Below, one piece after another: positions 1-38,600 of a stretch of DNA of 38,600 nucleotides (positions are counted from its first letter, which is position 1; each line of letters starts with the position of its first letter). The notes under the pieces were generated by a model. That model had not been told where the DNA came from and did not search any database. It worked only from the letters and a program-made list of their open reading frames with translations. The position numbers were made by a program, and so were the translations under genes. The stretch is from a virus, in IMG/VR virus record IMGVR_UViG_3300017963_000465, positions 1-38,600 of that record, one strand, 5' to 3'.

Positions 1-915
1 CTTGTTCTGCGTCAAACCTCCGGTACCGTCCGAGACAAACACACCGCCTTGTGTCGCCCCAGTACCCGGCGCCGAAGCCTCGTCGAAAACCACTCCAACC
101 GGATCAATAAGACCCGTTACACCCAGCTTACCCGTGACATTCGTATCACCCAGCAACTCGATCGTACCATCGGTACCCGTGGGAGAAGACCCGGGCGTGA
201 CGTTGACCGTGCCGCCAGCACCAGTTGTCGCTCCATCCCCAGCCGTGATGTCGATATCAGCTCCAGGACGACCCGCCTGCAGCCCACTCCCACTCGTAAG
301 GTCGATGCCGCCCGGAATACCCGCGGTGGGCGATGGCGTCTCCACCGTGAGCACAGCATAGTCTGGAGCCGTGAGCTTGTCCCCAGACGAAACTACGATG
401 TCGCGGCCACCCGTCACATTCCCGGCCACGAGCGTGTTCGCCAGCGTCTCTGCTACACTACCCGCGATGAACAGCGTCCCAGAGTACCCGTCAGGAATGA
501 CCTTCCCATCGCGCCAATAAAGAAGATCGCCCTTCCGAATGCAGAGCAGCACCGCGGCATTCGTAGACGGCACCTGAGAAGCCACTCCGGTCACAACGTC
601 CACGTTTGAGCCCGGGTTGCGAGTGAGCTCCGCGTAGAGGACTTCCCCCTCTTCGATCGTCACCGAATCCGCTGGAACCCTCCAAAGGAAACCTGTGATC
701 GAAGCATTCAAATATAGGATATCGCTCCACTGCAACACACCCGTCCCAGCGGCCCACGAAATGGTCCCACCTTCCATCAGGACCAAGTTCCGGTCTTCCC
801 TGGAGGTGTAGACCGCGTCGTCTATCTCCCTGATGAGCGTGTTGAAGTCGTTGTCCCACGGGGACTTCCGAAAGTTCGGATAGGTGAAGTTCATCCGGGG
901 GGTCGATCGCGACAC
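1..915 (-). CDS. Tail fibre-like structural protein (C-terminus off window)
   Basis: This gene reads leftward from a GTG at 913-915 and stays open for 305 codons to the window edge, so its C-terminus is missing. The GTG start follows a GAGGAGGGAGCA Shine-Dalgarno and lies 10 bases after the stop of the upstream gene. The first 160 residues look globular, beginning VSRSTPRMNFTYPNF. After that come Gly/Asp/Thr-rich repeats of the GG-x-I-D-I-T-A-G-D-G type (about residues 210-270), a pattern common in beta-helical or trimeric phage fibres. The last visible part has a GVVFDEAS and GGVFVSDG segment typical of fibre shafts before a receptor-binding tip. It ends the baseplate and fibre block and is probably a virion surface protein. 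The exact role (fibre, whisker or collar) cannot be decided from the sequence. Confidence 0.75.
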   Translation of the reverse strand, partial: MSRSTPRMNFTYPNFRKSPWDNDFNTLIREIDDAVYTSREDRNLVLMEGGTISWAAGTGVLQWSDILYLNASITGFLWRVPADSVTIEEGEVLYAELTRNPGSNVDVVTGVASQVPSTNAAVLLCIRKGDLLYWRDGKVIPDGYSGTLFIAGSVAETLANTLVAGNVTGGRDIVVSSGDKLTAPDYAVLTVETPSPTAGIPGGIDLTSGSGLQAGRPGADIDITAGDGATTGAGGTVNVTPGSSPTGTDGTIELLGDTNVTGKLGVTGLIDPVGVVFDEASAPGTGATQGGVFVSDGTGGLTQNK

Positions 916-925
916 TGCTCCCTCC

Positions 926-1330
926 TCACACCGGGATCCGGGTTACGCCCGGAACCAATCGCAACACACTCGGCTTCACGACAGGGTACCGCTTCCCCGT
1001 GGCAGTGTAGTGCACCCAGACATCGAAGACATAGTCGGTCGTATCCAAATTCGCTGTGTCCTCCGCCGTCAGGTAAATCTCCGCCACCCCTCCGCGCTCG
1101 TTCGTAATTTGCGCCTCCGCGGGCACCGTAGACTTCTTCTGAAAGAGGTACTCCCTGTGCTCAGCTTCCTTTTTGACGGTCATATAGACGACCGCCCCCG
1201 TCAAGTCGACCGGGATCCACTGCTTCTCACCCGTGGGGTCCTTCTGCTGCACCGTCAGGCGCAGTGTCTTCGTCTCGCCCCGAATGACCTCGATGGCATT
1301 ATCCGGGAGCAGCAGAGAGCTCATCGTCAT
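926..1330 (-). CDS. Small baseplate/fibre adaptor, BppU-N-like fold (134 aa)
   Basis: I chose the ATG at 1330 because it overlaps the stop of the upstream gene as ATGA and has a GAGGGTG Shine-Dalgarno. A longer open frame upstream has no such support and is Arg-rich out-of-frame sequence. The protein is predicted all-beta: a charged strand near IEVIRGETKTLRLTV, a DLTGAVVYMTVKK strand pair, then a run ending in a VHYTATGKRYPV region. The pattern of a short beta sandwich that treats an imposed value and then converts types resembles the N-terminal domain of lactococcal phage BppU and related upper-baseplate adaptors. That link is by pattern only. It sits between fibre-like genes, so a role in attaching fibres is plausible. 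Confidence 0.65.
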   Translation of the reverse strand: MTMSSLLLPDNAIEVIRGETKTLRLTVQQKDPTGEKQWIPVDLTGAVVYMTVKKEAEHREYLFQKKSTVPAEAQITNERGGVAEIYLTAEDTANLDTTDYVFDVWVHYTATGKRYPVVKPSVLRLVPGVTRIPV

Positions 1331-1779
1331 GTGCACACCCTCAACTGACCGCGGAGCGCGACAACGTCCTCGACGCGCCCTCGAAGGTCCAAGGATACCA
1401 GCTCGCCCGAAACCTGAGTAGACGTCACCACCTCTCCTTGGATCGGACGATCCTCCAAGACGCCGACAAACGCCGTTTCTTCTTCGAGCACGCCGCGCAC
1501 CGGACAAACAGTACGACCAGCATCTGCAGGCGTGGCGGAGCTCTCGTCGATGTAAAAGAACTGGACAACGTCGCCTGGACGAGGCGGAATCTGGCCATTC
1601 CCGTCTACACGCACTTCACCAGAATTACGGTCTACCTCGATCAAGCAGTCGTCCGGGAGAAGCTGACCATTCAGGTAGTAGCGCACCGAGCCCGCACCAT
1701 AGGGAGCCGTAGGAGTGAAAAAGGTCACATTGACCCCGTCGATTACACCCACCCCCTCTTCAATCCTCGGAAACCCCAT
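1327..1779 (-). CDS. Structural protein with NGQLL beta module (150 aa)
   Basis: The start at 1779 (MGFPRIEEGVG) has a GAGGGGG Shine-Dalgarno. The upstream extension in the same frame is rejected because it overlaps coding sequence of another gene in a poor context. The N-terminal half carries a module seen repeatedly in this block: DGVNVTFFTPTAPY, then VRYYLNGQLLPDD, then a G-D-V-V-Q-F-F-Y strand. It is a small beta domain common in phage fibre and baseplate proteins. The C-terminal third is acidic and changes character after a PVRGVLEEE segment. The stop overlaps the next start as ATGA, implying translational coupling. The product is a probable virion protein, with the precise function unknown. 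Confidence 0.7.
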   Translation of the reverse strand: MGFPRIEEGVGVIDGVNVTFFTPTAPYGAGSVRYYLNGQLLPDDCLIEVDRNSGEVRVDGNGQIPPRPGDVVQFFYIDESSATPADAGRTVCPVRGVLEEETAFVGVLEDRPIQGEVVTSTQVSGELVSLDLRGRVEDVVALRGQLRVCT

Positions 1780-1838
1780 GCCGCACCCCCTCGAGTAGAA
1801 ATACACAAATCTTGGTGTAAGCGCAAACCCGCCTGGAG

Positions 1839-2075
1839 TCAGATCACAACGCGATACTGGAAAGTGATATGGTCTCCTGTCTCCGGGGCAGTGTTGAAGC
1901 GAACCTTCTTCGGCGGAACCTCTTGGAAGCCCGACCCCGACAGGCTGTCGAGCTCGAGCTGCCCGTTCCTCCACACCTGCACACTGTCCGCCACGTAAGG
2001 GGAGCTGACACTGAAGAGCACCCGGACTCCGTCTGGCGTCTCAAGGGAGTCTTCATGCACCAGCGTTAGCGGCAT
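1839..2075 (-). CDS. One-domain structural protein with NGQL beta module (78 aa)
   Basis: This 78-residue protein is essentially one copy of the beta module of the next gene: ETPDGVRVLFSVSSPYVADS, VQVWRNGQLELDS, then TGDHITFQYRVV at the C-terminus. It starts at an ATG preceded by GGGGGAAGGAAG and overlaps the end of the patatin gene by 23 bases, so the two are probably coupled. Its size suggests a stand-alone decoration or fibre-attachment unit. I know no named family for it. Confidence 0.7.
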   Translation of the reverse strand: MPLTLVHEDSLETPDGVRVLFSVSSPYVADSVQVWRNGQLELDSLSGSGFQEVPPKKVRFNTAPETGDHITFQYRVVI

Positions 2076-2922
2076 CTTCCTTCCCCCGGAGGATCATACT
2101 CCTGATCTTCTCGGGATCGAAATCCAAACTCGAACACCCGAGAGACCTGTCAGGCCGGACAACCCTGATCTTCACGAAACGCTTGCCCGGGTCACCTGCC
2201 CCTCGTGCGATGCGTTCGTTGTGGCGAATGGCCAATTTCAGGTCGTTCTCCACGATCTCATTCATCATGATGCTGATCATGCGCTGGAACACATCCGGGC
2301 CATTCGGATTTTCGAGAGGGCTCCAAGCAGCCGGATAAGTCTGCGTCATGATGACATCCACCTCAGTGGCTCCGGCTTCAATCGCAGCCCGCAGCGGTGT
2401 CACCGTCCGAATACCCCCATCAGAATAGAGCTCCCCATCGATCCTGATCGGAAGCAGAAAGACCGGGTAGCTGGCACTGGCCAGGACCGCGCTGACAAGA
2501 TCCTCCGTGGTCTCATCGAAGAGCTTGTAAACACCCGAATCCAGAGACACCGTCCCCATGAGGAGACGCTTGCCGCTCTGCAGCACTCTGTCCCTGGAGT
2601 AGTGAGCTTCGATGAGCCCACGCAAAGGAGCGCTGTTGTACAGTGCCGGCTGCCAAAGCGCATGCAACATTCCAAACGGGAACCAGCGCTTGTAGACATC
2701 CGGTGTGGACACCCCGAGCCAGATATCGTGGAGCCCCTTCCAGGCCGCCTTCTCTTCACCCTTCGGGTGTTGCACGAGCTTGAGCGAATTGATAGCACCG
2801 ATGCTCGTTCCGGCATTGATGTCGTAGTGGCGCTCCTCCTCGTGGAGCCACTGCCAGCACACCCCGACCTGATAAGCCCCCTTCGCCCCACCACCGGACT
2901 GAACCAGCGCCGTCACGCTCAT
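2053..2922 (-). CDS. Patatin-like phospholipase
   Basis: This is a 289-residue alpha/beta hydrolase of the patatin family, which hydrolyses acyl esters of phospholipids with a Ser-Asp dyad. All three signatures are present: the oxyanion-hole loop SGGGAKGAYQ (residues 9-18), the nucleophile elbow GTSIG (38-42, Ser40) and the catalytic DGG (168-170, Asp168). The strand before the Asp (LPIRIDGELYSDGG) matches known family members. No signal peptide or membrane segment is visible. It is locked into the fibre block, with an ATGA overlap with the upstream structural gene and a 23-base overlap with the downstream one. It is therefore expressed with late virion genes. This differs from patatins in CBASS defence, where a nucleotidyltransferase sits next door. 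Whether it is a virion part or a late cytosolic enzyme acting on host membrane is open. Confidence 0.9.
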   Translation of the reverse strand: MSVTALVQSGGGAKGAYQVGVCWQWLHEEERHYDINAGTSIGAINSLKLVQHPKGEEKAAWKGLHDIWLGVSTPDVYKRWFPFGMLHALWQPALYNSAPLRGLIEAHYSRDRVLQSGKRLLMGTVSLDSGVYKLFDETTEDLVSAVLASASYPVFLLPIRIDGELYSDGGIRTVTPLRAAIEAGATEVDVIMTQTYPAAWSPLENPNGPDVFQRMISIMMNEIVENDLKLAIRHNERIARGAGDPGKRFVKIRVVRPDRSLGCSSLDFDPEKIRSMILRGKEDAANAGA

Positions 2923-4034
2923 GTGTCATTCTCCACGCGACTGAGCGCGTAGAAGGTAATACTTCCGTGCTCGCCACCGAATTCGACGTTGCTCTCGAGG
3001 TGCACGCGGAGGCGCACGTTGTCGGAACTCCTGAGAGACTTGTCCGCCACGTAGATTAGCGGGATCTGCATCACATCGTGCTGAATACCGCGCTTCGTTC
3101 CCCCGAGGGCCGGCAAAACAACATGGTTACCCCGGCACTCCTGAATAATCTGCCACAGGGTCCGATATCGCACAGACGCAACCTCGACCCAACCGACACC
3201 AGGTACATAGACCTCGGTGTCGTACCGGATCGCATCGTTGATCACCACATCGGAACTCGCGTTGAGCTCTGCCTCTTCCAAGTAGAGAACCCTGCCCTCC
3301 GAGGGCTGCAGGAACCACGAGGAACCGTTCTCGTAGCTGTAAGTCGCCACGACGCTGTTCCCCTCCTGGGACACCCGGAAAACCACAGCGCCATTCGCAA
3401 AGTCGACGTAGTAGTCCTCTGGCGTGACCGGATCCCAATCATCGGAAAACCACCCACGCATTGTCTGCTCCACGCCATCAACCTTCACGACCACGTTGTG
3501 GGTAGTCGCCAATGCATCGTCGCGCAAAAACTTACCGGCATAGATGTTGATCCAGATCCGCCCTGCCGTAGCACTCTTCCACGTGATCCCTGTACCCTGA
3601 TCCACCAGAGCTTCGTCTATCGACCTACCCGCCTCGCTCCACCAGGTTGTTCTGTCAGCGAAGTTGTGACTCGCCCGGATCAATTCCGACCCTGCTAGCC
3701 TCGGGCCAATCCCGATCGTAGGCGACTTGTCATCCTGAGCCCTTGGGAACGTGACGATTGGATTCCCGTCTGAATCTGTGTTCGGACCCGGCAACGGCTC
3801 CCCGTCGTGAGCCGCAACCACAGTATCAAGCCAGCCCTCGTTCTCAACATCCAGAGCCGCCTTGAAGACGATCGTGCAGACCTCTGTCCCAGAATCATAC
3901 GTCACGTCCCGAAGCGCGACGACAATGTCCGAGTCCTGAATCTGCGCAGCAAGGGCCCCAACGTCTGGCTCGGTTCTTCCAGGGTCCAGGCCCGTGAAAG
4001 CCGAGAGCGCACGGGGATACGGTGTATCTGCCAT
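2919..4034 (-). CDS. Large tail/fibre structural protein (371 aa)
   Basis: This 371-residue protein is predicted mostly beta. The N-terminus has MADTPYPRALSAFTGLDPG followed by an acidic region. The middle contains paired modules: a VVVKVDGVEQTM strand, a YYVDFANGAVVFRV segment and a VVATYSYENG strand, which look like diverged copies of the neighbouring NGQL beta module. The C-terminal third has VLPALGGTKRGIQHDV and a V-R-L-R-V-H-L strand. The start shares TGATG with the upstream gene's end and has a GGAGGGTGAGCTG Shine-Dalgarno. Its stop overlaps the patatin start. It is a probable baseplate-distal or fibre protein of unknown function. Confidence 0.7.
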   Translation of the reverse strand: MADTPYPRALSAFTGLDPGRTEPDVGALAAQIQDSDIVVALRDVTYDSGTEVCTIVFKAALDVENEGWLDTVVAAHDGEPLPGPNTDSDGNPIVTFPRAQDDKSPTIGIGPRLAGSELIRASHNFADRTTWWSEAGRSIDEALVDQGTGITWKSATAGRIWINIYAGKFLRDDALATTHNVVVKVDGVEQTMRGWFSDDWDPVTPEDYYVDFANGAVVFRVSQEGNSVVATYSYENGSSWFLQPSEGRVLYLEEAELNASSDVVINDAIRYDTEVYVPGVGWVEVASVRYRTLWQIIQECRGNHVVLPALGGTKRGIQHDVMQIPLIYVADKSLRSSDNVRLRVHLESNVEFGGEHGSITFYALSRVENDT

Positions 4035-5302
4035 CAGCTCACCCTCCAGAACTCGATGAACGCATACGTGATTCCTATCGTTTCCGTCTCTCCAGGCGGA
4101 TTACCATATCGAAGCTGTAGAACCTTCGAGCTGCCGGTCAGCGTGATCGTCACAACACCGCCGATAGTCACACGCGCATCCGAGACAACAGGACGTTCTT
4201 GCCCATAATCCAGCTCAGTTGTGTCTGTACTGTTGTACAGATTCGCCTCTCCGGGCTTGTTTGCAGCGTCGATCTTGCATCCCCAGGCGACTCGATACGT
4301 CCCCGTCAAAGCCCCGGTTGTCAGCGTCACACGAACTTGGTCCTCTCCGGTCGTTGTTGCCCGAGCCGACACCTCTTGTCGCTGGTAGTCCCGCCCGAAC
4401 ACAGGAACGTCCGTTGCAGCCGGAACACCAGAGGCATCACCCACCCAGTACTTGTCCTCAGCCAAGTTCGGGAGAGCGTTGCTGCGGCCCGCACCAAAGA
4501 TCTCCAAGACACCGAGAGAGCCGTGGCTTCTGAGAACAACGGCGATCTTCTGGACGAAATTTGTCGCTCCGGTCGGGGCCGAATCCTCCAAGCCCCCAGC
4601 TGTCGTCTCGCTCACGTAGACCTCGTCGGCAGCAGAGAAAGCGGAGGTGTCTTGTAGCCCTATGCGGCCCACAGCGACAACGTCGCCCGGAACAACATTC
4701 GTAATCGTCTCCTTTGCGATGCCGAAAGCCGGCATGGTTGCCGAAGAGTTCGCCTGAGCCAGCTCAACCGTGGGCTTGTTCGATCCGACACTGTAACCCA
4801 CCAAGTAGACCACTTCGCCGGCATTGATCGTCCCCGCGCTACTCTTCAAACAGCTGACAACGAGCCGCTCGGCCTCCTCAACGAGTCCTGACGACACGAA
4901 TTCGAGGCCGTCCTCGCCACTCGTGACGGCAACGCTCTTCCCACCCTGACCGAAGTACGAAGAGGGCGTATCCGATAGACCAAGAAAGTCGCTCACCAGA
5001 GCGGTGAAATCCAGACCATCTTCCCCTGCGTTGACTGTCGCGGCCTTTTCGGCGTGGCCCGTATAGTCGCTCGGGGTGTCCGCGAGGTCTGTGAAGGCTG
5101 TTGCGCCAGCTCCGCTGACTGCCACCCAGGTGGGCGTGGTCGCAACGAGCATCCACAGCGTGTTGTTGTCTTCCTGACGAGCCAGCTTATACAGGTCCCC
5201 CGAGTCGAAACCGCTCGCGCCCTCTCGAGCCGCCTGATCGGCATAAGACCACTGATATGGGATATGGATGTTCCCAGTGCCTAGCGACTGATGCAGCGCC
5301 AT
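4034..5302 (-). CDS. Tail fibre protein with LxDTPxxY repeats (422 aa)
   Basis: The diagnostic element is a tandem pair of about 38 residues (roughly 70-135): LADTPSDYTGHAEKAATVN followed by GEDGLDF, and LSDTPSSYFGQGGKSVAVT followed by GEDGLEF. This LxDTPxxYxGxxGKxVxV...GLxF repeat is widespread in phage tail fibres and likely forms a trimeric shaft. A middle domain rich in small residues (GTINAGEVVYLVGY onward, with GDVVAVGRIGLQD) resembles the capping or heat-stable decoration repeats of other fibres. The C-terminal 130 residues form a beta domain ending ITYAFIEFWRV. The start has a GGGGGAGAAG Shine-Dalgarno. The C-terminus is a candidate receptor-binding tip. Confidence 0.8.
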   Translation of the reverse strand: MALHQSLGTGNIHIPYQWSYADQAAREGASGFDSGDLYKLARQEDNNTLWMLVATTPTWVAVSGAGATAFTDLADTPSDYTGHAEKAATVNAGEDGLDFTALVSDFLGLSDTPSSYFGQGGKSVAVTSGEDGLEFVSSGLVEEAERLVVSCLKSSAGTINAGEVVYLVGYSVGSNKPTVELAQANSSATMPAFGIAKETITNVVPGDVVAVGRIGLQDTSAFSAADEVYVSETTAGGLEDSAPTGATNFVQKIAVVLRSHGSLGVLEIFGAGRSNALPNLAEDKYWVGDASGVPAATDVPVFGRDYQRQEVSARATTTGEDQVRVTLTTGALTGTYRVAWGCKIDAANKPGEANLYNSTDTTELDYGQERPVVSDARVTIGGVVTITLTGSSKVLQLRYGNPPGETETIGITYAFIEFWRVS

Positions 5303-5311
5303 CTTCTCCCC

Positions 5312-5563
5312 CTAAATCGTGACAACGCTCCCGTCGTCCACGTAGACAATTGTGCCCTCATTGGTCAGCACAATATTGTCGAACGCCGCCGTACCAGTCG
5401 CACGGAGAGAAAAGACCCCTTCGTCATCCCGGGCCTTCAAACCGGACCCCTGCACCCACCGGACGGCACCGACGATATCCGGGTCTTCCGTGTAGAGATC
5501 CGTTTCGAACTGGAGCTCTTCCTCGATCGCGGGCCCCGGTATCCGGTCCGGTGTCTTTCCCAT
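5312..5563 (-). CDS. Small conserved-looking structural protein (83 aa)
   Basis: This is an acidic 83-residue protein that begins MGKTPDRIPGPAIEEEL and ends in a beta hairpin (TIVYVDDGSVVTI). It starts 4 bases after the previous gene's stop, with only a weak AAGAAG Shine-Dalgarno, so translation may depend on the upstream gene. The first half (LQFETDLYTEDPDIVGAVRW) looks like an attachment peptide. It is not recognised as a family. Its position between fibre genes suggests a fibre-associated virion protein. Confidence 0.6.
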   Translation of the reverse strand: MGKTPDRIPGPAIEEELQFETDLYTEDPDIVGAVRWVQGSGLKARDDEGVFSLRATGTAAFDNIVLTNEGTIVYVDDGSVVTI

Positions 5564-5566
5564 GGG

Positions 5567-6214
5567 TCACTTCTTCTTGCTCTTGGCTTTCGCCTTTGGC
5601 GGGGGCTTCGTCTTGGTCCTCGCCTTGGCCTTCGCCGGTTCTTCCCTCTTGGTCTCCGCTCTCGTCTCCGGCGCCCCAGAAGCGCACTCCTCCCTGTCCT
5701 CCTGACGGCGCTTCTCCGCCAAGCTCATACTGGGGCGCACTCCCGCCGGAGCGGGGCCCTCTCCCGTGTAAACGATGTCCCCACCGTCCACCTCGATATC
5801 CCCGCGGTCAATCATCTCCGCCAGGTTCTCCAACTGCGCCCTCACCACCTTGTACCGGCGTTCGAGCTCTTCCACCACGCCCTGCAGAGCGTCAAGCTCG
5901 CCCTGCGCTCGAAGCATGATAGAAGAAGAGTTCTCCAGTAGAGAATGGACGCAACCAGCAGCTCGGTGCAAATACCGCTTTGCGAACTCAGCCGCTGCTG
6001 TCTGGTGTTCCGTGTCCATCATTCCGAGCTTCTCGTCCCGCTCCCCCTCGAGCACATCGTGGAGGTCCGAAATCCGAGCTACCGCCGTCCGAAGTGCTGC
6101 CGCTCCTCCATCAATTCTCTTGACCTTGTCCTCAGCCCCCTGCAAGCGGTCACGAAAGACCTCGAGCGCTTCCTGGTATGTGCCGAGCTTCACCTCGATC
6201 TGAAAAGGGTTCAT
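5567..6214 (-). CDS. Coiled-coil protein with poly-basic tail (215 aa)
   Basis: Residues 10-150 are strongly helical with heptad character (YQEALEVFRDRLQGAEDKV; ELERRYKVVRAQLENLAEMI), predicting coiled coils. After a Gly/Pro hinge the last 40 residues become an Arg/Lys/Pro/Ala tail, KAKARTKTKPPPKAKAKSK, ending in a poly-Lys run. A very similar low-complexity tail ends the gene at 27170-27517. The start has a GGCGGAGA Shine-Dalgarno. Positive tails of this kind can bind DNA, RNA or negatively charged surfaces, but no function is established here. It lies between two fibre-like genes. Confidence 0.7.
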   Translation of the reverse strand: MNPFQIEVKLGTYQEALEVFRDRLQGAEDKVKRIDGGAAALRTAVARISDLHDVLEGERDEKLGMMDTEHQTAAAEFAKRYLHRAAGCVHSLLENSSSIMLRAQGELDALQGVVEELERRYKVVRAQLENLAEMIDRGDIEVDGGDIVYTGEGPAPAGVRPSMSLAEKRRQEDREECASGAPETRAETKREEPAKAKARTKTKPPPKAKAKSKKK

Positions 6215-6245
6215 TCTCCGCCGTCTCCTCGGAAAAGGGCGCTGT

Positions 6246-8165
6246 TTACACGCCGTAGATGATCATGCAGATCACATCACCCGACTTGATGGTGAATGTA
6301 AACTTGAGCTCGCCCGTGGCGGCATCATCGCCCGGATAGACATCGTGAATGGCCGTCGCCGCACCTCGCTGAAGCTGCCCGTTCAGATAGACATCCACGT
6401 CGTCAGGGAAGGTCACACTACTGTAATCGCCCAACTGAGCGTCCATCCGGCCAGCTCCGCCATCATAGGCGATGTTCGTCCCCGCCGTAATGGCCGCCCC
6501 ACTCGTAATGGCACAGCAGCTCTTGTCTCTGTTCTCGGCAATCCCGGACTGCACCATGGCGTCCAGGAGGGAGACCTCTCCATAGAGAGTCTTGAAGTCG
6601 TCCCACTCCGTAGTCGTGTCCGACAGCTTGATCCCATCAGTCTGAGTCCACGTGGACCCCGTCTGGTTGCCGTCGTCGAAGTAGATCTCTCCTCCTGCTT
6701 GAATGTGCAGGTCATTGGATCCCGTCGTTTCGACATGGCCAGCAGTGACCCCGATATCGATTTCGGTCCCGGAAGTGTCGACCTTCAGCTCATTGGCAAA
6801 GTCGCTCGTGACCGCGTTGTTGTCGAAGACGTCCACCGCCGTCCCGAAATCGATCTCGGAAGCGCTCCCTCCAGAGTTCTCGATAACCGAGAGCAGATCG
6901 GCGTCGTTGGTATCCCGAATCTTCCAGAAGTACCCGGCACCGACATCAAGGGTCGCGTTGTTGCCCAGCTCGACCGGAGTCGTTCCCTGTTGATCATAGG
7001 CAGTCTGACGAGAAACCGAAGTCGCCCCCGCGAGGTCGACGAAAATCCCGGACAGGAACGCCTGCTCAGGAATCGCATCGAGGTTGATCCGCCTGACGTA
7101 GGCGTAGTTGATGTCCGTCCCCCCGATATCGTTCCCATCGGCCTGAATGAGGTCGTCCCCCGTATCGTTGATCTTCACGAACGAGATCTGCACCTGATGG
7201 TCCGTGTCATTGAACGTATCCCCGTCAACGACACCGCTCTCTGCTTGAAGGAGCCCGTAGATGTCCCTGCCATCCGCGCCCTCGATGATGTTCCGAGTGT
7301 CCCCATCCACAAGCGCCACAAGGTTCTTCGGACGGATGGAATTCGCTCCCGAAACCTCGGTGAGAGCATGGGCGCCCACATCCCCGGAAAGCGTCGCAAC
7401 CACAGCTCCATTGGCTGTTCCGGCATTGACCGCAGCGGTCTCAGTCGGAACCTCACTGCCCGCAGCGCTGAGCACCACCACGTCACCCGCACCGCCCGTG
7501 AGCGTCGCACCCTGCGTCCACGTAGCATTCGTGACCGTAGTTGTCGTGGCGATGGTGTTCTGAGCCGTACCAGCAATCTTCGCTGTGGCGTCCATGGTGT
7601 CGCCCGCACCGGCCGCAGCGGAAACAGTTGGGTGCAGAGTGGTCGAAGCTGCGTAAAGCGTTCCAGCTCCAGCCCCCAGATTGATAGCAGCAATGAGGTT
7701 GTCGAGGCTGTCGCTGGCAGTAGCTCCGATCAGAACATTCCCATCGACATCCGTCAGAGTCGTTTGAAACGTGTACGTCTTGGAGTCGATCGTGACCGTC
7801 TCAGTGTTCCCTGCATTCTGTCCGAAAGACAGTGTCCCACTGGCATAGACTGCGGCAGGCACCGTGACATCGGTGAGCAGCTGAGCCCGGAACAGGAACT
7901 TCTTCTCCTCGATATCGTCGAGGTCGAAGTTCAAATCGTAAAGCCCGCGCTTCTTGGTGTTGACGGTGGGGACGTCATCATACCAGTTCAAGCTGACATC
8001 GGCTTTGAGGATACGATTGACCTGCGAACGGAGGGAGTTCATGTCGTCGAGCAGCGTAACCGCGGACGTCTCCATCGCCGATCCGGCGGCAACGGTGTCG
8101 TCGTAGTCCGTGGTCTCTCCCGAATTCCGGATCTGCGTGTCTTGTCGAAGATACGAACGGCTCAT
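6246..8165 (-). CDS. Large fibre/tail structural protein (639 aa)
   Basis: The N-terminus (MSRSYLRQDTQIRNSGETT, then a short coiled coil near LLDDMNSLRSQVNRIL) looks like an attachment region. Residues about 115-215 form a domain met in many phage virion proteins, with TVTIDSKTYTFQTTLTDV, GNVLIGATASDSLDNLIAAI, and T-A-K-I-A-G-T-A-Q-N-T-I-A. The middle (about 350-520) is a long beta-rich shaft with repeated SEIDFGTAVDVFD and GTEIDIGVTAGHVET strands. The C-terminus again carries the NGQL module (VDVYLNGQLQRG, then GELKFTFTIKSGDVI). The start has a GAGGTGG Shine-Dalgarno. It is the largest fibre-side protein complete in the window and a candidate major side fibre or whisker. Confidence 0.75.
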   Translation of the reverse strand: MSRSYLRQDTQIRNSGETTDYDDTVAAGSAMETSAVTLLDDMNSLRSQVNRILKADVSLNWYDDVPTVNTKKRGLYDLNFDLDDIEEKKFLFRAQLLTDVTVPAAVYASGTLSFGQNAGNTETVTIDSKTYTFQTTLTDVDGNVLIGATASDSLDNLIAAINLGAGAGTLYAASTTLHPTVSAAAGAGDTMDATAKIAGTAQNTIATTTTVTNATWTQGATLTGGAGDVVVLSAAGSEVPTETAAVNAGTANGAVVATLSGDVGAHALTEVSGANSIRPKNLVALVDGDTRNIIEGADGRDIYGLLQAESGVVDGDTFNDTDHQVQISFVKINDTGDDLIQADGNDIGGTDINYAYVRRINLDAIPEQAFLSGIFVDLAGATSVSRQTAYDQQGTTPVELGNNATLDVGAGYFWKIRDTNDADLLSVIENSGGSASEIDFGTAVDVFDNNAVTSDFANELKVDTSGTEIDIGVTAGHVETTGSNDLHIQAGGEIYFDDGNQTGSTWTQTDGIKLSDTTTEWDDFKTLYGEVSLLDAMVQSGIAENRDKSCCAITSGAAITAGTNIAYDGGAGRMDAQLGDYSSVTFPDDVDVYLNGQLQRGAATAIHDVYPGDDAATGELKFTFTIKSGDVICMIIYGV

Positions 8166-8226
8166 ACGCTTCCACCTCTAGTCTGTGCCTGCCGTCTCCC
8201 AACATCGATACTACCGGCCCCAGCCC

Positions 8227-10464
8227 CTACGAAGCAACCTCGGGTGTCACCGTGACGCTCCCTTTCGTCACCACCTCGGTCTCTTCAACGATGAGATTCC
8301 CGTCACTGTCCAGCTTTGATGTGAGCACCGTGGAACCGTCGTCGTCGAGATGTCCCTGGATCTCGACATTTCGGAACTTCGTGGTCTCGTTCAGAACATC
8401 CAGGGCATCATAGAACTCCTCTACGTAGAGGTTCTCTGCGAACTCCCGACCACGAAGCACAGCATCCGCCGCCGACTCGGCTGCCGTCTCGGCCACCTGA
8501 AGAGAATTCCCTGGAAGCACCCCCAAGCGAATCCGTACCACGGCTTCCACGAGGTAGTTCTCTCCAGACGTCACCTTGACAGTCTGTGTGACCTCCTTCC
8601 GTCCGTCGAGGTGCTCCTGAAGCTCCCGCATGAGTGCCACCGTAGGAGCTGCGTAGAAACCTCCCGAATCGAGAGCCAGGATGGGCACCGTGACAAGGTT
8701 CGCGCTGCAGTCTCGGGACAGCCAAGCGTCCACGTGCTCTTCAATGTCCGCCGTATAGCCTTCCACAGTGTCCGAGACGTCCACCACAGCCGTCTGGATG
8801 GTCGTCAGGTCCTCACGCACCCCCGAAGTCCCGATGGCCGCCTCGGTGGCCTGACGGGCCTGATCAGCGGTGTAGAGGAGCGTGTCCGCCGTCGTCACAT
8901 TCACCCCGATGTCCGACACCTTGTCCCGAGTCTGCCCCATCGTAGCGATCTCAGCCTCAGCGCTCGACCGAACTCCGGCAGCCGCGCCATCGATGACCGT
9001 CGACTCCGTGTTGATGTGTCCGCTCTCGGAAAGGACCCCCTCAGCACTCGTATCGATACCGCTCAGCCACGCCTGAAGGCTCGCGAGATCAACAGAGGTC
9101 AGCTGGGAGGGGGAAGTCACCGGGAAACTGTTAACGAGTGCCAGGGCTGCTGCTGCTTGCGTCTTGATGCTGTTCGCATCGGTGTCCAGTGTCGCAGTCC
9201 TGGCCGTGATATCACTAGCCTCCGTCCGGATCTCGTCCGAGTTGTTCTTCACCAATCGGGCGCTGCCGATGGCGGCGATCATATCATTGTCGATGAGGGT
9301 CGTCTGCGAAGCGATGTCCGTAAGCGCAGTCGCCAACGTGGCCAGCTCGTCATCGGCGATATCCAGAGAGTCATTCGCATCCGAGACCGCCTGCGTCACT
9401 GTGGGCTCAGGCTCCTGTACCGTGCTGTTGATGGCCAAGAGAAGGTTCTGGAGCTCCAGATCCCCCTCCGCGGACCGGCTCGAGATCGCTTTTGCCACAG
9501 CCACCTTACCAGCGGTCGGATCCGCAAACGTTCCTCCGAGCCCCTCGTAGTCCTCCTTGGTAATAGCGGCGTCGCGGGTCTTCCACACTGCTGGAGCTGC
9601 TGCTCGGGCTTCCTCGATGGTCTCCGGGTCCGAGGCACCCACCGCAGCCTCGGCGTTGTTGATGACCAAAGAGATGTTTGTGAAGTTGACCACCAGGGGG
9701 CTGCGCTCTGACGTGATCTCCCCCACACCGACCATCCCTGCGAGGCCCTTCGTGACCACGTAGACCACGACAATCGAATCCTCCGACGTCGGAACACTGC
9801 CCGCGATGCCGTCACCAAAGTTGATCGTAGGAGGGTCGTCATTGTAGCCGATTTCGAAGACCTCCTCGTCCTCGAAATCCAGGAAACGCTTCTCCGCCCA
9901 CGAAGCACCTCCCACCGTGACTTTCACGCCTCCGGCCAAGTACAACGAACCCGTCACACGCCGCAAAGAGAAGGACTGGTTCTCGGTCCCATCGGAAACG
10001 AAGGTGTCTGTGACGGTCTCGCCCTGATAGGCCGGAACCGTCTTCTGACCGTCCCCCGGATTCCACGTGACTCCCTCCGCCACCTCGTAGATCGTCCCGT
10101 CGTCCGCTGTGAACTGGAAGCCCGCGTTCATGGGCACCGCGAACGCATAGACCTGTCCGAGCGACACCTGAAGGTCCACAGAACCTGCAATAGCCCCGGC
10201 CATCTTGTAGCCGAGCTGGCGCGTCAAGAGCGCCATAGACCTGCGCGTTCGCGCCGTCGCAACAAAGAGGTCAGTCGCCCGTCGATCCAGATAAAACGCC
10301 AAAGTGTCCCCGAGGAACGCCACGTGATCGAGGATCAGGATCCCGAGGCTCGCCTGAGCGAAGTCGTTGAAGACCGAAGCAAACTGGATCTGGGTTCGAG
10401 CTCGAAGTTCGTCCAGAAAGGAGTCGAAGTCGAACCCGCTGTAGGAGACTCGATTGAGAGCCAT
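8227..10464 (-). CDS. Baseplate wedge protein, gpJ/gp6-like, with helical insert
   Basis: This protein belongs to the baseplate J-like (P2 gpJ / T4 gp6) family, which forms the wedge ring that triggers sheath contraction. The hallmarks are an N-terminal helical region (ILILDHVAFLGDTLAFYLDR), the INFGDGIAGSVPT turn (about residue 214), the ASDPETIEEARAAAP segment (278-292) followed by RDAAITKEDYEGL, and a C-terminal domain restarting at ANLVTVPILALDSGGFYAAP with R-K-E-V-T-Q-T-V-K-V. Unusually, residues about 335-585 are a low-complexity Ala/Thr/Asp-rich helical stretch inserted between the two halves of the family core. The start has a GGAGTGAG Shine-Dalgarno. It lies next to gp25-like and spike genes, as expected for a baseplate operon. 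Confidence 0.85.
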   Translation of the reverse strand: MALNRVSYSGFDFDSFLDELRARTQIQFASVFNDFAQASLGILILDHVAFLGDTLAFYLDRRATDLFVATARTRRSMALLTRQLGYKMAGAIAGSVDLQVSLGQVYAFAVPMNAGFQFTADDGTIYEVAEGVTWNPGDGQKTVPAYQGETVTDTFVSDGTENQSFSLRRVTGSLYLAGGVKVTVGGASWAEKRFLDFEDEEVFEIGYNDDPPTINFGDGIAGSVPTSEDSIVVVYVVTKGLAGMVGVGEITSERSPLVVNFTNISLVINNAEAAVGASDPETIEEARAAAPAVWKTRDAAITKEDYEGLGGTFADPTAGKVAVAKAISSRSAEGDLELQNLLLAINSTVQEPEPTVTQAVSDANDSLDIADDELATLATALTDIASQTTLIDNDMIAAIGSARLVKNNSDEIRTEASDITARTATLDTDANSIKTQAAAALALVNSFPVTSPSQLTSVDLASLQAWLSGIDTSAEGVLSESGHINTESTVIDGAAAGVRSSAEAEIATMGQTRDKVSDIGVNVTTADTLLYTADQARQATEAAIGTSGVREDLTTIQTAVVDVSDTVEGYTADIEEHVDAWLSRDCSANLVTVPILALDSGGFYAAPTVALMRELQEHLDGRKEVTQTVKVTSGENYLVEAVVRIRLGVLPGNSLQVAETAAESAADAVLRGREFAENLYVEEFYDALDVLNETTKFRNVEIQGHLDDDGSTVLTSKLDSDGNLIVEETEVVTKGSVTVTPEVAS

Positions 10465-10465
10465 G

Positions 10466-10855
10466 TCAACTCACTCCGGTGTCGGCTGGGATAGGCAGGG
10501 TGAAGCGCCGCGGCTGCTGCGTGGCCCGCACGATGTAGTTCAAGATCAAAACCACCTCCCCCTTGTCCAGGTCCCGCACCGCGTCGATCCCTGTCAAGAG
10601 GACCCTTGTTTCGTACCGTCCCACCGCCGTCATCACATCGGTCCGAAGGTTCTCAACCATGAGCGGTGTGTTTGGTTCGAAGACGTAGTCATAGGCGCCT
10701 GTCCCCAAATCTTTACGCATCAGACGCGCCCGACGGGGCGTGCTGATCAACTGGCGGAGAGACTCCTCGATGGCAAGCTCATCCGACGAAGGCGCCGGAA
10801 GCTCACGACCCACCTTCTGGAACGGAAACTTGAACCCTCTCACGAATGACGCCAT
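10466..10855 (-). CDS. Baseplate wedge protein, gp25/gpW-like
   Basis: At 129 residues this matches the usual size of the gp25-like family, which joins the baseplate inner ring to the sheath. Visible family features are the early hydrophobic stretch FVRGFKFPFQ, the ELAIEESLRQLISTPRR helix (family L-x-x-I-L-x-T-x-x-G-x-R motif, here diverged), the EPNTPLMVENLRTDV region and the terminal beta strands VVLILNYIVRATQQP and RRFTLPIPAD. The ATG has a GAGGG Shine-Dalgarno and lies just upstream of the J-like gene, a gene order typical of contractile tails. Confidence 0.8.
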   Translation of the reverse strand: MASFVRGFKFPFQKVGRELPAPSSDELAIEESLRQLISTPRRARLMRKDLGTGAYDYVFEPNTPLMVENLRTDVMTAVGRYETRVLLTGIDAVRDLDKGEVVLILNYIVRATQQPRRFTLPIPADTGVS

Positions 10856-10864
10856 GACAATCCC

Positions 10865-11125
10865 TCACAGGAGGTCCAAAGGGCATGGGGGCGGAAACAC
10901 GGGTAACGCCGGGAGCTGCGGAAACGGAATCGAGATCGATAGACTGATGGAGAACACTGGGAGCGCAGGGAGCGTCAGCGACGGGATCGGGATGTTCAGG
11001 TCGAACGTCGGAAGCGCCGGAAGCGCCGGCAGCTTCGGAAACGGGATCGCCAGCGACAAGCTGATGGAGATCACCGGAAGCGCCGGCAACGTCAGCGAAA
11101 AGTTGAACTGACAAAGGCTACTCAT
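10865..11125 (-). CDS. Leu/Pro-rich internal-repeat protein of the baseplate block (86 aa)
   Basis: The start at 11125 overlaps the upstream stop as ATGA, which fixes the frame over longer alternatives. The 86-residue product is almost uncharged (only K31, D42 and D84). It consists of two copies of a 27-residue unit 39 residues apart: SLTLPALPV-x-SISLS-x-x-IPFP-x-LPALP at residues 10-36 and 49-75, with 23 of 27 positions identical. The pattern of alternating Ser/Ile/Leu strands broken by Pro suggests extended beta or polyproline structure, not a membrane helix. It sits between the spike-side gene and the wedge genes and may form part of the baseplate tip or tube lumen. No named family is recognised and the function is unknown. 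Confidence 0.75.
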   Translation of the reverse strand: MSSLCQFNFSLTLPALPVISISLSLAIPFPKLPALPALPTFDLNIPIPSLTLPALPVFSISLSISIPFPQLPALPVFPPPCPLDLL

Positions 11126-11610
11126 GCCAGAGGTACCGTCACCCCGCTCGGTGCAAGGGTTACTGTGACCAGCCGCGTCGCTGCGTCCAGGCAGGCCGCC
11201 ATCAGCGAAGCCGCTGTCTGCTCCGTGTTCGCGATGTTCCCAAAAGCCCCGGTGAGACACCCAGTCAGCACCGAAGCCCCCGCGGGGTTCGCCACCCCCG
11301 TGTTCACCCCGTCCGAAAATACTACAGGGGCAGGAGACGCTGTCCAGTACGCCACCACGCCCTGGAACCACGCCGCGGCCATCGTAGCCGGATTCCCGCT
11401 CACCACCGCTGTCATCGCCGGAAGGATCGAAGACTCGAGCCCCTGGAACTCCGTCCCGATCATCACCGGCAGCGCCGTCCCCGCCTGCGCCGTCTTCGCA
11501 TAGGTATCGTAGGCCATCGCGAGTTTGTTGGCCGCCGTTGCCACGTCCGGGGGCTTCGCAACCAGCGGCCCCAGAAGCGCCTGCTCAAGCACGGACAGGA
11601 TCAACGCCAT
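11122..11610 (-). CDS. Low-charge baseplate-region protein (162 aa)
   Basis: This is a 162-residue Ala/Val/Thr/Gly-rich protein with few charged residues. The N-terminal helix (ILSVLEQALLGPLVA) is amphipathic. The centre has MAAAWFQGVVAYWTASPAPVV and the end has a beta strand run (RLVTVTLAPSGVTVPL). It begins on the last base of the spike gene's TGA with a GAAGGTGAG Shine-Dalgarno, and its end overlaps the Leu/Pro repeat gene. The tight linkage with spike and wedge genes argues for a baseplate hub component or assembly factor. I do not recognise the family. Confidence 0.65.
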   Translation of the reverse strand: MALILSVLEQALLGPLVAKPPDVATAANKLAMAYDTYAKTAQAGTALPVMIGTEFQGLESSILPAMTAVVSGNPATMAAAWFQGVVAYWTASPAPVVFSDGVNTGVANPAGASVLTGCLTGAFGNIANTEQTAASLMAACLDAATRLVTVTLAPSGVTVPLA

Positions 11611-12545
11611 CAGCTCACCTTCACTGCTTTCGACAAGAGCGCCTCGTTCGTCGCCGGGGTGATGGGAGGACCTGAAGGACCCACCCCCGTCGGATGCGTG
11701 TGGGCCTGCAGCCAGAGCACGAGCTTCTCACCGTGGACAGGCGAGAAAGCCGCCGCCTCTCCCACAAAGACATTGCCGGCCTTGATGTTCACCTTCTCCC
11801 CGATGAGGTGCACCGTCGTCTTCCCCATGATGGTCGCCTCTCCATCCACGAGAGAGATGACCAGACCGCCCTTGTCGATGAGCTTGATGCCCTCCCCGTC
11901 CAGCGTGGCTGTGTTCCCGTGCTGGTCCATCAACACGAGCGCCTCGTTCTCGGCATCGATGTTGATGTTCGACCCCTTCTTGTTCACCAGCTGGACAGAG
12001 CCGTCTGGGTTCATCGCCAGGAACGAAAACTCACCTTCTCCACGGTCTGCGGCCTTCTTCTCATCGGTGAGCGCTACGTCGCCCGGATCCGGCTTGTGCC
12101 AGAGCAGGCGCACCCGCTCCTTATCCGGCTCATCCGTGAATAGCAGGCTGTGCCCCATCCGAGTTATGAAGCCCCGGCGCTCCGGGCGGGTGTTCGAATA
12201 AACAACCTCGTCGGGCGTATCCTCCGTACCGTACCAGCCTCCGAGGTAGACATCGGGACGCGCCGCATCTCCGTTCTCGAACATGACCCGAACCGAGTCA
12301 CCCACCTCCGGGGGCCAAAAGAAACCATGCTCGACTCCGGCACCCGCGAACGAGGGATCGATCCACAGGTCCGGTGCTTGGTCGTGTCCGACAGAAGGGC
12401 AGATCGCCTGAATCCGCCCACGGGACTGCGGATCGTCGTTCCGGGTGACTGTCGCCCGGTAGCACCCGTAGTAGATTCCGTAGTACTCCAACCCCTTGGT
12501 GATGATTGTCTTGAGAAACGTTTTGAAAGGGCTGTCCAGGGGCAT
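11610..12545 (-). CDS. Baseplate spike, gpV/gp5 OB-fold type
   Basis: This is the central puncturing spike. The N-terminal OB-like domain has GCYRATVTRNDDPQSRGRIQ, then GAGVEHGFFWPPEVGDSVRV and PDVYLGGWYG, all typical of gpV and gp5 family spikes. A middle region with DEPDKERVRLLWHK precedes a run of short beta-helix strands (GNTATLDGEGIKLIDKGG, ISLVDGEATIMG, VHLIGEKVNIKAG) expected for the triple-stranded prism. The C-terminal HTHPTGVGPSGPP supplies a His-x-His motif of the kind that binds metal at spike tips. No lysozyme domain is present, unlike T4 gp5. The GGGAGTGAGCG Shine-Dalgarno supports the start. It lies next to the hub gene. Confidence 0.85.
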   Translation of the reverse strand: MPLDSPFKTFLKTIITKGLEYYGIYYGCYRATVTRNDDPQSRGRIQAICPSVGHDQAPDLWIDPSFAGAGVEHGFFWPPEVGDSVRVMFENGDAARPDVYLGGWYGTEDTPDEVVYSNTRPERRGFITRMGHSLLFTDEPDKERVRLLWHKPDPGDVALTDEKKAADRGEGEFSFLAMNPDGSVQLVNKKGSNINIDAENEALVLMDQHGNTATLDGEGIKLIDKGGLVISLVDGEATIMGKTTVHLIGEKVNIKAGNVFVGEAAAFSPVHGEKLVLWLQAHTHPTGVGPSGPPITPATNEALLSKAVKVS

Positions 12546-12548
12546 CGC

Positions 12549-14144
12549 TCACTCCCATGCAGAAACCTGCTGCTCTCTCCCACCCCCGGAAGAGGAGTCC
12601 CCACCCTGAACCGGAGCTCCCGTATCCGCATCATCCCCGCCGGGCGTATCGTCCGTCGTGAAGACATTGATGAGACCCTGCGCATCCAGCTCTACGGGGT
12701 AGGGTCTATCGGTAAGCAACGAAGCATTCGAAATCGCAGAGAACGTCATCTCAGCCCCACCGACGTTGAATGTCCACGTGATCTCCGTGACCCCGTACTT
12801 AGGGGAGTCGTGCCGAGCAGAGATGCCCGCAAGCCCGACCGTCGCCCCCGGAAACAGGGTCGGGTCCGCCAGAGATCCAATCTCGACATTGATCCCCATC
12901 TTCGTGGTGTCCTCCAGGAACGCCGCTCGGGCTGAGGCCATGACACGGTCATCCGTTGGAGAACCGGGATGGAAGCCCCCACCATCCCCAAGCTCGTTCA
13001 CAGGCGGGTCGTTGTCATTCGGAGGGAGGGAAGAGGGCCCCGGACCAGACCTCGAAGGCTTCACCTCTTCGTCATTGACCGCGACGTTCCGGATCTCCCT
13101 GGTCTCACTGTCCACTCCGACGACCTTGATGTTACGGGTCGAGCCAGGCATATAGGTCGCAAGAGTATCACTACTGAACGACAAAATCGGAAAAACACCC
13201 GCCTGTGGTGACATCGATCCGAGAGGGTAGTCGAAGAGGCGAAAAGTCCTCTGCGGGGGCGCCGCCATCCAAGCGTCCAGGGAGAAAATCACAAGAGTAC
13301 TGCCGTTCAAAGTCATCCCGCACCGGGCGTCCTTGACCAGCTTCTGCATAAAGGCCCAATCGCTCAAGTTCCCCTGGCTCTCCGTCACCTCGTTCACGAA
13401 TAGCTCGTCATAGGCGAAGGACCCTTCTACCGACACCAGACCCGCCGATAGCGCTCCGATGATGATGTTACCGGGTGCAACCAGGCCACGGAGGGCCGAG
13501 TTCTGCTCCACTGCCGAAGCGTCGATCGTCAAGTTCCTGGTTCTGGCTACAGTATCGATCACCGTCGTGGACTCAGGCAGAAGCAGTCTGGCAGCCTCGT
13601 CCAAAACGTTGCTTATTCCCTGGGAGATAGCGCCGATCGCCGTGCGAGGCCCGTTGGCGACCTCGGTAATGATGTCGAAGCGGGTCATGTTGTTGAAGGT
13701 CCGCCCGGACTTAGACCGCGCCGCCGAGAAGCCACCCGTCCCCTGAGCCTTCAGTGTGATCTCTATGTCGGCCCCGATAGACACCTCTGGCTTCAACATG
13801 ACGCCGGTCATAGGCGGTGAAAGCACCGCTCCTCCTGCGTACACATACCCAAACTGAACATCCAGCGTGGAGCCACCCCACTCAATCAGGGGCGAATTGA
13901 GAAACGCCTGTGCGTCCCTGTACGGGGGAGACAGCGTGACCGTGATAACCGGGATCTCCCCCAGCTGCATGTTCACTTCGACCTGCGTCACCCACGCCAT
14001 GGACGGAGGAAAATCCGTCGAACCGTCCGACAGCTGCTGAGACGACCACAAAGGGAAGCGTTCTCCTTCCGGCGTGTTGATCGCCACCGCCATGAAAGGA
14101 TTGTAGTAGTCGTAGGTGCTGTTTAGGGTTGCGTCTTCTGGCAT
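12549..14144 (-). CDS. Baseplate hub protein, gpD/gp27-like
   Basis: This is a 531-residue protein at the hub position between the LysM protein and the spike. It starts with FMAVAINTPEGERFPLWSS and strands MQLGEIPVITVTLSPP, consistent with a tube-like N-terminal domain. A helical middle region (TRFDIITEVANGPRTAIGAI) and the later RCGMTLNGSTLVIFSL match hub proteins of the late-control D family. The C-terminal part holds a Pro/Gly/Asp-rich linker (about 365-395) and a second domain, with PGATVGLAGISARHDSPKYG and ITWTFNVGGAEMTF, typical of the gpD end domain. An acidic Gly/Ser tail ends the protein. The start ATG overlaps the previous stop (TGATG). Confidence 0.8.
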   Translation of the reverse strand: MPEDATLNSTYDYYNPFMAVAINTPEGERFPLWSSQQLSDGSTDFPPSMAWVTQVEVNMQLGEIPVITVTLSPPYRDAQAFLNSPLIEWGGSTLDVQFGYVYAGGAVLSPPMTGVMLKPEVSIGADIEITLKAQGTGGFSAARSKSGRTFNNMTRFDIITEVANGPRTAIGAISQGISNVLDEAARLLLPESTTVIDTVARTRNLTIDASAVEQNSALRGLVAPGNIIIGALSAGLVSVEGSFAYDELFVNEVTESQGNLSDWAFMQKLVKDARCGMTLNGSTLVIFSLDAWMAAPPQRTFRLFDYPLGSMSPQAGVFPILSFSSDTLATYMPGSTRNIKVVGVDSETREIRNVAVNDEEVKPSRSGPGPSSLPPNDNDPPVNELGDGGGFHPGSPTDDRVMASARAAFLEDTTKMGINVEIGSLADPTLFPGATVGLAGISARHDSPKYGVTEITWTFNVGGAEMTFSAISNASLLTDRPYPVELDAQGLINVFTTDDTPGGDDADTGAPVQGGDSSSGGGREQQVSAWE

Positions 14145-14458
14145 CAGAACTTCACCTGCGTCGGCTGCCAGACCTCCCGAACGTACCTCGGAGAGGGGAT
14201 CCGAAGAGTGTCACCGACATTGAAGTCGGTGGGCTCCAGCTCGATGTCGTTCGCAAGCGCGATCACGAACTTGAACCGAGAGTCGCCGTAGTACTGATCG
14301 GCCAATAGGTCCAACCGATCATGGGCGACCACGGTGTGCTGTATGTCGTCTACCTGCTCGAGAAGTTCTGGATACTCGAGGAGGTCCCAGAACTCAATTC
14401 CGTCAACCACGGTCCATCTCGAAAACCGCAGCCGGCTGTGACTCCTCACTCTGGGCAT
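14144..14458 (-). CDS. LysM-type tail/baseplate protein, gpX/gp53-like (104 aa)
   Basis: The second half is a LysM fold: HTVVAHDRLDLLADQYYGD, then KFVIALANDIELEP and VGDTLRIPSP. Proteins of this size carrying one LysM domain between tape measure and hub genes are the P2 gpX / T4 gp53-type components, which link the hub to the tube end. The N-terminal half (WTVVDGIEFWDLLEYPELL) is the usual wedge-contact part. The start has a GAGGTGAACA Shine-Dalgarno 8 bases after the tape-measure stop. Confidence 0.85.
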   Translation of the reverse strand: MPRVRSHSRLRFSRWTVVDGIEFWDLLEYPELLEQVDDIQHTVVAHDRLDLLADQYYGDSRFKFVIALANDIELEPTDFNVGDTLRIPSPRYVREVWQPTQVKF

Positions 14459-14466
14459 TGTTCACC

Positions 14467-17400
14467 TCACTGGTACCCGAGAATCTCCTGGGAAGCATCT
14501 CTGGATCTTGCAGCTCGTGCGGTCCGTCCACCCTTCCCCTTTGACGGAGCCCCGCCTGTCTTCAAGTTGGCCACCTGCGAAATAAGACGCTCGAACCGAG
14601 CAACGTAGTCCTTCCAGTACCAGTTCGGGGAATGGGTGGCCTGGAACAACGCATCCTGCCAGTCCTGCCCCTCTTCCATGAGAGCCGGCCCCGGAGCTGC
14701 GGCGGCCATGTCCTCGGCCCGGACGATCTCCTTGGCCGCCTTCACGCGCGCGAGCGCGGCCGCAACGCGCCCGAGCTCATCGGCCACTGCGTCCACGTCC
14801 TCGGTGATAGCTTCCACTGCCATCGCTGTGATCTCGAGCACCGTCGACCACATATCCACGAACTGGCCCTGGATGTTCTGCGACATCTTGTCGAAGACTT
14901 CTTCCACGACGCGCGAGTGCCCGATCAGCTCCATCTGATACCGAGCCTTCCAGTTGATCAGGTGCAGCAAAGAGAGGTTTAGTCCGTCCTCCACCGTCGC
15001 TGGGAAGTGGTCGATGAACGTAGCGACTGCCTGCTTCCCAATCTCCTCGAACACTTCAGAAGAGCCCGCACCCACATCGGGGGCTTCCGCCCCTGCGGCT
15101 GCTCCAGACGTAGACAAACCCTGAAGAGCCCCCTGGAACCATCCATGCAACAGCGGCCAAGCAGCCTGCATACCGGCCAAGAAGTTTGTCACAAACGCCG
15201 CCCCAGACTTCGCCAACCCGCGCAGCGGACTCTCTGGGTTCTTCGGCTCAGAGAACGGCAAGTAGCTCTTGATCTCATCAACCGTATCCGTGACCGCCGA
15301 GACCGCCTCCGACCCGGCAGCCTTGATCCCTTCGACAAACTGCCGAATGAGAGCTTCTCCCGCTTCGTACATCTTGGTCCCGAGCTCCGAGAAGAAATTC
15401 GGGAGAGTCTCCGTGAACCAGGTCCCTATACCGTCAAGAGCGCTCAGGAACGGCTGAACGATGTAGGCATCAACAGACGTAGACACGAGCTCCGGCAAAT
15501 TCGCCAACCAAGTGATGGCATCGAAAAACGCTTGCGTAATAGCAGACGCCACTGCCGAAACGCCTTCACCGAACGCCAGGAGATCGGCTTCCATCTCTGC
15601 AAAGCGCTCAGCGGTCCGTTCGACGAGGAAGTTGTAGGCCGCCAAAATGGCATTCGGAATGTCCTCATAGAAGAAGGCGACAATCCTGTCTTTCAGGGCC
15701 ACCACCTGCTCACCCAAGAAAACAAAGAACTCCTGTCCGGCCAGTTTCACGGTCTCCCAGAGATGATCCAGGAACCCGAAAGCGAGCCGTAGCTCCTCGC
15801 CGATGCTGGGGAACGTCTCCGCAACCCAGTTGATGACCCCCTCGAAGAGCCCCATAACAGCGTCGCCAAACCACTCGATACCCTTCCACGCCATCTTGAA
15901 GATGCCGACCACGAGCTCCGGGATCGAGCTGATAATCTTCACAGGGATGTCCCAGAACATCGTTTTGAAGATCCACAGCGCCATGTCGATCAGGAAGGGT
16001 ACGGCCTTGGGCAGGAGGTCCCGTAGGGCGTCTCCTAGCATGCCGAACGACGCCGCAGCGTGCTCCGGCAAATTGACGAGGAACTCGAGGAAGATGTCGA
16101 TGGCAGATTCGAGCATCCCCGGCAACCGATCCGCCAGGTCCTCGAAGAAGGGCCCCAGCCCCGCCAGGATACCCATCAAACCGTCCGCCACCCGGGCATG
16201 GAGGTCCGTCATGGACTCTCCGACCTTGACGTTCACCAAGAAGTCCAGCGCGTTGTCGAAGAGCGACACCAAGGCCGACCCAAGGACCCCAACGTAGGTC
16301 CCCAAAGCCTCCCCGAGCTTGCTCACGAACTTGCCCATCTCCGGGCTCGTGAGCGCATCCCAAGCACGCTTAGCAGCCGCAAACACCCCTTGGAAGATCG
16401 AATCCCAGGGGATAGCTCCCAGGACGCTCGCGATGGTGCGATAGGCTTTCTCTGCGCCTCCTCCTATCGCCTTGAAGACCTCGCCCCACTCGATCCGCTG
16501 GATGCGCTTCGCGAGGCTCTTCACCAAACCGCCGACCACGAGCCGAGCCACCTCAGCCATGCGCTCGATAATCCGGCCAACAGGAGTCTTCGCCTCCTTG
16601 TTCGGGTCGAAAATGGCAATGATCTCATCCCAGAGCATTGGCAGAATGCTCTTCGCCGTGCGGTCCCCTGCAGAGAACAGCTTGTCGAAGACACCGTCCC
16701 ACCATGCCTCCCAGCCACCTCCAGGGCCCTCTACCTCCCAAGCGTCCTCCCACAGAGAGGCCACCATCTTGTCGGCCTCGTCCGCAATGAACCGTAGACC
16801 CTTCCAAAGCTCCCCTGCCACGTCCCGTAGAAGCCCCGGGAGCATCTTCACGACTTGCTTCACGCCCTCGACGATGGCCTTCGCAGTCTCCTTGATACCC
16901 GCCTTGGTACGCTCATCAGCGGCCTTCTGGATGTCCCCTCGCCACTGCGCAATCTTCTCTTCCCTGGATGCTATTTTAGCCTTGATACCTGCCGTCTCGA
17001 GCCCCTTCTTCTCCGCCTTCTCCAGTGCCTTCCGCTGATTCTCCAGCGCCTTGGTCTCGGCCTTGATCCCCTTCGCTGCCTTCACGGAGAGCTGCTTCTT
17101 CTCGAGATCCCTCCGCACACGGTCGTACTCCACCGTGCCCTCTGTGAGAGTGGTCAACTTCTTCTCGAGACTCTTGATCGCCTTCTCTTCCCTCCTGACG
17201 GCCTTGTTCGACCTCATGAGGGTGTCCACGTGCATCTGCGCATCGTCTCGAGCCGTCTTGAAAGCGACCCCGACCGCCAGCACCCCCGCAGCAAAGAGCC
17301 CCATCGGACTCAAGAGGTGCTTGAACTGAAACCCCATGGAACCGAGCATCGTAACCATGGGAGCGGCTTCGTTCACCACCGTCCCCATCACCGTGGCCAT

Positions 17401-19155
17401 CGGGCGCAGCGTCCTGGGCACGAGAGCGAGAGCCCCAATCTGGTGCATCTCAGACATCTTCGTGACCATGGACGCCATCGGGCCACCCTTTTCCACGATG
17501 GCGCTCAAGGTCTTGTTGAACTCCCGGAACTGGCGCGTAGTGTCGCGGACGAACTCCCGGGCAGCCTCGCGCCCATGCTTTCGGAAACCCACAACAAAGG
17601 AATCCTTCGCCCGATCGAAGATCTCCTGCAGTGTCCGCCCTGTCCGGTGCGCATCGCCAGCAAAGTCATCCAAGGTCCGCTGAGACTTCCGAACCTCCTC
17701 CATCATCTCCCTGGCAGCCTTTCCGGCCCCCTCTTCACCTTCCTGGAAGGCCAACAGGAACTGCTCCGCCTGAGTAGGATCCAGCGCCTTTGACAACTGC
17801 GCCCGCAGGAAGTTGAGAGTGTCTGGTTCCATCGCAGACCAGTCCAACAGACTCATGGCTTTCATGAAGTCCGCTGGACCTCCGGTCATGAGCTCCATCG
17901 CCGTGTTCACGTCCCCAGTGGCCACTGCCAAAGATTCGAGCAGCTGCGGCGCGTCTGCTCCAATACCGCCAAACAGATCCGAGAACTCGATGTTCGCTTC
18001 GGTAAGAGATGTTGCCAACCCCATCACGAGTTGTCGCGTCTGCTCCGAATCCTGGTTGAACTGGAACATCGCCACGCCAGCTTCCGCAACCTGGATCATG
18101 AAGTCTTCGACCTGCTCAGGCGTGTCCCCCAATGCGCGTCGTCGGGCAGCGAGTTCCGTCAACTCGGTATTCATCATGTTGATGGCGCCCGGAACATCCC
18201 CGGTCTTGTCCCCCATGAAAAGCATGGCCCGAGAAATGTTCCCGACCTGCTCCGTCGACATTTTGAGCTGACGAGTCATCCGCATCGAAGCGTTACGCAC
18301 GCTGTCGATGGCAACACCGCCAGACTCGAGCTTTGCCACGGCCTTGGCGCTCTTGAAGCCCATCGCTTCGAGCTCGTCACCCGCTTCGTCGAATGCCCGG
18401 ACTGCTTGCGCAGCACTCTCTTCGCCCACGTTCAAGCTGTACGCGATCCCGGCAGCCTCCTTGGTAAACTTGTTCAGCTGCTTCCCGGCATAACCCATCT
18501 GAGCGCCCTGAGCTCGGGCCGCCTTCCCCAGAGAAGCCATCTCGGCCTCGAGCCCCGTCGTCAGATTGATACCCCCTGTGAGCGCATCCCCGAGCCCAGC
18601 CGCCTTGTCTTTCATGGCTTCCAGGCTCTGCAGAAACGTCTGCATCTTCATCTGGCCGAGCATCTTGTTGAAGGTGCCCATGGCTTCGCCAAGCCCCTGC
18701 ACCTTCGTCAGACCCGCTCCTGCTACCCGGGGGAGCGCCGCAAGTGGAGCCTTGACGATCGCACTCAGTGTTTTCCCTAGTCCAGCAATGCTCTTCTCGG
18801 TCTTGTCGACCTGATCTTCCACCTTCTCGAATGCTTCCTCGGCCTTGTCACCGAAGTCCTCGGCGCCTTCGGTTGCGTCCTCCAGCGCATCAAAAGCATC
18901 CGTCAGGGACTCCTCCAGGCGCTCCACCCCGTCGAGGTCCATGCCTTCCAAGATCTCGTAGAAGTCCGACATCGAGCTCGCAAAGTCGTCCACGAGACCC
19001 GTGTCGAAGGCTTCATCGAGGGTCTTCCCTGCCTCTCCCGCCTTTTTTTGGGCAGTCGTGGCAGCACCCTCGATGTCGACGAAGCCCTCTTCAACCTTCC
19101 CCTGGAAGTCCGTGATACCAGCGTCTTCAGCACCGAAAGAAAAGCCCAACCCCAT
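14467..19155 (-). CDS. Tail tape measure protein (1562 aa)
   Basis: Length, position (after the frameshifted chaperone, before the baseplate genes) and composition identify the tape measure, whose length sets tail length. At about 1.5 angstrom per residue this predicts a tail near 230 nm. The N-terminus (MGLGFSFGAEDAGITDFQG) is followed by Ala/Glu-rich helices. A hydrophobic patch MGLFAAGVLAVGVAF (about residue 615) is followed by a long coiled coil with repeated E-K-K and K-A-L-E-K heptads. Many W-x-x-x-F and I-x-x-F-L helices follow, then a basic C-terminus. No peptidase or lysozyme domain is seen. The best Shine-Dalgarno (GGGGGTGA) lies about 20 bases before the ATG, which is poor. This may reflect the homing endonuclease inserted just upstream. 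Confidence 0.93.
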   Translation of the reverse strand: MGLGFSFGAEDAGITDFQGKVEEGFVDIEGAATTAQKKAGEAGKTLDEAFDTGLVDDFASSMSDFYEILEGMDLDGVERLEESLTDAFDALEDATEGAEDFGDKAEEAFEKVEDQVDKTEKSIAGLGKTLSAIVKAPLAALPRVAGAGLTKVQGLGEAMGTFNKMLGQMKMQTFLQSLEAMKDKAAGLGDALTGGINLTTGLEAEMASLGKAARAQGAQMGYAGKQLNKFTKEAAGIAYSLNVGEESAAQAVRAFDEAGDELEAMGFKSAKAVAKLESGGVAIDSVRNASMRMTRQLKMSTEQVGNISRAMLFMGDKTGDVPGAINMMNTELTELAARRRALGDTPEQVEDFMIQVAEAGVAMFQFNQDSEQTRQLVMGLATSLTEANIEFSDLFGGIGADAPQLLESLAVATGDVNTAMELMTGGPADFMKAMSLLDWSAMEPDTLNFLRAQLSKALDPTQAEQFLLAFQEGEEGAGKAAREMMEEVRKSQRTLDDFAGDAHRTGRTLQEIFDRAKDSFVVGFRKHGREAAREFVRDTTRQFREFNKTLSAIVEKGGPMASMVTKMSEMHQIGALALVPRTLRPMATVMGTVVNEAAPMVTMLGSMGFQFKHLLSPMGLFAAGVLAVGVAFKTARDDAQMHVDTLMRSNKAVRREEKAIKSLEKKLTTLTEGTVEYDRVRRDLEKKQLSVKAAKGIKAETKALENQRKALEKAEKKGLETAGIKAKIASREEKIAQWRGDIQKAADERTKAGIKETAKAIVEGVKQVVKMLPGLLRDVAGELWKGLRFIADEADKMVASLWEDAWEVEGPGGGWEAWWDGVFDKLFSAGDRTAKSILPMLWDEIIAIFDPNKEAKTPVGRIIERMAEVARLVVGGLVKSLAKRIQRIEWGEVFKAIGGGAEKAYRTIASVLGAIPWDSIFQGVFAAAKRAWDALTSPEMGKFVSKLGEALGTYVGVLGSALVSLFDNALDFLVNVKVGESMTDLHARVADGLMGILAGLGPFFEDLADRLPGMLESAIDIFLEFLVNLPEHAAASFGMLGDALRDLLPKAVPFLIDMALWIFKTMFWDIPVKIISSIPELVVGIFKMAWKGIEWFGDAVMGLFEGVINWVAETFPSIGEELRLAFGFLDHLWETVKLAGQEFFVFLGEQVVALKDRIVAFFYEDIPNAILAAYNFLVERTAERFAEMEADLLAFGEGVSAVASAITQAFFDAITWLANLPELVSTSVDAYIVQPFLSALDGIGTWFTETLPNFFSELGTKMYEAGEALIRQFVEGIKAAGSEAVSAVTDTVDEIKSYLPFSEPKNPESPLRGLAKSGAAFVTNFLAGMQAAWPLLHGWFQGALQGLSTSGAAAGAEAPDVGAGSSEVFEEIGKQAVATFIDHFPATVEDGLNLSLLHLINWKARYQMELIGHSRVVEEVFDKMSQNIQGQFVDMWSTVLEITAMAVEAITEDVDAVADELGRVAAALARVKAAKEIVRAEDMAAAAPGPALMEEGQDWQDALFQATHSPNWYWKDYVARFERLISQVANLKTGGAPSKGKGGRTARAARSRDASQEILGYQ

Positions 19156-19173
19156 GAAGTTGCGTGCGATAAG

Positions 19174-20016
19174 TCACCCCCTGTAGCAAACCGATGCCTG
19201 CTCGTACTTACGAGCACACCGCGTTCCCATAGTGGAGTCCGCGTAGAGCCACCCCGCCAACTTCCGGGTCTCTGATACAACCAAATCGAAACGGAACGCC
19301 TCCGCATCTCGCACAGCGCCCTTGTACCGATACCTTGTACAAACCTCCCTCACGGAAGGCCGAATGCCGGCTCTCGATAGAACGCGGGAGAGCCCACCTG
19401 CAAAAGCAGAAGACGCCGTCAAGTATACAGCCCGTACAGACTTACCACGCACGCACCAAGACCCGTCCGAATCCCACAGCCCCCTGACGAAATGAGGCAG
19501 GCACGAAGTAGAAAGAGAAGGAAACAGCATAGAAGAAGCCTTCGACCCAGACTCCATCCCCAAAGACTTCAGAGAATACAGCATCCGCTTCGAAGACCAC
19601 GCCGCCCGCCAACAGGAGACGTCTCTCATCTTCGACACCTTACCCCCAAAGCCAACGAGATCCGAAGCCGCCCGCACGACCTGCTCAGACCCCGCCAAGA
19701 GGACCTGGTAACTCACCCCCTCGATCTCCTGCAGGTGTCCGTCCCCGTACAATAGCCCCAGAACCCAGGCGGCCGAGGCTGTCAAAGCACCCTCGAAGAA
19801 GTCCTCATTCAAAGGAACCCTCCGCAAACGGCCCTGCTGACGCGCCAGCGTCACTGCCTCCGCACGAGTACGAAGAGCGCCCACGTTCTTCAAGTGCGTC
19901 CGTACCAAACGCCCAGAACGACCGAGCCGCTCCCCGATCTGATTCGAAGATAGACCCTCCTCGTACAGAGCCCTCATCTCTGCCCGTTCCTTTCCCGTAA
20001 CCGGCCGGCCCCGCAT
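19174..20016 (-). CDS. LAGLIDADG homing endonuclease with N-terminal HTH
   Basis: I chose the ATG at 20016 for its strong AGGAGGTGCTG Shine-Dalgarno; the frame stays open upstream without support. The 280-residue protein has two LAGLIDADG motifs: AWVLGLLYGDGHL (83-95, Asp92) and FVRGLWDSDGSW (176-187, Asp184). Both catalytic acids are present, so it is probably a single-chain active enzyme. Residues 9-45 form a helix-turn-helix (YEEGLSSNQIGERLGRSGRL) of the kind fused to homing enzymes for extra DNA contact. It stands free between the chaperone and the tape measure, with no room for a group I intron core outside the ORF. A near-copy of the tape-measure start lies on its far side. LAGLIDADG enzymes are rarer in phages than HNH or GIY-YIG ones. 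Confidence 0.9.
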   Translation of the reverse strand: MRGRPVTGKERAEMRALYEEGLSSNQIGERLGRSGRLVRTHLKNVGALRTRAEAVTLARQQGRLRRVPLNEDFFEGALTASAAWVLGLLYGDGHLQEIEGVSYQVLLAGSEQVVRAASDLVGFGGKVSKMRDVSCWRAAWSSKRMLYSLKSLGMESGSKASSMLFPSLSTSCLPHFVRGLWDSDGSWCVRGKSVRAVYLTASSAFAGGLSRVLSRAGIRPSVREVCTRYRYKGAVRDAEAFRFDLVVSETRKLAGWLYADSTMGTRCARKYEQASVCYRG

Positions 20017-20165
20017 CAGCACCTCCTGTGGAAACACCACACCACACGAAAGTACCAACATCGCAGAGAACGCACAACGAAAAACCATACCCCATGAAAT
20101 ACGGAGCTCAGATTTCCGCTTTCCGATCACCTTTCAACCCCCGGAAGGCCGCCCGAAGACTACGG

Positions 20166-21085
20166 CTACGTGCGCTTCTTCTTCATGCGCTCGTTGTAGT
20201 CGCGTTTCCAGAGTACCAGACGACGCCTCCGAGGGGCAGGCATTCGCATTATGTCATCGTGGGGTATTCCGAATTCGTGGATGAGGAAGAACGTCTCCGC
20301 TTCCAGCGCTGCTGCGTGTCCGAAGGGAAGAAAAAACTCGGCTCCGAAGGATCCACCTCCTTCTCGAACTCGTAACCGCACACCGGACACGTCAGGTCCA
20401 CAGCCGTCTCCACGCCGCCTTCGAACTCATCAATCTGGGCACGGAGGAAGTCCCGGTCCCCCGAACACAAACGAGCCAGCCTGTTCGCATCGGCCGGCTC
20501 CCCATCGAGGGCCTCCACACGTAGGAGTAGATTCAAGGTGAGGAGCCCGATCCGCTTCTTGAGCTCGTCCCGCTTCGCCTCGTCTGCACCGCACATGGGC
20601 CTCCAAACCACGATGCTCTTCGAACGCGGGAGTGTCACCTCGTACATGCGCTTCTTCTGCTGCGGCATGGGGTAAACATCCAGGGTGGAGAGATCTACCC
20701 GGTAAATCTCGTTGGACCCACAAGTCCTGTCTGGACATTTCTGCCGGAACGGGAAAATGTCTCCGTGAGTGATGCGACGGAGTGCAAAGAACAGGAAAGT
20801 CCGATCGCCCAGAAGGAGCCTCGGCACGATGCCCCGAATCCGCCCCTTGTCGGTGATTTCGCCGATCCGCTCGATACACCCGGCCAAGAAGAGATTCATC
20901 TTGTCTGCCGCACGCACGCGACGACTCGCGAGAAGGTCTTCCTCGATGCCTGTGAACGCACGCAACAGCACCTCGTCATGAAGGACCTGCTCATCGTCCA
21001 AATAGCCGCAGAGGAGCTTGTGCACCCCGTGAGTGCCTTCTGCATCCCGCAATTGATTGTCGACTAGGGTATCAACGACATCCAT
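20166..21085 (-). CDS. Tail assembly chaperone, predicted -1 frameshift product (306 aa)
   Basis: A ribosomal slip of -1 at the heptamer at 20330-20336 would join the first 252 residues of the chaperone to 54 residues read in the -1 frame down to the stop at 20166. The joined tail contains LPFGHAAALEAETFFLIHEF and GIPHDDIMRMPAPRRRR, then a basic end. This looks like the helical C-terminal extension of long-form tail chaperones. Short and long chaperone forms made by a -1 shift just upstream of the tape measure are a conserved feature of long-tailed phages. An alternative is that the six-T run is a sequencing error and the whole gene is in one frame. Confidence 0.75.
20249..21085 (-). CDS. Tail assembly chaperone, gp26-like, zero-frame product
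   Basis: This 278-residue protein sits directly before the tape-measure locus, where tail chaperones that coat the tape measure during assembly are encoded. The middle has RLLLGDRTFLFFALRRITHG followed by paired zinc ligands C117-C122 and C233-C236 (CPDRTC and CPVC). This is the layout of T4 gp26/gp51-type baseplate hub assembly proteins of large myoviruses. After residue 252 the zero frame turns into a low-quality Arg/Ser tail ending SEYPTMT. The alternative -1 frame carries a well-behaved domain (next entry). The start has a GAGG Shine-Dalgarno and overlaps the previous gene by 14 bases. Confidence 0.8.
   Translation of the reverse strand: MDVVDTLVDNQLRDAEGTHGVHKLLCGYLDDEQVLHDEVLLRAFTGIEEDLLASRRVRAADKMNLFLAGCIERIGEITDKGRIRGIVPRLLLGDRTFLFFALRRITHGDIFPFRQKCPDRTCGSNEIYRVDLSTLDVYPMPQQKKRMYEVTLPRSKSIVVWRPMCGADEAKRDELKKRIGLLTLNLLLRVEALDGEPADANRLARLCSGDRDFLRAQIDEFEGGVETAVDLTCPVCGYEFEKEVDPSEPSFFFPSDTQQRWKRRRSSSSTNSEYPTMT
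20330..20336 (-). promoter_or_regulatory. Programmed -1 ribosomal frameshift slippery heptamer
   Basis: Read on the minus strand this is T TTT TTC, spaced exactly as X XXY YYZ relative to the chaperone zero frame (codons TTT at 20335 and TTC at 20332). After a one-base slip both tRNAs re-pair as TTT TTT and reading continues with CTT CCC in the -1 frame. The heptamer type is a known efficient slippery sequence. No attempt was made to prove a downstream structure, although GC-rich sequence follows. Confidence 0.78.
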
Positions 21086-21491
21086 CTTCTACCTCATCTC
21101 TCCCGGGCATACAGCTCTGCACGTACTCCGGGGCCTCTTCCACCTCCATGTCCTTGACGTCGAACATGGGCATCGGGCTGAACTCCACCCACTCCATAGC
21201 GACCCCGTCCTTCGTTGCGTCCAGGTCGAAATAGCCGAAGCGGTCCGCGGTACCTCCCTCGAAGGCATAGCAACGAACCTTCCCGCCTGTGGTCTCAGAC
21301 GGATAGAGCCATATCTCCAAGGGCCCCTGATCCGAAAGCGCTTCGCGGAGCGTCTTCGAGCCGCCTTCCTCGGGGACCTGCACAGCTCTCTCGAAGCGGA
21401 TCTCATCCGTGGCCGAGGTCACGTGCTTGCACCCAATGGTCTCGCCGGTCTTCGGCACGTAGACAATGAAGCGGTATCGCTGGAAGAACAT
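21072..21491 (-). CDS. Small tail-operon protein, unknown (139 aa)
   Basis: The ATG at 21491 overlaps the upstream stop (ATGA) and follows AAGGAGCTGTG. The longer frame beginning at 21629 is rejected. The protein begins with a strand FFQRYRFIVYVPKTGETIG, has a Gly-rich middle (VRCYAFEGGTADRFGYF) and an acidic C-terminus (VKDMEVEEAPEYV). It lies between the zinc/RHH protein and the chaperone and overlaps the chaperone by 14 bases. No family is recognised. A tail assembly role is only suggested by context. Confidence 0.65.
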   Translation of the reverse strand: MFFQRYRFIVYVPKTGETIGCKHVTSATDEIRFERAVQVPEEGGSKTLREALSDQGPLEIWLYPSETTGGKVRCYAFEGGTADRFGYFDLDATKDGVAMEWVEFSPMPMFDVKDMEVEEAPEYVQSCMPGRDEVEDGCR

Positions 21492-22111
21492 CACAGCTCC
21501 TTCTTCGCCAAAAGAGGCACCGTGTCCGTTCGGTACAGCATCAAGAGAGACACAAGCGTCCCCGTCACCGTGCAATTCTGGAGAGCGGCCGCAGCCTTGA
21601 AGAGCGCATACGTGGATCGTCCGATCCAAACGTTGACCTTCACCCTGTCATCCGTTGACCTGTCGTCCTGGAAATTCCCCAAGTCGTCAAAGCGATCGGG
21701 ATCAGTCACATAGCGCTCGACAAGTCCGCGCACGAGCCCCGTGAAAGACCGATAACCATTCCGGGAAGCAATGGCCTGGGTGACGGACTCGTGCAACCCC
21801 CTGGATAACATGAAGCACACGACACGAGTATCCTCGGACTTCGACTTTGTCGATGAGTCGAGCGCCATCTCACAGGCCCGACAGAGGAGCACCGCATTGG
21901 TAGCCACCTCCTTCCCCCCGGCTTCCGGGGGAACCACCAAGCGAACTCTGAGCCTCTCCTCGAAGCCGCAGTTCGCACACCTCGACTGGTGGCGCCTCCA
22001 AACAGCGCGCTCATAGTCCTGTTCCAGGTCTCGTCCATTGCCAAAGACTTCGAGGTCCTTGGCCATCTTCGCAAGGTCCACCTTCACCACAGGCACTTTG
22101 TCCGTCCCCAT
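21491..22111 (-). CDS. Zinc-finger (degenerate HNH-like) plus tandem RHH-like protein (206 aa)
   Basis: Residues about 37-83 hold CANC and CRAC pairs around V-V-P-P-E-A-G-G, with T-N-A-V-L-L-C after them. This has the zinc scaffold and central Asn of an HNH nuclease, but the catalytic His pair is replaced (V-R-L-V where V-H-H-I is usual) and the last His is Glu. The nuclease is therefore probably dead. The rest shows two similar 38-residue units (RVVCFMLSRGLHESVTQAIA and RVKVNVWIGRSTYALFKAAA), each with the strand-helix-helix rhythm of ribbon-helix-helix DNA-binding domains. The start has GTAGGAGGGGCGGT. A good promoter lies just upstream, so it may be a regulator, possibly autoregulated, placed inside the tail operon. 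Confidence 0.65.
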   Translation of the reverse strand: MGTDKVPVVKVDLAKMAKDLEVFGNGRDLEQDYERAVWRRHQSRCANCGFEERLRVRLVVPPEAGGKEVATNAVLLCRACEMALDSSTKSKSEDTRVVCFMLSRGLHESVTQAIASRNGYRSFTGLVRGLVERYVTDPDRFDDLGNFQDDRSTDDRVKVNVWIGRSTYALFKAAAALQNCTVTGTLVSLLMLYRTDTVPLLAKKEL

Positions 22112-22138
22112 ACCGCCCCTCCTACTCTACCACTGGTG

Positions 22139-22168
22139 TAAATACCCCGAATCTAGTGGCGAGGTCAA
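22139..22168 (-). promoter_or_regulatory. Sigma-70-like promoter candidate inside tail operon
   Basis: On the minus strand TTGACC (22163-22168) and TATTTA (22139-22144) are separated by 18 bases, about 30 bases before the ATG at 22111. It lies in one of the few gaps of the operon (22112-22198), downstream of the 91-residue gene. It would drive the zinc/RHH protein, the chaperone and the tape measure independently of the main late transcript. Confidence 0.5.
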
Positions 22169-22198
22169 GAGGACGCTCAGAATTTCCTGGGAAGCGGG

Positions 22199-22474
22199 CT
22201 ACTTGGGACCCTGCGAGCTCCACGGAAGCCTCGCCCGTCGCTTCCTCTTGCCCTTCTTCTTCTTTGGGCCAATCACGCGGAAGTCACTGGGATCGATCTC
22301 GTAGTGCGGATCTTCTGGAATCGAGGGCCCCTTGCGACGAAGCACCCCGCCGATCGGAACGGGGTAGGCCCCCACGTTCGCGGTCGTGGTTGTTTCACCG
22401 ACGGGCTTTCCGTCGAGGAGCCCCTGTGTGTCCAGCAGACGCCACTTCTCCACCAGCTCTCGAATCCTGCCCAT
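22199..22474 (-). CDS. Small basic protein, unknown (91 aa)
   Basis: The 91-residue product has an N-terminal amphipathic helix (RIRELVEKWRLLDTQGLL), a Gly/Thr/Pro-rich middle with YPVPIGGVLRRKGPSIPED, and a strongly basic end (GPKKKKGKRKRRARLP). The start follows GTGAGGCCGCC, 7 bases after the tube gene's stop. Its basic tail recalls those at 5567 and 27170. The function is unknown; context suggests tail assembly or a minor virion protein. Confidence 0.65.
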   Translation of the reverse strand: MGRIRELVEKWRLLDTQGLLDGKPVGETTTTANVGAYPVPIGGVLRRKGPSIPEDPHYEIDPSDFRVIGPKKKKGKRKRRARLPWSSQGPK

Positions 22475-22481
22475 GGCGGCC

Positions 22482-23207
22482 TCACAGATCGCTCAGACTG
22501 ATCTCGTCGATGTAGTCGACCTCGATGTCAAGCTCCATGATGCTGACCTCGCTCGAAGTCGCATCGAAATCACTCCCGGATTTGTATCGGATAGGAATAC
22601 AACCAACCAACTTCCAAGCTCGCGCCGGAATCTTCGAGAGCAGGCGTTCCCCTCCAGCGATAGGCCCGAAGCTCAAAAGGGACCCCCCGAACGCCGTCGC
22701 CGTGATCTCCGCAATAAGCGGAAAGAGCTCGATACTGGCATCGTCCACATGCGAAAAGTACTGCACGAGGAGCAAATCTCGGCGTGGAGAAGGGCCGCCG
22801 ATCCGAGGAAACCCAAACGCCCCGGCAACAGCCCCTAAAACTCCCAACCCATCCAAGCTGCCGCCGCCCCTCGCCAACCCCGTCGCCAAGCCGTAAGTAG
22901 ACGACTGATAATTCTCGGGATCGCCCGTGACCGCGGTTTGCACCCAACGCCAGAAGTCGCTGTCCGCGAAGGTCGCCCCTCGAGACAGGGTCATCGTGCC
23001 AATTTTGGCCGACTTGACGAAGGCTTTGGTGTAGTGCCAGTTGCCCTCTTTGACCTCGTGCGTTTCGATCTCGATCTCTGGCGCTGTGATTGCGGAGAAC
23101 CCGAACATGGGTGTGAAAACAGGCAGCGCCAGAGCTTCGATGGGCGCGATGTCCATCAGCCAGAATCTGTTGGTTTGGAGGTGATCGTTCAACTCCGAAC
23201 GCGGCAC
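22482..23207 (-). CDS. Tail tube protein (first paralogue, gp19/TIGR02241-like, 241 aa)
   Basis: It starts at GTG with a GGAGGTGAACT Shine-Dalgarno. The core matches contractile-tail tube proteins: EIEIETHEVKEGNWHYTKAF, IGTMTLSRGATFADSDFWRW, and at the end WKLVGCIPIRYKSGSDFDAT followed by SSEVSIMELDIEVDYI. Between these lies a Gly-rich insertion (about 110-145, LGAVAGAFGFPRIGGP) not present in the shorter paralogue next door, suggesting an extra surface loop or a specialised tube end. Two tube paralogues in tandem occur in several large myoviruses. This one may be a terminal or baseplate-proximal tube form. Confidence 0.82.
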   Translation of the reverse strand: MPRSELNDHLQTNRFWLMDIAPIEALALPVFTPMFGFSAITAPEIEIETHEVKEGNWHYTKAFVKSAKIGTMTLSRGATFADSDFWRWVQTAVTGDPENYQSSTYGLATGLARGGGSLDGLGVLGAVAGAFGFPRIGGPSPRRDLLLVQYFSHVDDASIELFPLIAEITATAFGGSLLSFGPIAGGERLLSKIPARAWKLVGCIPIRYKSGSDFDATSSEVSIMELDIEVDYIDEISLSDL

Positions 23208-23247
23208 AGTTCACCTCCTCGTGTACACGATCCGGCTCAGAGGGAGA

Positions 23248-23790
23248 TCAGGCAGGCTCGGTCTTCTTCACGTCGAAGAACTCGTAGGCAACATCCATCT
23301 CTTCGACCGAGACCTCGCTGGACGTGGCGTCCAGGTCTGCAGCGACCTTGTCCCGGATCGGGAAGGCGTTGTAGAGGATGTACTGCACGGCCGGAGAAGC
23401 AGCCTCCAGCTTGAGCGCGCTGTACGGGGCCTCATCGCCCTCGTTCCGATTGAGGAAGCCGATACGGTGGAAGTGATCGATCGTGACCGTGGCACGGTAA
23501 GCGCCCTTGCCTTCGACCACCTTGCGCATCCAGTCGTAGAACGTAGTGTCGCGCCACGTGACCCCACGCGAGAGCGTGACGTCGGAAACGGTCGGATTGC
23601 CCGGATACTTCCGAGTGTAGACGTCCAGACCTTCCTTGTACTCCGCGGCCTCGCTGGAAAGCTCCGGCGTGGAGACAGCCGAGAAACCCGCCTGAACTTC
23701 ACCCGGAGACAGAATGTCCTGCGCCGCTTCGGTGTCCACCGTGACGTGGTACCGCATGCTGTGCAGGAAATCGTTCTCGAGTTGTCTCAT
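23248..23790 (-). CDS. Tail tube protein (second paralogue, 180 aa)
   Basis: This is the compact tube fold: FSAVSTPELSSEAAEYKEGL, VSDVTLSRGVTWRDTTFYDW and the C-terminal KVAADLDATSSEVSVEEMDV. These correspond to the same segments of the neighbouring tube gene. Its 180-residue length is typical for the major tube protein that lines the sheath. It begins with MRQLENDFLHSMRYHVTV after a GAGGA Shine-Dalgarno. It is probably the main tube subunit because of its size and its proximity to the sheath. Confidence 0.85.
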   Translation of the reverse strand: MRQLENDFLHSMRYHVTVDTEAAQDILSPGEVQAGFSAVSTPELSSEAAEYKEGLDVYTRKYPGNPTVSDVTLSRGVTWRDTTFYDWMRKVVEGKGAYRATVTIDHFHRIGFLNRNEGDEAPYSALKLEAASPAVQYILYNAFPIRDKVAADLDATSSEVSVEEMDVAYEFFDVKKTEPA

Positions 23791-23850
23791 TGTTGCATTC
23801 CTCGCATCAGATGGGGAAACGGATCACACCAGGAGCCCCATAGGACAGGA

Positions 23851-24462
23851 TCAGCTCTCGCGACGGATCAGTGCCAAGACCTCGCCGACCGCAGTGCTGT
23901 CGGAACGATACACGAAGAGACCCTTGGTCGCGCCAGGGGTCGCCACCGTCGTGGCCTGCTCCGTGGCAGCCACCCGCTCCGCTGCCGTGGTGCTGTCCAT
24001 CGTCGCGAGCACAGAGCCCGCACCTGCAGGCTCGTCTCGAAGCTCCCAAGTACCCGCCACACCTGTGCTGATCTTCGCCCAGACATCGATCAAGCGGAAC
24101 TTGTACGGAAGGGTGTTGACGGCGTAGCCCACGACGTCGTCTGCTCCACCCCCACCGACCGGACAGTCGATGCGAATGAGGGCCAGGCCGGAAAGCAAGT
24201 CCGCCGCTGCGACCTCTTGGAAGTCGTCCCCGCCGATGGCATTCGGCGGGACCATCAGACCAGAAGCGAGCTCTTCGGCTGTCGGAGTCATCGAGAAGGA
24301 GATGTTCCCCGCAGAGACCTCCCGCTGGACAGCCAGAAGGCCCGAGACCTCGGAAGGGTCTCTCCCAGTGAGGGTCAGAACCTCACCGACATCCAACGTC
24401 TTGTAGAAGTCCCCGAGGTGGATCTTCTCCGAGGCGAGGTTTGTGATAACGAAAGTGGCCAT
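23851..24462 (-). CDS. Two-domain structural protein next to the sheath (203 aa)
   Basis: Residues 1-70 form a domain seen in several phage tail proteins (MATFVITNLASEKIHLGDF, GEVLTLTGRDPSEVSG, a final alternation FSMTPTAEELASG). Residues 95-203 look like a beta-sandwich decoration domain (VNTLPYKFRLIDVWAKISTG, GTWELRDEPAGAGSVLA, GLFVYRSDS). This half resembles fibre or head-decoration modules that mimic a distribution of offsets on a surface. The start follows AAGGAGGTCCTGAGA. It is a likely virion protein, with the exact site on the particle unknown. Confidence 0.65.
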   Translation of the reverse strand: MATFVITNLASEKIHLGDFYKTLDVGEVLTLTGRDPSEVSGLLAVQREVSAGNISFSMTPTAEELASGLMVPPNAIGGDDFQEVAAADLLSGLALIRIDCPVGGGGADDVVGYAVNTLPYKFRLIDVWAKISTGVAGTWELRDEPAGAGSVLATMDSTTAAERVAATEQATTVATPGATKGLFVYRSDSTAVGEVLALIRRES

Positions 24463-24516
24463 TCTCAGGACCTCCTTGAGTCAGGTTTCCAGGACACCCG
24501 CACAAGCGGGTCCTCA

Positions 24517-27093
24517 TCATGCGTTGAGAGTCTTCTGCGTGAACCGGAAGCGAACGAACTCGGCAGGCTTGAGCGGAGCAAGGGCGACGTCGATAACGAC
24601 CTCCCCGTTGTCGATGCTCTCCTGCGTATTGTTCGTGCTGTCCACGATGACCCTGAAAGCCTCCGAGGAGCTCGAGCCCGCGAACAGCCCGTTGTTGAAC
24701 TGGAGCAGCAGGAAGCCGTCCAGCTGAGCCTTGATTCGACCCCAGAGCGTCGGCCCGTTGGGCTCGAACACGATCCAGTGGGTGGCGTTGTAGATGCTTC
24801 GCTCGATGAACATGAACATCCGCCGCACCGGCACGTACCTCCAGTCGCTCTGACTGGAAATCGTCCGGGTACCCCAGACCGCAGTCCCCGTCTCCGGGCC
24901 CGAGACCAGAGCGTTGATCCGGTTCGGATTGAGGATGTCCAGCTCGCCCTGCTCCGGCACCGTCTCCAGGCTGGAGAAGAAGCGGATCTGCCCATCCACC
25001 GTTCCGGCCGGCGCCTTCGCGACATTCCGAGTGGTGTCCGTTCGCGCGTAGATACCCGCGATGTGACAGACAGCCGACATGAGGAGGTCCCGGTTGTCGC
25101 TGAGCGGGTCCGCCACATTGATCCACGGCCAATACATCGCCGCGAACTTGCTCTGGCGGTTCAGCGTGAACCGATACCAGTCGACCGCCTCCTGAGCGGT
25201 GAGTCCACTCGGAGGCTGCAGAATAGCGAAACGGTCTCCACCAGACGGCTGGCTCTCCCGACCATCAACGTAGTCGAGGATGTCGCCCGTGATGGTGACG
25301 TCTCCGACGAAGTCGGGGATGCAGAGCTGCAGGAGCTCCCGCACCTTGGTGAGAGCGTAGAGACCCTCGTAGGTCGGGATGAGAGTCGGGCTGGTGAACT
25401 GATCACGACCCCATTCGTTGGGATCCGTGAACGTTCCATCCGCCCCCTGTGCCCACAGCGCCTCGGGACCGCCGGCAGGCCAGGTGTACTTCGTCTGGTC
25501 GCCGAAGTCCGCCGTGTGGGCGGTCTCGACCGGCGCCGCGTAGTACATCACCGTCACCAGGGTGTTGGCGTCGGCTGCCGTGTCCAGCGTGACATCGATC
25601 GCGCCATCGGTATAACCGATGGTGTTTGTTCCAGCGGCGTCGACATCTCCGGTCAGGTTCCCGGAACCATCATCGATGATGGTCTTCGCAGCTCCACCGG
25701 AAGTGTAGGAGATCGTGACAGTGCGGGGCTGCACTGGCACCTCGCCGAGATCCTCCTGAATGAGGGGTAGTCCGGTCGCTGTCCCGTCGCCTCCAGCGGC
25801 GAGGACACGAGACATCAGCCGCGTGTTCAGAGCGCCGGGAACTTCATCTCCACCAGGCTCCGTCACAGCGATGATATCGGACAGGTCGTTGAGCACGTCC
25901 GGGAAGTACTTCCCAGAAGTCGAATCCGAAAAATCGACCTCCTCGTACTGCTCCTGCACGGAGTAGCCGCCCAGCGACGTGTTGTAGAGCCAGACGTTGA
26001 CGTTCCACGCCGAGTACAACCCGGTGTCCGCATCGTAGTTGTCGACGTTACCCTCGACCGTCACCCGGATGTCGTCGCCCCAAGTCCCAGCACTGATAGG
26101 GTTCATGTCCCAGGCATCGATGATGTAGTCCACCAAGATTGGGGACCCATCATGCGGAGCCGTGGTAGCCGTGAAGTCCCAGGCCCCCGTCTCGTAGTCG
26201 ATGTTGCCAGCGGACACATCACCGGCCAGAGTCCCAGCCGTCGCCGAGTCGTCACAGCCCTTGTCCACAGACGCCGGGGTGCACGCAATGCCGATCGCCG
26301 CCGCATCAGGGACCTCCGTGACATCGAAAGTCACCGTGAAGATGCCCGTGACACAGTCCAGAGTGGCCACCGTACCTGCCACCGTACTCCCGGTCATCGT
26401 TCGACCATCCGCAGCCAGCGTCGTGAAGTCGAGCGTGGTAGGAGCCGCACCTACGAGCCAGTCGAGCTGAGTCGCGGCCGCCGAAGTGTCCGGCACGATC
26501 GCCAGGAGCTTCTCATCGATGCCGTCAAAGTCCGCCGCGATGGTTGGGAGAATGCCAGGAGGCACTCGACCTTCGAAGCTGAGCTCGGCACCATCTCCGA
26601 CAAGCAGAGTGGTTCCATCCCGCTCGACGCACTGCGTCGAAGCGACAGGCGTGTCCGCCTCGCGCCACCGGATGGACATGCTGAAGGGCACGATCGGCGT
26701 GTCGCCACCGTTCACCTTCAGCTGGGTGGTCAGGGCAGTCTCCGAGAACACCGTCTGGGATCCATCGCCCGTGTCCAGCTCGAAGTCGTACTGAGCCGAC
26801 TGGAGCTTGGCTTCCGACATATCAGCGTCGCCAGGCACGACACGAACAACGTAGGCTCTACGCCCTCCATTTGCGAAGTACGCCGCCATCGCCAGCGGCA
26901 AGTAACTGTTCTGCGTCAAGTCACCGAACAGGCGCGTGAACTGCTCGAAGCTCGTAACAAGCGTGGCTTCGTTCACAGGACCTTTCGTGGTGAACCCGAC
27001 GACACCGAGATTCGAAGTCGACACCCCCTGGACCACTTGGACCTGGGAGGGAATCTCCTCGATGAAGACTCCAGGAGCGAGCAGCTCGGCCAT
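24517..27093 (-). CDS. Tail sheath protein (858 aa)
   Basis: The N-terminus MAELLAPGVFIEEIPSQVQ is the classical sheath start, followed by GVVGFTTKGPVNEATLVTSF and NGGRRAYVVRVVPGD. The C-terminal half has the conserved core: FAILQPPSGLTAQEAVDWYR, SKFAAMYWPWINVADPLSDN, the GTRTISSQSDWRYVPVRR signature and a final VVIDVALAPLKPAEFVRFRF. It is about 200 residues longer than T4 gp18. The extra length is a beta-rich Asp/Thr/Gly insertion between residues about 100 and 470, including two copies of a D-D-G-S-x-N-L-x-G-D-V-type motif, which probably protrudes from the sheath. The Shine-Dalgarno is GGAGG with a 7-base spacing. Confidence 0.93.
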   Translation of the reverse strand: MAELLAPGVFIEEIPSQVQVVQGVSTSNLGVVGFTTKGPVNEATLVTSFEQFTRLFGDLTQNSYLPLAMAAYFANGGRRAYVVRVVPGDADMSEAKLQSAQYDFELDTGDGSQTVFSETALTTQLKVNGGDTPIVPFSMSIRWREADTPVASTQCVERDGTTLLVGDGAELSFEGRVPPGILPTIAADFDGIDEKLLAIVPDTSAAATQLDWLVGAAPTTLDFTTLAADGRTMTGSTVAGTVATLDCVTGIFTVTFDVTEVPDAAAIGIACTPASVDKGCDDSATAGTLAGDVSAGNIDYETGAWDFTATTAPHDGSPILVDYIIDAWDMNPISAGTWGDDIRVTVEGNVDNYDADTGLYSAWNVNVWLYNTSLGGYSVQEQYEEVDFSDSTSGKYFPDVLNDLSDIIAVTEPGGDEVPGALNTRLMSRVLAAGGDGTATGLPLIQEDLGEVPVQPRTVTISYTSGGAAKTIIDDGSGNLTGDVDAAGTNTIGYTDGAIDVTLDTAADANTLVTVMYYAAPVETAHTADFGDQTKYTWPAGGPEALWAQGADGTFTDPNEWGRDQFTSPTLIPTYEGLYALTKVRELLQLCIPDFVGDVTITGDILDYVDGRESQPSGGDRFAILQPPSGLTAQEAVDWYRFTLNRQSKFAAMYWPWINVADPLSDNRDLLMSAVCHIAGIYARTDTTRNVAKAPAGTVDGQIRFFSSLETVPEQGELDILNPNRINALVSGPETGTAVWGTRTISSQSDWRYVPVRRMFMFIERSIYNATHWIVFEPNGPTLWGRIKAQLDGFLLLQFNNGLFAGSSSSEAFRVIVDSTNNTQESIDNGEVVIDVALAPLKPAEFVRFRFTQKTLNA

Positions 27094-27141
27094 TGATCAT
27101 CCTCCTACGTTCGCATGGTGCGACAGGTCTGTCTCGACTCC

Positions 27142-27160
27142 AAAACCGTCGAGCCGGTTT
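27142..27160 (-). terminator. Weak terminator-like hairpin before the sheath gene
   Basis: On the minus strand a 6-bp stem (AAACCG / CGGTTT) with a GCTCGA loop is followed by TTTTGG, in the gap between the Lys/Pro-tailed gene and the sheath. The stem is short. It may only attenuate transcription, not end it. Confidence 0.3.
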
Positions 27161-27169
27161 GCTTAGGTC

Positions 27170-27517
27170 TCAACCCTTCCCCTTGCGCGTCGTTGACTTC
27201 GGCTTCGACTTGACCTTGGCCTTGGCCTTGGCCTTCGGCTTTGGTTTCGGCTTCAGAGCCGGCGGCTCCTCCGGCGCCGCCTCCTTCACCGCCTCGGGAT
27301 CTGGAGAGACCGGGGCGGGCTTCGGCTCCGGTTCAGGAGCCGGTGCAGGGTCTGGTCGATAGACCAAAACCCCATTCCGCACCGCGCGCAAGAGCTCCGC
27401 CGAGCCCTCCAGACGTTTTTCCACGGGTGTCCACCGCTTCGCCGCGAAGTGTGCAGTCGTACCATCTCGTAGGGTCAAAGACCGCCCCCCTCGAGCCTTG
27501 TTGTAATACCTGCCCAT
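27170..27517 (-). CDS. Small protein with Pro/Glu linker and poly-Lys tail (115 aa)
   Basis: The first 55 residues look folded (RSLTLRDGTTAHFAAKRW, then SAELLRAVRNGVLVYRP). After that comes a Pro/Ala/Glu linker (PAPAPEPEPKPAPVSP) and a Lys/Ala/Pro tail (KPKPKPKAKAKAKVKSK) ending RKGKG. The tail mirrors the end of the gene at 5567-6214. The start has a close AAAGGAG Shine-Dalgarno. It is the gene immediately upstream of the sheath. Such tails may interact with DNA or acidic surfaces, but the function is unknown. Confidence 0.65.
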   Translation of the reverse strand: MGRYYNKARGGRSLTLRDGTTAHFAAKRWTPVEKRLEGSAELLRAVRNGVLVYRPDPAPAPEPEPKPAPVSPDPEAVKEAAPEEPPALKPKPKPKAKAKAKVKSKPKSTTRKGKG

Positions 27518-27533
27518 CTCCTTTCCACCTCGC

Positions 27534-28295
27534 CTACTGGTCTACGGTACTCCGAATAGCCGTAACTGCAGTGTGCCGCACGGGGTCTTCCAAGTCCAGT
27601 TCTGCCTCGATACGAATAGACACAGAGAAAGCAATCACGCGGTCTGTCGGTTCCCCGAACTCATCCTGTGGTCCGACACTCTCGAGGAACACATTGTAGT
27701 AGCGCTTGTCCCCGACACTGTCCACCACCAGCAAGTGACTATAGCTGTGAGCGCGGAACCTCTTCAAGACGTGGTTCAAAATAGCGTTGGCCTGATTCCT
27801 CGGGCCTGACTGCAATCTCCCACCCCGATTTCTTGCCGTGATAGTGAGCGAATACGAGAGGTCCCAGGGATCCGCCTGCGTCACCTCTTCGATCTCACTC
27901 CACCCTTCCGAATAGACTTCTCCGAACACCTCGTAGCGAAGTCTCTGGGCTCCCGGCGCTGCCGTCCTGTACTGCTTGAGCCCTGGGTGCCTCCGCTGAT
28001 TCGCGGGCTCCATGTTGTCTCTTCGGATCATGATATTCGGAAACTTGAACTCCTGCAGCCGATCGTCCGGGCTCGCAAAAACGATAGGAACACCAGGCTC
28101 CCCCATCGGAGGGCACACGCCTGGGATCCCTGTGAGGTAGTACTTGTCCCCGGCGATCCCGGGATCCTGGCTGAGCTCCCCGCCCAGAGTCAGAATGACG
28201 CCCTGGTCGAATTCACGGAGGCCCACGGTGCCGTTACGAGCCGCACCACGCCGCCGTTCATCCTTTGTCCCCTGGTTTTCGTTCACCCCAGGCAT
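27534..28295 (-). CDS. Neck/tail-completion candidate (253 aa)
   Basis: This 253-residue protein has a charged, disordered N-terminus (MPGVNENQGTKDERRRGAA), then strands GVILTLGGELSQDPG and PIVFASPDDRLQEFKFPNIM. A later mixed alpha/beta domain contains PWDLSYSLTITARNRGG, NAILNHVLKRFRAHSYS and RVIAFSVSIRIEAELDL. This last part has the look of tail terminator or completion proteins, which carry a helix followed by long edge strands. It is placed just before the sheath. The start has GGATAGGTTC. The assignment rests on context and rough fold only. Confidence 0.6.
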   Translation of the reverse strand: MPGVNENQGTKDERRRGAARNGTVGLREFDQGVILTLGGELSQDPGIAGDKYYLTGIPGVCPPMGEPGVPIVFASPDDRLQEFKFPNIMIRRDNMEPANQRRHPGLKQYRTAAPGAQRLRYEVFGEVYSEGWSEIEEVTQADPWDLSYSLTITARNRGGRLQSGPRNQANAILNHVLKRFRAHSYSHLLVVDSVGDKRYYNVFLESVGPQDEFGEPTDRVIAFSVSIRIEAELDLEDPVRHTAVTAIRSTVDQ

Positions 28296-28299
28296 GAAC

Positions 28300-28866
28300 C
28301 TATCCAGTCACAAGCTCCGGCACGCGCTCCTCGAGCCCAATGAGAGACGCCTGAGCCATCCACACAGACATCCCAGACTGATCGTCCAGTCCTGGCAGGG
28401 GCGGCAAGTAGCCCGCTTCACAGAGGGCCTCAGAGGCCTTCCCGAGTGCTTCCACGGCACACTCTCTGTCACAGTCGCGGGCATCCTGAACAGACACAAC
28501 GAGACTTTCCAGGTACTCCTCGAAGCACTCCCCCACGGAAGCTCTTTCCGGGAGGGCCTCTTCCCCGGGGGTCTCTGCTCCTTCCTGTTTGGAAGCAACC
28601 CCCTTGAAAGTCTTCCCGAGATTGTATTGCTTCAGGAAAAGCCGATCCGAATTGCTTCGGTCTTCTTCCTGCTTCGACCTGATCTCGGCCGCCCTCTTGT
28701 CGGCCTGTCGCCAGTCCTCCGCAGTCATCGGCTTCTCGGGATCGAGCCCGAGAGACTTCCGAAGGCCGCCCTCCTTGATCTTCATGTTCTGGAAGGGCTT
28801 GCCCTGCCCCTTCTCCGCGAGCCCCTCCCGGATGCCTTCCAGGACTGCATTCATCTGAGCGTTCAT
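28300..28866 (-). CDS. Helical, charged protein in neck block (188 aa)
   Basis: This predicted mostly helical protein is highly charged in the middle (RQADKRAAEIRSKQEEDRSN) with an acidic Cys-containing C-terminal half (VGECFEEYLESLVV, DCDRECAVEALGKA). It starts MNAQMNAVLEGIREGLAEKG after GAGGGGGACAC. It is not recognised. Its position between two neck-type genes suggests an assembly factor or adaptor. The four cysteines could support a metal site, but no clear motif is seen. Confidence 0.6.
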   Translation of the reverse strand: MNAQMNAVLEGIREGLAEKGQGKPFQNMKIKEGGLRKSLGLDPEKPMTAEDWRQADKRAAEIRSKQEEDRSNSDRLFLKQYNLGKTFKGVASKQEGAETPGEEALPERASVGECFEEYLESLVVSVQDARDCDRECAVEALGKASEALCEAGYLPPLPGLDDQSGMSVWMAQASLIGLEERVPELVTG

Positions 28867-28884
28867 GTGTCCCCCTCGCCCGGA

Positions 28885-29700
28885 CTAAAACCGGAAGCCA
28901 AGCATCTTCTGGAAGCGCTCGTAGTCCCGCAACCCCGAAGCGCCGATACCCGGAGCCGAAGCCTCCCGACCCCACTCCCGATACCACGGATCCTGCATCG
29001 TGCGGCGCCAGTCCCGCCGATTCTTGGCGAAACCGAAGAAGCCCGATCCCCGCAGACGCCGTAACGCCGGTCTCCAGTGCATCTTCCCACGCACATCCCC
29101 AAGACCGAACTCCAAACGGATCGCCTCGAACGCAACATCGGGAACAGCCCTGGCGTCGGGCATCGTTTTCTTCTTCCTCTTCCCAGCATCCCTAATCCCG
29201 AGACGGGCCAACAAGAGCTTCCACTCCGAAGCGTCCTTCTGACGCTGCTTCGCGATCTTCTGAACTTCCCGCTGCGTCATCTTCCGCGACACCATAATCG
29301 CTTCAGACTTCTTCGGGAAAAATGGAATGGTATCCAGAGTCCACGGAGAAAAGCGCGCCAACACAAGCACTTCCTCGGAAGGCCTCTTCGGCGGCCTATG
29401 AGATCGAACATACAAAGCGACCTCTTTACCGTCAACTCTCCGAATTTTCTTGGCCTTTTGGCGTGTCCGTATAACCCACGCCTCCTCCCCCTCGGAGAGT
29501 CCGGTCGCTTTCGCCAACTCCAGGGACTGCTTGTAAGCCTTCCAGTTGTCCCCGGAAGGGATGTCCTGCCGTATCTCCTCCAGCACCTTCGTCGCCACAT
29601 CCCGGGGAACAGCGGACAGAAGAGCCGCCGTCCGATCTGGCCACTCCCGAACCAGCTTCAAGACCTGTTGGAACGACCGCGTTGGCTTGATCCGGATCAC
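28885..29700 (-). CDS. Basic neck/tail-joining candidate (271 aa)
   Basis: The N-terminal helices MIRIKPTRSFQQVLKLVREW and TAALLSAVPRDVATKVLEEI, then a beta section with EEAWVIRTRQKAKKIRRV and EVLVLARFSPWTLDTIPFF, resemble HK97-gp10-type head-tail joining proteins, which also pack a long helix on a small sheet. The C-terminal 110 residues are Arg/Lys-rich and Trp-rich (KMHWRPALRRLRG, NRRDWRRTMQDPWYREWG) and carry no known domain. The start overlaps the upstream stop as ATGA. The function is inferred from place and fold only. Confidence 0.6.
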   Translation of the reverse strand: MIRIKPTRSFQQVLKLVREWPDRTAALLSAVPRDVATKVLEEIRQDIPSGDNWKAYKQSLELAKATGLSEGEEAWVIRTRQKAKKIRRVDGKEVALYVRSHRPPKRPSEEVLVLARFSPWTLDTIPFFPKKSEAIMVSRKMTQREVQKIAKQRQKDASEWKLLLARLGIRDAGKRKKKTMPDARAVPDVAFEAIRLEFGLGDVRGKMHWRPALRRLRGSGFFGFAKNRRDWRRTMQDPWYREWGREASAPGIGASGLRDYERFQKMLGFRF

Positions 29701-30146
29701 GACGCCGCCAGCTCCTTCTCCGTCTCAGCAATCCTCTCCCACAGGGTCTGCCGCCGGGGTCCCAAGAGCTGCACCACCGTGACGAGGCGCTGTCCGTCCT
29801 TCAGAACCACCGGAACGTTTGGAGTATCCCTGTGAACGGGCTGCATCGACCGGAGATACTCCACATGCTCCTCACACACCCCCACGATGCGCTCCCGACC
29901 ACTCACCAGGATACCGTACTTTGACTCACGCGCACACACGAAACACCAATCCGAGAAACGGCCCTCCGACATAGGACCCTCGTACTCATGGAACGTGTCC
30001 CCTTTGATCGGACCGCCGCAGTCATCCACTGCTGTGCATCGGGTCCCAGGCAGTCCGAACTCGCGCCCGCGCCAGAACCTCAAACACACGGCGCACACCG
30101 GCGAAACGCCCTGCGCAACGTAGACTGCCACCCGGTCAGCGTTCAC
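29697..30146 (-). CDS. Multi-cysteine zinc-binding protein (149 aa)
   Basis: I chose the GTG at 30146 because it overlaps the upstream stop (GTGA) and has GGAG at 7 bases. The ATG 69 bases further upstream would force a 73-base overlap. The cysteines are arranged CAVC, then C-T-A-V-D-D-C, then CFVC, then C-E-E-H, with H in TFHEYEGPMSEGRFSDW. This suggests one or two zinc sites. The end is a helix with WERIAETEKELAAS. It lies within the neck gene run. Small zinc proteins occur among assembly factors of large phages, but the exact role is unknown. Confidence 0.65.
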   Translation of the reverse strand: MNADRVAVYVAQGVSPVCAVCLRFWRGREFGLPGTRCTAVDDCGGPIKGDTFHEYEGPMSEGRFSDWCFVCARESKYGILVSGRERIVGVCEEHVEYLRSMQPVHRDTPNVPVVLKDGQRLVTVVQLLGPRRQTLWERIAETEKELAAS

Positions 30147-30781
30147 GGGCACTCTCCAGTCGTCCCCTGCCCGAAGAGCTTTTGCTCCGGTGGATAGGAA
30201 GTGTAGCGTCGGCACTCGAGAGTGAACCCGACAAACGCAGGGCCATCGAAGAGGTGCCCGTCATCCGCAGCCTGGATCACGTCGAAAAAGTACCCCCCGA
30301 AATTTGGGTCACTCCGGATCACAGACGCCTGATCGAAAAAAGGCAAATCCCAGAACTCGATGATGTCCCCCTCCACGGGAGAAGGCACGCCGCGCCTCTC
30401 CATCTCGACCCGAGCGATCCAGACGTTACACCGGAACTCAACCGCCGCCCCCTCCTCTCTCGTCTCCCCCGTACTGGTCGGATACGACACGAAGGCATCG
30501 ATCTCGTAAGGGCCCTTGTAAGCAAACGAGATGGGCTCCCCGTAGACCGGGTCATAGACCGTGTTTGACTGGTCCTGAGCGTAATACTTGAGCTTCGTGC
30601 CAGCGATAGCTGTGTGTTCTTGAGCCCACAGGTCAAAGAGCTCCAACTCCCGATCATCCAGGTACATCGGAGCTGTCCCCACCTCGACCCCGTGGTCCTG
30701 TCCGAGCCCATGGGAATCTCCGGGGCCACCACCAGGAGCCATGAGGAAGTCGAGATCTGGGACGTTGTGGTGCCTCTTCAT
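30143..30781 (-). CDS. Neck structural protein candidate (212 aa)
   Basis: The N-terminus is Gly/Asp-rich (DFLMAPGGGPGDSHGLG). The folded part has TKLKYYAQDQSNTVYDPVYG followed by ISFAYKGPYEIDAFVSYPT, then AAVEFRCNVWIARVEMERR, VEGDIIEFWDLPFFD and FTLECRRYTSYPPEQK. The Y-D-P-V-Y-G-E-P to A-x-V pattern with a later G-D-I-I-E-F strand is one I associate with neck and head-completion proteins of large myoviruses. That link is from memory of the pattern, not a search. It lies between two other neck candidates. Confidence 0.6.
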   Translation of the reverse strand: MKRHHNVPDLDFLMAPGGGPGDSHGLGQDHGVEVGTAPMYLDDRELELFDLWAQEHTAIAGTKLKYYAQDQSNTVYDPVYGEPISFAYKGPYEIDAFVSYPTSTGETREEGAAVEFRCNVWIARVEMERRGVPSPVEGDIIEFWDLPFFDQASVIRSDPNFGGYFFDVIQAADDGHLFDGPAFVGFTLECRRYTSYPPEQKLFGQGTTGECP

Positions 30782-30785
30782 GAAC

Positions 30786-31541
30786 TCAACCCGTGATGAA
30801 CGGCAGCGGGTAGTTCGCCTTCTGCAAGTCTTCCTTCAGCTCCCGAAGCTCTTCCATCCCTTCCTGCTTGAGCTCGGAACCGTTGAGCTGCCGTTCGCCC
30901 TGAGCCCCAGGGAAGCTCGGATACTTGCTCCGATTGCCTCCCACGATGACCTTGAGCTTCGCAAGCACAAAGCGCCGAATGAGCTCGAAGTCGAAGACCT
31001 CCAGCTGATTGAACGTCACCGACGTTGACTTGTAGGTGATCTCCATCTCGTAAGCGCTGCGCGGCTGAGGAAGCACCAAGAGCTTGCGCTCTACGGGATC
31101 AAACTGCCAATTGAGATCCGAAGACAGCACACGTTTCGCCGTCTCAGTGTACTGGATGGACTGCGCCAGACTCGAATACAGACCTGCACTCTCCGGTGCC
31201 GCGAAGATATCGTAGGGGATCTTCTCATCGCTCACCAAGTAGGGAGCAAAGACCAGGGTGAAGTCATACGGACTTCCTGGGAACGCAAGATCGAGCACCA
31301 TGTCACAATCATCCGGGACATCGTACTCGACCACGCCCTCCGTCAAAGAGATCCGCGCCTTGCGGATCACACCCTTACCCTGGACGTACCAGAGCTTCGC
31401 GTCTTCGATGATATCGGCCAGCTGCGAAGGATGGACCTCGACCTTCAGGATCGGCGCTCCCAGCTGCCGAAGCGCCCACCTGACGATCTGCTCCTCCGTC
31501 ATCAGGTTGTTCCGCGGACGAGTCGTGGTCATCACCGTCAC
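30786..31541 (-). CDS. Head-tail connector/neck protein candidate (251 aa)
   Basis: The opening helix pair EEQIVRWALRQLGAPILKVE, then QLADIIEDAKLWY, is a pattern common in neck and connector proteins of tailed phages, where an I-x-x-x-L-G-x-P-x-x-x-V-E-x-x-x-x-Q-x-x-x-x-I-x-x-A start is frequent. A strand GVVEYDVPDDCDMVLDLAF, a Phe-rich segment and a final charged helical part with LIRRFVLAKLKVIVGGNRS follow. The first in-frame start (MTVMTTTRP) is used; the second ATG, 9 bases downstream, is possible. It is a likely virion protein at the head-tail junction. Confidence 0.65.
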   Translation of the reverse strand: MTVMTTTRPRNNLMTEEQIVRWALRQLGAPILKVEVHPSQLADIIEDAKLWYVQGKGVIRKARISLTEGVVEYDVPDDCDMVLDLAFPGSPYDFTLVFAPYLVSDEKIPYDIFAAPESAGLYSSLAQSIQYTETAKRVLSSDLNWQFDPVERKLLVLPQPRSAYEMEITYKSTSVTFNQLEVFDFELIRRFVLAKLKVIVGGNRSKYPSFPGAQGERQLNGSELKQEGMEELRELKEDLQKANYPLPFITG

Positions 31542-31543
31542 AG

Positions 31544-31891
31544 TCAGCCCTCCAGCAACCGGTTGATCTCACGAAGAACAGTCTTCCGGTCCTTACGCGG
31601 CGCCTCATAGTCCCGGATCATGCGCAGCTCGCCTTCGTCAAAGTCCTCTGTCTCCAGGATGTCCAGGATCTCCCGGGCTGTCAGGTCGTCATACTCCTCG
31701 ATGGGGAAGAGGGTGCTTTCCTCCTTCCACCCTTCGTCCACGACCGCGGTCCGGGTGGTCTCCCCAGGGAACGTGACCACCTCCTCAAAGAGCTCCGGGT
31801 GGACTCTCGCCACCTCCTCCGGGACCGAATCCCCGGGCCGCACCCGACCCTTGTAGAAGAATTGGACTCCATCATCCTTCTTCACGAACAT
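31544..31891 (-). CDS. Small acidic protein, unknown (115 aa)
   Basis: The ATG at 31891 (MFVKKDDGVQFFYKG) has a perfect GGAGGTGCGGC Shine-Dalgarno, so the longer frame to 31939 is rejected. The protein begins with two strands (VQFFYKGRVRPGDSVP), followed by a long acidic helical part (DDLTAREILDILETEDFDEG) and a basic end helix. The N-terminal segment resembles the short domain at the start of the protein at 27170-27517 and is common in small phage virion proteins of this kind. It overlaps the previous gene by 20 bases. Confidence 0.65.
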   Translation of the reverse strand: MFVKKDDGVQFFYKGRVRPGDSVPEEVARVHPELFEEVVTFPGETTRTAVVDEGWKEESTLFPIEEYDDLTAREILDILETEDFDEGELRMIRDYEAPRKDRKTVLREINRLLEG

Positions 31892-32429
31892 GCCGCACCT
31901 CCGCGCCCTCCCTGAGAGCTCCCATACCCAGATAATCACCGAAGCCCTGCTGCTGCGATTGCGGCGGTCGTGCCGCCGCAGGCGCCTCCCCAGGGCTCAT
32001 CAACTCCTGCAGCACTGTCGCCTCGGCCTGGCTCCGAGGCGTCGGGTCTGCGAAGCGGCCCACCGTGGCCGGCAGCACCTCCTGGGCCTGGGGATCCCGC
32101 ATCGGATACGCACTCCGCTCCAGCACAGGACGCCCCTTCGGGCGAACCGCCTTCTGGAGGCCAGGGCGCGCCTGACGCGGAGCAGGCAGGCCGCCTGTTC
32201 CCAAATCTTGTCGGAGCGCCACGAGACCGGCCCTCAGCTCCGCCAGCTCCCCCGCGATCGTATCCAGCCTCCCGATGGTCGCGTCCACGGCTTCCACCAG
32301 GACCGCTCCGCGATCAACTTCGGGCCCCTCCTCCACCACAGGCTCTGCCTGCGGCTCTTCCAGAGATGGGGGCTTGAGCACACCCAGCCCATGCAACTGC
32401 TCAAGAACCTTCTTCGCCTTTCCTGCCAT
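31872..32429 (-). CDS. First gene of the late minus-strand operon, low-complexity (185 aa)
   Basis: The start at 32429 (MAGKAKKVLEQLHGLG) has GGGAGACGGTG upstream. The central part holds a helix with AVDATIGRLDTIAGELAELR of coiled-coil type. The rest is rich in Pro, Gln, Ala and Arg (PAPRQARPGLQKAVRPKGR; AAARPPQSQQQGFGDYLG) and probably disordered. No family is recognised. It is the last visible gene upstream before the divergent region, so it is the promoter-proximal gene of the tail operon. Confidence 0.6.
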   Translation of the reverse strand: MAGKAKKVLEQLHGLGVLKPPSLEEPQAEPVVEEGPEVDRGAVLVEAVDATIGRLDTIAGELAELRAGLVALRQDLGTGGLPAPRQARPGLQKAVRPKGRPVLERSAYPMRDPQAQEVLPATVGRFADPTPRSQAEATVLQELMSPGEAPAAARPPQSQQQGFGDYLGMGALREGAEVRHVREEG

Positions 32430-32526
32430 CACCGTCTCCCTTCTGTCCGGATCGGACGATCCCAACTGCCCTGACTCGACTGTAGCGCGTCGTGCGGCGT
32501 GTCGTCCAGACAAGTGACAACGGTCC

Positions 32527-32532
32527 AGTATA
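32527..32532 (-). promoter_or_regulatory. Possible -10 box (TATACT) for the late operon
   Basis: TATACT on the minus strand lies about 98 bases before the ATG at 32429. No good -35 is present at 17 bases; the nearest upstream stretch is a pyrimidine tract. Phage late genes often use modified sigma or activator-dependent promoters with only a -10 element, so this is only a candidate. Confidence 0.3.
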
Positions 32533-32638
32533 GTCGCCCGCTCGAACAAAAGAAAAGCAGGCCTACGTCACGGTCGAGCTTTACACACGCTGTGATGTAT
32601 GGTAGCGTCAATTCGTTGGCTGGGCTCCTCCTCCAGTC

Positions 32639-32661
32639 ACATCATGGTGAGACGATGATGT
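32639..32661. repeat. Inverted repeat ACATCAT / ATGATGT
   Basis: Two perfect 7-bp arms are separated by 9 bases in the divergent region. The spacing fits a dimeric operator or a short hairpin. No cognate protein can be named, although the zinc/RHH protein at 21491-22111 is a candidate regulator in this phage. Confidence 0.35.
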
Positions 32662-32749
32662 CATTGCTTTCCAGTTACCTACTTCATCATTCGGCCCTGC
32701 CGAAGGGGGGTGCTGCGTAAGCACAGGTTCTGACACCCTGGTTCCAGTC

Positions 32750-32781
32750 AGCCCCTCTCGGCAGAAGTCGGGAGGGGCTTT
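32750..32781 (+). terminator. Rho-independent terminator-like hairpin
   Basis: AGCCCCTC (32750-32757) pairs with GAGGGGCT (32772-32779) across a 14-base loop, and a short T-containing tract follows on the plus strand. It sits immediately upstream of the tRNA island. What plus-strand transcript it would end is unclear. It may instead act as a processing hairpin. Confidence 0.45.
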
Positions 32782-32789
32782 CTGATTTC

Positions 32790-32877
32790 GGGGGTTGTTC
32801 CCGCCGGCGGGCTGTAAACCCGTTGTCTTGTGAAACAGGTGGGTGGGCGACGAGAGGTTCAATTCCTTCAACCCTCA
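32790..32877 (+). tRNA. Deformed tRNA-Tyr(GTA)-like gene, possibly pseudogene
   Basis: The acceptor stem GGGGGTT/AACCCTC (one G-U), a T-loop TTCAATT on a 4-bp stem, discriminator A and an anticodon arm GCGGG-CTGTAAA-CCCGT (anticodon GTA at 32814-32816) all fit a type II tRNA-Tyr of the expected total length (88 bases). Two things are wrong. Only about 10 bases separate the acceptor and anticodon stems, so there is no normal D-arm. The variable arm is about 29 bases, with a TGTC/GACG stem and a large loop. It could be a degenerate gene, a D-armless tRNA or a tRNA-like regulatory RNA. Confidence 0.5.
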
Positions 32878-32889
32878 AACGCAGGCCTT

Positions 32890-32937
32890 GCGCGTGGGTT
32901 CGAATGCAAGCATAGTAGACAGTTCGAACCTTCGCGC
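32890..32937 (+). repeat. Long inverted repeat covering the HNH leader
   Basis: Arms GCGCG-TG-GGTTCGAA (32890-32904) and TTCGAACC-TT-CGCGC (32923-32937) pair over 13 bp with one 2x2 internal loop. The right arm ends at the Shine-Dalgarno of the HNH gene (AGGAG at 32938-32942). In an mRNA it could limit HNH translation. The left arm also looks like a tRNA T-arm (GGGTTCGAA), so it might derive from a tRNA end. Confidence 0.6.
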
Positions 32938-32949
32938 AGGAGCACTGCA

Positions 32950-33459
32950 ATGACCACACGCCGAACCAGCACCGAAGAACGCATCAAGGACGCACACCGA
33001 AGGGGCTACCGAATTCGAAAAGACGGAAAAGTCATAGGGCTCAACGGTCGCATACTGAAAGTGCGTACAACCGGAGGGACCCCCTACCCGAAGTTCAACG
33101 TCGCCAAGCCCAGTCAGGGATCCATACCCGTCCATCGCTTCGCCGGGTTTCAATGGTTCGGAGAGATCGTGTTCCGGCCCGACATCCAAGTGCGCCATCT
33201 GGACGGAAACCCGTTCAATAACTCCAGAGACAACCTAGCCTTCGGAACCGCCAGCGAGAACATGCTCGACAGACCCGAAAAGGACCGAGCAGCTATCGCA
33301 AAGTACGCTGCATCACATCGCAGACGTTTGACAGAAGCACAAGTAGCCGAGCTCCGATCAATGCGGGACAACGGCGCCACCCTAGCAGAACTGGTAAAGG
33401 CCTTCGGAATAGCCAAATCAACCGTCTCCTACATCGTAAACCGAAGGACGTACAAGTAG
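32950..33459 (+). CDS. HNH homing endonuclease (169 aa)
   Basis: The ATG at 32950 has AGGAG at 7 bases; a longer frame upstream runs through the tRNA-like sequence and is rejected. The N-terminal part (YRIRKDGKVIGLNGRILK) resembles the NUMOD-type strand pair before many phage HNH enzymes. The HNH core is VHRFAGFQWFG (61-71), then VRHLDGNPFNNSRDNLAFG (81-99) with GTASENMLDR after it: H62, H83 and the Asn row are in place. The C-terminus is a helix-turn-helix (LAELVKAFGIAKSTVSYIV) for DNA binding. It is a free-standing homing enzyme inserted in the tRNA island between the Tyr-like and Ser tRNAs. Confidence 0.9.
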   Translation: MTTRRTSTEERIKDAHRRGYRIRKDGKVIGLNGRILKVRTTGGTPYPKFNVAKPSQGSIPVHRFAGFQWFGEIVFRPDIQVRHLDGNPFNNSRDNLAFGTASENMLDRPEKDRAAIAKYAASHRRRLTEAQVAELRSMRDNGATLAELVKAFGIAKSTVSYIVNRRTYK

Positions 33460-33496
33460 GAGCCGTGGGTCTTTGACAATCGAGGATCTTCCGTCA

Positions 33497-33581
33497 GGAA
33501 GGAGCCACTGAGTGGTCAGTAACCGGTCTCGAAAGCCGGGGTGGGCACCGCGTCCCAGGGGTTCGATTCCTCCTCCTTCCC
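33497..33581 (+). tRNA. tRNA-Ser(CGA)
   Basis: The acceptor stem GGAAGGA/TCCTTCC is perfect over 7 bp. The anticodon arm CCGGT-CTCGAAA-GCCGG has anticodon CGA at 33530-33532. A long type II variable arm (GGTGGG...GTCCC) and a T-arm with loop TTCGATT are present, as expected for Ser. The discriminator would be C, where G is usual for serine tRNAs. CCA is not encoded. Confidence 0.88.
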
Positions 33582-33582
33582 T

Positions 33583-33658
33583 CGCCTCGTAGCTCAACTG
33601 GTTAGAGCGCCGGGTTGTGGTCCCGGAGGTGCGGATTCGAGTCCCGTCGAGGCGCCCA
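33583..33658 (+). tRNA. tRNA-His(GTG), CCA encoded
   Basis: The acceptor stem CGCCTCG/CGAGGCG is perfect, the D-arm is GCTC/GAGC, and the anticodon arm CCGGG-TTGTGGT-CCCGG has anticodon GTG at 33617-33619. The discriminator is C73, and CCA is encoded at 33656-33658. The base before position 1 is T, so the G(-1) that is usual for bacterial tRNA-His is not encoded. The T-arm has an A53-C61 mismatch where G-C is almost universal. Confidence 0.88.
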
Positions 33659-33732
33659 GCCATCGTAGTCCAACTGGAAGAGACGCAGGGTCGAGGGCCC
33701 TGATGTTGCGGGTTCGACTCCCACCGACGGCA
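33659..33732 (+). tRNA. tRNA-like gene with anticodon GAG and C33 (copy 1)
   Basis: It begins on the base after the CCA of tRNA-His. Acceptor GCCATCG/CGACGGC (one A-C mismatch), D-stem GTC/GAC, anticodon arm CAGGG-TCGAGGG-CCCTG and T-loop TTCGACT give a clear cloverleaf with a 5-base variable loop. Loop positions 32-38 are T-C-G-A-G-G-G, so the anticodon is GAG (Leu codon CUC) but position 33 is C, not the near-universal U. Leu tRNAs also normally have a long variable arm, which is absent. C33 could pair with G37 and close the loop to three bases. Confidence 0.75.
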
Positions 33733-33785
33733 CTTGACTTTCGCCTCACCCCTCCCCCGGCTATCCTGAGCCCATGAGGTGGAAG

Positions 33786-34022
33786 ATGACCCTCATCCGA
33801 AGAACAGAAGAAGAAGACGCACCGGGGCTGGATGATCCCCCTCTCCAGGTAGGCGACGGTCTACTGGCGCTCTGGTGCTCGGGCTCCGGGGCCACCAGGT
33901 ACCTGCCCAGGGAATTCATCGACGGGATCGTCGCAGACCCGACCTTGTTCTCCCGCCTCGTGGACGAGCTCCAGGAAGAGCTCAAAATGGTCCACGCCTG
34001 GAAATTCCGAAAGCCGGTGTGA
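33786..34022 (+). CDS. Small protein between tRNAs, unknown (78 aa)
   Basis: I prefer the ATG at 33786 (MTLIRRTEEEDAPG), which has GAGGTGGAAG in front; the ATG at 33774 has no Shine-Dalgarno. The protein has an acidic start, a beta part (VGDGLLALWCSGSGATRYLP) and a C-terminal helix (FSRLVDELQEELKMVHAW). Its stop codon lies inside the next tRNA gene by 10 bases. Small ORFs inside phage tRNA arrays are common; the function is unknown. Confidence 0.6.
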   Translation: MTLIRRTEEEDAPGLDDPPLQVGDGLLALWCSGSGATRYLPREFIDGIVADPTLFSRLVDELQEELKMVHAWKFRKPV

Positions 34023-34086
34023 TCCAACTGGAAGAGGTGCAGGGTCGAGGGCCCTGTTGTTGCGGGTTCGACTCCCACCACCGGCA
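34013..34086 (+). tRNA. tRNA-like gene with anticodon GAG and C33 (copy 2)
   Basis: It has the same layout as the copy at 33659: acceptor GCCGGTG/CACCGGC (perfect), D-stem ATC/GGT, identical anticodon arm CAGGG-TCGAGGG-CCCTG, identical T-loop and discriminator A. The acceptor and D-stem differ from copy 1 by changes that keep pairing, so the structure has been maintained by selection. Again position 33 is C and the variable loop is short (5 bases). The anticodon is at 34047-34049. Confidence 0.75.
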
Positions 34087-34088
34087 TT

Positions 34089-34114
34089 GCCCCCGTAGCC
34101 CAGAAGGCAGAGGC
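34089..34114 (+). pseudogene. 5' half-tRNA remnant (acceptor strand and D-arm)
   Basis: GCCCCCG is followed by TA and a D-arm-like GCC...GGC with the AGAAGGCAGA loop (GG present). This is what the first third of a tRNA looks like, but no anticodon arm or 3' part follows. A complete tRNA begins five bases later. It is probably the left-over of a recombination or deletion in the array. Confidence 0.55.
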
Positions 34115-34118
34115 CCCG

Positions 34119-34192
34119 GTCCCGATAGTCTAATAGGCAAAGACAGCGCCTTTAAACAGCGCCGAATTCGGGTTCGAATCCCGATCGGGACA
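34119..34192 (+). tRNA. tRNA with anticodon TAA (Leu UUA-type, short variable loop)
   Basis: Acceptor GTCCCGA/TCGGGAC, D-stem GTCT/AGAC, T-stem TCGGG/CCCGA and loop TTCGAAT are all perfect. The anticodon arm is GCGCC-TTTAAAC-AGCGC with one C-A mismatch next to the loop. If that pair is closed the anticodon is TAA (34153-34155). If it is open the loop is 9 bases and the anticodon is ambiguous. The variable loop is 5 bases, where Leu tRNAs normally have a long arm. In a GC-rich genome UUA should be a rare codon. Confidence 0.75.
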
Positions 34193-34253
34193 TTGCCCCT
34201 CCGCCGCGCCGTCTGTACAGTCTTCGTAGCGACCACAGGCACAGGAGCGCATC

Positions 34254-34439
34254 ATGCCCATCCACTTTGAACGCTTCCGATTCCTCAACGGCACCGGAAA
34301 ACACGTGGAAAACGTGTCCTACCAGGGGCACATCTTCGTCAAGGTCGACGACCACCCCGAGATCGAGGTTCCTCCCGGAGAATCCCGGCCCATCCCTGAC
34401 GGCGAAGTGATCGAGGTCTCGGCCCCTCGGGAGCTGTGA
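34254..34439 (+). CDS. Small protein, unknown (61 aa)
   Basis: The start follows AGGAGCGCATC, a good Shine-Dalgarno. The 61-residue product looks like a small beta fold: MPIHFERFRFLNGTGKHV, then GHIFVKVDDHPEIEVPPG and EVIEVSAPREL. It ends 8 bases before the metalloprotease gene and is likely co-transcribed with it. There is no recognised family. Confidence 0.6.
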   Translation: MPIHFERFRFLNGTGKHVENVSYQGHIFVKVDDHPEIEVPPGESRPIPDGEVIEVSAPREL

Positions 34440-34446
34440 AGTCGCC

Positions 34447-35196
34447 ATGCTACAGCACCTGATCGACAAAGGCCGGAAGCTACTCGAAGCCCGCCCGATA
34501 CCGCTTCCGAAGAAAGCCATCAACAAAACCATGAAGCGGCTCGTCGACCACCTGGAAGCGGCCTTCACAGAGCACGAGAAGGACTCCCCAGGAGAGCCAC
34601 TCGGGAGCGGCATCTGGGCAGTAGCAGATCTCGACGTCACCGATGTGCTCGGAACAAAAAAAGCAATCCAGGTGATGATCCACTCCACGAACTCTTCAGG
34701 CAACTCCCTAGGCGTCAACGCCCACTACAACGTCCGCACGAACGACATCGACATCTACATCCGTGGGCAGATCCCCGGGCAACTGGCTCTCCAGCTCCTC
34801 CGAGGAAAAGGCCGACGCAGTATCGAAGGCTCCATCCGGGACCTGCTCGAGCACGAACTCACCCACGCCCTCGACAACCTGCGCTGGGACCCTTCCACGT
34901 ACAAGGGCTTCTTCTCCGACGACTACGAAGCCTCCGACGAAGGCAACGCCGCCCAGCTCCGCGACTTCAAGCGCTACGTCAACCAGCGCATCGAAGTGAA
35001 CGCCCACATGCAACAGGTGGTGTCCCAGGTCCTCGTGGCCGCCGAGAAGTTCGCCCGGATTCTGACGAAGAAGTCCCCCCAGCAGCGGGTCCGCTTCCTA
35101 CTGAAGCAGTCCGACACCTGGAAGGCCATCGGGAAGTATCTCAACTCCCGCAACAAACGGCGCATCCTGAAAGCGGTCTACGCAGCGCTGTCCTAG
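34447..35196 (+). CDS. HExxH metalloprotease with N-terminal LxE-A motif (249 aa)
   Basis: The zinc motif is HELTH (136-140) with catalytic Glu137. A likely third ligand is Glu183, in the downstream YVNQRIEVNAHMQQ segment. This E-V-x-A spacing resembles gluzincin-type enzymes. The C-terminal domain (VRFLLKQSDTWKAIGKYL) is shared with the paralogue encoded in the opposite direction. Residues 1-15 (MLQHLIDKGRKLLEA) hold the same K/R-G-R-x-L-L start as the two neighbouring genes and end in L-L-E-A. That fits the L/I-x-E cleavage site of T4-type prohead proteases and so may be a capsid-targeting sequence. The start lacks a strong Shine-Dalgarno and lies 7 bases after the small upstream gene. The substrate is unknown. 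Confidence 0.75.
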   Translation: MLQHLIDKGRKLLEARPIPLPKKAINKTMKRLVDHLEAAFTEHEKDSPGEPLGSGIWAVADLDVTDVLGTKKAIQVMIHSTNSSGNSLGVNAHYNVRTNDIDIYIRGQIPGQLALQLLRGKGRRSIEGSIRDLLEHELTHALDNLRWDPSTYKGFFSDDYEASDEGNAAQLRDFKRYVNQRIEVNAHMQQVVSQVLVAAEKFARILTKKSPQQRVRFLLKQSDTWKAIGKYLNSRNKRRILKAVYAALS

Positions 35197-36134
35197 ATCA
35201 CGCCCATGTCCTGGAGCACAGTCACGACGCCCTTCTTGATGGTCTTCCGGCTCTTGGTCGTGAGCTGCCCCTGGATCTCGTTCCAGGTGTGCGACTGTCG
35301 CAGGAGAAACGTCACGGCCCGGCTCGGTGTCCAGGCCACGAGCTTCGACCGGTGCGCCGGTACCAGGTCCCGCACCTGGCTCGCGATCTCCTGCATGAAG
35401 GCCTTCACCTCTTCGGGCTGGTTCAGATAGCGCTTCCGAGCTGCCTTGGCGTCCTGCTTCCGCTGCTCCTTCGACGGAGGCGGCAACACACCGGCCTGCG
35501 ACAACCGATCCTTGAAGCGCTGTACCGAGTGCCCGACGCCGAGCTCTTTCCGCTTCCGGGCAACCAGTCGGTGAGACACCTCGAAGCCGGTCATCTTCAG
35601 GAGCTTCGACACCGCGCGATCCGAGAACGGGTGCAACGGATCCTCCCGCTGTAGGATCGCCGCAATGGTCTGCTGAAGCCGCTTTTTCCGAAGAACGTCC
35701 TTCGCGTGGGTGATCTCGTGCATCAGAGCGTACTTCATCGCGCCCTGAACGCTCGACATCTGAGTACCCTTCAGGAGCGGCACGATCTCACCCGCGCCAA
35801 GGTTGCCGTTCATTTGCACCTGTATGATCCGGTCCCGGGGCATGTAGACCGCACCAAGGAAAAGGCCCCTCACACCCCTCTGCTGGACGCTCACGATCGA
35901 CACGGGTATTTCCCGCTTCTTCCCCCTCACGTCCGAAACAGAGATGGTCTCGGTCCCCCAGACCTTATTCCCTAGGGGTGCAAGGGGAGACGTCCGTGCG
36001 AGGGAACGCAAAGAGGGCTCGAACTGCTTCATAAGCCGCTTCACCAGAGCCTCGACCACTTGGGGAGGCAACGCGATCGGACGCGCTTCGTCCAGGAGCT
36101 CCCGTCCCCGCTCAATGGTCTCCGAGATGCTCAT
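35193..36134 (-). CDS. HExxH metalloprotease paralogue with N-terminal LxE-A motif (313 aa)
   Basis: The ATG at 36134 overlaps the upstream stop (ATGA) with a GGAGAAGTC Shine-Dalgarno. The zinc motif is HEITH (139-143), and the matching downstream Glu (about 242) is in YLNQPEEVKAFMQEI. The end domain (VTFLLRQSHTWNEIQGQL) aligns with that of the plus-strand paralogue. It carries about 65 extra residues between the zinc helix and the second Glu segment, with K-R-K-E-L-G and a Pro-rich linker. The N-terminus MSISETIERGRELLDEA contains L-D-E-A, the same cleavage-like motif. The two paralogues are convergent and overlap by 4 bases at their stops. A role as packaged or injected protease is inferred, not shown. 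Confidence 0.75.
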   Translation of the reverse strand: MSISETIERGRELLDEARPIALPPQVVEALVKRLMKQFEPSLRSLARTSPLAPLGNKVWGTETISVSDVRGKKREIPVSIVSVQQRGVRGLFLGAVYMPRDRIIQVQMNGNLGAGEIVPLLKGTQMSSVQGAMKYALMHEITHAKDVLRKKRLQQTIAAILQREDPLHPFSDRAVSKLLKMTGFEVSHRLVARKRKELGVGHSVQRFKDRLSQAGVLPPPSKEQRKQDAKAARKRYLNQPEEVKAFMQEIASQVRDLVPAHRSKLVAWTPSRAVTFLLRQSHTWNEIQGQLTTKSRKTIKKGVVTVLQDMGVI

Positions 36135-36487
36135 GACTTCTCCAGATCCGCCAGCGCCTTGTGAGCCTTGTCGGTCAACTCGTACTGCTCGTCCCAGGTT
36201 GGTGAACTCTTCCACCGACCTGTTGCATCAGCCCCCGCCGACGTCGACAGCCCCTGCCGGCGCTTCCCGACAGCCTTCACGAAACCCCTCTTCTCGAGCT
36301 TGCGGACCATGTTCAGCTCGCGCCTCGTGGTCGCAGCATCCACCCGGAACTTCCCCCCGATGGTGAACTGCAACCTGGCAACCATGGCCTTGGTCAGCTT
36401 CAGCTTCTTCGCCCGACTGAGAGCCTTCGGCTTCGCCTCACCCAAGAGCCCCCGACCCTTTTCGATTACTTCAGACAACTGGCTCAT
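36131..36487 (-). CDS. Winged-helix-like protein with N-terminal LxE-A motif (118 aa)
   Basis: The start at 36487 has GGAGGGTGTC. The N-terminus MSQLSEVIEKGRGLLGEA again ends L-G-E-A, at the same distance from Met as in the metalloprotease genes. The rest has helices LKLTKAMVARLQFTIGG and TRRELNMVRKLEKRGF, then a wing-like strand part and YELTDKAHKALADLEKS. This is the L-x-x-x-G-x-x...Y-x-L-T-x-x-x-x-x-x-L order seen in winged helix-turn-helix domains. It could bind DNA inside the head or act on host transcription after injection; both are inference. It is coupled to the downstream protease gene. Confidence 0.65.
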   Translation of the reverse strand: MSQLSEVIEKGRGLLGEAKPKALSRAKKLKLTKAMVARLQFTIGGKFRVDAATTRRELNMVRKLEKRGFVKAVGKRRQGLSTSAGADATGRWKSSPTWDEQYELTDKAHKALADLEKS

Positions 36488-36533
36488 GACACCCTCCAAA
36501 AAACGACGTCCCCGAGCATACCAGCCCGGGGTC

Positions 36534-36689
36534 TCACAAGGGAAGACCCGACAACCAGTCCAGCCAGGACACCCCCTCAACAAGCTGCGCAAGACCCATC
36601 AGCAGCAGCAGGAGAAAAATCCCCCACGAGATCCCGCTACTCCGGATCCCCTTCAGCTTCGTTATGTGTCCGTCCTTGCTCCTGGGCAT
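36534..36689 (-). CDS. One-TM microprotein (51 aa)
   Basis: The ATG at 36689 follows GGAGGATACGAG, among the best Shine-Dalgarnos in the window. The product has a basic N-terminus (MPRSKDGHITKLKGIRSS), one membrane helix (GISWGIFLLLLLMGLAQLV) and a short tail (SWLDWLSGLPL). The positive charges before the helix predict the N-terminus in the cytoplasm. It overlaps the upstream gene by 53 bases in another frame. Size and topology would allow a small holin, pinholin or antiholin, but no lysis gene is next to it, so this remains open. Confidence 0.7.
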   Translation of the reverse strand: MPRSKDGHITKLKGIRSSGISWGIFLLLLLMGLAQLVEGVSWLDWLSGLPL

Positions 36690-37110
36690 CTCGTATCCTC
36701 CCTCGTTCGAGCAGGTAGTCCCAGTCCACCGTTCCGTCCGCCTTGAGCGGTGTGCTGCAATCGAACAGATAGTACGCCTTCACGGGGTTCCCCGGTCCGG
36801 GCGCCGCCTTGAACCGAACGCCTGACAGCCTTCCAGATCTGTAATTGAAGGCGCCGCTCAGGAGGTCTGACTCGAGGTCTACCTCTCCCACCGTCGAAAA
36901 ACGCCCCTCCTGGACCACGCTACCGTCCGCAGAGCTCCGCTCCTGCACCAGGAGGCCTGGATACCCCTCGAAGGCCGACATCACCGGAACCCAGGCCACG
37001 GTCTCTTCCAGGGTGGCACCCTCGGGCCCGAACTTCTTCCCGTCCCCGACCCCGAGGATCTCTCCATCGATGTACTGGTCCGCGTAGGACCGGATGTGGA
37101 ACGACGACAT
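36637..37110 (-). CDS. Structural-type beta protein (157 aa)
   Basis: It begins with GTG at 37113 or ATG at 37110. The AGGAGG lies 6 or 9 bases upstream, so both are possible; the ATG is used here. The N-terminal part (SYADQYIDGEILGVGDGKKF) and AWVPVMSAFEGYPGLLVQER are followed by the strand LSGAFNYRSGRLSGVRFKAA and PVKAYYLFD. This is the G-D-G-x-x-x-F...G-x-x-N-Y-x-x-G-x-x-x-x-x-F-x-x-A-P module found in tail and baseplate proteins. The acidic end (GRIRDAQEQGRTHNEAEGD) is probably disordered. It may be a late virion or decoration protein encoded away from the main operon. Confidence 0.65.
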   Translation of the reverse strand: MSSFHIRSYADQYIDGEILGVGDGKKFGPEGATLEETVAWVPVMSAFEGYPGLLVQERSSADGSVVQEGRFSTVGEVDLESDLLSGAFNYRSGRLSGVRFKAAPGPGNPVKAYYLFDCSTPLKADGTVDWDYLLERGRIRDAQEQGRTHNEAEGDPE

Positions 37111-37126
37111 CACAAAGACCCTCCTA

Positions 37127-37489
37127 TCAGTACCTCCGGGGCCATTCCTTCAGCTTCTGATCGGCGAAACGCTCGAAGAGCCGTTCCGCCTCACCGATCT
37201 GCTTCCTGGCAGCCAGCTTGTCCTTTGGGCTCCCATGATGCGCCTGCCGAAGCACCTCGATCAGCTTCATGGCTTCCTCGAGCTGTCTCTCCACGTCATC
37301 CACCGCCCTTCCCAACAGGTCGACCATGCCCGGGTGCTCGCGCACGCGAAGAGCTCTCCCTGTGGTATCGTCGTAGTAGCCCAGCGCGACCAGCGTCCGG
37401 CAAAGGTGCTGCAGAGTCTCCGACTTGTCCAGATCCGCCTCCTTGAGCGCATACACAATGTCGCCCTTTCCTCGGATGTAGACAGGCAT
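37127..37489 (-). CDS. Helical protein with a second, truncated copy at the window end (120 aa)
   Basis: The ATG at 37489 follows AAGGGGTGAGG. The product starts with MPVYIRGKGDIVYALKEADL, followed by long charged helices (ETLQHLCRTLVALGYYDD; VDDVERQLEEAMKLIEVLRQ; AARKQIGEAERLFERF), so it is predicted to be coiled coil in its second half. The segment LVALGYYDDTTGRALRV is repeated almost exactly at 38540-38600. There is no known family. It is coupled with the zinc ribbon gene upstream, whose stop lies 2 bases before this start. Confidence 0.65.
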   Translation of the reverse strand: MPVYIRGKGDIVYALKEADLDKSETLQHLCRTLVALGYYDDTTGRALRVREHPGMVDLLGRAVDDVERQLEEAMKLIEVLRQAHHGSPKDKLAARKQIGEAERLFERFADQKLKEWPRRY

Positions 37490-37491
37490 CC

Positions 37492-37698
37492 TCACCCCTT
37501 CTCAGCCAGAACCGTCCGGTCCTCCTGCACAGTGATCTTCACAGACCGCCCGCACATATAGCAGTCCCCGGAGCTCGTCCCCGGCCTGATCTTCCCGAAC
37601 CACTCCATGCACGCGACGTTATTCACATGGAAGCAGTGCGGGCATGAAACGGGGAGCACTACGACCTTCGGACCGATCTTGTCCCACTCACTCGACAC
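37492..37698 (-). CDS. Zinc ribbon protein (68 aa)
   Basis: I prefer the GTG at 37698, which overlaps the end of the lipoprotein gene; GGAG lies 10 bases upstream. The 68-residue product has CPHC and CYMC pairs flanking a loop with FHVNNVACMEWFGKIRPG, the plan of a small zinc ribbon. The end strand KITVQEDRTVLAEKG closes the fold. Small zinc ribbons in phages often regulate transcription or stabilise assemblies; no specific role can be set. Confidence 0.65.
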   Translation of the reverse strand: MSSEWDKIGPKVVVLPVSCPHCFHVNNVACMEWFGKIRPGTSSGDCYMCGRSVKITVQEDRTVLAEKG

Positions 37699-37972
37699 TG
37701 GCCTTCGGCTCCCTGCAGCCCTCCTTGCTGGACATCCACACGTCCCCGACACACTCGAACGCCGTCGTCTCCCCGTCCTTCAGCTTGAAGGTGCAGGACA
37801 CGTAGCCATCCCTGTCCGAGTCCTGGTTGACACAGACGATCCTCTCGACCTCCAGGCCCAGCTGCTGGGCGAAGGTGTGCGCCTGCTTCTCCGCCTGCGC
37901 TTTGTGGTCCCTGCACCCCGCAAAGGCCAGAGAAAAGCACACGAGAACGGCCAACAACACTGCATACTTCAT
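37688..37972 (-). CDS. Lipoprotein (94 aa)
   Basis: MKYAVLLAVLVCFSLAFAGC is a textbook lipoprotein signal: Lys2, a 15-residue hydrophobic core and the lipobox F-A-G-C with Cys20 as the lipidated residue. The mature part (about 74 residues) has four more cysteines (IVCVN, VSCTF, FECVG, EGCRE), possibly forming two disulfides in the periplasm. The start has GAGGAGACGACGG. Phage lipoproteins include Rz1 spanins and superinfection exclusion proteins. It has no Rz partner gene, so exclusion or a membrane-attached role is a fair guess only. Confidence 0.8.
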   Translation of the reverse strand: MKYAVLLAVLVCFSLAFAGCRDHKAQAEKQAHTFAQQLGLEVERIVCVNQDSDRDGYVSCTFKLKDGETTAFECVGDVWMSSKEGCREPKASVE

Positions 37973-38292
37973 CCGTCGTCTCCTCGGATAGAACCGCGCG
38001 ACCGTGGACGCACGCCTTGGAAGCGGACAATCGCTTCACCGTTGTCCGCACGAATAAACACCACACCGTCCAGCGGGAGAAACCTACCGTTCTCGAAGCC
38101 CATCATGAGATGTGCGATGGGAATAAGTACGCGCTCATTACTCTCGAGAAACTCCATACCGACTCCCTTGGAGTACCCGAGGAAAGCCTTCTTACAGGCC
38201 CCCTCGCCAAGAGCCGCTTGGTCCCTGGGATCAACCGCGAACACGAAGCCATCCCCCTTGCAAGACACCCTGACCCGGATCCCCTTCTCCAT
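37969..38292 (-). CDS. Small protein, unknown (107 aa)
   Basis: The ATG at 38292 follows GAGGAGACGAACGG and a full promoter. The protein is a mixed alpha/beta fold: IRVRVSCKGDGFVFAVDPRD, a helix with GACKKAFLGYSKGVGMEFL, then RVLIPIAHLMMGFENGRFL and a final strand GEAIVRFQGVRPR. The end sits under the ribosome-binding region of the lipoprotein gene (ATGA overlap). Not recognised. Confidence 0.65.
   Translation of the reverse strand: MEKGIRVRVSCKGDGFVFAVDPRDQAALGEGACKKAFLGYSKGVGMEFLESNERVLIPIAHLMMGFENGRFLPLDGVVFIRADNGEAIVRFQGVRPRSRGSIRGDDG
37970..37994 (-). repeat. Duplicated leader, copy 1 (lipoprotein gene)
   Basis: Reading toward the ATG, this 25-base segment (GTTCTATCCGAGGAGACGACGG then ATG in pieces) matches the leader of the upstream gene with only one inserted base. 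Here it also encodes the last residues of the upstream protein. It carries the Shine-Dalgarno. Confidence 0.75.
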
Positions 38293-38315
38293 CCGTTCGT
38301 CTCCTCGGATAGAAC
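38290..38315 (-). repeat. Duplicated leader, copy 2 (107-aa gene)
   Basis: This is the second copy of the GTTCTATCCGAGGAGACGA leader, here non-coding, between the promoter and the ATG at 38292. It has one extra A compared with copy 1. The shared sequence suggests that one gene start was copied from the other, or that the leader is a common translation enhancer. Confidence 0.75.
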
Positions 38316-38345
38316 TACACGCCCGAAGGCGCCTGTACTACGAGT

Positions 38346-38374
38346 AGGCTAATAGGTCGCCGCAGGATTGTCAA
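38346..38374 (-). promoter_or_regulatory. Sigma-70-like promoter for the 38292 to 36131 gene run
   Basis: TTGACA (38369-38374) is a perfect -35, and TAGCCT (38346-38351) lies 17 bases downstream as a moderate -10. The ATG follows about 55 bases later. This is the clearest promoter in the window and suggests that the small-gene block is transcribed early or independently by the host polymerase. Confidence 0.65.
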
Positions 38375-38458
38375 GCGGAAAAGCGGCCCTTCAACGAACA
38401 AGCCCCCGTCTCCTCTTCCTCACCACGCTAGGCGGAATATCGCAAGGACCAAAAACGG

Positions 38459-38486
38459 AAAAAGGCGCCCCGGAGAGGGGCGCCTT
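38459..38486 (-). terminator. Rho-independent terminator
   Basis: On the minus strand a perfect 10-bp GC-rich stem (AAGGCGCCCC / GGGGCGCCTT, 5-base loop) is followed by TTTTT. It ends the transcript of the truncated duplicate gene at the right edge and insulates the promoter at 38346. Confidence 0.85.
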
Positions 38487-38539
38487 ACGGCTCATATCGG
38501 CCGGAACGAAAACCGGGCCTCGCCCGGTAGTCCGCGCGC

Positions 38540-38600
38540 TTACAGGTTCTGCACGCGAAGAGCTCTCCCTGTGGTATCGTCATAGTAGCCCAGCGCGACC
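38540..38600 (-). CDS. Partial paralogue of the 37127 gene (C-terminus only)
   Basis: Twenty codons read in from the window edge to a TAA at 38540. The product VALGYYDDTTGRALRVQNL is the same as residues of the 120-aa protein at 37127-37489 up to RALRV, then ends in QNL. In that gene the protein runs on for another 70 residues. At DNA level 50 bases match with a single difference. This is a recent duplication that keeps only the N-terminal half, or has a different end. Confidence 0.75.
   Translation of the reverse strand, partial: VALGYYDDTTGRALRVQNL

Follow-up and report, generated by a model that had tools for sequence, protein, structure and literature searches.

Tailed phages are understood to cross the host membrane mainly by means of peptidoglycan enzymes and tube insertion, and lipid-cleaving enzymes tied to the tail have, to our knowledge, hardly been described. 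The 38.6-kb IMG/VR virus record analysed here (the window) encodes a patatin-like protein among the genes of a tail operon, which raises the question of whether this enzyme serves entry, lysis or some other step of infection.

The patatin gene and its operon

According to PHROG matches, the operon runs from a head-tail adaptor through the sheath, two tubes, a hub-like protein, the tape measure, baseplate wedges and the genes designated w9 to w5 to the patatin, followed by w3, w2 and w1 (Table 1). Since these include a sheath, the phage is contractile-tailed; it is a large uncultivated myophage. The two genes of the tail-tube family (22482-23207 and 23248-23790, minus strand) stand in tandem and both match PHROG 4542. 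A homing-type endonuclease gene (19174-20130, minus strand) has the tape measure on one side and the baseplate-hub-like gene on the other, and an array of five tRNA genes (Ser-CGA, His-GTG, two Leu-GAG and Leu-TAA) lies opposite the tail operon at 33497-34192 on the plus strand.

Table 1. Genes of the tail operon discussed in the text, with window coordinates.
Feature	Position	Strand	Basis
Tail sheath, marks contractile tail	24517..27093	-	PHROG 23, 5.7e-58
Tail tape measure, 1562 aa	14467..19155	-	PHROG 305, 3.4e-21
Baseplate wedge (gp25/gpW-like)	10466..10855	-	PHROG 261, 5.1e-18
Baseplate wedge (gpJ-like)	8227..10464	-	PHROG 219, 3.6e-24
w9, structural protein, 639 aa	6246..8165	-	In 13 other loci, relatives precede the patatin
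w8, 215 aa	5567..6214	-	Seen again upstream of patatin in other loci
w7, 83 aa	5312..5563	-	Seen again upstream of patatin in other loci
w6, tail/fibre-type protein, 422 aa	4034..5302	-	PHROG 11660 tail protein, 7e-13
w5, beta-rich virion-like protein, 371 aa, just upstream of patatin	2919..4034	-	Neighbourhood and reciprocal search
Patatin-like acyl hydrolase (predicted), 289 aa	2053..2922	-	Pfam PF01734, AF2 model, PDB matches
w3, small structural-like protein, 78 aa	1839..2075	-	PHROG virion structural match, weak (0.0046)
w2, paralogue-like relative of w3, 150 aa	1327..1779	-	Neighbourhood comparison
w1, 134 aa	926..1330	-	PHROG 1084; L-shaped tail fibre assembly (3304)

The patatin ORF begins with ATG and overlaps w5 by 4 nt (ATGA, 2919-2922) and w3 by 23 nt (2053-2075), with an unbroken series of tail genes around it, in agreement with the initial annotation, which had described the gene as embedded between structural genes by overlapping starts and stops. 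The full catalytic set reported there was likewise recovered, with the oxyanion motif GGGAKG at residues 10-15, GTSIG at 38-42 (Ser40) and DGG at 168-170 (Asp168). Pfam PF01734 is matched over the whole of its profile (1-191/191; E=1.2e-26; 94.5 bits, the cut-off being 27.7), and the best PDB match by profile is PlpD (6.7e-23). The AF2 model, built from an alignment of 71 relatives, has a pLDDT of 95, and its best Foldseek matches in the PDB are CapV, PlpD, CapE and patatin-17 (TMq 0.61-0.71, probability 1.00). The protein is a single bare domain; no signal peptide was found in it and no fusion or virion-anchor domain in any of the relatives checked, so that the sequence gives no sign of packaging. 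As judged from sequence and model, the ORF can be assigned to the patatin-like family with an intact catalytic dyad and is predicted to be a lipid acyl hydrolase, with phospholipid, we infer, as its substrate.

PlpD of Pseudomonas aeruginosa (5fqu/5fya) and other bacterial patatin-like phospholipases share with this protein the fold, the GGGxK/RG and GxSxG motifs and the DGG dyad. PlpD, however, is secreted by the type Vd route, whereas the window patatin is a bare domain in a phage tail operon, and the two are 22% identical in the structure alignment. CapV and CapE of CBASS systems have the same catalytic core. A role as a CBASS effector was nevertheless rejected, since the protein scored 34.4 bits against an NCBIfam equivalog cut-off of 200 and the PADLOC effector models matched weakly. 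No nucleotidyltransferase family that would indicate an adjacent CD-NTase was detected among the ten proteins scanned at 926-10464, and the genes flanking the patatin are of tail/virion type or match no family.

The nearest relative, a 98-kb contig (L002), carries in the same place a patatin of 81% identity, the highest value among the proteins common to both (sheath 53%, gpJ-like baseplate protein 50%). The pair differ by a dN of 0.15 and a dS of 1.83, the latter near saturation, and the gene is under purifying selection; local recombination of the gene could be an alternative source of the high identity. In this comparison no counterparts of w5, w6 and w7 were found on the L002 contig, where a different protein occupies the place of w5. 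As L002 keeps the patatin without w5, the latter is not an obligate partner. A w3-type gene directly follows the patatin in L002 and L052 and is the next but one in L036.

Distribution and neighbourhood of the family

Among 50,697 GenBank phage records, 12 matched the patatin, and only 3 of these matches covered 80% or more of its length; the matching records include Rhodothermus phage RM378, in which the relative (NP_835609.1, 29% identity) lies outside a tail operon, and a 484-kb uncultured phage. In IMG/VR, a search with the N-terminal and Ser motifs returned 135 relatives, of which 80 were kept, many of them on contigs of 200-480 kb. The view that patatins are uncommon in phages therefore holds for cultured phages but not for uncultivated ones. 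Both catalytic residues, Ser and Asp, are retained in 81 of 81 patatins, and the last two residues of DGG are GG in 79. Loss of the serine in relatives, which the initial annotation had named as an observation that would speak against its proposal, was thus not encountered, although, owing to the motifs used in the search, only the conservation of Asp is free of selection. The full-length family match, the retention of Ser40 and Asp168 throughout and the dN of the L002 pair, low against its dS, show that the gene is not a chance ORF.

In a tree of the viral patatins and 47 bacterial relatives, the window protein falls in a group made up of 66 viral rows plus a single chromosomal row from a bacterium (local support 89), and the viral rows are typified by Asp189 and Trp90. 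The clade is mainly viral, nearly absent from sequenced isolates and common in uncultivated, often jumbo, phages. The chromosomal row, from a Deltaproteobacteria MAG (L084:7759-8706), is nested within the viral clade and is likely the result of phage-bacterium transfer. A cellular or prophage origin was rejected, as the bacterial relatives examined had no phage structural genes near the patatin and mostly fell outside the viral clade.

Neighbourhoods were counted in 71 dereplicated loci with a G+C content of 29% to 68%. The adjacent gene is on the same strand in 58/60 cases upstream and 49/55 downstream, with overlapping starts in 21 loci. In 20 of the 71 loci a w5 homologue is encoded no more than 3 kb upstream of the patatin, in every case on the patatin's strand. 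In 35/71, one of the positions -1 to -3 is taken by w5 or by a member of a linked fibre-like supercluster, defined by single linkage and hence open to chaining; in about half of the loci these positions contain no recognised fibre gene. In 16 genomes the pairwise distances between patatins rise with those between the w5 proteins (r=0.585, p=0.0002), though exceptions are plainly seen. The linkage of patatin and tail genes recurs well beyond the window genome. By gene position, encoded as it is inside the tail operon with a conserved structural partner, the patatin belongs with the tail proteins.

A PHROG scan of about 240 patatin neighbours returned mostly homing/HNH endonucleases, together with scattered tail and terminase families. 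GIY-YIG homing endonuclease genes lie just upstream of the patatin in two loci (L014:418-1005, L033:9258-9992), and HNH genes are also frequent downstream. Small proteins that read as thermonuclease-like stand beside w5 or the patatin at L173:7110-7499, L175:6861-7211 and L080:10824-11162. A gene of 315 aa upstream of the L011 patatin had no Pfam match.

The position behind w5

The model of w5 has a pLDDT of 80 and no confident match to its fold in the PDB (best E 8.6e-4, probability 0.35), the weak matches being lectin-like. A reciprocal test was made in which viral contigs were searched with the w5 family alone, ignoring the patatin, and the 50 loci obtained were reduced to 45 groups at 90% identity. 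Of these, 25 encode a patatin downstream of w5 on the same strand, 10 a permuted NlpC/P60 protein instead, 10 neither and none both (mutual exclusion, P about 6e-5), the enzyme gene starting anywhere from an overlap to about 0.9 kb after the end of w5. Hence the slot after w5 is taken by either of two enzymes that have no relation to each other. Conversely, the permuted NlpC type was met once (L014) in 80 patatin loci. From its recurrence, w5 can be regarded as a conserved tail-fibre-like partner of either enzyme. In two loci, L203 (480-kb contig, G008:272997-274708) and L199, a tandem pair of patatins stands behind w5.

The NlpC/P60-type proteins of the slot are 160-220 aa long, with an invariant H32 in the N-terminal part and C125-x-E127 in the C-terminal part. 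Their profile matches 3kw0 (6e-4) and YiiX 2if6 (2e-3), and the L189 member matches PF05708 at 1.6e-15; a single member searched against viral contigs matched itself only. The positions of His and Cys and the YiiX-type profile match place them in the permuted NlpC/P60 (YiiX/LRAT-type) group.

The type VI secretion system (T6SS) is a relative of contractile tails. One of its permuted NlpC/P60 effectors, Tox-Act1, is a phospholipase acting on PG and PE (PMC12994826), and the pocket of YiiX holds a bound fatty acid (PMC3142127). The T6SS effector thus has the fold of the alternative to the patatin and is tied to a contractile-tail machine; it differs from the patatin in fold and catalytic residue and, unlike either slot enzyme, is secreted between bacteria and not phage-encoded. 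Both enzymes of the slot are probably lipid-acyl-cleaving. The exchange supports a lipid-directed role of the patatin, and the recurring place behind a tail protein, combined with a swap for a lipid-affine enzyme class, argues that the slot serves lipid acyl cleavage.

Possible roles in entry, lysis or other steps

The best explanation of these data, to which we give a probability of about 45%, is that the patatin is linked to the tail and hydrolyses lipid acyl bonds in the host envelope as the phage enters. It would be made late, in step with the distal tail (baseplate and fibre) proteins of a large myophage, and would either accompany the tail-tip or fibre apparatus or depend on it for delivery. 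At adsorption or contraction it would cut acyl chains of the phospholipids of the host envelope, and the loosened membrane might then allow passage of the tail tube or entry of DNA; in related phages, the permuted NlpC/P60 cysteine enzyme would fill the same slot. This reading is supported by the intact family and fold, the operon position, the recurrent partner, the purifying selection and the slot exchange. Against it stand L002 with its patatin but no w5, the half or so of loci without a fibre gene and the position of the RM378 relative. The initial annotation had suggested a virion-linked or late-expressed phospholipase, and the late tail-operon location and the whole catalytic set agree with this, phospholipase activity itself being a prediction. 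The open-licence literature yielded neither a virion proteome of a close relative nor a report of a virion-associated phage phospholipase.

More tentatively, large contractile-tailed phages may reserve the slot after a conserved tail protein for a lipase, either a serine hydrolase (patatin) or a cysteine hydrolase (permuted NlpC/P60), which the tail would carry or deliver so that the host membrane is breached, as a phage counterpart of T6SS phospholipase effectors. Phage patatins as such are already on record, in phage WO and in Mar_Mega_1 (PMC9723777). Mar_Mega_1 and other megaphages resemble the present case in carrying a patatin-like gene in a large genome; in the available text of that report these patatins are called a first and are treated as an auxiliary metabolic/virulence gene, with no tail-operon linkage described there (PMC9723777). 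New here are the recurrence of w5 as a partner and the exchange of patatin for permuted NlpC/P60; within the open-licence papers covered, which cannot prove that a prior report is absent, none described patatins as a fixed component of the tail operons of large phages, or such a swap. That a single family of lipid enzymes keeps the same position among the tail genes of highly diverse large phages, and is swapped there with an unrelated class having known phospholipases, makes the idea that phages use enzymes against the membrane on their way in or out open to direct test. It also connects the phage tail with the lipid effectors of the T6SS and allows genes previously listed as auxiliary metabolic or virulence genes to be read afresh.

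The main rival to entry, which we consider unlikely though worthy of serious attention, is a late lysis enzyme made in the cytosol from the structural operon, which would attack the inner membrane from inside and help or time lysis. The late operon ends also fit this explanation, as does the absence of a signal peptide, and there is a precedent in phage WO of Wolbachia, where a patatin is likewise encoded beside a tail module and a lytic cassette of patatin plus holin has been proposed (PMC9203015). The WO cassette, however, contains a holin-like and an ankyrin protein (PMC9203015), whereas the window patatin lies inside the tail operon and has neither: no adjacent small holin-like protein was found, the maximum hydropathy of w1, w2, w3 and w5 being 0.82-0.93, and no adjacent ankyrin-repeat protein, the nine neighbouring genes scanned giving no Pfam match. 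Small membrane or signal-bearing proteins do occur one to three genes upstream of the patatin in the outlying relatives L039, L059, L078 and L079, two such proteins standing immediately before the L039 patatin (L039:9165-9850) in a lysis cassette-like arrangement, a holin-like gene of 107 aa follows w5 in L208, and no endolysin family was seen among 48 proteins scanned on the L002 contig. Over all loci, however, small membrane proteins are no more frequent at one or two genes' distance from the patatin than further off (6/115 as compared with 31/361), its neighbours in the window lack transmembrane segments, and its immediate neighbours are tail or fibre proteins. Furthermore, of 18 contigs carrying a patatin, 6 also match a family of peptidoglycan hydrolases (M15, lysozyme or SLT), so that the earlier suggestion that the enzyme might help lysis independently of holin-endolysin is not supported.

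It is quite improbable that the enzyme is unconnected with the virion and remodels host lipids inside the cell, or excludes competitor phages via membrane lipids, the operon merely providing late expression. Such a function would suit a single soluble domain, the RM378 copy outside a tail operon and the auxiliary metabolic label given earlier to megaphage patatins (PMC9723777). Against it, the w5-patatin order is kept across genomes of 29-68% G+C and the slot is swapped with one particular enzyme class. Moron genes, by comparison, usually move about.

Finally, action on non-phospholipid acyl groups of the phage or host surface (lipoproteins, LPS acyl or capsule ester), for instance in tail protein maturation or receptor trimming, is suggested by the acyltransferases among permuted NlpC/P60 relatives, for which action on lipidated proteins has been proposed (PMC3142127), and by the beta-rich w5 with its lectin-like matches, but is very improbable, given that the closest solved relatives (PlpD, CapV, CapE) are phospholipases and that the enzyme is retained where w5 and w6 have been exchanged, which would ill suit an enzyme devoted to one receptor or tail protein.

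Follow-up and report, generated by a model that had tools for sequence, protein, structure and literature searches.

A gp26-type gene among the tail genes of a contractile-tailed phage very probably yields a short and a long tape-measure chaperone by ribosomal frameshifting, a one-gene arrangement that T4-like enterophages would have replaced with the paralogous genes 26 and 51. The gene lies in a window of 38,600 nucleotides, the whole stretch of DNA analysed here (positions 1 to 38,600 of IMG/VR record IMGVR_UViG_3300017963_000465). A wider interpretation, which we consider likely, holds that PF12322 is a frameshift-regulated family of tape-measure chaperones of contractile phages, that its junction is crossed by -1 or +1 shifting, that gp51 descends from the long form of gp26, and that at least one cyanophage open reading frame (ORF) annotated as a "catalyst" is the frameshift tail of gp26.

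The window gene and its surroundings

A sequence-only reading of the window had proposed a programmed -1 frameshift in a gp26-type tail chaperone, at a T TTT TTC heptamer in phase with codons 251-252 and followed by 54 open codons in the -1 frame. Both elements are present as described, the heptamer running from 20336 to 20330 on the minus strand and the shifted frame from CTT at 20330 to the TAG at 20168-20166. The site, its phase and a predicted two-product layout follow from the sequence. The relevant features, all on the minus strand, are listed below.

20249..21085 (-), gp26-like short form, zero-frame ORF of 278 aa (ORF list and translation)
20330..20336 (-), slippery heptamer T TTT TTC; codons 250-252 read AGT TTT TTC, the heptamer being in phase after AGT
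20166..20330 (-), -1 frame extension, 54 codons and a stop, from CTT at 20330 to TAG 20168-20166
20720..20737 (-), first Cys pair, CPDRTC, residues 117-122; C117 and C122 invariant in the family alignment
20378..20389 (-), second Cys pair, CPVC, residues 233-236, shortly before the shift site; C233 and C236 invariant
20355..20362 (-), candidate stimulator 18 nt before the heptamer, the Shine-Dalgarno-like AAGGAGGT
14467..19155 (-), tape measure protein, on which the chaperone presumably acts (phrog_305, E 3.4e-21; phrog_58; phrog_167)
22482..23207 (-), tail tube protein (phrog_4542, E 1.2e-8)
24517..27093 (-), tail sheath (phrog_23, E 5.7e-58)
19174-20130 (-), LAGLIDADG/HTH ORF downstream of the chaperone, putative homing endonuclease (Pfam/PHROG)
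21491-22111 (-), HNH-like ORF upstream of the chaperone, putative homing endonuclease (Pfam/PHROG)

In the predicted long form, the zero-frame body is joined at Phe252 to the extension, giving the junction peptide SEPSFF-LPFGHAAALEAETFFLIHEFGIPHDDIMR. By count, the motif is not rarer in the window than expected by chance (2 observed against 2.22 expected), and the case therefore rests on the relatives, in which site, phase, codons and extension are kept, with some further weight from a weak DUF6760 match of the -1 part. A chance heptamer was rejected on this conservation, although the window count equals expectation. The second T TTT TTC (30335-30341, minus strand) is in phase with the ORF at 30143-30781, and its -1 frame closes after a few codons.

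Together, the sheath, tube and tape measure genes identify a contractile-tailed phage. The chaperone gene had been placed just before the tape measure, which is correct insofar as the tape measure is the next tail gene, but the LAGLIDADG/HTH ORF intervenes. Two putative homing endonucleases flank the chaperone between the tube and tape measure genes, and neither Pfam nor PHROG matches the 105-aa ORF (21089-21406, minus strand) that separates the HNH-like ORF from the chaperone. In SP-15, LIS04 and immuto, the chaperone directly precedes the annotated tape measure, bar one short ORF. An ORF of at least 300 aa lies within 700 nt behind the extension in 17 of the 65 IMG/VR loci judged.

The window protein matches the Pfam family PF12322 (T4_baseplate) at E 1.9e-5 and 24.9 bits, just above the cut-off of 24.5; its fused form, at 24.1 bits, falls just under. 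Corresponding scores are 43.5 bits for a relative found through its sheath gene (L274) and 245.4 for cyanophage gp26. The protein also matches phrog_150, baseplate hub (E 2e-7), and its AF2 model (mean pLDDT 84) has gp26-like baseplate hub proteins as its best BFVD matches (E 1.3e-20), consistent with a gp26-like fold; a PDB fold search with the model gave no match. The Pfam search of the protein returned PF12322 only and none of the known gpG/TAC tail-chaperone families. Because Pfam homology to gpG/TAC is absent, the protein is classed as working like gpG/gpGT rather than as a member of that group. The -1 extension matches PF20546 (DUF6760) at E 0.0009 and 19.7 bits, below the 27-bit cut-off.

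The shift site and extension among relatives

Searching viral contigs with the window protein alone retrieved no relative, and a plasmid tblastn search with the extension gave nothing better than E 0.9. Among the first four relatives, LR756511 has T TTT TTC followed by a -1 extension, and in SP-15, GXN1 and BRock TTT C precedes a comparable extension read in the +1 frame. An unbiased IMG/VR scan used patterns from the protein parts upstream of the shift site; 80 of its 167 confirmed loci were kept, and removal of 14 exact duplicates and one truncated gene left 65 unique genes. In 64 of these 65, the same Phe-Phe carries a shift site followed by an open extension, with T TTT TTC (-1) as the site in 40 and TTT_CGN/CAY (+1) in 24. 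The exception, L053, reads TTT TTT CGA near its contig end. A second scan, in which FFFP was among the protein patterns searched for, yielded 35 new unique genes after 45 exact duplicates were set aside, and all 35 are of the -1 type.

Fourteen further unique loci came from 13 phage records and one MAG contig, the latter (L086) being the sole relative in a scan of genome contigs. Six are of the -1 type, two of the +1 type and six outside the strict definition: LIS04 (TTT TTT AGT), LR756508 (TTT CTA TTC), Mel-JY01 (TTT TTT TGG), immuto (TTT CTT TGG), XacN1 (GCT TTT TTT ATT) and Slicko01 (no Phe-Phe). The first five of these nonetheless have an open extension in a shifted frame. Altogether, an in-phase site with an open shifted extension is present in 108 of 115 unique complete loci, window included; the survey figures are given as counts rather than as a probability because related sequences are not independent. 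Clustered by similarity, the loci other than the 14 form 50 clusters of the -1 type, 21 of the +1 type and one other.

Several variants of the site were seen. In L088, L089 and L091, the extension lies in the +1 frame behind CTA TTC, TTT TGG and CTT TGG, respectively, and the CTT TGG of L091 resembles the CUU_U slip of prfB. Alishewanella phage Slicko01 (L090) has an extension-like peptide in the +1 frame and no recognisable site. L073 and L074 read AAC TTT TTT TTC, the heptamer being displaced by one codon and the T run longer.

Two relatives were reached through the sheath gene rather than the chaperone. One (L273) is identical over 567 residues, and its stretch has no chaperone gene. In the other, L274, the PF12322 gene ends in SFFSL* with an in-phase heptamer, and the -1 extension is 41% identical to that of the window over 54 aa (E 8.9e-11); the zero-frame tails of the two differ, whereas the -1 extension is kept. 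The comparison with homologues that the sequence-only reading had suggested thus finds both the heptamer and the -1 extension conserved. A T run of different length that would count against the proposal was not seen, the shift site staying in phase in the relatives.

At the codon level, the first Phe of the site is TTT in all 76 -1 genes, against 47% TTT elsewhere in the same ORFs. The second is TTC in 74 of 76, and the preceding codon ends in T in 74 of 76; these counts are to be read knowing that the strict -1 class requires TTTTTTC, and no gene of the unbiased scan lacked both motifs. No such constraint is seen at the third base of the CCN codon immediately behind FFF (25 C, 23 A, 17 T, 11 G). 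Among the 24 genes of the +1 type, the first Phe may have either codon (16 TTT, 8 TTC), the second is TTT in all 24, and the next codon always starts with C (CGT 14, CGA 5, CGC 2, CAT 2, CAC 1), a count that is partly by definition because the strict +1 class requires TTT then C. Of the 25 genes in the unbiased scan that are not of the -1 type, 24 fit the strict +1 class, and the one left over, L053, shows these codons too.

The extension is evolving as a protein under strong purifying selection, as judged from its coding sequence after the zero-frame stop: 52 pairs give a pooled dN/dS of 0.055, with 328, 200 and 1051 differences at codon positions 1, 2 and 3. Extensions of the -1 and +1 types align as one domain (47 sequences, from 84 cluster representatives with an extension), of which 8 match DUF6760 at E<=0.05. 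Pfam matches of the extensions to Tma16 (13/47) and to other non-phage families were judged to be helical-sequence noise. Recoding appears, from these comparisons, to be the norm among the relatives sampled, T4-like enterophages excepted, so that the earlier description of the gp26/gp51 class as less often frameshifted was an understatement.

Cyanophage genes and T4 gp26 and gp51

A cyanophage gp26 set was assembled by keeping 80 of 591 confirmed loci and removing 17 exact duplicates, which left 63 unique genes. Within this sample, T TTT TTC lies in phase no more than 10 codons from the gp26 stop in 63/63 and is followed by a long -1 extension in 62/63. One annotated cyanophage record, Sf-FS3, calls the -1 ORF "baseplate hub assembly catalyst", which is how gp51 is named.

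T4 gp26 and gp51 both match PF12322. The former terminates at the junction (LKEFFELL) and the latter goes on past that point. Accordingly, a profile of the family fused in silico aligns with gp26 as far as the junction and no further (E 4.5e-12), its alignment with gp51 continues beyond that point (E 1e-5), and an equivalent fused cyanophage profile aligns with gp51 end to end through the junction (E 5.3e-15). The cyanophage extension alone matches the gp51 C-terminus at E 5.4e-11, with none of 200 column shuffles scoring as high; the general extension profile against the same C-terminus gives a modest result (score 20.7, probability 27%, 0/200 shuffles as high). PHROG 634, "baseplate hub assembly catalyst", matches gp51 and, among 47 extensions, one, the +1 extension of L006 (E 3.3e-4). 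A quick tree recovers gp51 as one clade (98), joins T4-like gp26 with gp51 (92) and then adds the frameshifted genes of cyanophages (99), the order that duplication of a single frameshifted gene would produce; some of its branches are long, among them that of the window, whose placement is unsure.

Alternatives, mechanism and known systems

The extension could instead be a separate small protein, initiated at its own start codon and not fused to the body. GTG codons occur at 20390 and 20381 in the window -1 frame, a possible start codon is present in the extension frame of 63/63 unique cyanophage genes (80 of 591 confirmed loci), and the ORF is entered as a gene in one record. Against this, the extension frame lacks ATG, GTG and TTG as far as 16 codons beyond the site in 55 of 76 -1 genes and 10 of 24 +1 genes, and separate initiation leaves the locked shift codons unexplained. 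The -1 frame opens merely 7 nt before the site in 40 of the 76. Given also that T4 gp51 has both parts fused in a single frame, with homology running through the junction, a separate protein is improbable.

Slippage of RNA polymerase on the T6 run, which would produce mRNAs of varied length and so the long form, draws on the run itself in the window and its greater length in L073 and L074. It is very unlikely in view of the 8 of 24 +1 genes that have TTC TTT then C, with only three consecutive T; moreover, the codon lock would fit codon-anticodon re-pairing on T TTT TTC, not run length alone. Hardly any credence is left for a sequencing error or decaying gene in which one base was lost and both parts were once in one frame. 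Homopolymers are prone to sequencing error, and T4 gp51 carries both parts in frame, but an error of this kind is at odds with the 108 of 115 unique complete loci that have an in-phase site and open shifted extension, with the 62 of 63 cyanophage genes that do likewise, and with the strong purifying selection on the extension. The one-frame arrangement, anticipated as a possible objection, does exist in gp51, but as a separate paralogue beside short gp26, which points to two products rather than to sequencing error.

The preferred reading is programmed frameshifting during translation, with which the comparative sequence evidence fits. Most ribosomes would stay in the zero frame and make the gp26-like short form with its variable tail. 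At U UUU UUC, the paired Phe tRNAs would in a minority of passes move back by one base, and the resulting long form would consist of that body joined at Phe252 to a DUF6760-like domain of 54 aa; we infer slippage, its efficiency and the minority share of the long form from sequence. By analogy with lambda, both forms may act as chaperones that bind tape measure and tube, coating the tape measure protein and, at the baseplate hub, supplying it with tube subunits. In the family as a whole, this one junction would be reached by -1 (U UUU UUC) or +1 (UUU_CGN/CAY) shifting, and in T4-like enterophages the frameshift would have been replaced by the paralogues 26 (short form) and 51 (long form, in frame).

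Possible stimulators were sought in a sample of 50 -1 and 21 +1 cluster representatives. In the -1 set, downstream RNA structure was not above shuffles (mean z -0.09 against -0.05 in control windows) and upstream Shine-Dalgarno sequences showed no clear enrichment (0.22 at the site against 0.15 background); AAGGAGGT is not a family trait. Neither feature gave a clear signal in the -1 or the +1 sample.

A literature search of partial coverage, which does not prove absence, found no description of a frameshift in PF12322 or in gp26/gp51. A chaperone role had been proposed before: "tape measure protein assembly chaperone" is the label that gp26 and gp51 alike bear in the Stupor record; the link to frameshifting is the part not found. 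T4 gp51 is an essential hub protein of unknown function, and if the proposal is true, it is a descendant of a frameshifted long gp26. This would offer a testable answer both to its function and to the seeming lack of a frameshifted chaperone in T4. It would also put right annotations of T4-like cyanophages and jumbo phages that overlook the extension or enter it as a small gene of its own, and would provide a natural series, useful for the evolution of recoding direction, in which one protein junction is reached via -1, +1 or gene duplication.

Several known systems offer comparison. Strong DUF6760 matches occur in 5 of 151 sampled bacterial genomes (loci L185-L189), in the -1 frame behind an ORF of ~115 aa. 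Four of the five extensions are without start codons, and the sites are G GGA AAC or G GGG GAA; one locus (L187) has a T4 gp19-type tube gene upstream. Two of the five ~115-aa ORFs were searched in Pfam, with no match. These loci possibly encode a frameshifted chaperone of prophages or contractile injection systems. The window resembles them in that its -1 part weakly matches DUF6760, also in the -1 frame, and differs in its heptamer.

For the +1 class, the closest comparison is influenza A PA-X, whose site is UCC_UUU_CGU; according to the available text of PMC3498833, PA-X-type sites prefer CGN in the A site. The +1 relatives likewise have UUU_CGN at the shift point in 21 of 24 genes, although they are phage tail chaperone genes and their +1 shift is predicted from sequence. 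As for T4, gp26 and gp51 are described as hub assembly chaperones, and gp51 as required yet absent from the particle, in the available text of a review (PMC3004832) in which the word frameshift does not appear. The window gene belongs to the same family, PF12322, with gp26 corresponding to the short form and gp51 to the long form, but T4 has two separate genes.

The lambda gpG/gpGT and P2 gpE/E' tail assembly chaperones, reportedly treated by Xu, Hendrix and Duda in 2004, each consist of a short product and a frameshifted long product of one gene near the tape measure, with a slippery heptamer. The window gene, which one putative endonuclease ORF separates from the tape measure gene, shares the heptamer and, as predicted from its sequence, a short and a long product. 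It differs from both in its body, which is PF12322 with two Cys pairs and without a Pfam tail-chaperone match, and in belonging to a family that uses -1 or +1 at one homologous junction.
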